From Nitrospiraceae bacterium (GTDB taxonomy: Bacteria > Nitrospirota > Nitrospiria > Nitrospirales > Nitrospiraceae): a DNA stretch of 64,000 nt. Position 1 is the stretch's first letter; every line of letters begins with the position of its first letter. Below, one piece after another: positions 1 to 64,000 of the stretch. The notes under the pieces are model-generated. The model was not told the origin of the DNA. It saw only the letters and a program-made list of their open reading frames with translations, and did not search any database. The translations under genes were made by a program, and so were the position numbers. Location: the NCBI GenBank assembly GCA_919902505.1, contig CAKKRE010000003.1, forward strand, positions 1-64,000, given 5' to 3'.

Positions 1-240
1 TCGGTGAAGCCAGGCTCCCACTTAGCACACTGTCCGAATTTCCGGAGCCCCCTCTGGTGGCCAGTCGTCGGATCAAGGATAACTGTGGATGAAAAATTTA
101 CCGTTAAAAATCATGGGACTGACCTCGCTTAAAGATCACATTCTCGCTTTCCTGTATATTTGGCAAATTCATCTGTTAACAGGTTAAACTTTTCGCGGAT
201 TCAAGTAGCCAGTGCATAAGTTCCCCGACGGCGTGAGGGA

Positions 241-268
241 GTAACCTCTTGGCACACCAAGAGGTTAC
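241..268 (+). promoter_or_regulatory. Perfect 12-bp hairpin directly before the transposase start
   Basis: GTAACCTCTTGG at 241-252 is followed by the loop CACA and the exact reverse complement at 257-268, ending 2 nt before the ATG at 271. In an mRNA that starts upstream of the hairpin, the stem would occupy the ribosome-binding region. Translation from read-through transcripts would then be blocked. This sequestration is known for several insertion sequences; its function here is inferred. Confidence 0.6.
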
Positions 269-270
269 GA

Positions 271-1239
271 ATGAGGACGTATCGTCGGATCGCATACGAA
301 GATCGCTGTCAGATGTACGCCTTGCAGAAGGCGGGCAAGACCCAGGCCGAGATCGGCCAAGCGCTTGGGTTTAGCCAAGGGACGGTCAGCCGGGAATTGG
401 CTCGGAACACCGGACGACGGGGCTACCGCTTTCAGCAAGCGCAGCGCTCGGCACAGGCCCGCCAGCAGCAGATCCGGCACCAGCCGCGCAAACTGACGAG
501 CCAGGTCCGTCGCGCCATCGCCCGTAAATTGCGGGCGGAACGGTGGAGTCCGGAGCAAATCAGCTTTTGGTTGCGGGCCACACGCGGGATCGACCTCAGC
601 CATGAATGGATCTACCAGATGATCTGGGCGAACAAGCGCACGGGCGGCGATCTCTGGCAATTCTTGCGGCGACGAGGCAAACACTACAACCGGCGTGGGG
701 CGCAGCACGCGGGCCGTGGCGTGATCCCGCATCGGGTCGACATCGCGGAACGGCCTGCGATCGTGGACCGCAAGACACGGCTCGGAGACTGGGAGGGCGA
801 CACCATCGTGGGCGCCCGTCATCAAGGCGGGCTGCTGACGCATGTCGAGCGCAAAAGCCTGCTCACGACCATCTCGAAACTGTCCCGGCCAACAGCCCAC
901 GCCACGCACCGCGCCACGGTGCATCGCCTGAACCCGTTGCGTGACCACGTTCACACCATTACCTATGACAACGGCAAAGAGTTCGCCGGACACCGGAAAA
1001 CCGCGCAGTGCCTGCACGCCCGCGTCTTCTTTGCCACGCCCTATCATGCGTGGGAACGCGGGGTGAACGAGAACACGAATGGTCTGATCCGAGACTTCTT
1101 CCCCAAAGGCACAGACTGCACTACAATCCATCCGGCGACGGTGGCGAAGGTGGAGCGCCTGCTCAATCGAAGACCCCGCAAATCGCTCGGCTTTCAAACG
1201 CCCAATGAGGTCTTTCGCGCGCTGGCTAAACGGGGTTGA
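271..1239 (+). CDS. IS30-family DDE transposase
   Basis: This 322-residue protein catalyses cut-and-paste or circle-mediated transposition of its own element. The N-terminus (about residues 1-50) is a helix-turn-helix of the HTH_38 type, with GFSQGTVSREL as the recognition helix region. The C-terminal integrase-like core carries all three catalytic acidic residues: D177 in WEGDTIVG, D233 in TYDNGKEF, and E267 in ERGVNENTNGLIR, the last being a hallmark of IS30. No frameshift or internal stop is visible and the length is typical, so the gene is probably active. The start is the ATG immediately after the 12-bp hairpin. The final NRRPRKSLGFQTPNEVF segment is also characteristic of the family. 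Confidence 0.95.
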   Translation: MRTYRRIAYEDRCQMYALQKAGKTQAEIGQALGFSQGTVSRELARNTGRRGYRFQQAQRSAQARQQQIRHQPRKLTSQVRRAIARKLRAERWSPEQISFWLRATRGIDLSHEWIYQMIWANKRTGGDLWQFLRRRGKHYNRRGAQHAGRGVIPHRVDIAERPAIVDRKTRLGDWEGDTIVGARHQGGLLTHVERKSLLTTISKLSRPTAHATHRATVHRLNPLRDHVHTITYDNGKEFAGHRKTAQCLHARVFFATPYHAWERGVNENTNGLIRDFFPKGTDCTTIHPATVAKVERLLNRRPRKSLGFQTPNEVFRALAKRG

Positions 1240-1242
1240 ATG

Positions 1243-1569
1243 TTATGCACTGGGAAGTTGAATCTGCGTTTTGATCAGCCAGGCCCATAATTGATAACCG
1301 CTGGCTATTCCAATCGGTACACCAATCGCCAGAGCTGGGAGGGGATAGCCTTCATTCACCTGGGGCTTTTCTGTCCAAGCTTGGTAAACGGAGGGGCCAC
1401 CGCCATTTATGTACGCAAAGCCAGATATAGTTACTGCTACAGCGATTGAAAGAGTGATAGGCAGGAGCAACATTAATAAGTAAGCGGCTCTTCTATGACG
1501 ATTTAGTGTGACCATATCAACACTTGACCGACTACCAGAATTCAACTCCATGAGTCTTATATTTAGCAT
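1243..1569 (-). CDS. Small membrane protein of unknown function, 3' end supplied by the insertion sequence
   Basis: The protein has two hydrophobic segments, YLLMLLLPITLSIAVAVTIS and LPALAIGVPIGIASGYQLWA, so it is probably a two-pass membrane protein of about 108 residues. I do not recognise the family. The reading frame is open further upstream to 1767, but that part looks less protein-like, so I chose the internal ATG at 1569; no good ribosome-binding site supports any start. The last codons (CCC AGT GCA TAA) lie in the right inverted repeat of the IS30 element, so the stop codon and the final two or three residues come from the insertion. The original gene was therefore truncated or altered. 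Base composition is more AT-rich than in the neighbours. It may be a decaying fragment. Confidence 0.4.
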   Translation of the reverse strand: MLNIRLMELNSGSRSSVDMVTLNRHRRAAYLLMLLLPITLSIAVAVTISGFAYINGGGPSVYQAWTEKPQVNEGYPLPALAIGVPIGIASGYQLWAWLIKTQIQLPSA

Positions 1570-1777
1570 GCTCCCTGACGAGGGTCCGAAGACTGGCACC
1601 CCTGGTGGGAAGAATGCATACCACCAATTTTCTCCTCCTCCTGCATCATTATCACTGCCGCGGTCGATCGGCTGGATTACGTCACGAGTGGTAGCAAAGT
1701 GGTAGCAACTTCGATGTTGGCAACAAAAATGGCCCCTGTCCATTTCGAACAAGAGCCATACATTCAAGCACTTAGAA

Positions 1778-1853
1778 TGGAGCCGGCGAGTGGAATCGAA
1801 CCACCGACCTGCGGTTTACGAAACCGCTGCTCTGCCAACTGAGCTACGCCGGC
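1778..1853 (-). tRNA. tRNA-Thr (anticodon CGT)
   Basis: On the minus strand the 76-nt sequence folds as a cloverleaf. The acceptor stem GCCGGCG pairs with its complement, and the D arm GCTCAGTTGGCAGAGC is standard. The anticodon stem GCGGT/ACCGC encloses the loop TTCGTAA, giving anticodon CGT. The T arm contains GGTTCGATTCC. The discriminator is T, followed by a gene-encoded CCA. It sits beside the AT-rich segment with the insertion sequence, and tRNA genes are frequent boundaries of acquired DNA. Confidence 0.95.
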
Positions 1854-2038
1854 CTTCCCAACACAACACGTCCTACGCGAATCAGAAGGGCGATCTTACT
1901 CAGGACGTGAAACACCTGTCAATGCAGAGATGCAATCTTTGTAGACATCGCCACAAAAGAAATCGGACATCTGCAACCTCCCGAGGCCTCTCTCAAAGAG
2001 CCTCAGTAACCGCACACACTTGCTGCAGAGGCCCTCAC

Positions 2039-4006
2039 TCACCGCGTTTTCGTCACGGAAATTCCCCGAAGAGATGCCCCCTCACCGGCCGCAGGTAGAC
2101 AAAGAGTCTGTTGCGGACTACCCGCCTGCGTCTGGGTCACGACACTGACTTGTCCATGCACATAGGTGCACAGCTCTCCGGTCAGCACGGTTCCGCTCTT
2201 GTCGAGATCGGCCGCTCCGCGCAACCCCTTCAGCAGGAAATATGTGAACAACCCATGTTGTCCCGGCTGATAGGCTTGCGCCTCCTGTAGACCGGAGTTT
2301 CCGATCATCAGCATGACCCGGTCTGGCTCCCCGCTTGAACCCTGTTGGGCCCATCGCGGAGGGACCACCCGGCCCGGGTCTGAACCGGACGACGGCTCCA
2401 GGGAGAGATCCAGCATCAACACGGCTTGCTTCACGGAGGCCTTGGTCAGAGCCCGCTGAAGCCGGGCGAGAGAAAACATCCGGGATGCACCGGCTCGCGT
2501 CCCATCGTAAGGCAACAACGAGACGACCCCGGTCTCTTGATCCACCACAGCCCGTCCGGACACATAAATATACGCCGTCGCCTGCGGACCGCCCTGCTTC
2601 GGCAACCACTGCTCAAACACTTCGATCAAGTCATCCTTGAGCGCTTTCGCATCGGACAACACCTTCACCTTGTGCGGGGGAACGCCTAGAACGGTCTTGA
2701 AGTACCCACTCATGACGTCAGCATCGTGCGCGGCAAACTTCACCGTCGGCACGGCCGGATCCCGGAACGCGCCGATACCGATCGCGATCCCGACACTGTT
2801 CGACTGCGCCGATTTTCCATTCCTGCTCGGGAGTTGGTCCACATCGACCGACAATACCTCTACAGCGGCACCGGCATCAGGACGTATCGCGACAAAAAAC
2901 TTCTTTGCTGATGGGAGCAGGACGTTGGATGACGCTCGCAGGGTACACATCAACTCAGCCTGCTCGGCGTCTGCGACCGCCCCCACCTTGCCGTCAACGG
3001 CCACGCGGCGGACTTCACCCGGCTGCAGCGTCCCCAACGAGACCGGCGACTTGAGGCCTCCTATGATCGCGGCATGACCGCTCAGTTCAACCTCGACTCC
3101 CTCCGCAACTACAGCGCCCTCGTTCTTGACTTCAAACTCCACACTGAACGGCTCACGCTGTTCCAACACATGATTCTGGTTATCGTCTCGGATGATGGTC
3201 CGGAACGAGAGTTGAGTCAGCCCGGATCGGATAGCAGAATCCGGGGCTGCGGCCTGCGGCGTAGAGCCGGCAACGGATTGCCATGGAGCTACCGGAACCA
3301 CCGGTGTGGCCGCCAATGGAGCCGCTGCCGGTGTCGCAGGCGGCACGGGAGCAGACTGCATGGGTCCCCTGTCGCCGCTCTTTCTGAACTGGGCCTGCTC
3401 GCGAATTTTGGTGGCGGTGCCAAGCTGTTGCGCCATACCTTCCACAAGCTTGGCGGCCGCCTCTTCCGCCACTTTGTCAAGGCCGCTGATCGTACAGGTA
3501 TCGGCCCGCGTCTCGACTTCTCCGGTCGCAGCGCTCTGCAATTTCTTGCTCACGAGGACCGCGCCCTGGTGATCGGTATAGGAAAACTCCATCCCCAACG
3601 TCACCGTCGCAGGATAGGATTTATTGGCCTTACGAGGAATGAACAGATCCACCTGGCGGAGTCCTAACGCGGTATCCACCACGCCATCCACGGCACCAGT
3701 CGATGGGCCTGGTTCAAGGTGTACGCGTTCGAATACCTGCCCCATGCGCTTTTTCAATTGCGTCTCTAACCCGTCACGAATGGGCAGGGTGAGAGCCTGG
3801 CCACAGGCATCGCGATAGTCCACCGATGCCGCAGCGATACTCTGATCCATTCGAAGCTGAACGGCGAGCGGGAGGTTGTAATCGGTGGGCAGATTGCTGC
3901 GCTGACCGAAGAATTGGCATCCGCTCGACACCCATACCACAAACAGCAAAAAGGCGAGAGGACACCTCGACAGCTGCCGCGCACTTGTTCCTATCCCTGG
4001 GCACAT
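2039..4006 (-). CDS. Lipoprotein with degenerate caspase-like (peptidase C14) domain
   Basis: A lipoprotein signal peptide ends in VSSGC (acylated Cys about residue 30 from this start), so the protein should be anchored in the outer or inner membrane. The first 200 residues have no family I recognise and are followed by a Pro/Ala-rich linker (about 215-255). A beta-sandwich-like, CARDB-type segment follows (about 265-375). The C-terminal 250 residues resemble a metacaspase/caspase fold: GIAIGIGAF, then AAHDAD, then YIYVSG. In active members the last motif continues as SGHG and a later LDxCHSG carries the nucleophile. Here these positions read SGRA (about 483-486) and LDLSLE (about 533), so both catalytic His and Cys are missing. 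It is probably a pseudo-enzyme with a scaffold or binding role. I chose the ATG at 4006 because a promoter-like sequence covers the upstream alternative start at 4057. Confidence 0.75.
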   Translation of the reverse strand: MCPGIGTSARQLSRCPLAFLLFVVWVSSGCQFFGQRSNLPTDYNLPLAVQLRMDQSIAAASVDYRDACGQALTLPIRDGLETQLKKRMGQVFERVHLEPGPSTGAVDGVVDTALGLRQVDLFIPRKANKSYPATVTLGMEFSYTDHQGAVLVSKKLQSAATGEVETRADTCTISGLDKVAEEAAAKLVEGMAQQLGTATKIREQAQFRKSGDRGPMQSAPVPPATPAAAPLAATPVVPVAPWQSVAGSTPQAAAPDSAIRSGLTQLSFRTIIRDDNQNHVLEQREPFSVEFEVKNEGAVVAEGVEVELSGHAAIIGGLKSPVSLGTLQPGEVRRVAVDGKVGAVADAEQAELMCTLRASSNVLLPSAKKFFVAIRPDAGAAVEVLSVDVDQLPSRNGKSAQSNSVGIAIGIGAFRDPAVPTVKFAAHDADVMSGYFKTVLGVPPHKVKVLSDAKALKDDLIEVFEQWLPKQGGPQATAYIYVSGRAVVDQETGVVSLLPYDGTRAGASRMFSLARLQRALTKASVKQAVLMLDLSLEPSSGSDPGRVVPPRWAQQGSSGEPDRVMLMIGNSGLQEAQAYQPGQHGLFTYFLLKGLRGAADLDKSGTVLTGELCTYVHGQVSVVTQTQAGSPQQTLCLPAAGEGASLRGISVTKTR

Positions 4007-4027
4007 AGATTGCTGCACAATAGTTTC

Positions 4028-4057
4028 GTTATACCCAATCTCACAAAGACATAACAA
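4028..4057 (-). promoter_or_regulatory. Putative sigma-70 promoter for the pseudo-caspase lipoprotein
   Basis: Read on the minus strand, TTGTTA (4052-4057) and TATAAC (4028-4033) are separated by 18 bp. Transcription would start near 4021, just before the ATG at 4006. It is back-to-back with a plus-strand promoter at 4074-4102. The match is by eye only. Confidence 0.45.
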
Positions 4058-4073
4058 CCGACGCGATGCCGCG

Positions 4074-4102
4074 TTGACAGTCCTCCTGTGCTCGGTTATG
4101 GT
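4074..4102 (+). promoter_or_regulatory. Putative sigma-70 promoter for the prenyltransferase gene
   Basis: A perfect -35 TTGACA (4074-4079) is followed after 17 bp by TATGGT (4097-4102). Transcription would start near 4109, at an in-frame GTG (4110). The mRNA may therefore be leaderless, or the promoter could be fortuitous. Confidence 0.5.
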
Positions 4103-5012
4103 CCAGCGCGTGAACGCTGCGAGTCCTTCAACTCACCGCTCAACACCCGCATGGTCCTGGAGCGCGGTGGCCGACCTGATCCGACTGCGGAATCAATCCG
4201 GCACCTGGCTCTTACTGTTGCCCAGCCTGTGGTCGTTAGTCCTGGCAAATCAGGGCCGTCCACCGATGTGGCTGTTGGGCGTCTTTACGTTGGGCGCCTT
4301 CGTGATGCGTAGTCTCGGCGTGGTCTTTAACGACCTGGCCGACCGCGATTTCGACAAACACGTCGCACGCACACGCACTCGACCGCTTGCCGCAGGCCGC
4401 CTTGCGCCCAGACAAGCGCTGCTCGTCGCACTTGGCCTGGCAGTGATCGCGGCCGCTCTGGTGATCACACTCAATCCCTTCACGATGCTACTGAGTCCTA
4501 TCGCCCTCTTTCTGGCAGCGATCTACCCATTCAGTAAGCGATGGATTCAGATTCCGCAAGGGGTGCTTGGCATTGCCTTCGGTTGGGGAGCCGTGATGGC
4601 GTGGGCGGCCTCGCGCGGCTCGATCGAAGCGCCGGCGTGGTGGCTCTTTGCCGCGACGACCTGCTGGGCTATCGCGTACGATACGATCTATGCACTGCAG
4701 GACCGCGAGGATGATCGCCGCATCGGCGTGAAGTCGTCCGCGCTTCTCTTCGGCGAGGCTGTCCCGGTAGCCGTCGGACTTTTCCTTGTGGGGATGGTAC
4801 TGTGCCTGGTAGTGGCCGGACAGTTGTCCGGCCTCAGGATGGGATATTATCTAATATTGGCCCTGCCGACCGGAGTCTTCCTCTGGCAGATACGACGATT
4901 ACAAGCGCCCGTCACTCCGCAAATCGCGTTCGCCATGTTCAAACAGCATGTCTATTCAGGCGTGGCGATCCTCGTCGGTATCTGGATCGGCACCTTTCAT
5001 CAGACTCCCTAG
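4098..5012 (+). CDS. ubiA: UbiA-family prenyltransferase (4-hydroxybenzoate polyprenyltransferase type)
   Basis: This integral membrane enzyme transfers a polyprenyl chain to an aromatic acid ring in quinone biosynthesis. Two Asp-rich motifs that bind Mg-diphosphate are intact: NDLADRDFDKH followed by RTRTRPL, and DTIYALQDREDD followed by IGVKSSALLFG. The arrangement of about eight to nine membrane helices and the length of about 300 residues are normal for the family. If the host is Nitrospira, which uses menaquinone, the enzyme could act in the futalosine pathway as the UbiA-like MqnP. That is inference; the sequence alone shows only the family. The start is uncertain: ATG 4098 is given, but a good promoter overlaps it and GTG 4110 is an alternative. 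Confidence 0.85.
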   Translation: MVQRVNAASPSTHRSTPAWSWSAVADLIRLRNQSGTWLLLLPSLWSLVLANQGRPPMWLLGVFTLGAFVMRSLGVVFNDLADRDFDKHVARTRTRPLAAGRLAPRQALLVALGLAVIAAALVITLNPFTMLLSPIALFLAAIYPFSKRWIQIPQGVLGIAFGWGAVMAWAASRGSIEAPAWWLFAATTCWAIAYDTIYALQDREDDRRIGVKSSALLFGEAVPVAVGLFLVGMVLCLVVAGQLSGLRMGYYLILALPTGVFLWQIRRLQAPVTPQIAFAMFKQHVYSGVAILVGIWIGTFHQTP

Positions 5013-5016
5013 CCGG

Positions 5017-6030
5017 CTATTCGCCCACCTTCCCGAGTGGCTGGTCTGGCTTCGGAGCGCGAAGGGTCTTCAGATAGAGAGCCACAGCCTTCGCATCCGC
5101 ATCGTTCAATCCCAAGCTGGGCATGCGCGTATCAGGCTTCATGGCTTGCGGGTTGCGCAGCCATCGGTAGACCCAGGTTGGATTCAAACGGTATCCGGCA
5201 CGATCCAGCGCAGGCCCGACCTTTCCACCCTCGTCGCCGATCTTATGGCATCCATTGCACCCATACTTGGTCACATAAATCTGCTTGCCGACTTCCACGA
5301 GTTTCGCAGCCGCATCAGGCTTCATGTTCAGATCGGGGCGGGCAATATTGACGCCCTTCCCTGGCCGGGTGGTGAAATTCGTCACGGCTGCCGTCGCTTG
5401 ATCCAGTTCTTTTTTGGCTTGGCCCATCACCTGCATTTCTTTGGCGTAGGCGTTGTCGTCGACTTCCACGCCCTTTTTGTCCGCCTCGTCGCTGGCTTTC
5501 TTCTCCGCTTCCTGAGCCACCCGTTCCGCTTCCTTAAATTTCTGGTCGACAGCTTGCTGCGCTTCTTGGAGCTCTTTCTTGCGACCTTCCACATTGAAGT
5601 CTAATTTCTTGCCGTGCAAGGAACGCACATATCCGACGATGCCCCAGATTTCTTCCTCTGACAGCGTGTACTTGAAGGTCGGCATGGTCGGGACGGCAAA
5701 TTCATCATCACCGATCTTTTCCCCGCCTGGTCCCGTGTCCTTCATATCGCGGGAAATGGTGTTAAAGATTTCCTCATCCTTAAAGGTGCCCATTTCGTCT
5801 TTATTGGACAGGTCTTTGGGCTTCGGGTCCGTCATGGACGACCAATTGAACCCTTCGTTCTGTCTTCCATTTTCACCGTGGCAATGCATGCAATAGTGAG
5901 CATAGAGCTTCTTGCCCTTCGCGGATTGTTCGTTCTGAAATATCGAACAACCCCCGGCTCCAATGAGGCCCGAGAGTCCCACCACCACTGCGACCGCTCC
6001 AAATACGCGTATTCTTCGCCACGCCCTCAT
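5017..6030 (-). CDS. Dihaem cytochrome c lipoprotein with coiled-coil linker
   Basis: A lipobox AGGC (Cys about 28) predicts a membrane-anchored periplasmic protein. Two class I cytochrome c domains are present: CMHCH at about 47-51 and CNGCH at about 258-262, with methionines such as PTMPTF and TRMPSL positioned as sixth ligands. Between them (about 148-215) lies a highly charged Glu/Lys/Gln/Ala-rich stretch that should form a long helix or coiled coil and separate the two haem domains. The ATG at 6030 is preferred because AAAGGG lies 8 nt upstream; a GTG at 6036 overlaps the stop of the upstream gene. It is the last gene of the respiratory cluster and probably carries electrons between the membrane complex and soluble partners. 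Confidence 0.88.
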   Translation of the reverse strand: MRAWRRIRVFGAVAVVVGLSGLIGAGGCSIFQNEQSAKGKKLYAHYCMHCHGENGRQNEGFNWSSMTDPKPKDLSNKDEMGTFKDEEIFNTISRDMKDTGPGGEKIGDDEFAVPTMPTFKYTLSEEEIWGIVGYVRSLHGKKLDFNVEGRKKELQEAQQAVDQKFKEAERVAQEAEKKASDEADKKGVEVDDNAYAKEMQVMGQAKKELDQATAAVTNFTTRPGKGVNIARPDLNMKPDAAAKLVEVGKQIYVTKYGCNGCHKIGDEGGKVGPALDRAGYRLNPTWVYRWLRNPQAMKPDTRMPSLGLNDADAKAVALYLKTLRAPKPDQPLGKVGE

Positions 6031-6032
6031 GC

Positions 6033-6860
6033 TCACGACCCTTTCTTTAAACGTCTCACGAGGACCAACTCAAAGCCCAGCGCTAAGGCCACCGCGAGTA
6101 ATGCATACATGTATGGCGAATAGTCCGGCGGGGCATCGGCCCGGAAATACCACCAGGATGAAATGGCCTTTTCAGACCCCTTTTCCTTCGGCAGGCCGGT
6201 CTCCATCTTCTTGCCGTCCCAGACGGCGAAGGCGATGCTCGCGAACGTCCCGGGCTTGAATTGGGTATCGTCGGCCACATGCTCCGTGCTTAACGGACGC
6301 GAGAAGACCACTTTCCAAACGCCACCCTGGTAAACACCTTTGGCTTTGACATCCTGGTGGGCATGAGGCTTCAGAGTTCCGAACCCTTTTGCACCCAGGT
6401 CTGCGCCCTTGCCGTCCTTGTTCTTCCAATACCAGATATTGACCGGGCCGCCCTCCACCTGAGCCATGGGCTGGCCGTGGGCGAAATGGGCCTTGGTATC
6501 GCCGACCATGAACTCCAAGGCTGCTGCATCATCCGGGTCTTCAGACGGATCCGAATACTCCAGAAGAATCGCCACAGTGGTACCGTCATGAAGTCCGCGA
6601 ACCTTGACGCTCTTGGCCGTGACGTCGGTAATACGAACCGGCCAATGCACCTGAGGAGACATTGGGAATTCCGATACCGCCGCCGTGGCCCAGGCCGCTG
6701 CCGTCGGATCATCTGCCGGAAGGGTTCCTTTCACGAGCGCGGCGCGCACCGACACGCTCTGCTGGCTATAGGCCGGCTGCACCTCGGCGGCCACGCACAG
6801 CCCCACAAGGCCGACGGCCCCAACCCACCAACTCGTTCCTGGTCTCCTCACTCGTGCCAT
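6033..6860 (-). CDS. Haem-b-binding gamma-subunit-like protein (NxrC / ethylbenzene dehydrogenase gamma type)
   Basis: A signal peptide ending near AYSQ directs the protein to the periplasm, and a C-terminal helix (YALLAVALALGFELVLV) anchors it. The body matches the pattern of the EB_dh family, which holds one haem b in DMSO-reductase-type enzymes and resembles the proposed NxrC of Nitrospira. Visible family traits are the opening DDPTAAAWATA segment, a ligand-region Met in HGQPMAQ, WYWKN, and a late WYFRAD. No molybdopterin catalytic or iron-sulfur subunit is encoded next to it. It therefore probably serves as an electron-transfer subunit of the neighbouring cytochrome complex or works with NXR encoded elsewhere. 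A clear ribosome-binding site (AGGGGAG) precedes the ATG at 6860. Confidence 0.7.
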   Translation of the reverse strand: MARVRRPGTSWWVGAVGLVGLCVAAEVQPAYSQQSVSVRAALVKGTLPADDPTAAAWATAAVSEFPMSPQVHWPVRITDVTAKSVKVRGLHDGTTVAILLEYSDPSEDPDDAAALEFMVGDTKAHFAHGQPMAQVEGGPVNIWYWKNKDGKGADLGAKGFGTLKPHAHQDVKAKGVYQGGVWKVVFSRPLSTEHVADDTQFKPGTFASIAFAVWDGKKMETGLPKEKGSEKAISSWWYFRADAPPDYSPYMYALLAVALALGFELVLVRRLKKGS

Positions 6861-6900
6861 ACGCTCCCCTTAATTGCTCAGCGGTCCCTGATCGGAGAAA

Positions 6901-7626
6901 TTACTCGGACTCATCCCACGTTCTTGGCTTCTGTCCCGCCCCATCGTACTCGCCCATAATGACTTTCCAGATATCCTCGTCGGACATCTCGAGTTCCCAA
7001 CGCGGCATGGCCGTTTTCCATGGCATCCCTTCGACAGGAAGGCCTACGCCTCCCTTCTTGATCCGCCAGAAGAGATAGCTTTCCTGCAGCATGGCGATCG
7101 TCGTCGGATCCTTAAAGTTAGCCGGCGGCGGCGTGAATCCCGCCGCAGCGAAACCCTTTCCATCGAAGTTACCGTGGCATGGCGAGCAACGCGAGGCGTA
7201 GAGCCCCTTGCCATAATTGATATTGTCCAGCGTCTTCGGAACGGGATTGGAAAGACCGGTATACTCGCCTGGAGGAGCAGGGTGAATCGTGCGATTTTCA
7301 CCCGGAGGTGCATCACTGGAGGCCGTGCTCCCGTAAGTCTGCCATCCGACGAGCAAGGGGAACAGCGCTAACACAAGGTATCGCGCACTGCTGAGAGCGC
7401 CTCCGCTTTCTCCGGTCAGAAACCGGAAGATCGGACCGAAGAAGGCATCCTTCGACGCACCGCTCAACGTGGCAAAAATCACGATACCCGCAGTAGTCAG
7501 CATCAAGTACAGGAAGATCAAGCTCGATGGCAACGGCGCGGAATGCGGTAGATTTGGGACGATAAACTTCAAAAAGAGATAAATGAAGACCGTAAGAATA
7601 ATCGGCCTGACGAGTACGCCTCCCAT
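6901..7626 (-). CDS. Membrane-anchored monohaem cytochrome c
   Basis: Three hydrophobic segments occupy the first 95 residues, after which a periplasmic cytochrome c domain begins, with CSPCH at about 147-151. The methionine-rich GMPWKTAMPRW segment contains the probable axial Met. Family members of this kind act as fixed electron carriers on the periplasmic face. A strong ribosome-binding site (GAGGAGG) sits before the ATG. The gene lies between another cytochrome c and the NxrC-like gene, in one direction and with gaps under 50 bp, so it is probably part of the same operon. Confidence 0.85.
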   Translation of the reverse strand: MGGVLVRPIILTVFIYLFLKFIVPNLPHSAPLPSSLIFLYLMLTTAGIVIFATLSGASKDAFFGPIFRFLTGESGGALSSARYLVLALFPLLVGWQTYGSTASSDAPPGENRTIHPAPPGEYTGLSNPVPKTLDNINYGKGLYASRCSPCHGNFDGKGFAAAGFTPPPANFKDPTTIAMLQESYLFWRIKKGGVGLPVEGMPWKTAMPRWELEMSDEDIWKVIMGEYDGAGQKPRTWDESE

Positions 7627-7652
7627 ATCTTCCTCCTCTACTTCACCGACAA

Positions 7653-8273
7653 CTATCGAGCCTGTACCACCGCCAGCGCCCCGGCATCAGCCGCTTTGAC
7701 CGGCGCCGGGGCCGCACGCGGCAGATCCAATTCAGACGGGTTCACGCTGATGGGCTCACCGCTCATTTGTTGCAGGAACGCAATGACCGATAGAATTTCA
7801 TTCTTGGACAAGCCGATGGGGTTCTTGTTGATATGCGGCATCCGGGCCGGATACTCCTTCGGAATGCCTTCATGGCGGTAGTCCAAATAGATATAGGCTT
7901 GGGGTTCCGTCAAGCTCTCGAACATGAAGTCACGGGACAGCTTGGCGCCGATGCCCTTCAAGTCCGGGCAACGAGCCGATTCGCTCGGGCCGATCGAATG
8001 GCAGAGCGCGCACTGACCCTTGCTGAAAAATATTTTTTGACCGATCGAAGCCATGTCCGTCGGTGTTTTGATATCGGCGATGTTGATACTTTCCTCTGCC
8101 GGCGGCAAAGAGGCCATCTGCGGGACGGCGAGTGCGACCAAGGAGAACAGGCCGAGTACGATCGCCACGAAACCGAGGACGCGAATAAATTGGCCCTTGA
8201 TGAACAGGAGGATCACCGTGCCAAGGCCAATGACACACAGACCGATTAGCTGCAGTTTGACAACTTCGCTCAT
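7653..8273 (-). CDS. Membrane-anchored monohaem cytochrome c
   Basis: Two membrane helices (about residues 7-25 and 31-50) precede a c-type domain with CALCH at about 88-92. The probable sixth ligand lies in ARMPHI. The length of 206 residues is ordinary. GAGGG upstream of the ATG supports the start. The tail is Ala/Pro-rich. It follows the large bd-like gene by about 70 bp and probably belongs to the same transcript. Its architecture parallels the next cytochrome gene downstream but the two are not close copies. Confidence 0.85.
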   Translation of the reverse strand: MSEVVKLQLIGLCVIGLGTVILLFIKGQFIRVLGFVAIVLGLFSLVALAVPQMASLPPAEESINIADIKTPTDMASIGQKIFFSKGQCALCHSIGPSESARCPDLKGIGAKLSRDFMFESLTEPQAYIYLDYRHEGIPKEYPARMPHINKNPIGLSKNEILSVIAFLQQMSGEPISVNPSELDLPRAAPAPVKAADAGALAVVQAR

Positions 8274-8340
8274 AAACCCTCAACAAAGGATAAAGGTCAC
8301 TGCCCACCCGTGGCGGGCCAGAGAAAGATCATCTTCCCGT

Positions 8341-10248
8341 TCAGATCGGACGATGCCCCACCGATGCATCACGGGCAGTCTCATCCAAGGCCGGGGAACC
8401 ACCTGCCATGGCCGGAATTCCGCCAGGTTCAGCGTGGCCTTTTGCACCCGCAGCCGCCGCTTTCGCCTTATCCCCCATGGTGGCGACCCAGAAAATGAAG
8501 GCCACCAACATACAGAACAGGAACGTATTCAAGGCCATGAGGGCCGCCGCATAACCGAGAGCCGGGGAGAAGGCATACTGAGACGAATCGCGCATAACCC
8601 CATAGACATGCCAGTGTACGCGTGAAGAGGACCGCGCATACCCCATCAACGTCATAAGCAGAATAACCATGACCGCATTTAACACGAGGGCATAACCGGC
8701 GCGAGGCGGCATTTTCCCCCAGACCATTTCGGTCGTGGTCTTGGCGCTCTTCAGAAGCAGCGCGGTGAGAGGCGTAATCGTCAACATCACGAAGATGACA
8801 ATGCCCACTTGCGACGTGGAGAAATAGTTAATGCGAATAATGGCCGGAACAAAGTATCCCCAGACGCCAAGCACAATGACGGCTATGCCGGCGAGGGCGA
8901 GCACGGCGCCCATAACGGCTTTGGCAACCTTGGCCCATCCGGCCGTATCCTGCTTTCCCGCTCGCCAGTACATAATGAAGCTCATAAAGGTCACGAGCAC
9001 CATCAGGTTGGAGACAGTCATCTTGGCCGACATGACGCCGAACACACCGAGCAACGGATGGTGGGTGCCTCCCATCTGCTGGGCCTCTGCCAAGCTGGCG
9101 ACGAGCGAATGGGGCGTCATCCAGACAGCCAGGCACAGCAGAAGAATGATCAACATCGCCATGATCGGCTTGCGATATTGCGTTTCCGACCCCGGGATTC
9201 GATGGGTGATCCCGAGCCAGAAGTAGTAGTTCGAGCCCAGGAAGAGCACACCGATCAACATCGCCTGCAGAATGAACAACCAGGAGAGGAATCCGCCCAT
9301 GAGCGTGATACCCATCTGCTGGTTGTACTGATAAATTTCCCGCATCAGCCAGTACCCGGCGAACGGAAGAGGCAAGAGACCGAACACGCCGATAAAGTTC
9401 CCGACGTATCCCATCCAATCGTAGTGATACCGCTCTTCCTGGCTTTTGGCCGACAGATACCGGATGCCGGCGTAGGCGCCGCAAATATAGCCACCGAGCA
9501 CCACGTTGGCGATCAAGCGGTGAATGTTGACCGGCCACCAGGTCGGATTCCACGTCGCCGCCCACGCCCGCGCGAAATCGCTGCCCTCCGAGATCACCAC
9601 CGGACTGGACTGGAACGTCGCCCACGAGTTGGGCACGATCATGATGAAGAACGCGAAGACATTGAGGAGGAATCCCAGGAAAATGTGAAACTTCTTCCCG
9701 CTGCCCTCGGCCATGGCGTCCCACCCGTACCAGTACAGGTACAATGTGGCCGTTTCCACAAGGAAGAGACCGCAGTAGACGAGAAAAGACGGGAAAAAGA
9801 TATCCGTGAGATAGGCCATCAACTTCGGATAGAAGCCGATGAGTAGGAACAACAGGATACCGCCAAATAGGGCCGTCGTGGCGTATGAAGACGTCAAGAG
9901 CTTGGTAAACTCTTTGGCCAGTTTGTCGTAGCGCTTATCGCCAGATTTCCAGCCGACGATTTCGCACAACCAGGCAAAGATCGGCACGCCAAGCACGAAG
10001 CCGGCGAGCAGCAAATGGAGCTGGGCGATAATCCAGACAAGGTTTCGACTGCCGATATACGGAATATCTCGATACGCGGTCGGTGCCTGCGGGGCAGCTT
10101 CCTGAGCGAGGGCCACATCCGGCAGACCCACCCATGCCAGCAGTGCCGCGCATCCGGCCAACAGGGCCACACGGCCTGCGATTTGGCGCCCGTGATTGGT
10201 GACGATCTGACCCTGGTTCATCATTGTTCTCACCTCGTCATTCGCCAT
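8341..10248 (-). CDS. Cytochrome bd subunit I-like (CydA-like) membrane protein, paralogue 1
   Basis: A 635-residue protein with a predicted cleavable signal peptide (ending LAQE, about residue 50) and roughly 14 membrane helices. Similarity to CydA is visible at key places. AQLHLLLAGFVLG contains H78 at the position of the haem ligand of helix I. FLVETATLYLYWYGWD has E165, matching the conserved Glu of helix III. WWPVNIHRLIAN has H243, matching the haem b558 ligand. The quinol-loop motif GRQPW is absent, and no CydB gene is nearby. It is thus unlikely to be an ordinary bd oxidase. A role as a haem-bearing quinone-interacting subunit of a larger complex is an inference. The start at 10248 lies 4 nt after the preceding stop; longer starts would overlap that gene. 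Confidence 0.75.
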   Translation of the reverse strand: MANDEVRTMMNQGQIVTNHGRQIAGRVALLAGCAALLAWVGLPDVALAQEAAPQAPTAYRDIPYIGSRNLVWIIAQLHLLLAGFVLGVPIFAWLCEIVGWKSGDKRYDKLAKEFTKLLTSSYATTALFGGILLFLLIGFYPKLMAYLTDIFFPSFLVYCGLFLVETATLYLYWYGWDAMAEGSGKKFHIFLGFLLNVFAFFIMIVPNSWATFQSSPVVISEGSDFARAWAATWNPTWWPVNIHRLIANVVLGGYICGAYAGIRYLSAKSQEERYHYDWMGYVGNFIGVFGLLPLPFAGYWLMREIYQYNQQMGITLMGGFLSWLFILQAMLIGVLFLGSNYYFWLGITHRIPGSETQYRKPIMAMLIILLLCLAVWMTPHSLVASLAEAQQMGGTHHPLLGVFGVMSAKMTVSNLMVLVTFMSFIMYWRAGKQDTAGWAKVAKAVMGAVLALAGIAVIVLGVWGYFVPAIIRINYFSTSQVGIVIFVMLTITPLTALLLKSAKTTTEMVWGKMPPRAGYALVLNAVMVILLMTLMGYARSSSRVHWHVYGVMRDSSQYAFSPALGYAAALMALNTFLFCMLVAFIFWVATMGDKAKAAAAGAKGHAEPGGIPAMAGGSPALDETARDASVGHRPI

Positions 10249-10252
10249 GATG

Positions 10253-11275
10253 TCATTTTCCGCTTCCCGCCGGTTTCCCAGCTGCTGATTGCGAAGGCTT
10301 GCCGTCACTCTTGGGAGAGCCCTCCTTGACACCGGCTTTGTCCTTGCCGCCCTTCTGCTTCTCTTTTTCGTCTTCTGCCGCCCGCTGTTCGATCGCGGCA
10401 ATCTTCAACTCTGCGTCCTTGAATGCCTTCTCTCCTTTTGAGAGCGACTTCTGAGCATCGAAGGATGGAGCGACCGCCTCCGTTGGAGGCTTACAACATT
10501 CATGCGGGTGCGGAGTCGAGACCGGAAGCACTGCCCAGAATAGAAGACTCAATACCGCGCCGGCGGCCGTGAATGCAGTCAACATCAAACTTTGATCGGC
10601 GGGCACGCGGATCATATCCCAACGCGATATCAGATCTTGATAGGTATCGCCCGCCGGTTTGGCAGCGGCAGCACGACCTTCAACCAGCTTCCCAAGAATC
10701 GAAAGGCCAACGAAGGTCAGCGCCACGAGAACGACCAAGGATGCACTTCCCCAAGCCGTGAATTCGAGACCGATTCGCTCAGCGACCGGCATAGCCTTGA
10801 GCATATCCATATCCAAAATGGATTTCGTAATTGAACGGGCGAGATCGGTCGCGCCGCCCTGTACCACCCACAAGAATGGCAGGTAAATGGCGCCGGCCAC
10901 GGCAAACCGAACCCAGAGGCCTACGCCCAGGGAAGCGGGTGGCTCAAGTCGCAAGCGTTCCAAAAATACGGTACGGGCGACCAGCCCCAGCGACCAGATG
11001 TCGATGGGAATGGAGAGCAGGAACAGGAGCGGGAGCCCCGTCCCTTCTCCGAAATGGAACCCCACACCCAGGGAGATAACGAAGAATGCAAAGACGCTGA
11101 CCGGAGTCATGAGCAGCATCAGGAAAGTAATGCCGAGTTTCGTCTCCAGATGGATCGTTCCCATCGCCATAAACAACATGGCAAACGCCATCTTGATCGG
11201 CAGGGCGGTCCAGCAGGCCGGCCAGAGAATACTAAGCCCCAATTTAAATGACGACATCGTCTCTCGACCAGTCAT
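10253..11275 (-). CDS. Multi-pass membrane protein of unknown function
   Basis: About six hydrophobic helices occupy residues 10-260. They are followed by a charged, low-complexity Lys/Glu/Ala tail of about 80 residues that should be cytoplasmic or periplasmic and unstructured. I recognise no family or haem-binding motif; an HPHECC stretch near residue 255 could bind metal, but nothing else supports this. Its position between the cytochrome b gene and the bd-like gene, with gaps of 18 and 4 bp, strongly suggests it is a structural or assembly subunit of the same respiratory complex. GGAGGGT upstream supports the start at 11275. Confidence 0.7.
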   Translation of the reverse strand: MTGRETMSSFKLGLSILWPACWTALPIKMAFAMLFMAMGTIHLETKLGITFLMLLMTPVSVFAFFVISLGVGFHFGEGTGLPLLFLLSIPIDIWSLGLVARTVFLERLRLEPPASLGVGLWVRFAVAGAIYLPFLWVVQGGATDLARSITKSILDMDMLKAMPVAERIGLEFTAWGSASLVVLVALTFVGLSILGKLVEGRAAAAKPAGDTYQDLISRWDMIRVPADQSLMLTAFTAAGAVLSLLFWAVLPVSTPHPHECCKPPTEAVAPSFDAQKSLSKGEKAFKDAELKIAAIEQRAAEDEKEKQKGGKDKAGVKEGSPKSDGKPSQSAAGKPAGSGK

Positions 11276-11293
11276 GTGCCCAAGACCCTCCGC

Positions 11294-12409
11294 CTATTCG
11301 AGAAATTCGCGATTGATGATTGCCGCCACGGTGAAAATCAAAATGCTCGCCATGACCACAATCCATCCGATCAAAGCAATCGGTCGCTTAAAGATATTCC
11401 GCTCAGGACTGCGATCGATGAAGGGCAACGCTGCCAACAACGCCATGAACGCGCCCGGCAACGCAATAGCGCCAAGAAACTGGCCGAATTCTCCGGCGAA
11501 AATCTTCAAGCGCAACAACTGAAACAGGAAGAGGAAGTACCATTCTGGCTCCGGGTGATAATCACCCGGATCCGGAGTCGCCTCTTCGAGGAGCACCACA
11601 GGCTCCCAAAAGGCCAAACTACAGATGCACAGAAACACCAGGACCATGCCGACGATGTCTTTCCAAATTTGGCGCGGGAAGAAATAGTCGGTCTTGGCCT
11701 TGATCTCCTCAACCGTGCCACGGAACGGTCCGGCCGGACCGGCCTTGCGGAATAAGAACACGTGCAACCCGGCCAGGCCCATCAGAGCCGCCGGCAGCAC
11801 CATCACGTGAATCACAAAGAACCGACTCAGCGTCATTTGCCCTGGCGTCGCCCCACCCTTGAGGAATCGGGCCATAAAGTCGCCGAGCAGCGGTGTCTTG
11901 TCCATGATCTCGACCCCGACGGTCGTGGCCCAATAGGCGCGCTGATCCCAGGGAAGCAAATAGCCGGTAAAGCCGAAGCCCATGACGATCCCGAACAGGG
12001 CCAGCCCGACCAACCAGATGAGTTCGCGGGGCTTCTTATAGGCACCCCATAAAAAGACTTGGGACATATGCGCGAAGACGCACACGACCATCGCCGTCGA
12101 ACCCCAGAAATGGTAGCCCAACAAAAACCAGCCATAATCGACCGAATGGATGATGTACTGAGTGCTCGCATAGGCATGGTCGGCCGTCGGCACGTAATAG
12201 AACATCAACAGAATGCCAGTGACCGCCTGCATGATGAAAATAAAGAGCAGGACGGAGCCAAAGACATAGGCCCATCGCGACCCGCCGGGGACGGGCTCGT
12301 TGAGCATTTTGGCTTGCAAAGTCTTCAGCCCGACGCGCTCGTCGACAAAGGCGAAGACTTTTTCAATGGCTGAGGGCTGAGTATTTGTCGGCTGCGTAGT
12401 CGTATCCAT
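11294..12409 (-). CDS. Cytochrome b (fused cytochrome b6 and subunit IV type)
   Basis: This is the membrane core of a Rieske/cytochrome b quinol:cytochrome c oxidoreductase. Four haem-ligand histidines are visible: H100 and H114 (14 apart), and H201 and H216 (15 apart), the spacing typical of b6-type proteins. The Qo-site motif PEWY is at about 288-291, in a fused C-terminal subunit IV-like part. Thus 371 residues cover both halves that are separate genes in b6f complexes. The Cys that attaches haem cn in b6 is replaced by Val, so that haem is not expected to be covalently bound. The gene begins directly after the Rieske stop codon, confirming translational coupling. Confidence 0.93.
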   Translation of the reverse strand: MDTTTQPTNTQPSAIEKVFAFVDERVGLKTLQAKMLNEPVPGGSRWAYVFGSVLLFIFIMQAVTGILLMFYYVPTADHAYASTQYIIHSVDYGWFLLGYHFWGSTAMVVCVFAHMSQVFLWGAYKKPRELIWLVGLALFGIVMGFGFTGYLLPWDQRAYWATTVGVEIMDKTPLLGDFMARFLKGGATPGQMTLSRFFVIHVMVLPAALMGLAGLHVFLFRKAGPAGPFRGTVEEIKAKTDYFFPRQIWKDIVGMVLVFLCICSLAFWEPVVLLEEATPDPGDYHPEPEWYFLFLFQLLRLKIFAGEFGQFLGAIALPGAFMALLAALPFIDRSPERNIFKRPIALIGWIVVMASILIFTVAAIINREFLE

Positions 12410-13357
12410 TTAGACAATCCGAACCTGGGCCTTCGTGCCCGCCTTAAATTCCATATCGATAATGGTGATCTCGCCTGCGGCGGTGACCTTAATCGGCAGC
12501 GGATCCAGCGCGCGCGGAGCCGGCCCATCGAGGACCTTTCCTGCTGCGTCATAGATGCTCAAGTGACAGGGACACAGAAAGACCTGGCCAAGGGTCTTGT
12601 GCGTCCGCCACTTGAACCCGCAACCAAGGTGGGGACATTTGCCGGAAAACGCGATGTACGGCACATCCTTCTTATTGGTCCAGAGAGCCTTTCCGGTCGC
12701 GTCCCGAAACTCCATATCCTTGCCTTGATAGATGCTTTCCAAAACCTTGGGAGTGGCCTTCAGAACCCACACGTTCTTGTCGATTTCCTGCTCCGGCATG
12801 TAGGCTTCTTTAATTTTGCGCTTGTATTTGAACTGGACGCCGACGTCATCCTGCTTAATTTTTCCGGAGTTGCCGATCTTCAGCCACTGGTTGTCGAAGG
12901 GGGAATACATCGGCTTCATAAGGTAGCGCAAAACAGGAAATGCGAGCGGCAGGCCGATCAGGAACCCGATGGCATGGGTAAAGTTGGCGAAGAAGGTCCG
13001 CCGCTTCACGCTGCGCTCGAGCTCTGGGAAAGGAACGAGCACTTCGCCCGGCGTCACATGGATGCGATCCTCCAGGTGAGCAATTTCCACCTCATGCGTG
13101 GTCACATACTCGTCACGCTTAAACGCCGGTAGCGTCGCATACTCTGCCGAGGTGCCACGAAGCGTCACGACCTCTTCGGCGACTCCTTGCACCTGCCCCA
13201 TTGGGACCTGGCGCTCGACCGAATCCGCCGCACCGGCGCCGACCACGATATGGCTAATTTCGTGGGAGAGCGGGTCCATAATGACCCGGCGCACTTCCCC
13301 GACTTCACTGTCCGAACAACGAACTTTTGATTTCAGTTTCGGCTGCATGATGCTCAC
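12410..13357 (-). CDS. Rieske iron-sulfur protein with N-terminal PRC-barrel domain
   Basis: The C-terminal part is a Rieske [2Fe-2S] domain. C241-P-H243 and C262-P-C-H265 supply the cluster ligands, and C246 and C264 would form the stabilising disulfide. One membrane anchor lies at about 123-147. The first 85 residues match a PRC-barrel pattern: SEVGEVRRVIMDPLSHEISHIVV and then PMGQVQGV, with alternating small and hydrophobic residues. Standard Rieske subunits have only a short N-terminus before the anchor, so this is a domain fusion that places the PRC barrel on the cytoplasmic side. The GTG start overlaps the stop of the upstream cytochrome gene (GTGA), and cytochrome b follows directly. 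Confidence 0.88.
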   Translation of the reverse strand: MSIMQPKLKSKVRCSDSEVGEVRRVIMDPLSHEISHIVVGAGAADSVERQVPMGQVQGVAEEVVTLRGTSAEYATLPAFKRDEYVTTHEVEIAHLEDRIHVTPGEVLVPFPELERSVKRRTFFANFTHAIGFLIGLPLAFPVLRYLMKPMYSPFDNQWLKIGNSGKIKQDDVGVQFKYKRKIKEAYMPEQEIDKNVWVLKATPKVLESIYQGKDMEFRDATGKALWTNKKDVPYIAFSGKCPHLGCGFKWRTHKTLGQVFLCPCHLSIYDAAGKVLDGPAPRALDPLPIKVTAAGEITIIDMEFKAGTKAQVRIV

Positions 13358-14160
13358 TTCATCTTGATCGGCTTCGGTGTATTGACCGAAGCATTCTTAT
13401 AGCCAGCCAACCAGCCTGCCAACGCCTGCACATCGCTTGGTTCCATCAGGTCCTTGTACTTATCGGGCATCTTCCCTTTTTCGAACTCCTTCTCGAAGCC
13501 TTCGGCCTTATAACTCTTGGGGTCGAGAATCTTTTTCGCAATTTCTTCGGCTGTCAGCAGGTTTCCGATGTTATCCAATTCTGGACCGCGTTTTTTGCCA
13601 CCTTCGCCGTTCAACTTGTGGCAGTTGTAACATTCCTGGAGTTGCCATTGCTCCTCGCCCAACTTGGCGATATCTCCGCTGGCTGCGGCGGTCGTGGCGG
13701 AAGGAGCGGCGGCGCCGCCGGCCTTTTGATCAGCAGGAGCCTGCGCAGCACCCAGCGCCTGCAATCGGGCTGTGAGCTCCTTGGCCTTCTCATCCAGCGC
13801 CTTGGCGCGCTGCAACAAGACCTCAACCTTGCCGGCTTCGTATTGCTCTCGTTTTGGCTTCAGAATCTTGTCGATCTTGCCTTTTTCGTCCTCCGGATCG
13901 AACTGCGGCCATACAGCGCCACCTGCAATATAGGCGACCGATAGAATGGCGTAAAACACGACGAGGGCTCCCGCAGCTTTTACCCCGCCGATCGGCTTGA
14001 GCGGAGGGAGGTCGAGAATAATAAAGACGACGGCGCCGAGCATGGCATAGCCAAAAAACAGCACCTGGAACACAAACGGAAATCCCAGTGCGTTGGTGGC
14101 TCCGAATAGAATCCCGCCGATCACGATTCCAACTAGCGACTTCTTAATCACGTTTCCCAT
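13354..14160 (-). CDS. Membrane-anchored monohaem cytochrome c of the Rieske/cytochrome b complex
   Basis: Three hydrophobic helices (about residues 8-83) precede a charged helical region, an Ala-rich linker, and a c-type domain with CYNCH at about 177-181. A Met in GKMPDKY is a candidate sixth ligand. This is the expected third, cytochrome c1/f-like subunit: the gene order cytochrome c, Rieske, cytochrome b with overlapping stops and starts is that of a bc-type complex. It is not a classical cytochrome c1 or f. GAGGGT before the ATG at 14160 supports the start. Confidence 0.85.
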   Translation of the reverse strand: MGNVIKKSLVGIVIGGILFGATNALGFPFVFQVLFFGYAMLGAVVFIILDLPPLKPIGGVKAAGALVVFYAILSVAYIAGGAVWPQFDPEDEKGKIDKILKPKREQYEAGKVEVLLQRAKALDEKAKELTARLQALGAAQAPADQKAGGAAAPSATTAAASGDIAKLGEEQWQLQECYNCHKLNGEGGKKRGPELDNIGNLLTAEEIAKKILDPKSYKAEGFEKEFEKGKMPDKYKDLMEPSDVQALAGWLAGYKNASVNTPKPIKMK

Positions 14161-14199
14161 GAGTACCCTCGTTTATCGCCCTTCGAGTATTGTAAGCGC

Positions 14200-15903
14200 T
14201 TACTTAGCACCGGCCGGCACAGGGCTCCCCTCGTGCGCATGGCCCTTCGAATCCGAGGGACGCAATGTCACGATGATGGCAAAGCTGACCACGGCAAAAA
14301 AGGTCACGGTAATGCCTGTAATCCACCAGGCCGAGTAAGACAGCGTTGGCGTGAAGGACTCGGCGGTAAAATCAGGCAACAGGTTGTAGGCGTGAAAATA
14401 CTTCCGCAGCAGCGATCGTACGGCACCCATCAGCCCCATGGTCCAAATGGCGCTGAAGGCCAGGAAGACCAAAACGAACTGTGATGCGAAATCGATCTTC
14501 CCCCACACAATGGTCCCCTGCGAAACCGCACGGTTGTAAATGACATAGTTCACCACCGTCACGAAGATCAAGGTGAACGCGGCGGAGTTTTTCGCCGGCA
14601 TCAGTGCAAGGAAGTTCCAGTCGGATGGCAATTCCAACTCCGCCACCAGCTTGGCCCCAGTGGGCACAAAACCATGCGGCGTCATCCAGATCGCATTCCC
14701 CACGACCACCATTAAGAAGCCGACCTTGATGACCGTGCTGGACGATACTGTCAGAGGTATAAATCGCCCAAGAATAACGGGCGCCAACAGGAGCGGCAGG
14801 AGGAACGCCAGCGATGTCGCATCAGGCACAGGATAGTCGGTCAGGACCTTGGTCATGACGATCGGCAACAACACCATCACGATCGGCGCGATCACGGTCA
14901 TACGGACCCGCTCCACCCCCTCGATCCGCTTCATGCTCAACCAGATATAGTAATTGCTGGCCAAGAAAATCAGGCCCACCATGGCGCCCTGCATTTCGAA
15001 GAACATCGAGAGCTGGTCGGCCATCATGTACGGACAAATTGAGGCGTCGTAGTCGCAGAGCTCATAGGACAGCAAATAGCCCATAAACGGCAAGAACAAG
15101 AGCGCGCCGACACCGATCATGTTGCCGACAAACCCCATCCAATCGTAGTAGGCCCGCTCTTCTTCCTTCTTCGAGCCCATGAACATGTAGGCAGCAATCA
15201 GGCCGGCGATGAATCCGCCGAACGTCACGTTACCGACAAGCCTATGGAGATTAAGCGGCATCCAGCTATAGTTGAACACCTTATCCCACAGGGAAGCGGT
15301 CGCCAGGAATTCCGCCGGCGAGACGCCCTCGGCCCTCACAGGGGTATTCATGAAGGAGGTCGGACCGTCAATCACGAACAGCGTGATCGAACCGATGAGA
15401 TTCAATAACACGCCCAACGCGATATGGCGCGCTTTCTTCTCACCCTTCCACGCATCCCATGTATAAAAATACATGTAGAGGATGATGGTCTCGCCGATAA
15501 ACAACAGCGGATATACCACCGCAAAAATCAGGAAGAAGTGATTGATGAGCCAGGTCGTAAACTGCGGATACGTCGCCAACAACACAAAGATGAAGAGACC
15601 GCCCGTCAGTGCAGTCATGCTGTAGAGAATGACCGTGACCTTGGTCACCTCTTTCGCTAACCGGTCATAGCGCGGATCCTGCTTGCGGTACCCCAACCAT
15701 TCAGAGATGACGACGAAAATCGGGGCACCCAGAATGAATCCCGCGAAGAGAATGTGGAGCTGAGCGACGATCCATACCGCCGTGCGATTCCCGGTATAGG
15801 GGAACTCCACGGGGGGCGCACTGGGAGCCTGGGCATAGGCCACACCTCCCAATACCACCACAATTGCAAACATGGCCAACAAACAACGTTGCCAGATTTT
15901 CAT
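14200..15903 (-). CDS. Cytochrome bd subunit I-like (CydA-like) membrane protein, paralogue 2
   Basis: A 567-residue protein with a signal peptide ending in AYAQ and about 14 helices, clearly related to the bd-like protein at 8341-10248 but well diverged. The same CydA-like landmarks are kept: H50 in AQLHILFAGFILG, E138 in FIGETIILYMYFYTWD, and H220 in WMPLNLHRLVGN. Both paralogues also share YYDWMGFVGN-type and WMTPHG-type segments. GRQPW and a CydB partner are missing. It lies immediately upstream of the cytochrome c/Rieske/cytochrome b genes, so the two bd-like genes flank the bc-type core. GAGGAG precedes the start. Confidence 0.77.
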   Translation of the reverse strand: MKIWQRCLLAMFAIVVVLGGVAYAQAPSAPPVEFPYTGNRTAVWIVAQLHILFAGFILGAPIFVVISEWLGYRKQDPRYDRLAKEVTKVTVILYSMTALTGGLFIFVLLATYPQFTTWLINHFFLIFAVVYPLLFIGETIILYMYFYTWDAWKGEKKARHIALGVLLNLIGSITLFVIDGPTSFMNTPVRAEGVSPAEFLATASLWDKVFNYSWMPLNLHRLVGNVTFGGFIAGLIAAYMFMGSKKEEERAYYDWMGFVGNMIGVGALLFLPFMGYLLSYELCDYDASICPYMMADQLSMFFEMQGAMVGLIFLASNYYIWLSMKRIEGVERVRMTVIAPIVMVLLPIVMTKVLTDYPVPDATSLAFLLPLLLAPVILGRFIPLTVSSSTVIKVGFLMVVVGNAIWMTPHGFVPTGAKLVAELELPSDWNFLALMPAKNSAAFTLIFVTVVNYVIYNRAVSQGTIVWGKIDFASQFVLVFLAFSAIWTMGLMGAVRSLLRKYFHAYNLLPDFTAESFTPTLSYSAWWITGITVTFFAVVSFAIIVTLRPSDSKGHAHEGSPVPAGAK

Positions 15904-15944
15904 GATATCTCGCCGCTCCTCCTCAGTCGGAAATCAGAACTCTG

Positions 15945-16520
15945 TTACTTGCCGGACTTGCCCGCTGGCGCGGCAGGAGCCGCAGCGGGAGCTGCCGCCG
16001 GTACCGCAGCAGGCGCTGCTCCACCGCTCACTTCAGCAGCAGGCACCCACTCCTTCTTGGTGGCATCCCAGCCCTTACCTGCCAAACCGAACGTCCGCTC
16101 AAACGCCATAATCTTCCAACGATCTTCTTCGGACAACTTGCTCTTCCATGGCTTCATCTTGGTGTTGGGAACACCCTCTGAAATGCGCCAGAACCAGACC
16201 GAATCCGAATACAACTTCATGCGATCGCCATTGCGGAAATCCCGGGCGCCCGCCTTGACCGGCTTGCCGTCCTTACCATGGCAACTGGCGCAATTGACGT
16301 CGGGGTTCTTGCCGCCGATGTACAACTCACGACCTTCCTCGACAATTTTCGGATCCGTCCACCAACCGGCAGGCATATGCTTGTCGGCATACTCCGCGGG
16401 AGCGGGTGGCGGCGGAACTACGGGGCCTTCGCCCTCGCCACCACCACACCCGACGACACCAAAACCAAACCCAATAATGCCGACCACAAGAGCCAATCGT
16501 TTCATGCCTGCCTGTTTCAT
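15945..16520 (-). CDS. Monohaem cytochrome c lipoprotein
   Basis: The signal peptide ends in the lipobox VVGC (Cys about 25), followed by a Gly/Glu/Pro-rich spacer. The haem motif CASCH is at about 77-81 and KMKPW holds a candidate axial Met. The last 35 residues are almost entirely Ala and Pro with Gly, a flexible tail. I chose the ATG at 16520, which has AGGAG about 13 nt upstream; a longer frame exists but would destroy the signal peptide. It is the first haem protein gene of the cluster in transcription order, about 40 bp before the bd-like gene. Confidence 0.85.
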   Translation of the reverse strand: MKQAGMKRLALVVGIIGFGFGVVGCGGGEGEGPVVPPPPAPAEYADKHMPAGWWTDPKIVEEGRELYIGGKNPDVNCASCHGKDGKPVKAGARDFRNGDRMKLYSDSVWFWRISEGVPNTKMKPWKSKLSEEDRWKIMAFERTFGLAGKGWDATKKEWVPAAEVSGGAAPAAVPAAAPAAAPAAPAGKSGK

Positions 16521-16731
16521 AAAAAAGTTCCCGCTCCTTTCTTCATGCCGGCACCCTTGCAAGCACCGACACCCATTACCATCGACAGAAAAAAAAGACG
16601 CTTCCCCGCGGCGCAGCAAGCAGCCACAGCAAAAGCGTCAAGACTCACAATACAACGAGGTCACGTCTGGACTTCCCCGCCTACTTCTTGCTATTCGATC
16701 CGGCGAGGAACAATGCCCCACGGACCGTGCC

Positions 16732-17271
16732 CTATTTCTGCCGCTTCCCCTGTCCCTTCTTTCGCCATTGCTCTTCTCGCATCCGCTTGCGGGAGATCTT
16801 TAGCCCAATCCATCCCACAATAGCAACAGCCGCGACCCCCAGCCCATACAACAACCACTGCGGAGGACCGAGATCGCGCTCACACCCGCTACCGAAATCA
16901 ACCCGAAACTTGCGTTCCGTCTCCAGATCGTTCGGGTCGAACTGGATTTTATAATTCTTTTGCTCCCCGCCGGCTTCAACTAACAGCGGGTCGCCCACAT
17001 TATCATTATGAAGATGCAGGGTGACTTTGTAGTACCCGTCACCATCGGTCGTCACAGTCTGGCCGACCGTGATCCGCGTATCTTTTACCAGCACCTCAAC
17101 ATTGGCGCCAGGCCGACCGTCTTTGCCACACACAAAACCTTCGACGGTAAATCGATGGTCGGCTGCGTGGCTCGCGAACAAGACCGACGGCACAAACAAC
17201 GTCGAGATCAGGCCCCAAACGACCATGACGCGCCAGGCGGTTTTCCTACTAATTACTCTCCGCCATCGCAT
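16732..17271 (-). CDS. Periplasmic membrane-anchored protein with carboxypeptidase-regulatory-like domain
   Basis: A basic N-terminus and hydrophobic segment ending in ASHA form a signal peptide. The next 80 residues (VEGFVCGKDGRPGANVEVLV, then DGDGYYKVTLHLH) match the Ig-like CarboxypepD_reg pattern, which is a binding or structural domain without catalysis. A single helix near the end (LLYGLGVAAVAIVGWIGLK) anchors the protein, with a Lys/Arg-rich cytoplasmic tail. It lies about 200 bp upstream of the first cytochrome gene in the same direction and may be the first gene of the respiratory operon. Earlier starts up to 17388 are open, but a promoter-like sequence covers them. Confidence 0.65.
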   Translation of the reverse strand: MRWRRVISRKTAWRVMVVWGLISTLFVPSVLFASHAADHRFTVEGFVCGKDGRPGANVEVLVKDTRITVGQTVTTDGDGYYKVTLHLHNDNVGDPLLVEAGGEQKNYKIQFDPNDLETERKFRVDFGSGCERDLGPPQWLLYGLGVAAVAIVGWIGLKISRKRMREEQWRKKGQGKRQK

Positions 17272-17378
17272 ACGTATGACCCGTGTCGGACTGGTTTTCG
17301 GCCTCACAAACATCCCGCCCACAGCCATGCTACGAGAGGCCTCATCGACACGGACACGACCCAAATTTGAGGCCGATT

Positions 17379-17408
17379 CTTCTAGCATAGCCCCCCCCTC
17401 TTTGTCAA
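17379..17408 (-). promoter_or_regulatory. Possible sigma-70 promoter upstream of the respiratory cluster
   Basis: On the minus strand a perfect TTGACA (17403-17408) is followed after 18 bp by TAGAAG (17379-17384). The spacer contains a run of eight G residues, which is unusual. The -10 element is only a partial match. Confidence 0.35.
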
Positions 17409-17555
17409 CAAATGGATGGAGTCAAACGGAGGGAGCAACGATGAAATGCGCGATGAACATTGGGAACGCGTGAAGGGTAATTGAAGCCGCTGGCGCGGAA
17501 CGAGCCGGTACAAGAAAACGAACGACGGTCACTCGCGCGCCGGCAAGCTGACGGC

Positions 17556-17945
17556 TCACAGATGGCCGCGGGATTCGGCTTCCGCAGCGGCGCGATCGAT
17601 ATCCTTCCGTCGTTCCGATTCCTTTTTTGTGATCCAGGCCTCCCAGGACTTGCCGGTGGCCGTGTCCTCACCGGTGAAGGCGATCGCGGCCACCTCAGAA
17701 AACGGAATCGTCAGCGTTCCGCTGCTGGTCGCCGGAAAGATTTCAATGGTGGGTTGCTCACCCGTCGCGATGCGATTAAAGAGGTATCCCGTCACATGCC
17801 CCCCCGACTTCAATTCCACGGTGATATCTCCCCGGTAATCAAATGCCAGCTCGATCGCCTCTGCCAGTTCCGTGAGGGAGGCCGGCCGAAAGACCCGGCC
17901 TTCAAGACGGCCGGTCTCCGGCGCATGGTACTTCGCGTCGGTCAT
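17556..17945 (-). CDS. Small protein of unknown function next to hpnH
   Basis: A 129-residue soluble protein without signal peptide or membrane helix. The middle, with DITVELKSGGHVTGYLFNR and then TLTIPFSEVAAIAFTGED, is rich in alternating hydrophobic residues and glycines and reads like a small beta-barrel of Sm or SH3 type, but this is a guess from pattern only. The C-terminus is a charged helix. It follows hpnH by about 100 bp in the same direction, so a shared transcript and a link with hopanoid side-chain synthesis are possible but unproven. Confidence 0.6.
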   Translation of the reverse strand: MTDAKYHAPETGRLEGRVFRPASLTELAEAIELAFDYRGDITVELKSGGHVTGYLFNRIATGEQPTIEIFPATSSGTLTIPFSEVAAIAFTGEDTATGKSWEAWITKKESERRKDIDRAAAEAESRGHL

Positions 17946-18046
17946 AGGTATCTCTTATCGTCTAGAGGGTGATGCGTGACGCGTTCGGCCGGCTCAGCGA
18001 CCGAACCGCTTCACCGCTGCAGGAATCACGATATTCTTCGCCCCGG

Positions 18047-19063
18047 TTAGCGCGCATTCGGCAACAGGGTGATCTTCACGGTCTTGGCAAAGCCGGAGAA
18101 CGACCCGAACGTATCCTCCACCGCCGAAGCCTCATATCCGCAATGCACCATGCAATCCGCGCACTTTTCGTTGCGCCCGGTGCCATAGGAATCCCAATCC
18201 GTCTGTTCCATCAACTCCCGGAAGCTCGACACATAGCCCTCCTGTAGCAAATAACAGGGGCGCTGCCAGCCAAAGACGTTGTACGTGGGGTTCCCCCAGG
18301 GCGTGCATTGATACTCGCGCTTGCCCATGAGGAACTCCAGGAACAGCGGCGACTGGTTGAACTGCCAGCCGCGCTTCCGATTGCCCAAAATCTTGGAGAA
18401 CAATTCCGTGGTGCGACTGCGCTTGAGAAAATGCTGTTGATCCGGGGCTTTCTGATAGCTATACCCGGGCGAGATCATCATGCCTTCGACGCCCAGCCCC
18501 ATCATTTCATCGAAAAACTTCCGGACCCGTTCGGGATTCGCATCGTCGAACAACGTCGTGTTGGTCGTGACGCGATGGCCCCGTTTGAGCGCCGCCTTGA
18601 TGGCTTTGACTGCCACATCGTAGACGCCGTCCCGGCAGACTGCCAGGTCGTGCTCGTCCCGCAGGCCGTCCATGTGCACGCTGAACGTCAGAAATTTCGA
18701 CGGGGGATATTCGTCCAGTTTCCGTTCCATCAAAATGGCATTCGTGCAGAGATACACATATTTCTGACGCTCCACAAGCCCGCGCACGATCTCGGGCATC
18801 TCGGGATGAATCAACGGTTCACCGCCGGGAATGCTGATAATGGGCGCCGCGCATTCGTCGGCCGCAGCCCAACATTGCGCCGGGGTCAACCGCTTATCCA
18901 GGACATGATCCGGATATTGAATCTTGCCGCACCCCGCACAGGCGAGATTGCAGCGAAACAGGGGCTCCAGCATGAGCACGAGCGGATACCGTTTGACCCC
19001 CCGGAGTTTCTGGGTCAACACGTACTTGGTCACTGTATACATCTGGGAGACTGGAACAGCCAT
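18047..19063 (-). CDS. hpnH: Adenosyl-hopene transferase HpnH (radical SAM)
   Basis: HpnH joins the 5'-deoxyadenosyl radical to diploptene, making adenosylhopane, the first step of extended C35 hopanoids. The radical SAM motif CNLACAGC binds the 4Fe-4S cluster, followed by the SAM-contact GGEPL. The conserved HpnH opening (YPLVLMLEPLFRCNLACAGC) and Cys-rich end (CADCMVHCGYE) are present. The length of 338 residues is normal. AGGAGAGAGG directly before the ATG is a strong ribosome-binding site and a good promoter lies about 75 bp upstream. shc and hpnG lie about 37 kb away in the same window, so the pathway is split. Confidence 0.95.
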   Translation of the reverse strand: MAVPVSQMYTVTKYVLTQKLRGVKRYPLVLMLEPLFRCNLACAGCGKIQYPDHVLDKRLTPAQCWAAADECAAPIISIPGGEPLIHPEMPEIVRGLVERQKYVYLCTNAILMERKLDEYPPSKFLTFSVHMDGLRDEHDLAVCRDGVYDVAVKAIKAALKRGHRVTTNTTLFDDANPERVRKFFDEMMGLGVEGMMISPGYSYQKAPDQQHFLKRSRTTELFSKILGNRKRGWQFNQSPLFLEFLMGKREYQCTPWGNPTYNVFGWQRPCYLLQEGYVSSFRELMEQTDWDSYGTGRNEKCADCMVHCGYEASAVEDTFGSFSGFAKTVKITLLPNAR

Positions 19064-19140
19064 CCCTCTCTCCTATTCTGGTGAATGTGAATGTAACGGT
19101 CGACTGAGACTGCCGGCCTTCTAGCAGACAAACCGCGCGG

Positions 19141-19170
19141 ATTCTACCATTGCGATTGAAAAATCGTCAA
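19141..19170 (-). promoter_or_regulatory. Putative sigma-70 promoter of hpnH
   Basis: On the minus strand TTGACG (19165-19170) and TAGAAT (19141-19146) are 18 bp apart, giving a leader of about 70 nt before hpnH. A small hairpin, CGATTTTTCAATCG, lies in the spacer. Confidence 0.55.
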
Positions 19171-19181
19171 TTTCGGCGGGA

Positions 19182-20408
19182 TCAACCTGGCAGACCGGCA
19201 TTTCTTCTGGCGCGCGCCTCCAGCCCGTAGGCCAGGATGATCGCAAGACACGCCCCCAACAGACCGGCCACGGCCGTATTGAAGACCACCCGCGGCTTGA
19301 TCTGCTTGTCGGCGGGGACAGGCGGGTCCAGAACCTGAACCGTGGGCGTATCACGAGCTTCGGTAATTTTCGCCTGCTCATATTGCGAGGTGAGCAACGC
19401 ATAGAGCGTCTCCTGCACCTTCAACTCACGGAACAATCGCCCGTATTGCAGGGCCAGATCCGGCACCGCCACCATGGCCGGATGGAGGCGGTCTCCCGGC
19501 GAGGCACCCTTTGCGCCTTTCCCGAACTCCAGCAAGGCCAGCTGCTTCTTCAACTCCTCGATACTGGAACGGACCCGTGAGAGATCGGGATTGTCCGGGG
19601 ACAGGTAGGCACTCATCACCTGAAGTTGCACCTCGTAGCCGGTGATCTGACCCTGTATCATGGCCGCAGCCTCGATCATGGCCTTGGACTGCGCCTCGAC
19701 GGCCACTGCTTTATTATTTCGCTGAAAGTCCCGCAACGCCTCTTCGGTTTTCACCAGTCCCGTTTGCGTCTCCGTAAGGCGCCGCTCGATGAACGCGCGG
19801 TTATAGCTGGCCTTGCTGACATTCAACGTGCGGTTCAGGCGATCCAAACTACTCACAAAGTAGGCTGCGATATCGGCAGCCCGCTGAGGATCCGCATCTT
19901 CCACGGTCACCTTGATGACTTTTTCCTTCGACACAGTCACCCGAACTCGCTCTGCCAGTTCGACGCGGGTATCGTGCATCGTCCGCTCGTGGTACACCGC
20001 CATCAGGCCGAACTTGGCAATCGCCTCGTCAGCCATCACTCGCGACTTGAGGATTGCCACAAATACGTCAGTAGGCGTCGTCGGCATGCTGGGCAGCCCC
20101 ACCCCGAGATTCTGCGCCATACCGCCGGCACCGGTGGTCGCCAACAGCGCCGCCAGACTCCCGCCTTCTTTCGAATCCAGCTGCGGCAGCAGGGTCGCGG
20201 TCGATTCATACGCTTTGGGAAGGAGGAGGGCACTGACGGCGAAGGCGCTCAGCAGCGAGGCCACTATAATCGTCGCCACCAGCCCCCGGCGCCGAGAGAC
20301 CACCGACAAGAGGTCCTGCGGCACCATCCCGTCGCGGCTCGGCAGATTCGCCCCGTGACCGCGCGAAGGAGTCATGACCACCTGAGGAGTATCCAACAAC
20401 CGACTCAT
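19182..20408 (-). CDS. Wzz/chain-length determinant family protein
   Basis: This is a polysaccharide co-polymerase that sets chain length during Wzy-dependent polymerisation. Topology is typical: one helix at about 43-63, a long periplasmic, mostly helical domain, and a second helix at about 372-396. The Wzz signature is visible at the start of the periplasmic part (YESTATLLPQ). PADKQIKPR sits just before the second helix, giving the expected Pro-rich segment. There is no C-terminal P-loop tyrosine kinase, and no separate BY-kinase gene is in this locus. It is the last gene of the export block, after the SLBB protein. Confidence 0.88.
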   Translation of the reverse strand: MSRLLDTPQVVMTPSRGHGANLPSRDGMVPQDLLSVVSRRRGLVATIIVASLLSAFAVSALLLPKAYESTATLLPQLDSKEGGSLAALLATTGAGGMAQNLGVGLPSMPTTPTDVFVAILKSRVMADEAIAKFGLMAVYHERTMHDTRVELAERVRVTVSKEKVIKVTVEDADPQRAADIAAYFVSSLDRLNRTLNVSKASYNRAFIERRLTETQTGLVKTEEALRDFQRNNKAVAVEAQSKAMIEAAAMIQGQITGYEVQLQVMSAYLSPDNPDLSRVRSSIEELKKQLALLEFGKGAKGASPGDRLHPAMVAVPDLALQYGRLFRELKVQETLYALLTSQYEQAKITEARDTPTVQVLDPPVPADKQIKPRVVFNTAVAGLLGACLAIILAYGLEARARRNAGLPG

Positions 20409-20426
20409 GATGTGCTCACATCCCGA

Positions 20427-23060
20427 TTATCGACCGACAACGGCGATACCGGCGGCCGTGAGGGCCACGCTGCCGATAATGCTGGCCACGGTTTGCCACA
20501 AGGCCAGCTGCGGTGTCCGGGCCTCGATCTTTTGAGGCACCACGATCGTATCTCCGGAGCGCAATTCCTTCACAACCAGGTAGGCGGAATCGGTGGTTCC
20601 GTTGGCCCGCATGACATACATCTCTTTTTTATTGGCATCTTCGCTCAGTCCGCCGGCTTGACGCAGGTAGTCCTCCAATCCCAGGCTCGGTCGATAGACC
20701 ACTGTACTGGGATTCTTCACCGACCCGATGATACTGACCGTTTGCGACGGCGTGGGCATCAGAATCCGATCCCGCGCTTCCAGGATGATATCGTCTTCAG
20801 TCCCTTCGAGTTGCTCGATGGAGTCCATCCGAATCACCACACGCCCCAATTCCAGGCGGGAGGTGATGGCCTCCAATTGCTGGAGACGCAATGACAACAC
20901 CTGTTGCTCAGCCAATCCTCCGCCTGTGGATAACACCGCGGCCGTGCTCAGTCCGGAGGCGCCTGCTGCTCCTCCCGCCGCCTGCGCCGTCAACCGTTGA
21001 CGTTCTGACGCCACAAATCGCTCAAGTTCGGCCTGTTGCCGGAGCTTGACGGATTCCCGGGACAATACCAGCCCGGCAGGAAACGCGTTCTGCGTGACCC
21101 CGCCGGCACGCTTCAAGACCGAGCTTAATCGCTCACCCATTTCGATCGTGAAATAGCCCGGTCTCTTCACCTCCCCCTCAACCAGCACCAGATTGGGCGG
21201 GCGATGTTGACTGGCAACAACCACCTGGTCCAACCGCTGGAGCACGTGATTGTCAGCCTCGCTTCCTTCGAGCAGCGCCCGGGGGCTGAATTGAATGACC
21301 TTGGTTTGATAGGTAACCGGGTCGGTCCTCACGATTTCGGCACGATCGGCATAGGCATCCATCGTGAGCTGATCGTGGATCAACAGGTCCTTCACCTTCA
21401 TGCCGGGGCGATATTCATAAGGTCCCGGGCTTTTCACGGCCCCGACAAGACTCACCACATTGGTAATTTGCGTCGGGAGAATGCCGATGCGCACATAATC
21501 TCCGTCGAGCAGGACCGGATCGCCCCCTGCCACGCCGGGCCGACTTTTTTCATGCCCCTGGGACGCCAGCGCGCCGACCAGATCCACATCCACCATAATC
21601 CGGCCACGTTCAGGATCAAGCCGGAACAGATGGCACCGCTGTCGGTCGGACAGCGGCGTGAGGCCTCCGGCAAGAGTCAGGAGTTCCGTCAATCGCACCC
21701 CCGGCTTCACTTCGTAGATCGCCGGGCGCTTGATCGATCCGCTGACCGCCACCACCGGACCGAGCGGCGGAACCAGCACGACGTCTCCCGACTGCAAGCG
21801 CTGATCGAAACGCCGGTCTCCCCGCAGCAGAAAATCATACAGGTCCAGTTCCGCGACGGTCTTCCCCTCGCGCATCACCTTGACCTGGCGCAACGACCCC
21901 GAACGGGCTGGGCCGCAGGCGGCATACAGCGCATTCGACGTGGTGGCCAACGCACTGATTTCGTAGGCGCCCGGGCGGACAACTTCGCCGACGACATACA
22001 CTTTGATCGTCCGGATCCGTGCCATCGACACGTGCAATTCGAATCGCTTCAGGAGATTGCTCAGTCTAGACCGCACGGTCTGCTCGACCTGCGAAAATGT
22101 CTGGCCGCCGACAGGAATCGCTCCCACCTGCGGGATCACGATCATCCCGTCACGTTCGACCGGCACGATGAAGCTTCGATTGAAGCTGGGGTCGGGGACA
22201 TTCCAAATGTGTACGGCAAGCGAGTCTTGCGGCCCGACGATGAAATCCGGCCCGACCGGGATATCCTGGATCGGCGAGAAGGTATTGGCCTGCGCTTCAA
22301 AAAAGTCGTAACCGAACTGTCGCACGCGGCTCTTCACGCCGTGCAACACAGAAAACTCGGCAAAGGCTTCTTCCACATTGAAATCCTGCTGACGAAGCAA
22401 TTCAGCCGTGAAGGCTTTCTTTTCAGGCACCGGACGCACCCCGCCCGGTTGGCCTCCCGGCTGATTCCCCGGCTGGCCCTGAGCTTGAGCGGCAGGCTGT
22501 TGAAGACTGGATACGGCGCCCTGCCCGAACGGCAACTGCGAGACGCCTTTTTTTTCACGCTCGGCCTGCACCTGAAACTCGATACTCGATTTTTCCTTCT
22601 CGGCCTGCAGCTTTTCCTGCCGGCGATCACGCTCTTCCTGTTCCTGCTTCATCCGCTGCTCGATGGAACTCGGCAACAGGCTGCTCGGTTCGACCGGCCA
22701 GTAGTCATTCAAATTGGGAACTGTTCCCTTCGAGGTGAGATCGGAGGAGAGAGGAATCGGACAGGGCGTCTGAGTCGGCACGATCGGCTGCAGCGCGGTG
22801 GGATTGGTGACGATAGCCTGGCCGAAACCGCCCCCGGCCCCTGGAGCGCTGAAGCCGCCGGGCGTGAACAGGCTACCGGGAGTACCAGGCGCCGCCTGCT
22901 GCATCATTCCCGGTGGCGCGACCTGCGGCGGAAGATTTTGGGCCAGCAGCGACGGCGGCAGAATAAAGGACAGCACTACCATCCAGATCAAGGCGTGGGA
23001 GAGGGCAACCTGGCGCGCAGGGGGATGGGGACGGTGATGGGGGATCATACTGACGACCAT
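20427..23060 (-). CDS. Polysaccharide export protein with PES and multiple SLBB domains (Wza-like)
   Basis: The 877-residue protein has a signal peptide and a Gly/Pro/Gln-rich N-terminal region with a charged helix (about 135-175). A polysaccharide export (PES) domain follows at about 265-350, beginning IVGPQDSLAVHIW. After it come several SLBB beta-grasp repeats, recognised by VVGEVVRPGAYE, VSGSIKRPAIYEV, LVGAVKSPGPYEY, VEGEVKRPGYF and IIGSVKNPSTVVY. A C-terminal hydrophobic segment ends the protein. It is larger than classical Wza (about 380 residues) because of the extra SLBB copies. Such proteins form the export channel for polysaccharide through periplasm and outer membrane. AGGAGGG before the ATG supports the start. 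Confidence 0.9.
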   Translation of the reverse strand: MVVSMIPHHRPHPPARQVALSHALIWMVVLSFILPPSLLAQNLPPQVAPPGMMQQAAPGTPGSLFTPGGFSAPGAGGGFGQAIVTNPTALQPIVPTQTPCPIPLSSDLTSKGTVPNLNDYWPVEPSSLLPSSIEQRMKQEQEERDRRQEKLQAEKEKSSIEFQVQAEREKKGVSQLPFGQGAVSSLQQPAAQAQGQPGNQPGGQPGGVRPVPEKKAFTAELLRQQDFNVEEAFAEFSVLHGVKSRVRQFGYDFFEAQANTFSPIQDIPVGPDFIVGPQDSLAVHIWNVPDPSFNRSFIVPVERDGMIVIPQVGAIPVGGQTFSQVEQTVRSRLSNLLKRFELHVSMARIRTIKVYVVGEVVRPGAYEISALATTSNALYAACGPARSGSLRQVKVMREGKTVAELDLYDFLLRGDRRFDQRLQSGDVVLVPPLGPVVAVSGSIKRPAIYEVKPGVRLTELLTLAGGLTPLSDRQRCHLFRLDPERGRIMVDVDLVGALASQGHEKSRPGVAGGDPVLLDGDYVRIGILPTQITNVVSLVGAVKSPGPYEYRPGMKVKDLLIHDQLTMDAYADRAEIVRTDPVTYQTKVIQFSPRALLEGSEADNHVLQRLDQVVVASQHRPPNLVLVEGEVKRPGYFTIEMGERLSSVLKRAGGVTQNAFPAGLVLSRESVKLRQQAELERFVASERQRLTAQAAGGAAGASGLSTAAVLSTGGGLAEQQVLSLRLQQLEAITSRLELGRVVIRMDSIEQLEGTEDDIILEARDRILMPTPSQTVSIIGSVKNPSTVVYRPSLGLEDYLRQAGGLSEDANKKEMYVMRANGTTDSAYLVVKELRSGDTIVVPQKIEARTPQLALWQTVASIIGSVALTAAGIAVVGR

Positions 23061-23172
23061 GGCTTCTCAATCCCTCCTGCGCGAGGCGAAGACCTGACAT
23101 ACTGTCGACACCCCTGGAAGACGATCCAGCAATCATCCGTCCAGGCGACCGCCGAACAGCCAAACCGGTAGC

Positions 23173-24804
23173 CTAAAACTGCATGGCTAGAGAAGTCCAG
23201 AACAAATGGTTCTGAGCTTCGACACCGGCGGCGAACGTTTCGACAAACGGCGCGATCTGAGAGACCTGCCCGGGATTTTTGAGACGCTGAAACGTATAGC
23301 CTATCGTGAACTGAGTCCGGCTCGACCACCACCAGGTGAGATCCACGGCCGCCTCCCGTTTCTTCTCATGGACCGGTTGCCCGCGGTCCCGCTCCTGCAG
23401 GTTAAAGTTCGCGCCCAATTGCAGGGTATCGGTCAGATATCGCGTTGTGCGTACAAAAAAGTCGGTCCCGTCGGTTCCCATATGGTGGCCCAGCGGAAAC
23501 CCGCGGTACCGCATCCCGCTGGTATAGGGCGAGTTGTTGTACCAGACCTGGCGTAGCTCGGGATGACGGCGCCGGCCGTAATCGGTGTCGGCATATTCGA
23601 TACGCACATCCAGCGTATCGCCCTCGAACACCTGCGGGATATAGATCCCGGCCAGAAAGGCGGTGCGGCTCGGAACGGGGAGTTGCGACCATTTGTCCTC
23701 CGTTCCAGCCTCGCCGTAGAGCTGAAGCCCGGCCGGAAAGGGAATCAGATAGGGAATCGACGGAATCCGGAGCCGGAAATCGGCCATCGCCTGCTCGTTC
23801 ACATCCCGATTGCCGGTTTGATTAGGCTCCGAGACATAGGCATCGAACACCACTCCGGGGAATGACTGGTCACGCCCGCGGCCGCCGAACTGCGTCAGAC
23901 GAGTGAGCCCGAACTCCAGCCAGGAAGCCGGCAGGTAACTGAGCCGCACCCCGAACAGTTTCGCGCGCGGAAAATCCCGATTCTCCTCGAAACGACCCAG
24001 AAACGCATTGACCTTCCAGTCCCCGAGCCCGCTGAGAAATCCCGGCAATTGAAACGGCCGTTCCGTTCCGAGCTTGATCATTTCCATCGGGAACGCGTGA
24101 TCGGTCAGCAGCAACGACCCGTGATAGCCGGGCCCCCACCATTGCGTGCCCCGCCCGACCTCCAGCGCGATGTTCGCGTAACTCAATTTGAGACTGAATT
24201 CGCGCATGTAGAAATTATCGGCATTATTGGTGGCGCCGATGCCCAGCAGATGGCGATTGCTGATGAACTTCGGTTGCACCATCAGCGCGGCCCAGTCGCT
24301 CAACTCCGCCCATGCGCGCACATCGGTTTGATTCTGCACGCCGTTCACCGAGTATTCCCCGCCACGGTTCTCGCGGAACCGGACGGTCTGGCCGCCGCCG
24401 ATGGACGACCCATCGATCTCCGATGTGACACGGGCGCCGAACCGCAGGGTGCCGGTTTTGTCTTCGGGGCGCGCACGGACCGTTCCCAGACGAATGAGCT
24501 CCGGACGGAACTCCGCGAGCAATCGTTCCAGAAGCGGCTCGGCAATCGCCTCACGGCCGTCCGGCTCGACCGCATCCGCGCGGACCCGCTCGATGGCGCG
24601 AGTCACATACTGAGCCGCCTGCATCCGGCTGAACGGCTTGGCGCCGATCAAAGCGCGGTCGATCACACCCAGCGCAATCAAGCGCTCAATGGCGTCATAA
24701 CTCCAGTGGTGCAGCGGCACATTGCTGGAGGCCAGGGCAATCCCGTTCAGCAAGAGCCACAGGGCCAGGCCGAGACTGAGCGCGAATGAAAGGCGACGGA
24801 TTTT
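23173..24804 (-). CDS. Capsule assembly Wzi-like outer-membrane beta-barrel protein
   Basis: A signal peptide ends near IALASS. The next part (PLHHWSYDAIERLIALGVID) resembles an S-layer-homology-like segment that Wzi-related proteins often carry. The rest is a beta-barrel with many aromatic, alternating strands and ends in Phe (MQF), as outer-membrane proteins do. The GRGTQWWGPGYHGSLLLT segment is characteristic of the Wzi family, which binds capsule or exopolysaccharide at the cell surface. The GTG at 24804 is chosen because it opens directly onto the signal peptide. Longer frames overlap the upstream dehydratase gene. Confidence 0.82.
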   Translation of the reverse strand, partial: KIRRLSFALSLGLALWLLLNGIALASSNVPLHHWSYDAIERLIALGVIDRALIGAKPFSRMQAAQYVTRAIERVRADAVEPDGREAIAEPLLERLLAEFRPELIRLGTVRARPEDKTGTLRFGARVTSEIDGSSIGGGQTVRFRENRGGEYSVNGVQNQTDVRAWAELSDWAALMVQPKFISNRHLLGIGATNNADNFYMREFSLKLSYANIALEVGRGTQWWGPGYHGSLLLTDHAFPMEMIKLGTERPFQLPGFLSGLGDWKVNAFLGRFEENRDFPRAKLFGVRLSYLPASWLEFGLTRLTQFGGRGRDQSFPGVVFDAYVSEPNQTGNRDVNEQAMADFRLRIPSIPYLIPFPAGLQLYGEAGTEDKWSQLPVPSRTAFLAGIYIPQVFEGDTLDVRIEYADTDYGRRRHPELRQVWYNNSPYTSGMRYRGFPLGHHMGTDGTDFFVRTTRYLTDTLQLGANFNLQERDRGQPVHEKKREAAVDLTWWWSSRTQFTIGYTFQRLKNPGQVSQIAPFVETFAAGVEAQNHLFWTSLAMQF

Positions 24805-24892
24805 CACAAGGCAGGCCGGACAGGAGCAGAAAGAGAGCGTTTGAGAATGAGCCGTGTGGCCGGAATCTCCGACAGAGAACGGTGACGACGCA

Positions 24893-26863
24893 TCACTTTT
24901 GCCTGTGCGGAGCGATCGGCGCAAGACCGGCGACCGTTTCTATGCCGGCGGGAGACTGCGCGGGGTCTTCGGCCAGGAGACCATCGGTCTCGCCTCCCCG
25001 CTCCCGGATCAACGATGTGCCGACCGGGCAGTAGGTGGGAAGGATGGCGCAGAGGAGGGCCAGCACCTTCGACACATTACCCTCCGCAGCAGACTCCTCC
25101 AGTCTGGCCACAAGCCCGGACAACTGAGCGAAATTGCGCGCAGGGTCCGGCCGGATACAGAGGACTTTCTGAACCGCAGTCGACTCCACCGTTTCGTGAC
25201 CGGCGACCAGTTCCTCCGTCAGTTTCTCGCCCGGCCTGCAACCGAGATAGGTCAAGGCAATGTCTTTGTCGGGGACCAGTCCGGACAAACGAATCAGATT
25301 GCGCGCCATCTCCACCACGCTGATCTGCTCGCCCATCTCCAACACGAAGAGTTCCCCTCCCCTGGCCAACCGTGCGGCCTGGAGCACCAGATGCACGGCC
25401 TCGGTCATCAGCATGAAATAGCGCTTCATGTTGGGGTCCGTAATTGTCACCGGCCCGCCCGCTTTGATCTGCGCCAGAAAGAGCGGGACCACGCTGCCAT
25501 TGCTGCCCAATACATTCCCGAATCGCACGGTGGCAAACACCGTCCGGGACGTTCGGGCCAACCGCTGCATAAGCAGTTCCGCAACTCCCTTGCTCGCCCC
25601 CATCACGCTGACCGGATTCACCGCCTTGTCCGTCGAGATCAGGATGAACCGGTCGACTTCATGCCGATGGGCGGCTTCTGCGACCACCCTGGTCCCGCCA
25701 ACATTGTTCAAGACGGCTTCGCAGGGATTTCCCTCCATCAGCGGCACATGCTTATGCGCGGCGGCATGAAACACCAGCGTCGGGCGATACTCGGCAAACA
25801 ACCGGTTCATCTGACCGACCTCGGTGACGTCGCCGATCACCGGAGCCACGAACGTCTTACCGGCCGCCACTAATTCGTTCACAACGGCAAAAAGCCCGTT
25901 CTCATAACGGTCCAGCAACACTAACGATGCCGGAGCCAGCCCGGCGACCTGCCGGCATAATTCCGCGCCGATCGACCCTCCGGCTCCGGTCACCAACACC
26001 CGCTCCCCCTGCACCAACGCACGCAGCGGTTCAGGATCCAGATCGACCGGAACCCGGTCAAGCAAGTCTTCGATGGACAGATTGCGGATCTGGCTGACCT
26101 CGACCCGGCACTGCAACAGATCCCGCAAGTTCGGCAGGGTTTGAATGGGGAGATGGAACGGTTCCAGCGCCTTCACCACCGCCCGAATCGTGGCGGGCGC
26201 GGCGCTCGGCATGGCCACAAGCACCACGTCGGGAGCCTGTCGGGCGATGATGTGAGACAGGCAATCCCGGTCTCCCAGGACTCTCACCCCATGAATGCGG
26301 TGCCCGACTTTCGCCGGATTGTCGTCAACGAACCCGATCGGACGATAGCCGTAGGAAGGATTGTTGCGCATTTCCCGCACGATCATCGCTCCGGCATCCC
26401 CGGCGCCGATAATCAGCACCCGCTTTCGGTCGGCCCCAAGCCAACGCGCTTCCCGAATCAGCCGGGGAAGCACCCGCAACCCGGCCAGCAGGCACCACAG
26501 CAGTAAGGCGTCGATGACAAAAATGGAGGATGGATAGGCTCGCGTGCCCAGCCCGAATCGCACCAACCCGGCAAAGGCCAACGAGCTGACGGCGATACTC
26601 AGCGCAAGATTACGGAGGTCCCAAAGACCGGTGTACCGCCAGATGCCGTCATAGAGCCGGAAGGGGTAGAAGGTGAGCGCCCGGATCGTTAATAGCAAAG
26701 GGAGCATCGCGGCAAACAGATCCCATTCCTGCGCAGGAATGTTTCCATCGAAGCGAAGCAGAAACGCCACCCAGTTCGAAAGCGCAGCCAGTCCTAAGTG
26801 ACCCGTAAACAGCAGCAGGCGCCGCTGAACCACGGAAAAGACTGTGGGGAACAGGATCGGCAT
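24893..26863 (-). CDS. Membrane-bound nucleotide-sugar 4,6-dehydratase (CapD/PglF/WbpM family)
   Basis: Four N-terminal membrane helices and a CoA-binding-like Rossmann domain (VLIIGAGDAGAMIVREM) precede the catalytic SDR domain. That domain has GAGGSIG for NAD binding, STDKAVNP, and SVMGASKG. In the last, Met stands where most SDRs have the catalytic Tyr, which is the rule in PglF/WbpM-type UDP-GlcNAc 4,6-dehydratases. The 656-residue length fits. The product, a UDP-4-keto-6-deoxy sugar, is a usual substrate for the aminotransferase encoded upstream. Confidence 0.92.
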   Translation of the reverse strand: MPILFPTVFSVVQRRLLLFTGHLGLAALSNWVAFLLRFDGNIPAQEWDLFAAMLPLLLTIRALTFYPFRLYDGIWRYTGLWDLRNLALSIAVSSLAFAGLVRFGLGTRAYPSSIFVIDALLLWCLLAGLRVLPRLIREARWLGADRKRVLIIGAGDAGAMIVREMRNNPSYGYRPIGFVDDNPAKVGHRIHGVRVLGDRDCLSHIIARQAPDVVLVAMPSAAPATIRAVVKALEPFHLPIQTLPNLRDLLQCRVEVSQIRNLSIEDLLDRVPVDLDPEPLRALVQGERVLVTGAGGSIGAELCRQVAGLAPASLVLLDRYENGLFAVVNELVAAGKTFVAPVIGDVTEVGQMNRLFAEYRPTLVFHAAAHKHVPLMEGNPCEAVLNNVGGTRVVAEAAHRHEVDRFILISTDKAVNPVSVMGASKGVAELLMQRLARTSRTVFATVRFGNVLGSNGSVVPLFLAQIKAGGPVTITDPNMKRYFMLMTEAVHLVLQAARLARGGELFVLEMGEQISVVEMARNLIRLSGLVPDKDIALTYLGCRPGEKLTEELVAGHETVESTAVQKVLCIRPDPARNFAQLSGLVARLEESAAEGNVSKVLALLCAILPTYCPVGTSLIRERGGETDGLLAEDPAQSPAGIETVAGLAPIAPHRQK

Positions 26864-27030
26864 GACTCAGTCCGAACAATAGGATCTTCTGAGGACCATT
26901 GCCTCAAGTCATACTCACGAACATACCCCGTCTACAACAGCCGAATCCAGCCCTAGGATAAGTCCCAGGTCGTGCGGCGGCGGGAGGAATCGAACATGCG
27001 GGAGAAAACGGCGAGTCCGGTGCGAAATGG

Positions 27031-27807
27031 CTAGGCTGGTCGAGCGACCATGAATAGGACCTTGTAGCCGTCAACCGGACGATCGGAGGGAACGGGTTGA
27101 GGTGCGGTATATGCGGCCATCCCCTCCTGCACAGTGCTCGGGAAGGGAACGAGATGACCCAGAAACAGGCGTTTGAGCAGTTGCTTCCCGTCCATCGTGG
27201 ATGGGATCAGGTGCCATTTGACCGCGACGCGCTTGAGCCAGGACAGGCAGAGAGCCCTAGCCGACGCCTTCGCAGTCGAGAATGCACCGAAACTCTCGGA
27301 CTGAAACCCGGCCTCCTGAAGCAGGACGGACAATTGGTGCGCCGAGTAATACCGGCGACTGTGGGGGCTGGGATTAAAATCCAGCCACTCCGGGTTTACG
27401 GTGCAGAGAAGGAGGACCCCCTGAGGGGTCAACACCCGACGGCACTCCTGCAAGAAGGAGGGGAAGCGTTCGATGTAATACATCGCTTCATAACACACGA
27501 CCACATCTCGGGTTGCGGTGCCCAGCGGCAACGCGTCGGCAGACAAACGCAACAAGGGTAGCGTACGGGGCGAGAGGCGCCGGGCACTGTCGATCAACTC
27601 CGCCGTGACATCTCCGCCGATCGCGTGCCCAGCCTGTTGAGCAAGATATCTTAGGCCAATACCTTCCCCACAGGCCACCTCCAACAGCCGTTTCCCCCGA
27701 CTGAATTCCGACGCAAAGCGATAGCGCGCATAGAGCATGGACAACGCCTCTTGCGTCACCCGGTCCCCGGCTTTTTCGGTCACAGCGCTGTAGTCGAGCA
27801 CACTCAC
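27031..27807 (-). CDS. Class I SAM-dependent methyltransferase
   Basis: A 258-residue enzyme of the Methyltransf_11 type. Motif I is LLEVACGEGIGLRYL, the acidic end of strand 2 is in IGGDVTAE, and motif IV-like VVVCYEAMYYIE follows. The GTG start at 27807 overlaps the stop codon of the aminotransferase gene (GTGA), which fixes the start; the open frame upstream of it is a shadow of that gene. In this polysaccharide locus the likely target is a sugar hydroxyl or amino group, but the specificity cannot be read from the sequence. It is the last gene of the run starting at 39659. Confidence 0.85.
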   Translation of the reverse strand: MSVLDYSAVTEKAGDRVTQEALSMLYARYRFASEFSRGKRLLEVACGEGIGLRYLAQQAGHAIGGDVTAELIDSARRLSPRTLPLLRLSADALPLGTATRDVVVCYEAMYYIERFPSFLQECRRVLTPQGVLLLCTVNPEWLDFNPSPHSRRYYSAHQLSVLLQEAGFQSESFGAFSTAKASARALCLSWLKRVAVKWHLIPSTMDGKQLLKRLFLGHLVPFPSTVQEGMAAYTAPQPVPSDRPVDGYKVLFMVARPA

Positions 27808-28916
27808 GGCTGCGTTGAGAAGAACGATTGGAGGCAGGCAACAGTCGTGGCAACATGGTCGTCCGTGGTCTCTGCGCTCATCGGCAGAGACAAAACCTCC
27901 CGGCAGAGTGCCGTGGTTTTCGGTACAGCCGGAGTAGCGAGCCCTAATCCTGAGTGCTCCCACATTGGTTTCGGCCAATGGACCAGGGTTTCGACGCCCT
28001 GCTCCTTCAGGTAGGCCCGCAGCCGGTCGCGGACATCCGTACGTACCACGTAATTCTGATAGATGTCGTGGTGGCGAGTCTGATCGAAATGAGGCAGGCG
28101 TAATTGTCTGATCCCGGAAAGTCCCTGGCGATACAAATCCGCCATGCGCCGGCGGTGAATGATCCATTCAGGCAGATGGCGCAATTTCACATCCAACACG
28201 GCGGCCTGCACGTTGTCCAGGAGGGCGGTCTGCCCATGGTAGTGGTACTCGCCCGTTTCACGATCCTCGCCGTTATACCGCAAGAGCGTGGCCATGCGCG
28301 CAAGGCCGGGATCGTTCGTCGTGATCGCCCCGCCATCGCCGAATCCCCCGAGCACCTTGAAGGGATAGAAACTAAAACAGCCTGCACGCCCCTGACTCCC
28401 GGCGCGTTTGCCGTCATAGGTTGCTCCGAGGGCCTGGGCTGCATCCTCAATCACAGCCAGTCCGCGCTTGTCGGCGATCGCCAGAATCCTGTCCATCTCG
28501 CACACCCGGCCATTGAGATGAACCGGCAACAGGGCTTTGGTTTTCGGCGTGATCGCGCGTTCGATCAGACCCGCATCCATGTTGTGATCAGCCCCCACGT
28601 CGATCAGCACCGGATGCGCCCCGCAATGAACAATGGCGGACACGGTCGCCACAAACGTATGGGCCACGGTGATCACCTCATGGCCCGGCCCGACGCCCGC
28701 GCCAAGAAGGGCGAAGAACAACGCATGGTAGCCGCTGTTGACGCCAACGGCATATTTCACGCCCACGAATTCGGCCAGGTGCCGCTCGAAATCCTTGAGC
28801 TGGTGCCGGTTGACCAGATCGCCGTTCGCCAGGCACCCCGTGATCGCGGCGTCGATCTCCGGCTTGAGTTTCGCATAGTGACTGCGCGGATCGATGAAGG
28901 GAACCTGATACGCCAT
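27804..28916 (-). CDS. DegT/DnrJ/EryC1/StrS-family sugar aminotransferase
   Basis: A PLP enzyme that usually transaminates a nucleotide-bound keto-sugar. The fold-type I signature is clear: GVNSGYHALFFAL near the N-terminus, IEDAAQALGA with the PLP-binding Asp, and the Schiff-base Lys in SFYPFKVLGGFGDGGA. Also typical are QTALLDNVQAAVL and a late NYVVR. The start at 28916 gives the normal family beginning VPFIDP. Together with the 4,6-dehydratase it could make a 4- or 3-amino-deoxy sugar. The gene is coupled by overlap to the methyltransferase and lies 17 bp after the E1beta-like gene. Confidence 0.92.
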   Translation of the reverse strand: MAYQVPFIDPRSHYAKLKPEIDAAITGCLANGDLVNRHQLKDFERHLAEFVGVKYAVGVNSGYHALFFALLGAGVGPGHEVITVAHTFVATVSAIVHCGAHPVLIDVGADHNMDAGLIERAITPKTKALLPVHLNGRVCEMDRILAIADKRGLAVIEDAAQALGATYDGKRAGSQGRAGCFSFYPFKVLGGFGDGGAITTNDPGLARMATLLRYNGEDRETGEYHYHGQTALLDNVQAAVLDVKLRHLPEWIIHRRRMADLYRQGLSGIRQLRLPHFDQTRHHDIYQNYVVRTDVRDRLRAYLKEQGVETLVHWPKPMWEHSGLGLATPAVPKTTALCREVLSLPMSAETTDDHVATTVACLQSFFSTQP

Positions 28917-28933
28917 AAGAAGTGACCGACTAC

Positions 28934-29908
28934 CTACAGGAGGACTTTCTCTACACTCGCGACGATATCCTTGGCGCCAACATAATAGGCTTGCTCGAGC
29001 ACGGCAGAGGTGGGGGCGGGCACATCCGGCAAGCAGACACGGACAATCGGAGCCTTCAACGCATGGAAGATGTCGCCGGCGACCGCAGCGGCGATGTCGG
29101 CCGCGATCCCGCCGCTCATCCATGCCGCGTCGGCGATGACCAACCGACCGGTTTTCCCCACGGAAGAATACACCAGATCACGATCCCAGGGTTTAATCGT
29201 CCGCAAATCGATCAACTCCACGTCGATGCCCCGTTGTGCCAGCGTCTCCGCGGCCTTGACCGCTTCAGCCGCCATATACGACGTCGCGACGACGGTTACC
29301 TTTTTGCCGCTGCGGCGGATCACCCCCGACCCGATCGGCACCTCATAGAGACCTTCCGGCACGTCCCCCTCTGAGTCATACAACCAGCGATCGTCGAGGT
29401 AGAGCACCGGATTCCCGTCTCGGACGGCCGCAACCAGCAACCCCTTCGCGTCATAGGGGGTAGCAGGCATGACGACTTTCAATCCAGGAACATGCGCGAA
29501 CAGCGCCTGCAACGCTTGTGAATGCTGTGCGCCCTGCTCGCCCCCTCGGTTGATGACCGAGCGTATGACGACCGGCACACTCACCTGCCCGCCGAACAGA
29601 TACGACCAGTTGGCCGCCTGATTCACGATCGGGTCGACCGCCAACAGCATGAAATCCATCCGGGCATGAAACACAATCGGACGCATACCGACAATCGCCG
29701 CCCCGATCGCCGCGCCGGTCGTCGCGTTTTCGGAAACGGGACAGTCGAACACCCGTTCGCGTCCGAACTCCTTGTCCAAGTCGAGCAGACTCTTGCCCGC
29801 ATACCAGGGGTTCCAGACTCCCTGTCCGCAGACAAATACCCGCGGATCATGCCGCAAGAGTTCGGCATGGGCTTCTCGTATCGCCTGCGCATAGGTGAAC
29901 TGCCGCAT
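28934..29908 (-). CDS. Thiamine-diphosphate enzyme beta subunit (2-oxo acid dehydrogenase E1beta / transketolase C-half type)
   Basis: The protein has the order of pyrimidine-binding domain (FTYAQAIREAH, then PVSENATTGAAIGAA with the activating Glu) and transketolase C-terminal domain (VTVVATSYMAAEAVKAAE, DLRTIKPWD). The GGEQGAQHSQ segment is the E1beta hallmark. At 324 residues it is normal. It follows the E1alpha gene by 7 bp. No lipoyl acyltransferase (E2) or dihydrolipoyl dehydrogenase (E3) gene is in the window. A role in building a branched or acylated sugar, rather than in central metabolism, is therefore suggested by location; this is inference. Confidence 0.88.
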   Translation of the reverse strand: MRQFTYAQAIREAHAELLRHDPRVFVCGQGVWNPWYAGKSLLDLDKEFGRERVFDCPVSENATTGAAIGAAIVGMRPIVFHARMDFMLLAVDPIVNQAANWSYLFGGQVSVPVVIRSVINRGGEQGAQHSQALQALFAHVPGLKVVMPATPYDAKGLLVAAVRDGNPVLYLDDRWLYDSEGDVPEGLYEVPIGSGVIRRSGKKVTVVATSYMAAEAVKAAETLAQRGIDVELIDLRTIKPWDRDLVYSSVGKTGRLVIADAAWMSGGIAADIAAAVAGDIFHALKAPIVRVCLPDVPAPTSAVLEQAYYVGAKDIVASVEKVLL

Positions 29909-29915
29909 AGGGTAC

Positions 29916-30911
29916 CTAGGTTCTCCGTGGCGCATAGACATGCCTGAACAGATCGCTGTCGTCGGGCAGAGGTGATTCACGGGCAAATGTCACGGCCGCC
30001 TCGATTTCGCCCCGGACGGCGGGCTCCAGTGCATCCAGGTCTTCTACCGACAGGCCCTCTTCAATCAAACGCCGTCTTAACCGCAGGATAGGATCCTTGG
30101 GCATCCATTCATCCAACTCGCTGCGGCGGCGCTCCCCGACTTCAAGATCCCAGGCCGGACCGACATGACCGCGCCACCGGTATGTCCGGCACTCCAGCAG
30201 ACAAGGCCCTGCACCGGCCCTCGCCTGCGCCACGGCCTGCGTCGCGCCATCGCGCACCGCCAACGCATCATTCCCATCCAGACGTATACCAGGCATGCCC
30301 GCGGCATCGGCGGCCTGGACGATGTTGTCCTTCAGACGACGAGCCGACAGCGGCATATGCGTGGAATAAAAGTTATTCTCACACACAAATAGCACGGGAA
30401 GGCGATAGAGCGCAGCCAGATTCAGGGACTCGTGAAAATGCCCCTCCTCCGTGGCACCGTCGCCGAAAAAGGCCACGGCCACGTGCGGCTCGTGACGAAG
30501 CTTGGACGCCAGCCCGGCGCCCACCGCCAGAGGAATGGTCGCCCCGACCAGCGGGACCGTCCCGTACAACCCCTGCGCGGGAGCGACGAGATGCATGGAT
30601 CCCCCTCGCCCCTTCGAGCAGCCGGTCACTCGGCCGAACACTTCCGCCATCATCTCCGGCAAGTCTCCACCCTTCGCCAGATAGTGGCCATGCGAGCGAT
30701 GCCCCCCCCACACCGTATCCTGCCGGCTCAATGCCGCGCAGACACCGGCGGCGATCGCCTCCTGCCCGATGGACAGGTGACACGGAGTCTTGATCTCTCC
30801 CGCGGAGACTAATTCCCCAATCCGTTCCTCAACGAGACGAATCAGCAGCATTATCCGCAACAGGGATCGACCGGCCGCTGCGGCGCCACCGACCTGCATG
30901 ATTGCATCCAC
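29916..30911 (-). CDS. Thiamine-diphosphate enzyme alpha subunit (2-oxo acid dehydrogenase E1alpha type)
   Basis: The ThDP-binding motif begins GDGATEEGHFHESLNLAAL and closes with CENN. RGHVGPAW lies in the phosphorylation-loop region, where mitochondrial enzymes have their regulatory Ser. GGHRSHGHYLAKGGD and KGRGGSMH are also characteristic of E1alpha. It forms the usual alpha2beta2 pair with the next gene. GTG 30911 is chosen because AGAAGGGG lies 7 nt before it; ATG 30899 is possible. The pair lies between the initiating sugar transferase and the sugar aminotransferase. It should act on a metabolite of the polysaccharide pathway, for example by transferring a two-carbon unit to a keto-sugar. 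Confidence 0.88.
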   Translation of the reverse strand: MDAIMQVGGAAAAGRSLLRIMLLIRLVEERIGELVSAGEIKTPCHLSIGQEAIAAGVCAALSRQDTVWGGHRSHGHYLAKGGDLPEMMAEVFGRVTGCSKGRGGSMHLVAPAQGLYGTVPLVGATIPLAVGAGLASKLRHEPHVAVAFFGDGATEEGHFHESLNLAALYRLPVLFVCENNFYSTHMPLSARRLKDNIVQAADAAGMPGIRLDGNDALAVRDGATQAVAQARAGAGPCLLECRTYRWRGHVGPAWDLEVGERRRSELDEWMPKDPILRLRRRLIEEGLSVEDLDALEPAVRGEIEAAVTFARESPLPDDSDLFRHVYAPRRT

Positions 30912-30915
30912 GCGA

Positions 30916-31545
30916 CTACCCCTTCTCCGGCACGAAAGTGACCCCGTGTGACCGTTTCCCGCCAACCAGCGCAACCAGCGTATGCATAAGAATTTGCAGA
31001 TCCGTCCGAAAGCTGCGCCGACGCACGTACTCCAATTGCAGGTGAATCTTCACCGGGCGGATCGTTTCCAGATAAGTCTTTTCAGGATCGGGGCTTCCCT
31101 CCAGCAAGGCCCCTTCATCGATATTCCACAAGCTTGCCCAGTCCGTCAACCCAGGCCGCACCGCCAGAATGGCGCACTCCTCTTCAGTGTAGAGATCAAC
31201 ATACTGTTGCACCTCCGGTCGAGGGCCCACCAGGCTCATGTCTCCGACGCATACATTGAACAACTGCGGCAACTCATCCAGCTTATACCGTCGTAACCAA
31301 CGCCCGATCGTGGTCACGCGTGGATCGTCGGCCGGCGTCGAAGGACCACCGAGCGCATCGGCCCGTTCCAGCATCGTCCGGAATTTATACATGCGAAACG
31401 GTCTCCCCCCCAGCCCCACGCGAGAACCACGATACAACACCGCGCCGCCGTCACCGAGCTTGACGAGCATGGCCAGCACCAGCAGCAGCGGGCTCAGCAA
31501 CAGCAGGGCACAGGAGGCGACCACGAGATCGAAGAGGCGCTTCAT
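30916..31545 (-). CDS. Initiating sugar-phosphate transferase (PglC/WcaJ-type monotopic PGT)
   Basis: This enzyme links the first sugar-1-phosphate to undecaprenyl phosphate at the cytoplasmic membrane. The N-terminal re-entrant hydrophobic helix (KRLFDLVVASCALLLLSP) is followed by the family's core motifs: YRGSRVGLGGRPFRMYKFRTM, RVTTIGRWLRRYKLDELPQL, and DMSLVGPRPE with the catalytic region. VRPGLTDWASLW also fits. At 209 residues it is the small, catalytic-domain-only form, without the four-helix N-terminal domain of WbaP. The start at 31545 avoids overlap with the upstream glycosyltransferase. Confidence 0.93.
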   Translation of the reverse strand: MKRLFDLVVASCALLLLSPLLLVLAMLVKLGDGGAVLYRGSRVGLGGRPFRMYKFRTMLERADALGGPSTPADDPRVTTIGRWLRRYKLDELPQLFNVCVGDMSLVGPRPEVQQYVDLYTEEECAILAVRPGLTDWASLWNIDEGALLEGSPDPEKTYLETIRPVKIHLQLEYVRRRSFRTDLQILMHTLVALVGGKRSHGVTFVPEKG

Positions 31546-31576
31546 GACAGACACATCTCCATTCGCCGCATGAACA

Positions 31577-32719
31577 TCAGTGCTCGACCGCAGATGCACC
31601 TCCGGCGCCTGCGAGTCCCAGCTTTCTCCAGAACCGGGGCAGGCTGATCAACCGCACGAGCCCCCACAGAGACCCCAGCCCATACCCCAGATGCAGCGCC
31701 GCAAAGACGACCGGCATCAGGATAAGGGTGGAGAAGGACTTGTTTGTCCAAGCCACATGAACAGAAGCCGCCACATTCACCATGCCATACGCCGCAAAGA
31801 TCGCGCCACTCACCCAGAACCACGGTTGCACGACGAGACCCGCTGTTGCCGTCACCAGCAGTGTCGTTACAAAGAGCAACGGAATGAGATGACGAAGGGA
31901 GACCGGCATACCGTCACTATAGGCAAAGGGCAACATGGCCCACAAGCCATTGTTCCAGTTCTGTCGCCAGAACGCGGACAGGGTGGAACGGGCAAAATAT
32001 TCACTCGCCACGTCAGGCACCAGCAACATACGCCCGCCCGTTTTCCGCAAACGGAGACTGAAATCCATGTCCTGCCCTCGGATCAGGTCCACGTTAAATG
32101 GACCTTGGCGATCGATCGATGCGGGCGCGAGAGGCACAACTCCGTTCGCCCGGGAACCCTCCGGTGCCGGAACACGCGCGAAAACCTCTCTTCGATAACA
32201 GCCGCAAAACACCGTATCGACCCACGTCGCAGCGGACACGTGAATGCGGAAATATGAGTTCCCCACTCCGAACGGATGGCTCAACGCGGCAGCAATCGCC
32301 TGACCGACCGGAGAATCCACCGCGGGAACGGTCCGCATCAGACCGCAGGCCACATCGGCATCATGCTCGTACAGCGCCTCGACGCACCGCCGGATGTAGC
32401 CCCGCTCCAGGCGCGCATGCGCATCCACCCGGAGCACCACGTCCCCTTGTGCCTCGCGTACACCGAGATTGAGGGCCTTTGGCGTGGTCCTGCCGGGGTT
32501 ATCGATCACCCGGACACAGGCATGGCGTTGCGCATACGCCTCCAGCACGGCACGAGTTCCATCCTCACTCCTGCCGTCGACGACCAGTACGCCGAAGCGA
32601 TCGTCAGGATATCCGTTGCTCAAGATCGACGTCAGACAGCGCTCGATAAAGTCCGCCTCATTCCGGCATGGAACGAGAACCGTCACAAACGGCACTCTGT
32701 ATCCCGGCTCCATCTCCAT
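31577..32719 (-). CDS. Glycosyltransferase family 2, membrane-associated
   Basis: The catalytic GT-A domain begins VTVLVPCRNEADFIERCLTS, has the nucleotide-sugar-binding Asp in VVDGRSEDGT, a DXD-like VDAHAR, and the base region GQDMDFSLRLRK. Three or four hydrophobic helices at the end attach it to the membrane. At 380 residues it resembles succinoglycan-type enzymes (ExoA-like). The sugar and linkage cannot be predicted. Its start is 1 nt upstream of the polymerase stop, so translation is coupled to that gene. Confidence 0.9.
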   Translation of the reverse strand: MEMEPGYRVPFVTVLVPCRNEADFIERCLTSILSNGYPDDRFGVLVVDGRSEDGTRAVLEAYAQRHACVRVIDNPGRTTPKALNLGVREAQGDVVLRVDAHARLERGYIRRCVEALYEHDADVACGLMRTVPAVDSPVGQAIAAALSHPFGVGNSYFRIHVSAATWVDTVFCGCYRREVFARVPAPEGSRANGVVPLAPASIDRQGPFNVDLIRGQDMDFSLRLRKTGGRMLLVPDVASEYFARSTLSAFWRQNWNNGLWAMLPFAYSDGMPVSLRHLIPLLFVTTLLVTATAGLVVQPWFWVSGAIFAAYGMVNVAASVHVAWTNKSFSTLILMPVVFAALHLGYGLGSLWGLVRLISLPRFWRKLGLAGAGGASAVEH

Positions 32720-34147
32720 CTACTCCGTAGGCGCCGGAGCGGCAGCCGTCGACAGCGGGGCGAACAGGCGGGCAAGGAGACCGCTTCTAAACGAGGCAAT
32801 GGTCACGACGAGCATCGGCACCAACAGCCCTTCGATCACCAGGCCTTTATACCCTTCAAGGCCCGCTCGAATCAGGGGAGGAATATAGGCGACAAACCCC
32901 CATGGCGCCATGACCGCAAAGGCATACCGCCATCGCCCCCCTCGAGCCCGCGCGGCTTCCGCGCATAGATAGGCATTAAAACAACGGCCCCAGATCCATC
33001 CCCATAACACCGCGCCGAGTAGCAGTCCCGGCAGGCCGAAATTCAGGTACCAGCCGGTCGCATGGTGAATGCTGAAGCCCTGCTCGCCCACTCCTTCAAC
33101 AATGCCGACGCTCGATGCATAGTGGGAGTAAATATCCCCAGGCCTTTCCGGCCAGAGAATACGGGGCACGACCGAAAACAACAGCGACGTCAAACTTGAA
33201 CCATAGGTCAACGGCGAATGGAAATACAACGCACCGTAGAGAGACAGGTGCGCGCCGAACGCTTCGTTGCTCGCGTGAATTTCAGGCACCCACTGGACCG
33301 CATCCCACCAGGCGCCCCCTTCCCAAAGGTCCATGAGAGGAAAGGCCCGCAAAAAATCCACGAGTCCGATGCCCATGAACATCATCCCGGCTCCGGCGCC
33401 CACGAGTCCCCACTTCACCCTTCGCGTATTTGCGAGATAGAAAAATCCGCCGAGGATCAGTGCCGAGAAGAGCTCGTTCTTGTTCCCGAGCGCGGTCACA
33501 TAGAGGAACATGCCGCCCAGCAGCACACTATACCCGCCCCCGATGAGCCACGTGGCGTTGCCGGTGAGCCAGCGCCCCTGACGCCCAGTGAACCAGACCG
33601 CAATTCCGATGGCGAGAGAAAACAGCGCCACTCGGTTGAGCACTTGATGCAGGGTAAACAAAGGCACCATTTCCCCCAGCCCGCCGCGCGTCACCGAATA
33701 GCCTGACTTCCCCAACAGCACGGCAGTCGCCAACTGATCCTTGACGATGAGAAAGCTTGCTCCGGCCGCGAGTGCGGCGATGACGAGGAGAGCCGTATGC
33801 GAAACCCACAAGGCCGGCGCAGAGTGGTCGGCCTGCGGACCGTCCGTCCTCACCACAGCAAGGAGCGTCAACTCAATCACCAGGACAAACAGGGCATACA
33901 GCAGCAGGGTGCACAGGTACTCCCCGTTCAACTCCACCGGAAAGACCTTGCGGTACAGATAGTGATGTTGCTGCTGACTGTCCGCGCCTAGCCCGTCGGC
34001 GACGATAGACCAGCCGCCGTGGAGCGACCAAAAATACAGAAACGCGATCCCCAGAGGAAACGACAGGCTACCCGTTCTGGCGTAGAGCAAGGCGGCTAGC
34101 CCCGCGATCCCTGCCGTTGAGGCGGCGAGCACAAGATAAAATTCCAT
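32720..34147 (-). CDS. Polysaccharide polymerase-like multi-pass membrane protein (Wzy-type)
   Basis: About twelve hydrophobic helices and one large periplasmic loop (roughly residues 265-340, rich in His, Trp and Ser) match the topology of O-antigen polymerases. Primary sequence in this family is poorly conserved, so the call rests on topology and on the position between a carbamoyltransferase and a glycosyltransferase inside a complete Wzx/Wzy-type locus. No alternative polymerase is present. GTNK-type contacts cannot be identified with confidence. Confidence 0.7.
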   Translation of the reverse strand: MEFYLVLAASTAGIAGLAALLYARTGSLSFPLGIAFLYFWSLHGGWSIVADGLGADSQQQHHYLYRKVFPVELNGEYLCTLLLYALFVLVIELTLLAVVRTDGPQADHSAPALWVSHTALLVIAALAAGASFLIVKDQLATAVLLGKSGYSVTRGGLGEMVPLFTLHQVLNRVALFSLAIGIAVWFTGRQGRWLTGNATWLIGGGYSVLLGGMFLYVTALGNKNELFSALILGGFFYLANTRRVKWGLVGAGAGMMFMGIGLVDFLRAFPLMDLWEGGAWWDAVQWVPEIHASNEAFGAHLSLYGALYFHSPLTYGSSLTSLLFSVVPRILWPERPGDIYSHYASSVGIVEGVGEQGFSIHHATGWYLNFGLPGLLLGAVLWGWIWGRCFNAYLCAEAARARGGRWRYAFAVMAPWGFVAYIPPLIRAGLEGYKGLVIEGLLVPMLVVTIASFRSGLLARLFAPLSTAAAPAPTE

Positions 34148-34159
34148 GCGGCGCGTCCT

Positions 34160-35998
34160 CTAAGCAGATGACATCAGGTTTCGTGCGCGGAGGCCTTCCT
34201 GACTCGACGATGCACGGCATGGCTTCATGCCCCGGCGCTTCGTGACCAGGCACCGGTCGATCACCAGATAGTCGAGGCCGGAGCGCAGGAGCACCTCCAC
34301 CGCATCGCAGGCTCCGCCGACGATGGGGGATCCATGAAGGTTAAACGAGGTATTGAGCACCACCCATCGACCCGTCACCCGTCCGAATGCCTCGATGAGC
34401 GCGTGGAAGGACGGATTCAGATCCTTCCACACCATCTGCACCCGCGCCGTCTGATCCGCCGAATGTACGGCCGCGATGAAGTCTGCGCGGCGCCCGGTGG
34501 TCTCGAAGGCGTGCATCATGTATGGACTGACACGCGGCCTCGGCAGTACCGACGGAACATGGACATACCGTTCAGCCTGCTCTCCCAGCACCGCCGGCGC
34601 AAAGGGCATCCAAAAGTCCCGCTGCTTGATCATATGGTTGATGACGTTCACCACGGCCGGATTGCCGGGATCCGCAAGGATGGAGCGATTCCCGAGCGCT
34701 CTCGCGCCGAACTCCATCCGTCCGGAACAGCGAGCCACAATGTGGCCCTGAGCCAGCAGTTCGGCCGTGCGCGCTTCCGGATCATCCAGTTCCTGAAACT
34801 CCACGGCCTCACCGTACCTAGCTCGCGCTTCCGCCAGGTCCGCACCGGCCTCCGGCCCCACATAGATGTCATCGAAGTGAATATCGTCCAGTGCTCCACC
34901 CTGGCGTACATGACATTGCCATACGGCGCCGAACGGCAGCGTTTCGTCGCCACAGGAGGGAAACACATCAAAATACTCGAGCGCGGACAGTTCGGCGACC
35001 CGGTGATTGGCCTTCACATTCATAAACACTCCGCCCGCCGCCAGCACCTTGCGCACCCCGGTCCGTTCCATGGCTGCAGCCACCCATCGGCACATCAGAT
35101 CCTCGGTAAAGAGTTGCACCCCCGCGGCCACCAGGTCGAAACGCACGGTTCGAAGATCATCCATCAGCCTGGGGAGAATGGCGTTCGTCCGTTCGGATGT
35201 CTTTCGACGGAAACACAAAGGATTCTCGGGATCGAGGTCCAAGTAACGGGCAAACGAGTTCGCCACCTCACGCCCCTGCTCCACACCGGCATACGGAGCC
35301 AGGCCCATCACCTTGTACTCGTGCTCATGAGGGCGCATGCCGAGCAAGTATGTCACCGACGCATAGATGTTCCCCAGGGAATGGCCAATGGGTGTTGAGG
35401 CCAGCAAGCGTAACTGTCCCTGCTGAGCCAGGTACACCTGCGCGCAGCTGTCATCGCCGCCGCCGTCCAAGGTCAACACCAGATGCGGCTCCTCCCAGTT
35501 CTTGCAGAGCGCGTAATAGGCCGACGCGGCATGGTTCGAATGGTGATGAAACCGGCTGACCGGAATGCCATCGAGGCCACACTGTGCCAACTGTCGCTCA
35601 ATCACAGGATGACTCATTGCCGTCCGCCGCGAGACTTGCCACCCCCGTCCCAGTTCTTCGATCGAAGCCGGTACAAGGCCCGCGCATCTGGAAGCGGCGC
35701 CGGACCAGTCACCCGCGAGAACGAGGTCTTTCCAGGAGCGTGAGTTCCGGGCGTAACACCGGAGCAGGTCTTCACGAGTTTCCTTCACAGGGCTGTTGAG
35801 ATTGCTGAGACACACATGATCGAGGCGTCGCGCATCCAAGCCATACGCTTTCACGCAAGCCATGACCGCCTGGAGGGGAAACCCGATCGCCCCCTTCTCT
35901 CGAGTCACCCGTTCTTCCTGGACCCCAAAGACCACTCGTCCGTCCTGGCACAACACAACGGAGGCGTCGATGCCTTCATTGATACCCAGAATCAGCAT
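34160..35998 (-). CDS. Carbamoyltransferase (NodU/CmcH family), copy 1
   Basis: This family makes carbamoyl-adenylate from carbamoyl phosphate and ATP in its C-terminal YrdC-like domain and transfers it to a hydroxyl in the N-terminal Kae1-like domain. The N-terminus LILGINEGIDASVVL, metal-binding His residues in FHHHSNHAASA (H151-H156), DGGGDD, and GGVFMNVKANH are present. So are the C-terminal SGRMEFGARALGNRSILADP and LNTSFNLHGSPIV. The 612-residue length is normal. In this locus the acceptor should be a sugar of the surface polysaccharide. The start overlaps the stop of the GT4 gene by a few bases. Confidence 0.93.
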   Translation of the reverse strand: MLILGINEGIDASVVLCQDGRVVFGVQEERVTREKGAIGFPLQAVMACVKAYGLDARRLDHVCLSNLNSPVKETREDLLRCYARNSRSWKDLVLAGDWSGAASRCAGLVPASIEELGRGWQVSRRTAMSHPVIERQLAQCGLDGIPVSRFHHHSNHAASAYYALCKNWEEPHLVLTLDGGGDDSCAQVYLAQQGQLRLLASTPIGHSLGNIYASVTYLLGMRPHEHEYKVMGLAPYAGVEQGREVANSFARYLDLDPENPLCFRRKTSERTNAILPRLMDDLRTVRFDLVAAGVQLFTEDLMCRWVAAAMERTGVRKVLAAGGVFMNVKANHRVAELSALEYFDVFPSCGDETLPFGAVWQCHVRQGGALDDIHFDDIYVGPEAGADLAEARARYGEAVEFQELDDPEARTAELLAQGHIVARCSGRMEFGARALGNRSILADPGNPAVVNVINHMIKQRDFWMPFAPAVLGEQAERYVHVPSVLPRPRVSPYMMHAFETTGRRADFIAAVHSADQTARVQMVWKDLNPSFHALIEAFGRVTGRWVVLNTSFNLHGSPIVGGACDAVEVLLRSGLDYLVIDRCLVTKRRGMKPCRASSSQEGLRARNLMSSA

Positions 35999-37062
35999 GC
36001 CACCCTCTTCGGCCCCAGCACCTCACGATAGAGATCGACCGTTTTCCTGACAATGTGATCCTGCGCAACGAGGGCGGTCCACGCTCGACCGTTGGAGCGC
36101 ACGGGACGGGCAAGCATGTCGGCCAATCCCTTTCCCAGGGCCTGCGGCTTCCGTTCGACGATTCTGGACGGGACTACTCCGGCCAGGCGTTCCCGGACAT
36201 CTCCGACATCGACCGACACAACCGGCAGATTACAGGCCAACGCCTCCTGGACGATCGTCGGAGACCCCTCCCAATCGCTGGTGAGAAGCAGGCAATCGAC
36301 GCCGTTCAACATGGTTGCGACTGTCGAATGCGGCACACGCCCATCTAATGTCACGAACCGGATCGGGCCACATTCCTTCACTGCCTCGTTCACCGCCGCC
36401 TGCGCAAGATCCAACCGTTTCACCGCCGGTGAAAGCCCCGCATTGAACAGCACGACGCGATCCTGCTCCGGCCACCCGAGTTCCTGTCGAGCGTCAGACC
36501 GGGATCGGGGAACAAAGAGATTCGTGTCCACCCCGGACGGCAGGACAACCGCGCGGTCTCCAGCCCACCATAACCGGCGCGCCAGCCCTTCGCTGACACA
36601 GATGATCCGGGCCGCCTTGCGAGCGGCATACTGAGACAACCAGCGGCGCAGCGCGGACCGGATCCACGGATCGCTCGGAGCGGGATTGAGATCGCTCCCG
36701 CGAAAGGTGATTACCAAAGGCACCGTCGCGATCAGGCTCGCGAAAAACGCCGTCATGGTCCCATACTGCGCATGCACGAGATCCGGGCGAAAGGAATCCA
36801 TCAGGCCACGCAGCCTTGCGGACTCCCGGCGCAAACTGCGCAAATCCGTCCTGGACGCCAGACAGAACGTCTCCGCAACCACACCCACCTCCCGCATCGC
36901 CTCGACTTGTTTCTTCGCAAAAATCATCGCCGAACCCTCGGCTTCGCCCGGAAACAGGTAGAGCACGCGAATGGGGCGGCCTTGCAGGGGTGCCGGGTCC
37001 CTCTGCCGATCCTCGTACGACACGGCCATTCCGACCATATCTGACATGCACCCTCGAATCAC
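35992..37062 (-). CDS. Glycosyltransferase family 4 (GT-B fold)
   Basis: The N-terminal domain begins RVLYLFPGEAEGSA. The C-terminal Rossmann domain has the donor-site elements VVLFNAGLSPAVKRLDLAQAA and EGSPTIVQEALACNLPVVSVDVGD, with the conserved Glu of the EX7E motif. LPSGVDTNLF marks the start of the second domain, as in most GT4 enzymes. It uses an activated sugar and acts at the cytoplasmic face. The start is uncertain: GTG 37062 overlaps the upstream stop as GTGA, and ATG 37047 or 37038 are alternatives. Confidence 0.9.
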   Translation of the reverse strand: MIRGCMSDMVGMAVSYEDRQRDPAPLQGRPIRVLYLFPGEAEGSAMIFAKKQVEAMREVGVVAETFCLASRTDLRSLRRESARLRGLMDSFRPDLVHAQYGTMTAFFASLIATVPLVITFRGSDLNPAPSDPWIRSALRRWLSQYAARKAARIICVSEGLARRLWWAGDRAVVLPSGVDTNLFVPRSRSDARQELGWPEQDRVVLFNAGLSPAVKRLDLAQAAVNEAVKECGPIRFVTLDGRVPHSTVATMLNGVDCLLLTSDWEGSPTIVQEALACNLPVVSVDVGDVRERLAGVVPSRIVERKPQALGKGLADMLARPVRSNGRAWTALVAQDHIVRKTVDLYREVLGPKRVAC

Positions 37063-38207
37063 GGTCCAACCGAACGAAAGGTCTCCCGATACACCTTCGA
37101 CTGTTGCACCGCCCGCGCAAAGACCTCATGCCCGGTGGCATTCCAATGGTTGTCGTCGGGAAACTCGAACCTGAGCTGCCGTTGCCTGTAGTCCGCGATG
37201 AAGGCCGGCTGCATATCGATGACCTCGAAACCCTGCTGCCTGGCACGATCCATCAGATGCATTCGCATCACGGCCGCATAGGCATCCCCAACGGACGCCA
37301 GCCGAGCGGTATCGTAGAGTTCAGGCCGGATCCCATCAACGGCCAGCGCGATGCGACCGGGCGGCAGTCCCGACATGTTCGGCAGACGCTGGAGAAACGC
37401 CTCGATCGCCCGGTCGGAATCGGCGACCCTGACCGGCGTGGCCGCCGCCGCGGTATTTCCGACGAACCGCGGCCGGCTGATGGCCGACTGTCCCGGCCGA
37501 TAGGCCCATCGCTTCCACACCTCCCGAATTTCAAGATTCACATACAAATACATCCCGAGTGAAGACCCGGCCCAAAAATCACGCCACCAGGGCACCGGCC
37601 GGTCGATGCGCATCAGCTCGAGCCGCCCGTCCGGCGACTCCACGAAGTAATGCAACCCCGGCTCGCTCTTATATTGACGCAGACTTTCATCGAAATCGTT
37701 GCCGATGATCACCACCGTCAACCCGTCGGGATGGAATGTGTCCCTGACATATTGCGCGTAGGCCAGATACTGGCTCAGGGAGGACCCCGACGTCCCGAAT
37801 CCATACACACGTCCGGCAGAGCCGACGGTACCGGCGAGCCTGGCCACCCCCGTCTGAAGAAACGGAACCATGACGGCCTCCACAAAACTATCTCCGATGA
37901 CGGCCAATAGCGGCGTCTTGGCCGACGGGTCGTACTCCTGATCGTTCACAAACCCATAATTGTTGGTTCTCACTCGATTGACGATCGAAAAGTTCCAACC
38001 CCGCGAATACACCGACTCCCGACGGGGGGTAAAACGAAACACGGGATTCTGCTCATCCACGGAGAGGCCCCGAAGTCCCTCGTTGACCGGAAGCCACCGG
38101 CAGATGACTTCCAGCAACAGTGCCACCACGACCAGGGACACGAGCGTGGATGCGAGCGCCAACACCACCGGCCGCCTGCCCCGTCGCGGCGATTGCACGT
38201 TTGTCAT
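37059..38207 (-). CDS. SGNH/GDSL-type hydrolase or acyltransferase, membrane-anchored
   Basis: One N-terminal helix (PVVLALASTLVSLVVVALLLE) anchors the protein in the inner membrane, facing the periplasm. The SGNH catalytic elements are visible: block I GDSFVEA with the nucleophilic Ser, a Gly in GFGTSGSS, Asn in GNDFDES, and the late DNHWNATGH with Asp and His. Proteins of this layout in polysaccharide loci usually add or remove O-acyl groups (AlgX/AlgJ-like). Which reaction applies here cannot be told. It is the second gene of the run, after the flippase. Confidence 0.78.
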   Translation of the reverse strand: MTNVQSPRRGRRPVVLALASTLVSLVVVALLLEVICRWLPVNEGLRGLSVDEQNPVFRFTPRRESVYSRGWNFSIVNRVRTNNYGFVNDQEYDPSAKTPLLAVIGDSFVEAVMVPFLQTGVARLAGTVGSAGRVYGFGTSGSSLSQYLAYAQYVRDTFHPDGLTVVIIGNDFDESLRQYKSEPGLHYFVESPDGRLELMRIDRPVPWWRDFWAGSSLGMYLYVNLEIREVWKRWAYRPGQSAISRPRFVGNTAAAATPVRVADSDRAIEAFLQRLPNMSGLPPGRIALAVDGIRPELYDTARLASVGDAYAAVMRMHLMDRARQQGFEVIDMQPAFIADYRQRQLRFEFPDDNHWNATGHEVFARAVQQSKVYRETFRSVGP

Positions 38208-38294
38208 CGACGCTCTCCGCCCATGGATGAATATCGATAAGTCATGAACGTGGCAGCAGGGTCGCAAAAATGCGAAGCCTCGCCACTCCTTCCG

Positions 38295-39659
38295 TTAGCG
38301 AGGGCGATTTGACGGCTCGCCGGACACACAGCGCCCGACCGGCCCGGAGGAGCATTCACGAAGCCGCGGCAACATTCGACGGTAGAAGGCCGTGGCCAGC
38401 AGCAGGCCGGCCAACGCATACTGGAGGCTGATCGCCACGGCGATGCCCAGCAGCCCGCCCGCCAAAAAGCCGAAGGCCTTCAAGGCGAGGCCCCCGAGAC
38501 TGGCCACGGCCTCGACCCTGGCGGGAATGCCTGTTTCGCCTTCGGCATAAAACGCATTGACCAGCAGATGATTCACTCCCCCGCACAACAGCCCTCCGGC
38601 GCAGGCGAAGAATGTCATCCGGAGAGTCGCCATCTCCTGACTTGTAATTCCTCCCTGGCCCGGCTGTCCCCCGGACCATAATCCGATACTCTGCCCGAAA
38701 ATTGCCACTGTCGACAGACCGACGAAGGCGAGCGCGCTGAGTCCTGCCACTCCAACCAGCCTTGCTCGACACACCGCCACAAATTCCTCCCAAGCGCGAG
38801 CCTGCGCCAGTTTCGCCAGGGTCGGCACGACCGGCGTGACAAATCCCTGATTGAAGATACGAACGACCGCAGCCAGTACCCGCCAGGTCAGCTCAAGCAT
38901 CACCAGGCTGCCTGCACCCAAGAAGGAAGTCAGAAAACGATCCGCGACGAATCCGGTCCGGACAAAGGCCGCGCTCAACACAAGCGGTCGCATACGCACA
39001 CCCACCTCGCGTAGGCACGTGACCGCACCCGGAAACGAACCAGGCACCCATGCTCCTAGTGCCTTCAACAACAGGAGCGCCGGCCCGCTGAGCACAAAGA
39101 CCTGGACCCAGGCCGCAAGCCTCACCCCACCACTCGACAGCGCCATGACTAGGACCCACCATCCAAGCAGCGAACAGAGGAGGAGCGCGCCGGCCGTCCA
39201 GATGAACCGGTCCCTGGCCTGGTAGAACGCGGACAACAGCGTGAAACAGGCCACCCCGATGAGCGCGGTCAGTTGGATTCGTGTCAGCTCGACGGTGAGT
39301 TGCCTGGTCGCATCCGAAAATCCAGGAACCATCACACCCACCAGGGACGGCGCCGCGGAGTACAACACCAGCGTCACAAGGGCGGCCAGCGCCCCGACTC
39401 CTAGGAACAACGGCCAGGCCAGCCGCCGTCGCTCAACTCCCGTGAGAGCGGACAGCAGCGGCACGAGCACAAACGACAGCGGGTCCATCACCACAACCGA
39501 CAACAGCTGGAGCAATGTCGTCCCCGCGTATAACGCGTCGGTATCGGGTCCGGCCCCCAAGTGGGCGACGGTATACCACTGGATGCCGAACGAGGACAGG
39601 AGCTGTGCGGCGGTCAGGAGGGACAGCCCCATTCCCAGCCCCAAAACGTTACGCCCCAT
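38295..39659 (-). CDS. MurJ/Wzx-type lipid-linked oligosaccharide flippase
   Basis: About 12-14 membrane helices over 454 residues, with the MVF/MATE-like pattern: ALYAGTTLLQLLSVVVMDPLSFVLVPLLS near the N-terminus, a Gln and Arg in SAFYQARDRF, and LLVNAFYAEGETGIP in the later half. These match MurJ-related exporters used in many exopolysaccharide loci instead of classical Wzx. It probably flips the undecaprenyl-linked repeat unit across the inner membrane before polymerisation. It is the first gene of a minus-strand run of eleven genes and is divergent from the outer-membrane gene at 39819. Confidence 0.82.
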   Translation of the reverse strand: MGRNVLGLGMGLSLLTAAQLLSSFGIQWYTVAHLGAGPDTDALYAGTTLLQLLSVVVMDPLSFVLVPLLSALTGVERRRLAWPLFLGVGALAALVTLVLYSAAPSLVGVMVPGFSDATRQLTVELTRIQLTALIGVACFTLLSAFYQARDRFIWTAGALLLCSLLGWWVLVMALSSGGVRLAAWVQVFVLSGPALLLLKALGAWVPGSFPGAVTCLREVGVRMRPLVLSAAFVRTGFVADRFLTSFLGAGSLVMLELTWRVLAAVVRIFNQGFVTPVVPTLAKLAQARAWEEFVAVCRARLVGVAGLSALAFVGLSTVAIFGQSIGLWSGGQPGQGGITSQEMATLRMTFFACAGGLLCGGVNHLLVNAFYAEGETGIPARVEAVASLGGLALKAFGFLAGGLLGIAVAISLQYALAGLLLATAFYRRMLPRLRECSSGPVGRCVSGEPSNRPR

Positions 39660-39777
39660 ATGGCGACTCCCTCTTCAGCAGTCCATCAACGCATATAAAT
39701 CCGCGATCGGCGGTTCGTGGCTCATATCACGCCATCGCCGGAATCAAGTCAAGGTGCCGTATCCAAGGTGTTCCGCG

Positions 39778-39807
39778 TTGACGGATCGTATCCGGCCCAC
39801 TTATGAT
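39778..39807 (+). promoter_or_regulatory. Putative sigma-70 promoter for the duplicated outer-membrane protein
   Basis: TTGACG (39778-39783) and TATGAT (39802-39807) are 18 bp apart. Transcription would start near 39814, only a few nucleotides before the GTG at 39819. The message may be leaderless or translation may start elsewhere. Confidence 0.45.
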
Positions 39808-39818
39808 CCGCTCCCATT

Positions 39819-42089
39819 GTGCTGCAGGTAAGCCCCCTCACATGGCGTGCACTCACGCTGGTCGTCATTTGCACGGCCCTGCCCATGTTCCACACCCGCA
39901 CGGCCTCAGCGGACAGTGCGGCATCGTCGGCGTCCACTGCGCATGATCTGGATTTGCGCCTCGAAACAACGACGTATCTGCTCAACCTTGAAAAACAAGG
40001 GCTCGAAGACAACACCTTCACCAACGGACTCGGGCGCGACACCACGCTCATCGGCAACCTACTGAATGTGTATGTGCGGAAACGCCTGCTGTCCTCCGTA
40101 GACGTGGACCTTGGAGTATTCGCCAACATGCCGTACGGTCATGACAGGGAAATCTCACAGGTCCGGCCGATCATCCGCCTCCAATACAAACCAACGGAGG
40201 AAGTGTCCGCCCTATTCGGCACCCTGGCTGGCCCGCACCGGGACTTTCATGATGCGGTCTTCGACAATGCCAACAGGTTCGTACGGCCCCTCGAACAGGG
40301 CGCACAAGTCCTGGTGGACTCCCGGTATTATCGCCAGGACTTGTTCATCAATTGGGAGCAGGCGTTTCGCGGCTCCGCCACCAACCGGTACGATATCGGG
40401 TATGCCGGGCAGTTGCGCGCCGGCCCCTTCCGTTTCAACGCACAAGCCCATTGGGTCCGCAACGGCCAAGCGCTCCTAAAACTGGACCGGTCGTTCGACA
40501 CCGCGGAGAACCTGGTCACCGCCGCAGGGCCTGAGCTGGTGCTCGAACCATCCACCTATTTCCCCGCCCTGGCCTGGTGGAATCAGCTTGGCATTCGCGC
40601 CACCTATCTGACCTCATTGAATGAGTCGCCGGGCAGCCAGCCGGCAATCCGCGGCCGTGGCTACGAGTTGAGCGTCTGGCTGGATGTCGCCGGGTGGCGG
40701 CCGTCGGTGTCGTTCTGGCGCGGACGACAATTTCTCAGCCAGCAGGGCGACCCGGAATATGCGGCGAGCAATTTTCCTGAGTTCGGCCTGTCGAAAATCA
40801 TCCCGCTCGGCCGGTCCGCTTCAATCGAGTTCGGCGTGCAGGCGCGCCGCGTCCGCGCCTTCTTTACTGAAGACGGCATCACGTACCAGAACCGCGATAC
40901 CTTCAAGTGGGTGAACCAGCAATATCTCGTCTTCAATTGGAATTGGGACACCACCGACGGACAATTCGTGCGCGATCTCTTTGCCTCCAGTGAGCCCCTC
41001 GCCATTGAGTCGAAGCCGGCGAATACGCCGACCCGATTTACGGCCAAACTCGACACCCTGACCTATGTGTATAACATCGGCTATTCCGGCCTCCGGCAAA
41101 TCGGAGGGCGACCGGTCGCGAACAGTACCCTCGCCGGTCAATACCTTGCGCCTGTGCTCAGATACAGCCCCTCGTCCAGGTTGAATCTGGATATCGGTGT
41201 CTTTGCAGGGTTGCCCGTCGGGGATACGCAGCGATTCCACACGGTGCAGCCGATCCTGTCGGCGGAGTATGAACTCTGGCCGGCGGTGTCGCTGATCGCC
41301 GGCACAATCAAGCGTAATCACCCCTTCGTGGATGCGCTGTTCAACGACGCCTCCCTGTTTTCACGCCCTCTGGAACAAGGATTCCAACTCCTGGTGAACC
41401 GGGAACATTACCAGCAGGATCTGTTCATCAACTGGAACCAGATCGAGACGTTTCAAAAGGCGGAGCGATTCGACGTGGGCTACGCAGGGCGCGCGAGCGC
41501 CGGGTTCTTTTCCTTGAACGGCCAAGTCTACTGGACACACAGCGGGGGGGCCCAGTATTCGGAATCCCGCACGTTTTTCGGCGCCGGCCTGCCGAGGGAC
41601 CGGCCGGCTTCGAACAATTTCCTGACGGCCGTCGGGCCGCAATTTACGTTCCAGCCCAGTCGCTACTCGTCGGCCCTATCGTGGTTTCGTGAAATCGATG
41701 TGATGGCGCTGTACCTCACCAGCCAAAACGAACCGACCCAGAGCGGAGCACCGATCGTTCGCGGCCGGGGCTACCAACTGACGGCCGGTGTGGATCTGGA
41801 CGGCTGGCGGCCGTATGTCACGATCTGGCGAGGCGAGCATTTCGTGAATGAACAGGGCGACCCGGCCTACTACGCGGGAAACTTCACGGAGTTCGGGCTC
41901 TTGCGCGATGTTCTGCTGCCGGCCGGCTTCTCCTTGCGGGTCGGCGGGTTCGGGCGCGTGATCGAGAATCGCGTGACCCATACCGAGTATGCGTTACTCA
42001 ACTGGTCCTGGGATCAATCGCCCTGGCGCGAGTTCTGCTTGCGACCGACGCTACTGCATCGAAGCGAGTCGTCCTGCAGCCGGCCTTGA
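39819..42089 (+). CDS. Outer-membrane-type protein made of two tandem homologous halves
   Basis: A signal peptide (about residues 10-31, ending TASA) is followed by two halves that align to each other: about 45-380 and 408-740, offset by 360-370 residues. Matching pairs are RPLEQGAQVLV with RPLEQGFQLLV, YRQDLFINW with YQQDLFINW, RGRGYELSVWLDVAGWRP with RGRGYQLTAGVDLDGWRP, and QQGDPEYAA with EQGDPAYYA. The alternating aromatic and polar residues indicate beta-strands, so it may be a two-barrel or fused porin-like protein. I do not recognise the family. Its position beside the polysaccharide locus suggests a surface or secretion role. The GTG start is the only one that includes the signal peptide. 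Confidence 0.75.
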   Translation: MLQVSPLTWRALTLVVICTALPMFHTRTASADSAASSASTAHDLDLRLETTTYLLNLEKQGLEDNTFTNGLGRDTTLIGNLLNVYVRKRLLSSVDVDLGVFANMPYGHDREISQVRPIIRLQYKPTEEVSALFGTLAGPHRDFHDAVFDNANRFVRPLEQGAQVLVDSRYYRQDLFINWEQAFRGSATNRYDIGYAGQLRAGPFRFNAQAHWVRNGQALLKLDRSFDTAENLVTAAGPELVLEPSTYFPALAWWNQLGIRATYLTSLNESPGSQPAIRGRGYELSVWLDVAGWRPSVSFWRGRQFLSQQGDPEYAASNFPEFGLSKIIPLGRSASIEFGVQARRVRAFFTEDGITYQNRDTFKWVNQQYLVFNWNWDTTDGQFVRDLFASSEPLAIESKPANTPTRFTAKLDTLTYVYNIGYSGLRQIGGRPVANSTLAGQYLAPVLRYSPSSRLNLDIGVFAGLPVGDTQRFHTVQPILSAEYELWPAVSLIAGTIKRNHPFVDALFNDASLFSRPLEQGFQLLVNREHYQQDLFINWNQIETFQKAERFDVGYAGRASAGFFSLNGQVYWTHSGGAQYSESRTFFGAGLPRDRPASNNFLTAVGPQFTFQPSRYSSALSWFREIDVMALYLTSQNEPTQSGAPIVRGRGYQLTAGVDLDGWRPYVTIWRGEHFVNEQGDPAYYAGNFTEFGLLRDVLLPAGFSLRVGGFGRVIENRVTHTEYALLNWSWDQSPWREFCLRPTLLHRSESSCSRP

Positions 42090-42103
42090 GACACACTTCT
42101 CTC

Positions 42104-42155
42104 TTGCCACCCCGCATCAAGCCCGTTAGAGTAGCACCAGCGAAATATACTGGTG
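42104..42155 (+). promoter_or_regulatory. Possible promoter and leader hairpin for the small beta-barrel gene
   Basis: TTGCCA (42104-42109) and TAGAGT (42127-42132) are 17 bp apart, a moderate sigma-70 match. Just downstream, CACCAG (42135-42140) and CTGGTG (42150-42155) form a perfect inverted repeat around an AT-rich 9-nt loop. This could be a leader hairpin or a protein-binding site. Confidence 0.35.
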
Positions 42156-42175
42156 TTCGTTCAGTTGGAGGGGCT

Positions 42176-42805
42176 ATGTTCCGCAGATGGATCGGTACCG
42201 TGCTGGGAATTGTTGTCATGTGCGCACCGGCGCTCGTCCATGCCGAAAACTATGCCGCCTTCGCGGTAGGACCGAATGTGGCGACCTTGGACACCACGGA
42301 CGCCGGGAAACTCGACCTTAACACCAACCTGGCCTTTGGCGGAAAATTCGGCCACTACTTCGATGACCGCGGGTTCAACTGGTTCGGGCTTGAGGTCGAC
42401 GTCTACCGATCACAATCGAACGTCAAAGCCCAGACCCCCCCGCGGCAGGGAACCAATCTGCTTCTCTCGGGACCGATTCCTGGGAGCGATTTCCTGGTTC
42501 ACTCCCTTGCGTTTAATGCCCTGGTTCGCGTCACCGGCTATCAATACAAAGTTGAGCCCTATGCCGGGCTTGGCCTCGGCCTCAATCTGGGAAATATTTC
42601 AGACGGGAACTTTCGACCGGAAGCGTCGTTTGCTCCGAGTTTCAACGTGTTGGCAGGCATCAAGTATTATCTCACCGCAAAAGTCGCCCCGTTCATCGAA
42701 TACAAATATAATTTCGCGCACTTCTCCTTCGATCGAACCAACGTCACCGCTGACTACCGCGCCAATCTCTTCATGTTCGGCGTCGCCTACCATTTCGACC
42801 GATAG
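42176..42805 (+). CDS. Small outer-membrane beta-barrel protein (OmpA/OmpW-like porin fold)
   Basis: From the ATG at 42176, preceded by GGAGG, the protein has a signal peptide ending VHAE and about 185 mature residues. The alternating pattern (FAVGPNVATL, FGLEVDVYRS, LAFNALVRVTGY, KVAPFIEYKYNF) fits an eight-stranded barrel of the outer membrane protein beta-barrel family. It ends MFGVAYHFDR, with Phe three residues from the end. No binding function can be assigned. It is the second gene of a plus-strand set that includes a polysaccharide deacetylase. Confidence 0.82.
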   Translation: MFRRWIGTVLGIVVMCAPALVHAENYAAFAVGPNVATLDTTDAGKLDLNTNLAFGGKFGHYFDDRGFNWFGLEVDVYRSQSNVKAQTPPRQGTNLLLSGPIPGSDFLVHSLAFNALVRVTGYQYKVEPYAGLGLGLNLGNISDGNFRPEASFAPSFNVLAGIKYYLTAKVAPFIEYKYNFAHFSFDRTNVTADYRANLFMFGVAYHFDR

Positions 42806-42920
42806 ACGGGCCCGGCTCTGGAATCCAGCCTCATAGACAGGGTAGTCTTGACTGCGGCGACACCGGCCCGCTCGCAAGGCGCCGAGGAACTCCCTCGCCG
42901 CCAGAGGACCATCACCTGTC

Positions 42921-43796
42921 ATGCGCACGACCCGACATTGTCATCTCACCATCGATCTGGAAGATTATAAACATGCCACCATGCTGGACATGGGGTTGCC
43001 GCCGCGTACCGATCCCGATCAAGCCTGGCGTGGGCTGACTAGGATCTTCTCCGCCCTGCGGACGACCGCCGGCGAACCGCACGTCACCCTCTTTACCACC
43101 GGACAGGTTGCGCGGGACCAACCGGATCTCGTCGGCGAAATGGCCCGGCGCGGGCATGAGATCGGTTGCCACGGCGACCAGCATGAAGACCTGTTCACGC
43201 TCGACCGCGAGGGGTTCCTGCGCAGCCTTCGACGGGCCAAGGCTTCGCTCGAAGAGGCCGCGGGCCAAGCCGTGCTCGGCTTCAGGGCCCCCAACTTTTC
43301 CCTCGACGACCGGTCTCCATGGGCCTATGACACACTGAACGAAACGGGATTCCTCTACGACTCCAGCCTGGTGACGGAAGGGCCGCGAACGGCCGCGGAA
43401 CAGTACGATTGCCTGCCACTCGGGGACCGCCGCCTGTTCGAATTTCCGCTCTACCGGCGGCGAATCGGTCCTCGCCACGGCATTCGTGTCATCGGCGGGA
43501 CCTATTTTCGCCTGCTCCCCCTCCCCGTGATCCTGCGGTTGATGGACGAGGCGATAGACAACGGATTCATCCCGGTAGTGTACCTGCACGCCGCCGATGC
43601 CGACGATCGACCCAGCCCCGTCCGTTGGCACGAGATGCAGGGACTCCCCACGCTGACCCGAAGCCGATGGACAATCCATCAGACACAATGGACCTTGGGC
43701 ACCAAGGGAGTGGCCGAGAAACTCCGCGCCGTCCTCGAACGGTTTCCCAACCTGGGCCCCATGCGCAAGGCCCTGCCCCCGTCCGTGACGGCGTAG
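42921..43796 (+). CDS. Polysaccharide deacetylase (NodB domain)
   Basis: A carbohydrate esterase family 4 enzyme that removes N- or O-acetyl groups from polysaccharide. The catalytic elements are visible: DLED with the Asp base at about residue 12, TLFTTG, and the metal-binding H84-GDQ-H88 in CHGDQHED. FRAPNF also fits the family. Its length and its YLHAADAD segment resemble the deacetylases of exopolysaccharide (XrtA/PEP-CTERM-type) loci. No signal peptide is present, so it probably acts in the cytoplasm or on lipid-linked intermediates. The stop at 43796 is 2 nt before the next ATG, showing an operon with the carbamoyltransferase. Confidence 0.92.
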   Translation: MRTTRHCHLTIDLEDYKHATMLDMGLPPRTDPDQAWRGLTRIFSALRTTAGEPHVTLFTTGQVARDQPDLVGEMARRGHEIGCHGDQHEDLFTLDREGFLRSLRRAKASLEEAAGQAVLGFRAPNFSLDDRSPWAYDTLNETGFLYDSSLVTEGPRTAAEQYDCLPLGDRRLFEFPLYRRRIGPRHGIRVIGGTYFRLLPLPVILRLMDEAIDNGFIPVVYLHAADADDRPSPVRWHEMQGLPTLTRSRWTIHQTQWTLGTKGVAEKLRAVLERFPNLGPMRKALPPSVTA

Positions 43797-43798
43797 AC

Positions 43799-45556
43799 AT
43801 GTACATCCTCGGCTTGGCCACAATGGGTGAAAGCGCCGCCGCCCTACTCAAGGACGGCCTGTTGATCGCCGCGGTGGAGGAAGAACGGTTCACGCGCGTC
43901 AAACACGAGGGCTGTTTTCCGATCCGCGCCATCGCCTTCTGCCTCGCCCAAGCCGGTATCACCCTGGCCGAGATCGACCATGTGGCGGTCTATTGGCAAC
44001 CGTTCCGCATCGGCGTCCGCGCCAAGGCCCTGCTGACGACGGCCTTCACCCATCCAACCACCTTCGCCGGCAAGGTAGGCCGGATACTCGAAGAACTGTC
44101 GCCCGCCGGCGGCGGACAGTCGTCGGCCAGCCAAGGCAGTTGGGCGGAACTCTTCCTGGTGCGTCGGCTCCTCACGCGGCACTTCGGCCCCTCGGCCGCC
44201 ATGATCCATTATCTCGATCACCATCGCTGCCACATGGCCAGCGCCTTCTTCGCTTCCCCCTTCGACGAGGCCACCATCATGGTGTTCGACGGCGCAGGCG
44301 AAGAGGCCGCCACCACCCTGGCGGTCGGCTCAGGCACGGCGTTGAGGGTGCTGAAGTCGATTCCCTGGCCTCATTCACTCGGTCATTTCTATTCGGCCAT
44401 GACTGGCTTTCTGGGTTTCACCATGCTGGATGGCGAGTACAAAATGATGGGCCTTGCCCCATACGGCAAGCCGGAACACCTCCCCTTTATCCGCCGCAAC
44501 CTACTCGTGACGGACAGGCCCGGCTCCTATCGCCTGAACCATGCGGCGCTCGATTACCACGCCGCACTTCGAGGTCGGTTTTCGCCCGCGCTCACGGAGA
44601 CCTTCGGGCAGCCAAGAGAGTGCGACGAATCTCCCTTCACGGAACGCCACCACCAGCTCGCGGCGAGCGCCCAAGCAGCCTTCGAAGATGTCGTCTTCGA
44701 TTTGGCATCTTGGGCCTTCGAGCAGGGAGGCCGACGCACCAACCTCTCGCTGGCCGGAGGCTGCGGGCTGAACTGCTCCGCAAACGGTCGATTGCTGCGC
44801 GAGGGTCCATTCACGCAGCTGTACGTCCCGCCGGCTCCGCATGACGCAGGTTGCGCAGTCGGCGCGGCGCTGCTCCTCTATCACGAGACGTTAGGACAAC
44901 CGCGACGGTTCACCATGACCCATGCCGCCTATGGACCGGCCTATGGGGATCAGGATATCGACCGGGCGCTGCGCGCAGCCGGTATTCACACGCAGCCGAT
45001 CGCCGACGAAGGAACGCTGCTCCGCAAGACGGTGGAGATCCTGACAGGCGGCGGCGTGGTGGGCTGGTTTCAGGGCGCGATGGAATTCGGCCCGCGCGCG
45101 CTGGGCTCCCGGTCGTTCCTGGCCGATCCGCGCAAGGATCAGATTCGGGACGCCCTCAATGTGAAGATCAAGAAGCGGGAACTCTTTCGACCGTTTGCTC
45201 CCTCAGTGAAGGAAGAAGCGGCGGCGGACTATTTCGAGGTAACCCAGCCCAGTCCGTTCATGAACCTCGCCGTGCCGGTCAGGCAAGACAAGCGCGCCAT
45301 CATTCCCGCCGTCACCCACATCGACGGGTCGGCCCGGGTGCAGACCGTAAATCGGGCAAGCAATGCGCGTTACTGGAATCTCCTCGACCGCTTCGAAAAA
45401 GAAACCGGCATTCCGGTGCTCTTGAATACATCCTTCAATATCCAGGAACCGATTGTCTGTACCCCCGAACAGGCCCTGGCGACATTTGCACGAAGCGGCG
45501 TGGACGCCCTGGTGATCGGGAACTATTTTATCGATCGTGCCATGCTCCCTGCATGA
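43799..45556 (+). CDS. Carbamoyltransferase (NodU/CmcH family), copy 2
   Basis: A 585-residue member of the family that carbamoylates hydroxyls using carbamoyl phosphate and ATP. Seen are YILGLATMGESAAALL, HHRCH (H141-H145) with MASAFFAS, DGAGEEAATT, LAGGCGLNC, and MEFGPRALGSRSFLADPR. LNTSFNIQEPIV closes the C-terminal domain. It is clearly divergent from the copy at 34160-35998, so the two probably act on different acceptors. The ATG at 43799 is 2 nt after the deacetylase stop; the open frame further upstream is a shadow. Confidence 0.93.
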   Translation: MYILGLATMGESAAALLKDGLLIAAVEEERFTRVKHEGCFPIRAIAFCLAQAGITLAEIDHVAVYWQPFRIGVRAKALLTTAFTHPTTFAGKVGRILEELSPAGGGQSSASQGSWAELFLVRRLLTRHFGPSAAMIHYLDHHRCHMASAFFASPFDEATIMVFDGAGEEAATTLAVGSGTALRVLKSIPWPHSLGHFYSAMTGFLGFTMLDGEYKMMGLAPYGKPEHLPFIRRNLLVTDRPGSYRLNHAALDYHAALRGRFSPALTETFGQPRECDESPFTERHHQLAASAQAAFEDVVFDLASWAFEQGGRRTNLSLAGGCGLNCSANGRLLREGPFTQLYVPPAPHDAGCAVGAALLLYHETLGQPRRFTMTHAAYGPAYGDQDIDRALRAAGIHTQPIADEGTLLRKTVEILTGGGVVGWFQGAMEFGPRALGSRSFLADPRKDQIRDALNVKIKKRELFRPFAPSVKEEAAADYFEVTQPSPFMNLAVPVRQDKRAIIPAVTHIDGSARVQTVNRASNARYWNLLDRFEKETGIPVLLNTSFNIQEPIVCTPEQALATFARSGVDALVIGNYFIDRAMLPA

Positions 45557-46064
45557 ATCCGATCTCCCTGCGACCGATCCACACAGTTGCCCTCCGGCTC
45601 GCTCAACCACACAAGCCCGGCAACACTGGAAGGGACGAAACCCATGGATGCCCTGCACACTTTGCTTTCTCTGAAGGGAACGCGTAGGGTAAGAGCGTAC
45701 ATCTCATTCTCACATGCCCTCTCATTTGCCTGCGGCCTGCCACCGCCGACAACGCTCGAAAGGCGGCTCCCCGTGCTGACGTGTCCACACAAAATCCCGG
45801 GCGACTCAGGTGCCGCAACTGTCCTGTTGTCATCCCCTCGAATTCAGCCTCCGTTGCATCGAGTCTTTCCTTAGAAACCACCGGGCAATCTGGGCCAGGC
45901 ATCCACGAGAAGCGGGACTCAGCGCGCAAGCCCTTCACATCGAAACTTGGACTTGCCGGGCAAGCAGCGCAAGGTAGAACGCGCAGGGGCCCGCCGGCGA
46001 TTACCCGACAGAACCACTGACACGTACACAAGCGTTCGATCCGGTTACTACCTGGAGGTGTTGT
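45557..46064 (+). other. Stretch of about 500 bp without a convincing gene
   Basis: Short open frames exist on both strands, but none has a ribosome-binding site, signal peptide or recognisable motif. GGAAGGGACG followed by AAACCC near 45630 faintly recalls the core of cyclic di-GMP riboswitches, but the second hairpin and tetraloop receptor are missing. The region is likely non-coding leader or spacer. Confidence 0.5.
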
Positions 46065-46553
46065 ATGAATGGAAGAACAGTTGCGCACAGTTCACTCTGG
46101 GTACTGCTCATCAGCGGCTTTTTGGGCTGTGCCGGCGCGGGGCCATTTGTCACGCTGCCGAGCAGCGCTTTTTTTGAGACCGACGTAAAGGAGCGGGAGG
46201 CATTGCAGGTGGTGGGCCGCACCCAGGAAGCGCGGCGGGCGAATTGCCAACAGAACGCCAGCTGTGAGGAGGTGACGTACCTCAGGGGCTTGGTCGCGTT
46301 ATTCGAGAACCGCGAGGATGCGATCCACGCCTTCCAAGAATTGCGCACCACCGTGCCAAACGGTCGCTATGCCGCCTCCAGCACTCGCTGGCTCACCCTG
46401 CTGCAGGGCGGTCAGCCGGCATCCGTCAGGCACGAGCCGCTGTTCATGCAACTGAGACAGGAGATTCTCCATGGCCTGCTGGATCCGGACACCCTTGCCG
46501 CAAGCAGGAAATTGAAAGAGCAGGAACGGCGGATCGCGGAAGTGCGACCTTAA
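46065..46553 (+). CDS. Small helical lipoprotein of unknown function
   Basis: A strong ribosome-binding site (GGAGGT) precedes the ATG. The signal peptide ends in the lipobox GFLGC (Cys about 22). The mature part of about 140 residues is helical, with a TPR-like stretch (VTYLRGLVALFENREDAIHAFQEL) and a charged end (SRKLKEQERRIAEV). It resembles small lipoproteins of the QseG/YfhG type in size and composition, but I see no sequence proof. No histidine kinase or regulator lies beside it, so it appears to be monocistronic. Confidence 0.72.
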   Translation: MNGRTVAHSSLWVLLISGFLGCAGAGPFVTLPSSAFFETDVKEREALQVVGRTQEARRANCQQNASCEEVTYLRGLVALFENREDAIHAFQELRTTVPNGRYAASSTRWLTLLQGGQPASVRHEPLFMQLRQEILHGLLDPDTLAASRKLKEQERRIAEVRP

Positions 46554-46655
46554 TCCTTCTGTGTCAGATCATACCAGGCAGCGGGGGAACAGGAGAATTC
46601 CAGCGGCACATGCAGAAGGGACGTACATTTCTTCGAAGGACTGACTGGCTCTGTT

Positions 46656-46731
46656 TGGAGGCGCCGGGCGGGTTCGAACCGCCGCATCGCAGTTTTGCAG
46701 ACTGCTCCCTTAGCCACTTGGGTACGGCGCC
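46656..46731 (-). tRNA. tRNA-Cys (anticodon GCA)
   Basis: On the minus strand a 76-nt cloverleaf begins with acceptor GGCGCCG, pairing with CGGCGCC near the end. The anticodon stem GCAGT/ACTGC encloses CTGCAAA, giving anticodon GCA. The T arm has GGTTCGAACCC, the discriminator is T (U), and CCA is encoded. Confidence 0.95.
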
Positions 46732-46740
46732 ACGGATCGG

Positions 46741-46770
46741 ATTATAGAAGGGGGAGCTTCAGGAACTCAA
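46741..46770 (-). promoter_or_regulatory. Putative promoter of tRNA-Cys
   Basis: On the minus strand a perfect TATAAT (46741-46746) lies about 10 bp before the tRNA 5' end, with TTGAGT (46765-46770) 18 bp further upstream. Confidence 0.6.
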
Positions 46771-46833
46771 CCGGCAAGAGCAGCGAAACGCAGGAATATT
46801 CTGAACATGGTCCGCCCGAACAAAATCTGTTGT

Positions 46834-48039
46834 TTAGCGTTTCGTCGGCAGCACGGGAATATCGCGGACGATAGTCGAATGTTCATCCGGGGCATGACCG
46901 ATCAGCTCCCACCCAGGCTCCGCCTGCCCATCGGAAGCACCAGTCGTTTCGTGAGACACACCGGCCGCTTCGGCTTCTTTTTCTTTGGCCAATAGTTCGA
47001 CTTCGTGAATCAGCGTGTCCATGAGTTCTTCAATGGGCACCTTTCGCATCAGCTTGCCCTTTTTGAAGAGAATGCCTTTGCCTTCTCCACCGGCAATGCC
47101 GATATCCGCTTCTTTACCTTCCCCGATGCCGTTCACGACACAGCCAAGCACGGAGACGTTCAGCGGCGTCTTAATATGGCCAAGCTTCTTTTCCAGCTCA
47201 TTCGCCATGCGCACCACATCGATCTCAACCCGGCCGCAGGTCGGGCAGGCAATGACATTGATGCCGCGATGGCGCAACTCCAGCGACTTGAGAATCTCGA
47301 ACCCGACTTTGACTTCCTCCACCGGATCAGCCGCCAATGAGACTCGGAGGGTGTCACCGATACCTTGCGACAAGAGCCAGCCGAGGCCGATCGCGGACTT
47401 CACCGCGCCCGTCATGGCCGTACCGGCTTCTGTGATTCCGATATGCAGGGGATAATTGGACTGGGTGGAGAACAAATAGTAGGCGTCGATGGCATGGTGC
47501 ACGTCGGAGGCCTTGAGCGACACCTTCATATTGGTGAAGCCCTCGTCTTCCAACGCATGGACGGCATTCAATGCCGACTCAGACAGGGCTTCGGGAGAAG
47601 GCCAACCATACTTGTCCAATAGCGGGCGTTCCAGCGAGCCGCCATTGACCCCCACACGCAAGGGAATGCCCCGCTCATTGACAGCCTTGATGACTTCCTG
47701 CACCTTCCACCAAGCGCCGATGTTGCCGGGATTGATGCGGACACAATCGACGACTTCGGCCGCCTTAAGGGCGAGGCGATGGTCGAAGTGAATGTCGGCG
47801 ATCAGCGGAACCGTCATCGCGGCTTTGATCTGAGGAAGGGCAGCTGCCGCCGCCTCATCAGGAACGGCGACCCGGATGATTTCACATCCGGCCTCCTCCA
47901 GCTGACGGATTTGAGCCACCGTGGCGTTCACATCGCGCGTATCTGTCGAACACATCGACTGGACTGAAATCGGCGCATCTCCGCCGATCTTGACCGATCC
48001 CGCCTGAATCTGCCGCGTCTTTTTTCTCGTGATATGCAT
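46834..48039 (-). CDS. ispG: 4-hydroxy-3-methylbut-2-en-1-yl diphosphate synthase IspG (GcpE)
   Basis: IspG converts MEcPP into HMBPP, the penultimate step of the MEP isoprenoid pathway, in the cytoplasm. The TIM-barrel begins with SVQSMCSTDTRDV. NPGNIG, VNGGSLE, and the GITEAGTA segment are conserved. The 4Fe-4S ligands are CPTCGR and the Cys in VLGCVVNGIGEGKEADIGIAGG. About 400 residues with the bacterial two-domain layout is normal; the extra C-terminal 50 residues are variable. It follows dxs by about 45 bp in the same direction, so the two MEP enzymes share an operon that feeds hopanoid and quinone synthesis. Confidence 0.96.
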   Translation of the reverse strand: MHITRKKTRQIQAGSVKIGGDAPISVQSMCSTDTRDVNATVAQIRQLEEAGCEIIRVAVPDEAAAAALPQIKAAMTVPLIADIHFDHRLALKAAEVVDCVRINPGNIGAWWKVQEVIKAVNERGIPLRVGVNGGSLERPLLDKYGWPSPEALSESALNAVHALEDEGFTNMKVSLKASDVHHAIDAYYLFSTQSNYPLHIGITEAGTAMTGAVKSAIGLGWLLSQGIGDTLRVSLAADPVEEVKVGFEILKSLELRHRGINVIACPTCGRVEIDVVRMANELEKKLGHIKTPLNVSVLGCVVNGIGEGKEADIGIAGGEGKGILFKKGKLMRKVPIEELMDTLIHEVELLAKEKEAEAAGVSHETTGASDGQAEPGWELIGHAPDEHSTIVRDIPVLPTKR

Positions 48040-48083
48040 CAGCTTCTCAGCGTATGTCCTGTTTCGGTGCGCCCCGACGTCAA

Positions 48084-50030
48084 CTAGCTGCCCTGCTCAT
48101 CGCCGTGCGGCAAACTCCCCACCAGCGACGCCAACCGGGCGGCATCATCCGTGGCTACACTGGCCCCGAACAACGCCTTCACGTTGCTATAAATTCCGTC
48201 GGCCGTCAGGCCATACCGTTCGCGCAGCAAGTCTTGCGGACCCTGCTCGATGTACCAATCGGGAAGGCCGATCATCTTCGTTCTGAGATTCGTGATACCT
48301 TCTTCGGACAGGGCTTCCAAAACGGCGGAACCGAATCCACCCATCTTGCAGCCTTCTTCGACGGTCACCAGGCAGCGCACGTTCTTCGCCGTCTTGATGA
48401 TCAGCTCCGTGTCCAGGGGCTTCACGAAACGGGCGTTGACCACCGCGGCGGAGATCCCCTCCTGCGCCAACCGTTCGGCCGCCTTCATGGCGGGCCAGAC
48501 GGTGACTCCGATCGCCACAATCGCCACATCCGTGCCTTCCCGCAACAACTCGCCCTTGCCGATCGGCAACGCCGTCGGTTCGGGATCCATCGGCACCCCG
48601 AGACTCACGCCGCGCGCGTACCGCACCGAGGCGGGCCCATCATGCGTCACACAGGTCTTCATCATGTGCTGCAGCTCGTTTTCGTCCTTCGGTGCCGCCA
48701 CCACCATGTTCGGGACATGGCGCAAAAAGGCAAAATCGAATGCGCCGTGGTGTGTCGTGCCATCCTCGGCCACCAGGCCGCCCCGGTCGATGCAGAAGGT
48801 CACCGGTAAATTCTGGGTGGCCACATCGTGCACCACCTGATCATAGGCCCGCTGCAAGAATGTGGAATAGAGCGCGACCACCGGCTTCATGCCCTGCGTC
48901 GCCATACCGGCGGCAAAGGTGACGGCATGTTGCTCGGCGATACCCACGTCATAAATCCGATCCGGGAACACCTTCTCAAACGCATTGAGACCCGTGCCTT
49001 CGCACATGGCGGCGGTAATGGCCACGATCCGCTTGTCCTGATGAGCGACTTTGATCAGCGCATCGATCGCCATACTCGTATAGCTGGGGCGCGATGCTTT
49101 CTTGGCAGGCACACCCGTTTCACGCACGAAGGGCGGACAGGCATGGAACCAGACCGGATTATCCATCGCCGCCTGATAGCCCAAGCCCTTCTTCGTGATC
49201 ACATGCAGCAGGACCGGGCCCTTCATTTTCAGCACGTTCTCCAAGGTCGGCAGCAGGTGCTCGAAATTATGCCCATCGATCGGTCCGGCGTACTGGAAGC
49301 CCAACTCCTCAAACAACAGACCCGGAAGAATCGCCCCCTTGGCCAATTCCTCAGCCCGTCGGGCGATTTTCTGCACCTCAAGGCCGATGTGGGGAATCTT
49401 CCGCAGGAGTTGGCCGGTTTCTTCCCGCATACGCGCGTAGAATTCGCCGGTGAAGGTCCGGTTCAGGTAGGCCGAAATCGCCCCGACGTTCTTCGAGATG
49501 GACATCTGGTTGTCGTTCAGGACGACGATGAAATCCTTGTTGGTGCCGCCGGCATGGTGCAACCCTTCGAGGGTCATCCCGGCCGTCATGGCGCCGTCAC
49601 CGACCACGCAGACGACTTTGTGTTTTTCGTTCCGCTGCTCGCGCGCCTCCACCATGCCGAATGCGGCGGAGACTCCGGTGCCGGCATGCCCGGCATTGAA
49701 GGTATCGTAGACACTCTCTTCACGCTTACAGAACCCGCTCAACCCGCCGTACTGCCGGAGCGTATGGAACTGCTCCCGGCGTCCGGTCAGCAGTTTGTGG
49801 GTATAGGCCTGATTGCTGGTATCCCACACAATCTTGTCTTTCGGCGTATCCAGGAGATATTGCAGCGCGACCGTCAGCTCCACCACACCCAGATTGGAGG
49901 CCAGGTGCCCGCCGACATTCGAAACCACCGTCAGGATCTGCTCACGGATCTCCTGGCACAGTTCCGGAAACTGCTCAGGGGAGAGGCGTTTCAAATCAAC
50001 GGGACTGTGGATATTTTTCAGCAGAGACAT
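48084..50030 (-). CDS. dxs: 1-deoxy-D-xylulose-5-phosphate synthase Dxs
   Basis: Dxs condenses pyruvate and glyceraldehyde 3-phosphate, the entry step of the MEP pathway. ThDP-binding GDGAMTAGMTLEGLHHAG and the downstream LNDNQMSIS are present. So are DTSNQAYTHKLLTGR with the catalytic His, DVGIAEQHAVTFAAGMA with the Glu activating ThDP, and DRGGLVAEDGTTHHGAFD. The 648-residue length is normal. AAGGAG before the ATG at 50030 supports the start. It is the first gene of the dxs-ispG pair and lies downstream of the hopanoid/transport cluster. Confidence 0.97.
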   Translation of the reverse strand: MSLLKNIHSPVDLKRLSPEQFPELCQEIREQILTVVSNVGGHLASNLGVVELTVALQYLLDTPKDKIVWDTSNQAYTHKLLTGRREQFHTLRQYGGLSGFCKREESVYDTFNAGHAGTGVSAAFGMVEAREQRNEKHKVVCVVGDGAMTAGMTLEGLHHAGGTNKDFIVVLNDNQMSISKNVGAISAYLNRTFTGEFYARMREETGQLLRKIPHIGLEVQKIARRAEELAKGAILPGLLFEELGFQYAGPIDGHNFEHLLPTLENVLKMKGPVLLHVITKKGLGYQAAMDNPVWFHACPPFVRETGVPAKKASRPSYTSMAIDALIKVAHQDKRIVAITAAMCEGTGLNAFEKVFPDRIYDVGIAEQHAVTFAAGMATQGMKPVVALYSTFLQRAYDQVVHDVATQNLPVTFCIDRGGLVAEDGTTHHGAFDFAFLRHVPNMVVAAPKDENELQHMMKTCVTHDGPASVRYARGVSLGVPMDPEPTALPIGKGELLREGTDVAIVAIGVTVWPAMKAAERLAQEGISAAVVNARFVKPLDTELIIKTAKNVRCLVTVEEGCKMGGFGSAVLEALSEEGITNLRTKMIGLPDWYIEQGPQDLLRERYGLTADGIYSNVKALFGASVATDDAARLASLVGSLPHGDEQGS

Positions 50031-50155
50031 TGCACAATCTCCTTGTCAAATGATGACAATTGGGCGCAGGCATTCATTCAGTGGGAACAAGTCGTATAGA
50101 GAAGGTCGCGACGAAGCAGCGAAGAAGTTTCGTACAATCGGCTCATCCTCACATA

Positions 50156-50172
50156 TGACACTGCCTGTGTCA
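50156..50172. promoter_or_regulatory. Palindrome upstream of dxs overlapping a -35-like element
   Basis: TGACAC (50156-50161) and GTGTCA (50167-50172) form a perfect 6-bp inverted repeat with 5-bp spacing. On the minus strand it begins with TTGACA, a perfect -35 element, but the -10 (GAGGAT) is weak. It could be an operator or simply promoter sequence. Confidence 0.35.
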
Positions 50173-50212
50173 AGATTTCGCCTTCCCCCGCACCAAAAAC
50201 TTCGCACTCGGA

Positions 50213-51241
50213 CTATGACCGGAACCGGTAGGTGAGGACGGTGGAGAGGGTAAAATCCGCCGCACTCCCGGTGATGAAATCCAGATTCTCCACTCCATAC
50301 AGCTGCCAGAGCAGACCGGGAAGGATTCGATAACTCACCCCCAGCACCGACTCCGTCACGCCCTTATCCAGCACTTGCGTTCCCGTCCCATGAAACGGCG
50401 GAGAATAATAATCGAACTGTGCCGTGATCGAAAAGTTTTCCGTCCAGAGATATTCCACGGCGGCCAACCCGCTCACCACCGGCTGGAGCCCCAACCCGGC
50501 TATCCGTCCCGTGGGAAATACCCCGTTAAGATTCGCGTACAGGATCCAGTTACCCGCGAACTTCTTATCCAGCGCCAAGCCGATGCCGGCATCAGGATGC
50601 CCGCTGCCGAACATTTCGCCGGTGTCTCCGGTCGGAGCCTTGACCCCGACCCGGACTGACAGGGCTGGAAGGCTCGAGGTTTCTTTGAGAATCTGGTACT
50701 TGCCGTAAAACGAGATGTCTCCCAATCCAGTCGCGCCTTCGGATCCCTGAAACAGCGTGCGGGCACCGTTCGCAATATTAAACGCGTACCCGGTCTCTCG
50801 CTGAGCCTTGCGCGGCGGCGCCACGCCGGTCGTGCCTCGTTCCACCCCGATGATCGCCCCCTCCATGAAACCACGGTACCGATGATAGCCGGGAATCTCC
50901 GCGCCCAGCTCTAGGCGATCCGTGAGGCCATACCGAAGAAAGAGTCCGGTTCGCACCGTTTCGAACTTCATCGAGACGTCAGCTTGCTCCTCCTGGTCCC
51001 TGGCAATACTGGCCGTATTCGCCACCTCCAGGCGCACATCGAAATCACCCTTGCGAAGCACTGTCGCCCGCTCGCCCGGCATGGCCAGGACCAGTTGATC
51101 CAGCGCTTGAAAGTTTCTGACTGGAAACGGACCGAAGCCTTCCGCTCCGGCAGCACGCGGAAGGACGCTCAGGAGCGCAAAGAGGCAAAAACAATGAATG
51201 GTGTACCGCAAGAGCAACCCCGGCCGTTCACTCACCGGCAC
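50213..51241 (-). CDS. DUF3187-type outer-membrane protein
   Basis: A signal peptide ends in AAGAE, followed by GFGPFPVRNFQALDQLVLAMPGE, the typical opening of DUF3187 proteins. The rest is a beta-barrel with strand pairs such as LFLRYGLTDRLELGAEIPGY and LSVRVGVKAPTGD, ending STVLTYRFRS. The family's function is unknown. The GTG start immediately follows the stop codon of the Omp85 gene without a gap, so the two are translationally coupled and belong to the same lipid-transport cluster. Confidence 0.8.
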   Translation of the reverse strand: MPVSERPGLLLRYTIHCFCLFALLSVLPRAAGAEGFGPFPVRNFQALDQLVLAMPGERATVLRKGDFDVRLEVANTASIARDQEEQADVSMKFETVRTGLFLRYGLTDRLELGAEIPGYHRYRGFMEGAIIGVERGTTGVAPPRKAQRETGYAFNIANGARTLFQGSEGATGLGDISFYGKYQILKETSSLPALSVRVGVKAPTGDTGEMFGSGHPDAGIGLALDKKFAGNWILYANLNGVFPTGRIAGLGLQPVVSGLAAVEYLWTENFSITAQFDYYSPPFHGTGTQVLDKGVTESVLGVSYRILPGLLWQLYGVENLDFITGSAADFTLSTVLTYRFRS

Positions 51242-52447
51242 TTAGTAAGGAAAGTCTAACCCCGCGAAGACCGCTCCACCCTCGCGACTGTACCCGTAAT
51301 CTACCCGGCCGACGACATTGGGACGAACGATGGCGCGAAACCCCAGCCCCGGCGTCATCCGGTAATCTTGAAAGCTGACGTCTTTGAACGAGTTGAAGAC
51401 CTGCCCCGTGTCGAGAAACGGCGCCACCTCGAAATCCGCAGTCACCCCGGCCAGTTTCGTCCTCAAGATGTGAATTCGCTCTTCGATGCTGAAGGCAATC
51501 AGATGTTTGTCGATGTACCGGTCCAACCCGAACCCGCGCAGATTGTTCTGCCCCCCGAGCGAGGACTGTTCGAAAAACGGTACCTGGGACCCGATGGTCG
51601 CCTGCAAGTCGGCACGGACGACCAGAATGGCGCGCTTGGACTCGCTGGGGAACAATTTCTTGACTTCGAGTTCGTATCGCGAATAGACCGGGTGGTCGCC
51701 GTTTTTCACATTTTGATTCAGTTCGGCATAGGCGGTGATGGCCACGCCGTCGGTCGGGGAGACCAAGCTGTCACGGGTATCGTAATAAAACGAGGCGCGG
51801 TGGCCCACGATGATGGACTCGCCTTGAATACCGTCAACCGTGGGGAATTGTTCGACCGAAAAGGGCAGATCGATCGCTCCTCGCTGGAGCTGCACCTGCC
51901 GGACCCGCTGCCCGACAGAAATCTGCGTCACTTCATTCGCGTAGAGACCGAGCCGCCAGTAGGCGCGCGCTTCCCTGGCCGTATAGTTGGACTCGGCGGC
52001 CTGGGTCGTCGCCTGGCCGAGGCCGAAAAACCGTGAGGTCGCGTTCTTAAAAAAGGTGCCGCCGAAATTGAGCGAATATTGCCCGTTTCCGAATGCCGGA
52101 TCGACATAATCGAACAACACCTTGCGTTCGATCCGTTCGGTCAACGAGGCGATGAATCGCATCTGTCGTCCACCCGGATCGTACTTGAACAGATTGAAGA
52201 CCCCGCGTGTCCCCACGATGGAGTTCTGAATGAGCATGGGCGCCATCAGATACTTCAGCTCTCCGTCCGGATCCGCAATCAGGATCGGCGCGATCAAGCC
52301 GGCGTCGTTGCCGTCGTTCCGGCTGGTCGAGACGGAGGGAACCGGGAAAATCTGTGTGTCGGCCCCTGCCGGAGCCGGAAGGCTCAGGAGCAGAAGGCCG
52401 GCCAGCGCCAGACAGCTTCGAATCGACGACAAATAATGACACTGCAT
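51242..52447 (-). CDS. Omp85-superfamily outer-membrane barrel lacking POTRA domains
   Basis: A signal peptide ends in AGAD. Then only about 45 residues precede the 16-stranded bacterial surface antigen barrel, so no POTRA repeats fit in the 401 residues; this is the noNterm type. Barrel hallmarks are YYDTRDSLVSPTDGVAITAYAEL and the lid-lock segment GGQNNLRGFG, followed by SIEERIHI. The chain ends in FAGLDFPY, with a terminal aromatic residue. BamA and TamA insert proteins; the POTRA-less forms are uncharacterised or linked to lipid handling. Here it is encoded between the MlaC-like protein and DUF3187, suggesting an outer-membrane partner of the Mla system (inference). Confidence 0.85.
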   Translation of the reverse strand: MQCHYLSSIRSCLALAGLLLLSLPAPAGADTQIFPVPSVSTSRNDGNDAGLIAPILIADPDGELKYLMAPMLIQNSIVGTRGVFNLFKYDPGGRQMRFIASLTERIERKVLFDYVDPAFGNGQYSLNFGGTFFKNATSRFFGLGQATTQAAESNYTAREARAYWRLGLYANEVTQISVGQRVRQVQLQRGAIDLPFSVEQFPTVDGIQGESIIVGHRASFYYDTRDSLVSPTDGVAITAYAELNQNVKNGDHPVYSRYELEVKKLFPSESKRAILVVRADLQATIGSQVPFFEQSSLGGQNNLRGFGLDRYIDKHLIAFSIEERIHILRTKLAGVTADFEVAPFLDTGQVFNSFKDVSFQDYRMTPGLGFRAIVRPNVVGRVDYGYSREGGAVFAGLDFPY

Positions 52448-52481
52448 GGCGCTCGCCGGAATCGCTCGCTTCCTACCGGAC

Positions 52482-53096
52482 CTACGGAGCTTTGATCTTG
52501 TCGGATTTCTTGCGGAGTTGATCGACGAGTTCGGGATACGAGGAGGTGTGGAGGATCTTTGTGAATTGCCCGCGGTAATTGTTCACCAGACTGACGCCAT
52601 CGACCACGACATCGTACACATGCCAATCGTTGCTCTTGTTCAGCAACCGGTAATCCATGGGGATTTCAGTTTTCCCGGAGAGCACCTTGGTGCGGACTTC
52701 CGCATAGTCTTTCTCGGTCCGCTCATTCAGATACTGCACACCATCGCCGGAATAGGTCTCCACACGATCAGCGTACGTATTGGTCAAGAGCGTCCGGAAC
52801 AGATCGACGAACTCCTGCTTATCCTTGTCGGACAACTGATTCCACTGTGCGCCCAACGACCGCCGGGACATTTCGGGATAGTCGAACCGCTGGGCCACCA
52901 CTTTTTCCAAGCGCTGCCGCCGGTCGTCCTGCCGAGCGGGCGTTTTGAGATCTTTATCGTTCAAAATCTTGAGTACTTCATCGATGGTACCCTTGATCGA
53001 ATCAGTCGCCGGCCCCGCGATGGCGGACGAAAGCCCGCCCACCACGATCTGCAGAGCCAGCAAGGCCCCGATCATCATCCAACGGCTTGTATGCAT
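52482..53096 (-). CDS. MlaC/Ttg2D-family periplasmic lipid-binding protein (HpnM-like)
   Basis: A signal peptide ends in AIAG. The mature protein has the MlaC fold pattern: DEVLKILNDKD, FDYPEMSRRSLGAQW, EFVDLFRTLLTNTYADR, DYRLLNKSNDWHVYDVVVDGVSLVNNYR. The last is highly conserved in the family. MlaC shuttles phospholipid between outer- and inner-membrane complexes; in hopanoid gene clusters the homologue is called HpnM. The ATG at 53096 has AAGGAG upstream. It follows mlaD by about 90 bp, completing an inner-membrane transporter with its carrier. Confidence 0.9.
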   Translation of the reverse strand: MHTSRWMMIGALLALQIVVGGLSSAIAGPATDSIKGTIDEVLKILNDKDLKTPARQDDRRQRLEKVVAQRFDYPEMSRRSLGAQWNQLSDKDKQEFVDLFRTLLTNTYADRVETYSGDGVQYLNERTEKDYAEVRTKVLSGKTEIPMDYRLLNKSNDWHVYDVVVDGVSLVNNYRGQFTKILHTSSYPELVDQLRKKSDKIKAP

Positions 53097-53183
53097 TCCA
53101 ACACCTCTCCTTTGAGTGGCGATTCCTTCACACCACCGGCCTGACTTATTCATGTCCATTTCCTGACACCTGACCCGATCAGG

Positions 53184-53627
53184 CTAGTTGACCTTCCCGT
53201 GTACATACTGGCTGACCAATTCTTCCAGATCAAGTCCGGACTCGGTGTCACGAATCTTGTCACCGGGCTTTAACGGATCACCCCCGCCCCCCACCGACAG
53301 GGCGAGATACTTATCGCCAATAATCCCGCGGGTCTTGATCGAGGCGATCGTATCGGAATACAACTTCACGCCGTCTTGAATCGCCAGCGCCACCAGGGCA
53401 CGGTCGCTGCTCAAGCCGATATGCCGGACACGTCCGACCTCGACACCGGCGATTTCGACCGACGCCCCCGGTTTGAGTCCCGACGCAGACGTAAACTCCG
53501 CCTCGACCGGGTAATTGTGCCCGCCGATAACTTCCAATTTCCCCAACTTGATGGACAGGTAGCCGAGACAGGCGATCCCGACGAGCACAAAGATTCCCAC
53601 CATCAATTCCAGCTTTGCGCGTTCCAT
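53184..53627 (-). CDS. mlaD: MlaD-family protein (MCE domain)
   Basis: A 147-residue inner-membrane protein with one N-terminal helix (ELMVGIFVLVGIACLGYLS) and one periplasmic MCE domain (VEAEFTSASGLKPGASVEIAGVEVGRV, then RGIIGDKYLAL). Hexamers of this protein form the lipid tunnel of the MlaFEDB complex. The length equals the standard single-MCE form. AGGAG before the ATG supports the start. Gene order permease, ATPase, MlaD, MlaC is the usual one. Confidence 0.93.
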   Translation of the reverse strand: MERAKLELMVGIFVLVGIACLGYLSIKLGKLEVIGGHNYPVEAEFTSASGLKPGASVEIAGVEVGRVRHIGLSSDRALVALAIQDGVKLYSDTIASIKTRGIIGDKYLALSVGGGGDPLKPGDKIRDTESGLDLEELVSQYVHGKVN

Positions 53628-53638
53628 AACGTCTCCTA

Positions 53639-54400
53639 TCAGAGGGATGCGGTCGGCAACCCCTTCGGCACGACGGTCCCGGCGACAAAAATAAACTCCC
53701 GAATTTCTTCGTCCGTCGTCTTCACGAACTCATTCGATGGCGCCATTTCGGCGATCCGTCCGTGCTTGAGCATCGCCACATAGTCGGAGATCCCGAAAAT
53801 TTCCGGAATCTCGTGACTGACCATGACAGCCGTAAACTTGAATTGTTGCTGCATCGCCACGATCAGATCATGAATGGCTTTCGCCATCAACGGATCGAGC
53901 CCCGTCGTCGGTTCGTCGAACAGAATGATCTCCGGCTCCATGACCAGGGCGCGCGCCAATCCGGCCCGTTTGCGCATGCCTCCGCTCAGTTCGGCGGGAA
54001 ACTTATGGCCCATGCCCTTCAGTCCCACCTGCTCCAGTTTCTCCTCAACCCTCCGGGTGACGATTTCGCCCTTCAGGCGAAGTTTCTCGCGCAGGGGGAA
54101 GGCGACATTTTCAAATACCGTCATCGAGTCGAACAGGGCCGCACCCTGGAACAACATGGCGAACTTCTTGCGCACCTCATTGAGCGCCTGCCCCTTGAGG
54201 CGCGCAATGTTCGTCCCGTCGATCCAGACCTCGCCGCGATCCGGCTGCATGAGGCCGATGATATGCTTCAGCAGCACGCTCTTGCCTTCGCCGCTTCGCC
54301 CGATGATCGTCGTGAGTTTGCCTGTGGGAATGGTGAGGTCCACGCCTCGCAGTACCGGCTGCTTACCCAATGTCTTTTCGACGCCGACCAGTTTGATCAT
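53639..54400 (-). CDS. mlaF: MlaF-family ABC transporter ATPase
   Basis: The ATP-binding subunit of the lipid transporter. Walker A GRSGEGKS, signature LSGGMRKR, Walker B ILFDEPTTGLDP and the switch His in VMVSHE are all intact. The LSGGMRKRAGLARAL form is characteristic of the MlaF subfamily. At 253 residues it is normal, with an extra C-terminal tail. It is separated from the permease gene by 92 bp that contain a repeat-rich hairpin. Confidence 0.94.
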   Translation of the reverse strand: MIKLVGVEKTLGKQPVLRGVDLTIPTGKLTTIIGRSGEGKSVLLKHIIGLMQPDRGEVWIDGTNIARLKGQALNEVRKKFAMLFQGAALFDSMTVFENVAFPLREKLRLKGEIVTRRVEEKLEQVGLKGMGHKFPAELSGGMRKRAGLARALVMEPEIILFDEPTTGLDPLMAKAIHDLIVAMQQQFKFTAVMVSHEIPEIFGISDYVAMLKHGRIAEMAPSNEFVKTTDEEIREFIFVAGTVVPKGLPTASL

Positions 54401-54416
54401 TTGAATCCAGCTAAGA

Positions 54417-54489
54417 TGCCATCAGCTCTCAGTGATCAGCTCTCATTCAAACCGGCTGAAAGCTGATGGCTGATGGCTGATGGCTGACG
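54417..54489. repeat. Tandem heptamer repeat and hairpin between mlaE and mlaF
   Basis: Four consecutive copies of GCTGATG (the last as GCTGACG) span 54462-54489. GCCATCAGCT at 54417-54426 is the exact reverse complement of AGCTGATGGC at 54461-54470, and TCAGCTCTCA occurs twice in the loop. The array may form a stem in the mRNA. Confidence 0.7.
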
Positions 54490-54492
54490 GCG

Positions 54493-55260
54493 CTACAGCA
54501 ACACCGACGTCAGAAAATAATCCCACACCAGGATCAAGACCGCCGACAGCACCACGGCTTCGGTCGTCGCGGTTCCCAACCCCTCGGCGCTGTGCTTGGT
54601 GTGGAAGCCCTTGTAACAACAGACCCAGCTAATCAGCAGGCCGAAGCTGATCGATTTCAACATGCCTCCGTAGACATCCTTCCACTCCACGGCTGATTCA
54701 ATCGAACTCCAGTAGGCGCCTTCGTTCCCGTTCAACAACTGCACGCCGACGACGTACCCCCCATAAATCCCGACGACGTCAAAGAGCGCGACCAGCAGCG
54801 GCACGGCGATGAGACTGGCGACGAGTTTAGGCCCGATCAGATATTGCAGTGGATTGATGGCCATCGTGTCCAGAGCATCGATCTGTTCCGTAATCCGCAT
54901 GATGCCGATTTCAGCGGTCATGGCAGACCCGGCGCGGGCCGTCACCATCAACGCCGCCAGAACGGGACCCAATTCCCGGATGATGCTGAGCGCCACGGCA
55001 GAGCCGAGCACTGCCTCAGAACCGAATTTTCGTAGCGTATAATGTCCCTGCAGGGCCAGGACCATACCGGTAAAGACGGCCGTGAGGACGACGACAAACG
55101 TGGACTTGTAGCCGATGAAATTCAGCTGCTTGACGATTTGGTAGACCCTGAACGGCGGACGCGTCAGCCAGGCAAAGGAGGAGAGGACGAATACCATCAT
55201 CCGTCCCATCTGCTCTGTCAGATCGATCGTATACCGTCCGATACGAGCAATGCCTTCCAT
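54493..55260 (-). CDS. mlaE: MlaE-family ABC transporter permease
   Basis: A 255-residue inner-membrane permease with about five to six helices. The family motif is visible as FTGMVLALQGHYTLRKFG, then RELGPVLAALMVTARAGSAMTAEIGIMRITEQIDAL, the region that contacts the ATPase. The N-terminal coupling part precedes it. It is the first gene of the transporter set and lies about 60 bp after hpnG. AGGAG precedes the ATG. Together the set resembles Ttg2/Mla operons that often adjoin hopanoid genes. Confidence 0.93.
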   Translation of the reverse strand: MEGIARIGRYTIDLTEQMGRMMVFVLSSFAWLTRPPFRVYQIVKQLNFIGYKSTFVVVLTAVFTGMVLALQGHYTLRKFGSEAVLGSAVALSIIRELGPVLAALMVTARAGSAMTAEIGIMRITEQIDALDTMAINPLQYLIGPKLVASLIAVPLLVALFDVVGIYGGYVVGVQLLNGNEGAYWSSIESAVEWKDVYGGMLKSISFGLLISWVCCYKGFHTKHSAEGLGTATTEAVVLSAVLILVWDYFLTSVLL

Positions 55261-55320
55261 GCCACGCTCTCCTCTCGTCCACCTACCCGAAACTCAGCCG
55301 TCGAAACACGTTGCGCCCGG

Positions 55321-56076
55321 TCAGGCCAGTCCCTCGCGTAACGCCTTATCGGCGCAGGCTCTGAATACCGCCGTCAATTGTGCTCCGGCGATGCGGCTTT
55401 GCACACGAAGTCGATTGAGCCCGATTAGACTCGTCGGATGAGCCAGACAAGCGGCGACACCCTTCACCCATCCAGATGGCCTGAGAAACAGATTGAAGTC
55501 AAGCGGAAGGCTTTCATCGACAAGATCCGACGCCGTACGAACAATGACAAATGGAATCTCCCGCTCCGAGGCAACGAACCCCAACGCCGCACTCTCCATG
55601 TCGAGTCCGATCCCCCCCGCACGAACGGCGATCTCCTGTTTTTCTTCCGCTCGACAAAGGACCCGTGGAACCGTCACGAACCGGCCGGTCTGCACGGGCA
55701 AGCGCTGTGTCTGCACAGCCTGCCGCACCCAGTCGACGAACACCGGCGCACAGGGAACGGGCCGCCCTGCTTCGCTTCCCTCCTCCCTCGTCACCTGAGT
55801 GCCGATCAACACCTCACCGATCCCCGCCGGAGCCAAGGCACAGGCAAACCCTGTCGACCACACCGCAGCCAATGACTGCTCCGCGAGCACCCGTCTGGCG
55901 GTCGTGGTGGCCCGCTCGGGTCCGACACCCATCGGGATGACCCACCACTCGACCTGACCCTGCCGCGCAACGACACAACGAATCCCTCCGACGACCCGCA
56001 TCTCGCTCGCGGCAAACGCCTGGCGCACGGCGGCCAACTCCCACCGGGTTGCCACGAAAGCTCCGATCGCGGTCAC
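55321..56076 (-). CDS. hpnG: Hopanoid-associated phosphorylase/nucleosidase HpnG
   Basis: HpnG releases adenine from adenosylhopane to give a ribosyl-hopane intermediate. It belongs to the nucleoside phosphorylase (PNP/MTAN) fold. WSTGFACALAPAGIGEVLI matches the STGFAGAL motif, and DMESAALGFVASEREIPFVIVRTASD contains the conserved MESAA and catalytic-Asp regions. GTG 56076 is chosen because GGGAG lies 5 nt before it; the open frame reaches 56124. It follows shc almost directly, and HpnH, whose product it uses, is encoded at 18047. Confidence 0.88.
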   Translation of the reverse strand: MTAIGAFVATRWELAAVRQAFAASEMRVVGGIRCVVARQGQVEWWVIPMGVGPERATTTARRVLAEQSLAAVWSTGFACALAPAGIGEVLIGTQVTREEGSEAGRPVPCAPVFVDWVRQAVQTQRLPVQTGRFVTVPRVLCRAEEKQEIAVRAGGIGLDMESAALGFVASEREIPFVIVRTASDLVDESLPLDFNLFLRPSGWVKGVAACLAHPTSLIGLNRLRVQSRIAGAQLTAVFRACADKALREGLA

Positions 56077-56130
56077 AATGACTCCCGAGGGACAATGACA
56101 GGAAAAGCTGAACTCGATGAACACCCACGG

Positions 56131-58365
56131 TCAGCGTGGCGACCGGAATTGTCCTGATTGATAGGCCTGCAGACGCAATTCATCGGCCCTCGTCGTTCCA
56201 CGAGTCTTGAGATTGCGGTACATGGCCAGCGCCCAGAGGGGGAAGTATTGGCAATACCAATGATAACGAAGGTAAAACACGCGCGGGAAACCAGTTCCGG
56301 TATGGCGCACCTCTTCCCATGACCCATCCTTCCGCTGATTCCGAATGAGGTAATGGATCCCCCTGGCCAGGCTGAAGGAGTCCGTCACTCCGCCTGCCAT
56401 CAGGGCCAACAGCGCCCAGGCTGTTTGCGACGGCGTGCTGTCACCGCGACCGCTCTGCGAGACATCTCCGTACGAGAGGCAGGATTCACCCCACCCGCCA
56501 TCGGGGTTCTGCTTGGACTCGACCCAACTGACCGCCCGGCGGATATAGGGGGACGAGAGATCCTCACCGATCGCTCGCAGGCCGGACAGGACCGACCAGG
56601 TGCCATAAATGTAGTTCACGCCCCAACGACCATACCAACTGCCGTCCTGCTCCTGATCGTGTTTCACAAACGTGAGCGCAGAAGCCACGGCAGGATGGGT
56701 CCAGTCGTATCCCAGCGTCGCGAGCATCTCCAGACAGCGTCCGGCAAGGTCGGCCGTGCTGGGATCGAGCAGAGCCCGATGGTCGGCGAACGGAATGTAG
56801 TTGAAGACGATCCGATTATTATCGACGTCGTAGGCGCCCCAGCCTCCGTCCGATCCCTGCATAGAGGTCACCCAGCGGCAACCGCGACGAATCGCCAGAC
56901 GTTGTTGAGCCTCATCGGACAGGTGCACCTTCGCCAGGGCCATCAGCACGACCGCGGAATCGTCCACATCGGGAAACAGTTCGTTCTCGAATTGGAAATA
57001 CCATCCGCCCGGTTCGGCACCGGGAGCCGAAATAATCCAATCGCCGACGGTCTTGGTCTGTTTGGACAAGAGCCAGTTCGACGCCTTCTGCAGCGCCGGA
57101 TGATCTTGCGGCATACCGGCCTCGATCAAGGCATTGATGAGCAAGGCCGTGTCCCAGATCGGCGAGTGGCAGGGCTGCAAATGCATCGCATCGACGCATT
57201 GGCCGTTGTCCTGCACCGTGTCGTGTACTTCCAGTTCTTCGATCTCCCCCATGGCCTTCACCATAGGGGGATCATCGTTTTTGTATCCGAGGCAATGCAG
57301 CGCCATCACGGAATTGGCCATGGCAGGATAAATCGCGCCGAGGCCTCCGCTGCCTTTCATGTGGTCGAGCATCCAGTTCTCAGCGCACTTGAGCGCCTTC
57401 TGTCGAACCCACTCAACGGGCGAGAGATCGTAGATCTTGAGCAGCGCATCGAGATTGATGAAGAAGTTCCTGGCCGTGAACCACGTCCGGTCCTTTTTAA
57501 AGGGAGGCACCGTACCGTAGTCGATCTCTGCCGGAGGTTGCGTATACAGCTCGTCGATACCCTGCTCGCGGGGAACCTGGCACAGCGGCCGTTTGGCGAA
57601 TATGATCAACAGCGGAATCAGCACCGCGCGAGACCAATAGGAAATCGCGTAAATGCTGAAATAGAACCGCTTCGGCAACAGCATGATTTCCGGAGGCATG
57701 CTGGGGACACCGCGCCAGTCATATTGACCGAACAGGGCCAGGGTAATTTTCGTGAAGACATTCGCCGCCACCACTCCACCCTTGTCCAGGATGCAGGTGC
57801 GGGCATTCACCATGAAGGGCTCGTCGGCGGACACGCCGGAGAGCTTCAACGCAAAGTAGGCCTTCACCGAGGCGCTGATCTCCGCCGGGCCACTGTGATA
57901 AATCGGCCATCCACCGTCTGGCAACTGAGCGGATTTTAAGTAGCGGACCGCTTTGCGCTCGCGCTCGGGATCGATGCAGTCCAGGAAGCGGCGCAACATC
58001 AGATATTCCGATGTCAACGTGGTATCGGCTTCCAACTCAGCAACCCAGTACCCTTCGGACGCGTCTTGTCGCGCCAGAAACCAGGCTTGGCTTTTCCGCA
58101 GCGCCTCTTCCAGCGCTTCAACCTGGCCTGTGGAATGAGCCGGGGCCCGCTTGGCGGCGCTGTCGCCGGAAGCCGGCACCGCAGGTGTATTGGAGACGAG
58201 CCGGAGCACCGGAGCGGACGCAAAGTCGCGTGCCGCCCTGATTCGGCTCGGCACCGACACCAGCAGGCTATCGGACAAACGATTGAACAGGTTCTTGAGA
58301 AGTCGCATAACGTGATGCCGTGAATCTGAACAAGACGGCGGGATTGATAGTCGAGACGGTTCCAT
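56131..58365 (-). CDS. shc: Squalene-hopene cyclase
   Basis: This monotopic membrane enzyme cyclises squalene to hopene/hopanol in one step. The catalytic Asp motif DVDD is intact at about residues 466-469. Several QW repeats (QLPDGGWP, MQGSDGGWGAYD, QEQDGSWYGRWG, QNPDGGWGE, QRKDGSWEE) support the double alpha-barrel. The protein is 744 residues long; an extra N-terminal segment of about 80 residues precedes the conserved core. The ATG at 58365 is given, with 58308 as alternative. A strong sigma-70 promoter lies 50 bp upstream, so shc starts its own transcript, which likely includes hpnG and the Mla genes. Confidence 0.95.
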   Translation of the reverse strand: MEPSRLSIPPSCSDSRHHVMRLLKNLFNRLSDSLLVSVPSRIRAARDFASAPVLRLVSNTPAVPASGDSAAKRAPAHSTGQVEALEEALRKSQAWFLARQDASEGYWVAELEADTTLTSEYLMLRRFLDCIDPERERKAVRYLKSAQLPDGGWPIYHSGPAEISASVKAYFALKLSGVSADEPFMVNARTCILDKGGVVAANVFTKITLALFGQYDWRGVPSMPPEIMLLPKRFYFSIYAISYWSRAVLIPLLIIFAKRPLCQVPREQGIDELYTQPPAEIDYGTVPPFKKDRTWFTARNFFINLDALLKIYDLSPVEWVRQKALKCAENWMLDHMKGSGGLGAIYPAMANSVMALHCLGYKNDDPPMVKAMGEIEELEVHDTVQDNGQCVDAMHLQPCHSPIWDTALLINALIEAGMPQDHPALQKASNWLLSKQTKTVGDWIISAPGAEPGGWYFQFENELFPDVDDSAVVLMALAKVHLSDEAQQRLAIRRGCRWVTSMQGSDGGWGAYDVDNNRIVFNYIPFADHRALLDPSTADLAGRCLEMLATLGYDWTHPAVASALTFVKHDQEQDGSWYGRWGVNYIYGTWSVLSGLRAIGEDLSSPYIRRAVSWVESKQNPDGGWGESCLSYGDVSQSGRGDSTPSQTAWALLALMAGGVTDSFSLARGIHYLIRNQRKDGSWEEVRHTGTGFPRVFYLRYHWYCQYFPLWALAMYRNLKTRGTTRADELRLQAYQSGQFRSPR

Positions 58366-58422
58366 CGATCAGGCAGCGATCACATGAAACCGCACAGTAC
58401 CAGTTATAACCATTAGCAGAAT

Positions 58423-58451
58423 TGTATAACAAACTGTTTCTGGGCAGTCAA
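58423..58451 (-). promoter_or_regulatory. Strong putative sigma-70 promoter for the hopanoid/Mla operon
   Basis: On the minus strand TTGACT (58446-58451) and TATACA (58423-58428) are exactly 17 bp apart, in an AT-rich stretch. Transcription would start near 58416, about 50 nt before the shc ATG. Confidence 0.65.
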
Positions 58452-58532
58452 GGGAAGTGGCCCCGCTCGGGTCCCAGGACCGTCTCCCCAACTCACCGGC
58501 AAGTGGCCATACGTACGCATGACTCGCCCGGA

Positions 58533-61500
58533 CTACGCCGGCTGGAGATCACCGAGCTTGACCGAAATCAACGTCGACACGCCGGGCTCTTCCATCGTCA
58601 CCCCGAACAGCGAGTCCGCCATCGCCATCGTCCGCTTATTGTGCGTGATGACCATGAACTGGGCGGTCGATGACAGGCTGCGCAACACGCTCGTGAAGCG
58701 CCCGATATTTTCTTCGTCGAGCGGCGCGTCGATTTCGTCCAGGATGCAGAACGGCGTCGGACGGATCAGGAAGCTGGCGATGAGCAGGGCCATCGCGGTC
58801 AGCGTTTTCTCTCCGCCGGACAACATGGTAATGCTCTTCAAGCGCTTCCCCGGCGGCTGGGCCACAATCTCCACACCGGGCTCGCGCGCACCGTTGTCTT
58901 CCACGCCCTCTTCCAACGGCTCTTCGACCAGTTGCAATTCGGCGCGACCTCCGGGGAAGAACTGGGAAAAGACGTCCCGGAATTTCTGCTGCAACTCGTT
59001 GAACGTCTCCACGAACATGTCCTTCGTCGTCCGGTTGATCCGCTGGATGATTTCCCTGAGGGACGCGATGGAGGTCGAGAGGTCCTGCTCCTGCGTCGTG
59101 AGGAACTGATACCGCTCTTCCAACTCGCGATGCTCATCGATGGCCGCCAGATTGATGGCGCCCATCCGGTCCAGGCGCTCACGGATTTTTTGTATCTGCT
59201 CCCGCAACTGCGGTGTTTCAAGCATCGAGACGGGGGCCGGCGGTTCTTCACCCTCCGGGACCGGCTGATCACTCGCCGGCAGGAGTAGCGTAGCCGGCTC
59301 GATCTGATAGGTGCCGGTGAGCGTGCTCTCAATCGTGGAGAGATGCGCCTTCACCTCTGCCTTTCGCACTTCAGCCCTCATCCGTCGATCGTGCAAGGCG
59401 GAAAGGCTCTGCCGGACCCGGCTAAGGGTGTCCTCCACCGCATGCAACCCGGCCATTTCCTGTGCCTGCCGCTCCTGGGCCGCCACTAACTCCGCCTTGA
59501 TTCCGTCTACCTCAGCGCCCAATTCCCGACACAATGCTTCCTGCCTGGTCTGCTCTTCGCGACTATTCTCAGTCGCTTCAACCAACCCGGCCACCTGCTC
59601 TTCCAAATCGGTCGCGCGGCGTTGCGCGGCATCGAGTCGTTGCGTAAACCGTGCAATGTCGTTCGTGGCATGTTCCCGGCGCCCGCGCATACTCTCCAGA
59701 GACAACCGGACTTCGGTCAGCCGTTGCTGGATCGCGAGACTTTGGCTTTCGATCACCACCAGCCGTTCTCGCACTTGCAGCAACCCGGTTTCCTGCCCGA
59801 CCTTTTCCGCCACCCATTGCCCCAACTGCGCCTGGCTGGACTGAAACTCTTCCTGAAGCCGCGCCTGCTCGGCCAAGCCCCGCTGCAGCTCCTCCGCCAA
59901 CACCTCCATCCGCCGGTGCAATTCCCCGCGCTGGCGCTCCACGCCCGCATCGTCTTTCTGCAGCGACAACTCCAGCATCTCTGCTTCGCGGATCGCTCGG
60001 CCGAGGCGCTGCTCATCTTCACGTCCGAGCCCTAACTCGGCCGCCGCGTCCTCCCGCGCCGACCGCGCCTGCTCAAGGGCTTGGACCGCTGCAGTCCTCC
60101 GGGCTTCCAGTTCCAAGACTTCCCGGCGACGTTGGAGTAGACCGCCACTGGCACTACTGCCGCCCCCGGTCATCACACCGGCGGCGTCCAGCGTTTCACC
60201 CGCTAACGTGACATACGTCGGCCCGGCGGGAGCAGACCATTGATGCTGCTGCCACAGCTGCAGCGCCACGTCCAGTGACTCCACAAACACAATCCCGTCG
60301 AACAAATAGCTCAAGGTAGCGGCAGAGGCGCCTTCCGCGCGGATCACATCCGTCGCGCGTCCCACCACGCCCGCCTGCCCGTTCAGCGTCGGCCACCAGG
60401 AGGCCGATGAATCAAGCGCCGCCTGCTCAGGCGCCCATCGCAACTGCTGCGGAAAAAAGGCGCCGCGCCCCAGTTCTTTGCCCTTCAAAAACTCCAGCGC
60501 GCGACAAGCCGCCGACGGCTCATCCACCAGCCAGCCGCGAACACGTTCCCCGAGGATCGTCTCTACCGCCCGGTCCAGCCCCGGCGGAATCACGAGCCAC
60601 TCGGCGAGCGCCTCGCGCACGCCGGCGCACGTTTTCAACGCCGTGCCTTCCTCCTCACCTTCCCGGCCATATCCCATTTCCTCACGCACGACACCCTGCA
60701 AGGCACCGAGGCGCGATTCCACGCCGGCGACGTCTTCGGAAAACTTCACGATATCGCGGTCCAACCCGGTGATCTGCCCGCCCAGCCCTTCGATCCGCTC
60801 GATCGCTGCCTGCCGCTCGGCCATGAGTTCTTGAATGCGCCCGCTGGCCTCTTCCCGCTGTGCGGCAAGCAAGTCGCGCTGTTGATCCAACCCGGTCACC
60901 TGCGCCGTCAGCTGTTCCTGCTCGCGCGAGACCCGCTCCGCCCGGGCGGCGGTTTCCTGCTGACGGGCCGTCACCTGCGTCAGGCTCTGCTCTGTATTGG
61001 CCACGAGGACGGCCAGGTTCAACACATCTTTCCGCGCGCGCTCTTCCTCCGCCACCGCGGAAGCGCGATGACCGGCCAACGATTTCGCCTCGACATCCGC
61101 CTGCTGGAATTGCGCTTCCTGTTCGACGATATCCCCTTCCAATTGAAGCAGCATCGCCCGAAGGGCCTCGATTTCAGACTGCGCCTGCTCCTGATCCGCC
61201 GCCAACCGTTCCATCTCCTGCGCGGCCTGCATGCGTTGACGTTCAAATAACTCTGTCCGGTTCCGTTCGACTTCCGCGGCCGTCAAGGCCTGCGACTGCC
61301 GCTGTTCGGTGCCGGCCAACGTGTCACGCACGCGCCCAATGGCCTCCGCCGCGTCGTTCATGCGCAGCCTGATCGACTCCTGCTCAGAATCCAGGCGGGC
61401 TTGTTCGGCCACCTGTTCCGCTTCCTGCGCTTCCACCTCGCGCGCTTCCTGATCGACGGACTCCAGGTCGGCATGCATGGTGCGGTAATCGCGGGACAGG

Positions 61501-62213
61501 AGTTCGATTTCGAGACCGCGAGCCTCCTGTTGCAACGTCTGGTATGAACGCGCCTGACGGGCCTGACGCTCCAGCGAATTCAGCTGTTTTTTGACCTCGG
61601 CCACAATGTCGCGCACCCGCACCAGATTCTGCTGTGTCGCCTCAAGCTTGCGAAGGGCTTCGGCCTTTTGTTTTTTGTAGCGGACAATGCCGGCGGTTTC
61701 CTCGATCAGCTCCCGGCGATCCTGCGGCGAGGCCTGCAGGATCTGCTCAATCCGACCCTGCTCGATGACGGTATGGCCCTTGGACCCGGCCCTGGTTTCA
61801 ATCAGCACGTTTCGAATGTCTTTGAGTCGGCAGGGTGTCTTATTGATGAGATATTCGCTGTCCCCGTTTCGATACAGACGGCGGGTGATCATCAGTTCCT
61901 GATATTCGCTCAGCTGGCTTGGTAGCCCGGAGATCGCATCCAGCCGTAATTCTCCCAGCCCGCCGATGACCAGCGACACCTCCACCAACCCCAACGGCTT
62001 ACGAACTTCCGTGCCGTTGAAGATGACGTCTTCCATCTTCTCGCTTCGCAGCGTCTTCGTACTTTGCTCACCCAACACCCAGAGGATGGAGTCCACGACA
62101 TTACTTTTGCCGCTCCCGTTCGGGCCCACGATGGCCGTGATGCCTTTCGGAAATTGGATCTTCGCCTCCGCGAACGACTTGAAGCCGAGCATTTCCAATG
62201 ACTTCAGATACAC
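58533..62213 (-). CDS. smc: Chromosome segregation protein SMC
   Basis: A full-length condensin ATPase of about 1226 residues. The N-terminal head has Walker [10 protein letters not shown] and the Q-loop region ILWVLGEQS. Two very long coiled coils flank a hinge of about residues 500-680. The C-terminal head has the signature [14 protein letters not shown] and Walker [18 protein letters not shown] dimers organise and segregate the chromosome with ScpA and ScpB, which are not encoded here. GTG 62213 is chosen because GGAGGT lies 5 nt upstream and the family opening [13 protein letters not shown] follows; a TTG at 62231 is less likely. Confidence 0.97.
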
Positions 62214-62300
62214 CGGCGACCTCCAGAGCAAGACGGTTGAGATGGGGCGGATTGTGAGGAATAAAACGAAAATCTTCTATCACAGCGATAGCATCAATGC

Positions 62301-62351
62301 AAAGAAAAACACCTGATATGGGGGAACAATGGCACCGCTCCCCCAACATAT
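62301..62351 (-). terminator. Probable rho-independent terminator after ispH
   Basis: On the minus strand ATATGTTGGGGGAGC and GTTCCCCCATAT form an imperfect hairpin (62316-62351). CAGGTG and then a T-rich stretch TTTTTCTTT (62301-62309) follow. It lies about 50 bp downstream of the ispH stop, before smc. Confidence 0.6.
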
Positions 62352-62402
62352 GGAGGAGCGGCGAAAACGGATTGGAGGAAGGGCTGACGGCAGTCGGCGA
62401 AG

Positions 62403-63365
62403 CTAGTTCGCGGAGGCCGACGCGCGCGAAGCCGATTCAATCGTGACCAGTTCTTTGGGAAGGAGAAACTCGACATCTTCTTCGATGACCGTCAGCTCCT
62501 CGACCTCTTCCGAAGAGCCAAGACGCTTCAGGTAGGCCACCACTTCGGTGACCAGGACTTCGGGGGCCGAAGCCCCGGCGGACAGCCCCACACTCTTGGC
62601 ATCTTTCAGCCAATCCGGGTTGATGTCCGACGCCGCATCGATGAGATAGGAGGGGATGCCGCAATGCTCGCCCAATTCACGAAGCCGATTCGAATTCGAG
62701 CTGTTCGGTGATCCGATCACGAGAATCACATCGACCAGCTTCGACAACGACTTGACCGCATTCTGGCGGTTCTGTGTGGCATAACAAATGTCTTCCTGGT
62801 GCGGGCCTTTGATATTCGGGAACCGCAGGTGCAACGCCTCGACAATGTCCCGACATTCATCGACGCTGAGCGTGGTCTGGGTCACATAGGAGAGATTCTG
62901 CGTCTTCTCGACATGGAGGCTCTCCACGTCCTGGACCGAGGACACCAGGTGGAACTTATCCGGGATCTGGCCCAACGTCCCGATCACCTCCGGGTGTCCC
63001 GCATGGCCGATGAGGATCAACTCATACCCTTGCGTATAGTCGCGGTTCACTTCGTTATGCACCTTGATCACCAGCGGACAGGTGGCGTCGATCACGTGCA
63101 AGCGGCGGCTCTGCGCCTCCTCCCACACCGATTTCGCCACACCGTGGGCACTGAAAATCACGACCGATCCTTCGGGTACTTCATTCAGCTCTTCCACAAA
63201 CACGGCGCCCTTATGCCGCAGCGAGTTCACGACATGCCGGCTGTGGACGATCTCATGACGCACATAAATCGGCGCGCCGTATTTTTTGAGCGACAAATCG
63301 ACGATATCTATGGCGCGGTCGACACCCGCGCAGAATCCACGAGGATTGGCTAAGTAAATCTTCAT
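62403..63365 (-). CDS. ispH: 4-hydroxy-3-methylbut-2-enyl diphosphate reductase IspH (LytB)
   Basis: IspH is the last enzyme of the MEP pathway, reducing HMBPP to IPP and DMAPP. From the ATG at 63365 the three cluster cysteines fall at C12 (GFCAG), C96 (ATCP) and about C194 (DICYAT), almost the same numbers as in the E. coli enzyme, which supports this start over the upstream one at 63389. [20 protein letters not shown], and [11 protein letters not shown] are conserved. A C-terminal extension of about 30 charged and Ala/Ser-rich residues is not part of the core. It is probably monocistronic, being followed by a terminator. Confidence 0.96.
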
Positions 63366-63538
63366 CTGCTGGTTCCCTCTCACGCTCATGAAGGGCCGCC
63401 CGGCCTGCCGGGAAAAGCGCGTAGACTCACTGAACGGTCACCTTACGTCAGACCCGCCCTTGTCGTCAACCGGATCGTCCGCCCCGTTCCACCGCAAAAG
63501 CAGTTGAGGCCGCGGAACCATTGTGGGAGAATCCCGCC

Positions 63539-64000
63539 ATGCCTCCCCCTGCAACGACGCATAAAAAAATTCTGATCGTCGAAGACGAGAAGGACATTCT
63601 CCAACTCGTCAAGCTCTACCTGGAGAAGGAAGGGTTCCGCACCGTCTCTGCGATGACCGGCACAGAGGGGCTCCGCCAGGTCAAAGCCGAGCATCCCGAC
63701 CTGATCATTCTCGACCTCATGTTGCCTGAACTGGACGGGCTGGAGGTCTGCAAACGAATCCGGCTCAATCAAGAAACCGCCCTGCTTCCCATTCTCATGC
63801 TGACCGCCAAGGCGGAAGAATCCGACACGGTCATCGGCCTGGAACTGGGTGCCGACGACTACGTGACCAAACCCTTCAGTCCCAAGGCGCTGGTGGCGCG
63901 CGTCAAGGCGCTCCTCCGACGGCTGGAACGGAACGCCAACATCCCCCAGACGCAATATCGTTACGGCCCCTTGACCGTGGATCTCTCCCGGCACGAGGTC
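63539..64000 (+). CDS. Response regulator, OmpR/PhoB type, truncated by the window end
   Basis: The frame is open from the ATG at 63539 to the last base, giving 154 residues. The receiver domain has the acidic pair in ILIVEDEKD, the phospho-acceptor Asp in LILDLMLPELDG, the Thr in LMLTAKAEE, and the Lys in YVTKPFSPKAL. After the receiver, the sequence YRYGPLTVDLSRHEV is the start of an OmpR-type winged-helix DNA-binding domain. A histidine kinase gene would be expected further right. The gene is divergent from ispH with about 170 bp between them. Confidence 0.9.
   Translation, partial: MPPPATTHKKILIVEDEKDILQLVKLYLEKEGFRTVSAMTGTEGLRQVKAEHPDLIILDLMLPELDGLEVCKRIRLNQETALLPILMLTAKAEESDTVIGLELGADDYVTKPFSPKALVARVKALLRRLERNANIPQTQYRYGPLTVDLSRHEV

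Follow-up and report, generated by a model that had tools for sequence, protein, structure and literature searches.

Introduction

C2-branched sugars are formed by ThDP-dependent enzymes of different architecture. One of them, YerE, belongs to the decarboxylase superfamily (PMC12247030) and is a ThDP flavoprotein made of a single chain (PMC4753412), while the alphaKADH2 enzymes, which resemble the E1 component of 2-oxo acid dehydrogenases and consist of two subunits, form the C2-branched sugars of aldgamycin and kibdelomycin (PMC12247030). Feeding and knockout work identified pyruvate as the donor in the aldgamycin pathway, and KbDH-alpha/beta from the kibdelomycin pathway transfers a pyruvate-derived acetyl group onto ketones in vitro (PMC12247030). 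The ketone of the new branch has been found to meet either of two fates, transamination in kibdelomycin or, in paulomycin, reduction by the aldo-keto reductase Pau7 (PMC12247030, PMC4753412); amycolose carries an alpha-aminoethyl branch (PMC10055692). AviB1/AviB2 of avilamycin and Pau11/Pau12 of paulomycin are proposed members of the same family (PMC4425429). According to a 2025 review, alphaKADH2 enzymes occur mainly in the pathways of antimicrobial natural products and YerE-like enzymes in those of cell-surface structures, and the branched sugars of surface glycans have so far been tied to enzymes of the YerE type (PMC12247030).

Here we analyze an E1alpha/E1beta pair from a Nitrospira, encoded within a polysaccharide locus of the Wzi/Wza type. 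A first-pass annotation of this DNA held that known branched-sugar enzymes are single-chain proteins and that the pair would therefore be a different solution; this claim fails, because two-subunit alphaKADH2 enzymes have already been described (PMC12247030, PMC4425429, PMC4753412). The kind of enzyme is already known, and what is new is a widely distributed and conserved cassette of an E1 pair and a DegT aminotransferase in surface-glycan loci, which we did not find described in the open-access literature. We likewise found nothing specific in that literature on E1 proteins in O-antigen or Nitrospira exopolysaccharide loci, or on 1-aminoethyl sugars in polysaccharides.

Results

The window, by which we mean the whole 64,000-nucleotide stretch that was analyzed, carries the pair on its minus strand, within a tight operon that runs in the order PF02397 transferase, E1alpha, E1beta, DegT, methyltransferase. 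The E1alpha-like ThDP subunit (29916..30911, starting at GTG 30911 or ATG 30899) matches PF00676 with 227 bits, and the E1beta-like subunit (28934..29908, start ATG 29908) matches PF02779 and PF02780 with 106 and 128 bits. Both frames are open, the pair is intact, and 7 bp separate the E1alpha stop from the E1beta start. After a gap of 17 bp, E1beta is followed by a DegT/DnrJ/EryC1 PLP aminotransferase of a cassette-specific clade (27804..28916, start ATG 28916), whose stop is overlapped by the GTG start of a SAM-dependent methyltransferase (27031..27807, cluster MT6); the latter, of about 258 residues and starting near 27807, had been masked by an open reading frame at 27031-28167. Directly upstream of E1alpha lies a short, PglC-like initiating sugar-phosphate transferase of family PF02397 (30916..31545). 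Profile matches thus bore out the earlier description of a complete alpha-beta pair between an initiating sugar transferase and an aminotransferase, at coordinates that were correct apart from the choice of start codon. Membership of the YerE family is ruled out by the two chains and by their PF00676 and PF02779/PF02780 domains, and the sole match to a decarboxylase-superfamily profile in the pair is a weak one to PF02775 on E1alpha (27.6 bits).

The surrounding genes, also on the minus strand, belong to the same polysaccharide locus. Downstream of the operon core are a CapD/WbpM-like membrane nucleotide-sugar 4,6-dehydratase (PF02719, 24893..26863), a candidate source of a 4-keto acceptor, a Wzi-family outer-membrane assembly protein (23173..24924), and Wza-like and Wzz-like export and chain-length proteins (19182..23060), which were assigned from their translations and whose gene clusters (12 and 13) are also conserved in related Nitrospira loci. 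Upstream of the core are a GT2 glycosyltransferase (31577..32719), a NodU/CmcH-like carbamoyltransferase (34160..35998), a GT4 glycosyltransferase (35992..37062) and a MurJ/Wzx-like flippase (38295..39659). Further along, a 756-residue open reading frame on the plus strand (39819-42089) has halves that resemble a tandem duplication of one outer-membrane-like domain, and DXS and IspG of the MEP pathway adjoin each other on the minus strand (46834-50030). DXS (48084-50030) is a second kind of ThDP enzyme in the window and has no bearing on the E1 pair.

E2 domains in the whole host genome were found on contigs 16 and 21 only and none in the window, and the window's contig gave no lipoyl-domain match, in agreement with the earlier observation that the pair is unaccompanied by E2/E3. 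The host genome encodes three further E1 pairs, 38-46% identical to the window pair and each beside its own E2. Since all three genomic E2s have an E1 of their own, no spare E2 awaits the window pair, and an orphan E2 elsewhere in the genome is ruled out. A search of 84,980 species genomes returned 166 relatives, from which 80 loci were kept, giving 81 with the window; at none of these 81 was an E2 found within 10 kb of the pair. No E2 was detectable in 8 of 47 genomes with a cassette-type E1 pair; most of these eight are drafts, in which a single absence is weak evidence and a repeated absence is not, and in the three Patescibacteria among them the cassette E1 is the sole E1. On plasmids of Sphingobium and Rubrobacter (L124, L128), an E1 pair is followed by a freestanding lipoyl-domain protein, called from annotation in Rubrobacter, with no E2 catalytic domain nearby. 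A partner of this style is ruled out for the window pair, there being no lipoyl match on its contig.

A quick, unrooted tree of concatenated E1alpha and E1beta (94 rows, LG+C20, SH-aLRT supports, no bootstraps) grouped 63 cassette pairs as a single clade (SH-aLRT 99), which joins only other orphan E1 pairs (support 100), and set all 20 E2-linked pairs, acetoin-type included, on the opposite side; its rows did not include KbDH, any other proven alphaKADH2 sequence, or the proposed members AviB1/B2 and Pau11/12. Set against the E1 proteins of PDH, acetoin and branched-chain complexes, the window pair thus falls outside the E2-linked E1s. The first-pass annotation had named clustering with PDH or acetoin dehydrogenase E1, together with an E2 set lacking an E1, as the outcome that would refute its reading; we found a separate clade and an E1 for every E2. 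The sister set of orphan pairs comes from plasmids of Azospirillum and Solidesulfovibrio, where the pairs lie in glycan loci that mostly contain a DegT gene, and from a Streptomyces natural-product cluster without sugar genes. In the latter (L120, Streptomyces griseofuscus plasmid pSGRIFU1), the E2-free E1 pair is accompanied by acyl carrier and condensation-domain genes. Sister orphan pairs from Nitrospirota (L137-L147) lie in glycan loci with genes for radical SAM-SPASM proteins, a PfkB/cytidylyltransferase fusion, SIS proteins and GHMP kinases; an IlvB-type ThDP enzyme is also encoded nearby in L144, and a transketolase C-terminal subunit in L145.

The residues of the clade combine a retained catalytic apparatus with altered surroundings. 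BetaGlu59, betaHis128, alphaHis249 and alphaArg245 are invariant, as are several new E1beta residues (Gln28, Gly29, Trp34, Arg82, Asn119, Arg120, Gln124, Asp171 and Arg173), which fall in invariant or nearly invariant motifs: QG at 28-29, WYxG at 34-37, HPR at 80-82 (HAR in the window), NRGGEQ at 119-124, leading to the catalytic His128, and DDRW at 171-174. In E1alpha, the loop serine is replaced by valine (Val250) in all 63 members and the loop Asp is also lost. BetaGlu285 of the Bacillus E1 (1w85) is a putative E2-docking residue; the corresponding position is acidic in 17 of 20 E2-linked E1s and in none of the 63 cassette pairs, 54 of which have Lys or Arg, a charge change that is not exclusive to them, as the acetoin-type E1beta of L126 and L127 has Lys at this site despite its E2. 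We read the pair as a ThDP enzyme that is putatively active but has a changed site for its acceptor, in which the new Arg and Trp residues might bind a nucleotide sugar.

These observations bear on the possibility of a genuine 2-oxo acid dehydrogenase E1 that works with an E2/E3 encoded elsewhere and provides acyl-CoA, for instance to N-acylate an amino sugar. The pair does have the catalytic residues of PDH E1, and its best NCBIfam matches are PDH E1 models, though under their cut-offs. We nevertheless consider such a role very improbable, given the lack of a spare E2 in the genome, the E2-less genomes, the separate position of the clade, the loss of two conserved E1alpha loop residues, Ser and Asp, and the replacement of the acidic residue at the betaGlu285 site.

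The related loci carry about 20 phylum labels (21 different phylum names in record titles), among which single MAG assignments may be wrong. Cultured carriers of the cassette include Geomonas paludis and Peristeroidobacter agariperforans. The first set of relatives was biased toward exact peptides shared with the query, a bias partly offset by loci from a full-length protein search. The pair is present in 18 of 29 Nitrospira species genomes and is rare in Pseudomonadota, where it occurs in 3 of 349 sampled, the search centre included. Full flanks, meaning 4.5 kb or more on each side of the pair, were available at 44 loci, where neighbours include PF02397 transferases in 37, DegT in 32, methyltransferases in 31, CapD in 28 and aldo-keto reductases in 8; of 134 neighbouring genes for DegT, reductase or PF02397 transferase, 132 share the strand of E1beta. 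In five extra Nitrospirota and Pseudomonadota loci from the full-length search, placed inside the clade by identity, E1 has DegT and PF02397 genes next to it in every case. A strong PF02719 (CapD) match was present in 27 of 30 checked genomes and lacking in three. The pattern of distribution fits the horizontal spread of a functional module.

Some loci depart from the common arrangement. Three members of the E1 clade (L026, L044 and L064) lie outside recognizable glycan loci, beside a radical SAM gene, SufB and housekeeping genes, and because of these the function of the clade may not be uniform. In L070, genes for a formyltransferase and a PIG-L-type deacetylase (7209-8839) separate the PF02397 transferase gene from the E1 pair, which suggests further amine chemistry on the cassette sugar. 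A class I aminotransferase gene lies in or beside the E1-DegT cassette at seven loci (L019, L020, L027, L028, L034, L038 and L039).

The DegT aminotransferase is more than a neighbour and is co-inherited with the E1 pair: 55 of 56 E1-adjacent DegTs form one clade (support 99), apart from the other DegTs of the same loci, and one DegT coded as distal also falls inside it. By sequence, the closest solved structures are 7b0d, 2oga (DesV), WbpE and QdtB, not PglE or PseC; scores are 236-291 bits against WbpE, 2oga and 7b0d and about 92 bits against PglE/PseC. The bacillosamine pathway is thus ruled out as a whole explanation, and the likeness to DesV, WbpE and QdtB would suit an enzyme whose task is not the simple 4-amination of what CapD makes. 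DegT gives way to an aldo-keto reductase at a minority of the loci. At the 44 full-flank loci, at least one of the two is present in 39, both together in one and neither in five, and mutual exclusion gives a Fisher p of 1.5e-4, a value uncorrected for the tree and set beside an independent-pair test with 2-3 informative pairs, so that the exclusivity is suggestive only. The DesV, WbpE and QdtB enzymes that the cassette DegT resembles are 3-keto-sugar aminotransferases, as would be expected if it carried out an ordinary 3- or 4-amination on a different sugar and shared no more than a polysaccharide with an unrelated E1 branch. This account is unlikely in view of the single DegT clade that accompanies E1 across many phyla and of the tendency of the reductase to take the place of DegT.

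Discussion

We propose that the E1 pair is probably a stand-alone ThDP carboligase that attaches a two-carbon acyl group to a keto-sugar, and that the adjacent DegT, or elsewhere the reductase, converts the new ketone. The E1 pair would decarboxylate a 2-oxo acid, most likely pyruvate, and pass the remaining two carbons on, as an acyl group, to the keto carbon of a nucleotide sugar, the likeliest candidate being the 4-keto-6-deoxy compound made by the CapD-type dehydratase (24893-26863). The ketone of the acetyl branch would then be aminated by DegT or, at other loci, reduced by the aldo-keto reductase; further modification of the sugar by the methyltransferase may follow, and the PglC-like transferase may attach it to the lipid carrier. 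We infer the donor, the acceptor, the order of steps and the product from gene content and precedent. The DegT and reductase neighbours match the two known fates of a branch ketone, since that ketone is transaminated in kibdelomycin and reduced in paulomycin. The two-carbon transfer to a keto-sugar suggested by the first-pass annotation thus stands as the best reading, on the strength of the freedom from E2, the separate clade, the DegT/reductase context and the alphaKADH2 precedent.

CapD-type enzymes are common, and for that reason their presence does not prove the acceptor; their absence from some loci (CapD is present in 28 of 44) counts against the CapD product. A carboligase might instead act on an aldehyde, a sugar phosphate or a lipid-linked sugar, yielding an amino-alditol or a similar unit. 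Besides the incomplete occurrence of CapD, this alternative could draw on the kinase/cytidylyltransferase, SIS and GHMP-kinase genes of the sister E1 group, on the sister pair in a Streptomyces cluster devoid of sugar genes, and on the proposals for avilamycin and paulomycin, which place branch formation after glycosyl transfer (PMC4425429). The core cassette, however, has no nucleotidyltransferase, and the conserved PF02397 transferase and frequent CapD fit a UDP-sugar, so that we rate a non-nucleotide acceptor as rather improbable.

The donor could also be other than pyruvate, as the class I aminotransferase of seven loci hints: positioned between or beside E1 and DegT, that enzyme might make a special 2-oxo acid, or it might act on the product. 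A ketose or another 2-oxo acid would lead to the movement of a glycolyl or longer unit in a transketolase-like reaction, and the E1beta pocket residues are indeed unlike those of PDH. The known alphaKADH2 sugar enzymes, however, appear to be specialized for C2 branches (PMC12247030), and a PF00456 transketolase match is absent; we judge such a donor to have a small chance. A split transketolase is ruled out, the alpha subunit being a PF00676 protein with no match to PF00456.

The E1-DegT cassette occurs in polysaccharide loci of Nitrospira, Pelagibacter, SAR86, Prochlorococcus and Patescibacteria, and if the proposed two-carbon transfer is correct, unusual surface sugars would commonly be the work of two-subunit carboligases. 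The cassette offers a signature by which branched amino sugars could be predicted from genes. It also flags a set of 'pyruvate dehydrogenase E1' annotations that should be left out of the PDH count when metabolism is reconstructed, above all where a genome lacks E2. More tentatively, and with the odds somewhat against it, the E1alpha-beta/DegT set may make aminoethyl-branched amino sugars, a polysaccharide counterpart of the amycolose of kibdelomycin; in about 20 phyla, such a unit would be the first surface-glycan sugar to be loaded onto the lipid, and one unrecognized in polysaccharide structures.

The E1 proteins of PDH, acetoin and branched-chain complexes share their domains and catalytic Glu and His with the window pair, which differs from them in its lack of E2/E3, its separate clade, and its altered loop, pocket and putative docking-site residues. 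The PglF/PglE/PglD/PglC sets for bacillosamine likewise combine a CapD-type dehydratase, a DegT enzyme and a short PF02397 transferase; the window DegT, however, is far from PglE and PseC, and the E1 pair has no counterpart in those sets. YerE, which acts in the formation of yersiniose in lipopolysaccharide, offers a parallel in ThDP-dependent C2 sugar branching for a surface polysaccharide, but it does so as a single chain, whereas the window enzyme distributes PF00676 and PF02779/PF02780 domains over two. The closest likeness, one of subunit make-up and gene context and not of sequence comparison, is to the alphaKADH2 enzymes: both are two-subunit, PDH-E1-like proteins without E2, surrounded by sugar genes that include a nearby dehydratase to form the keto-sugar (here the CapD-type enzyme) and an aminotransferase or reductase for the branch ketone, and the family of the window cassette has both neighbour activities. 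Whereas the described alphaKADH2 enzymes belong to actinobacterial antibiotic clusters, the clade of the window pair resides in surface-polysaccharide loci, together with a co-inherited DegT and a PglC-like transferase.
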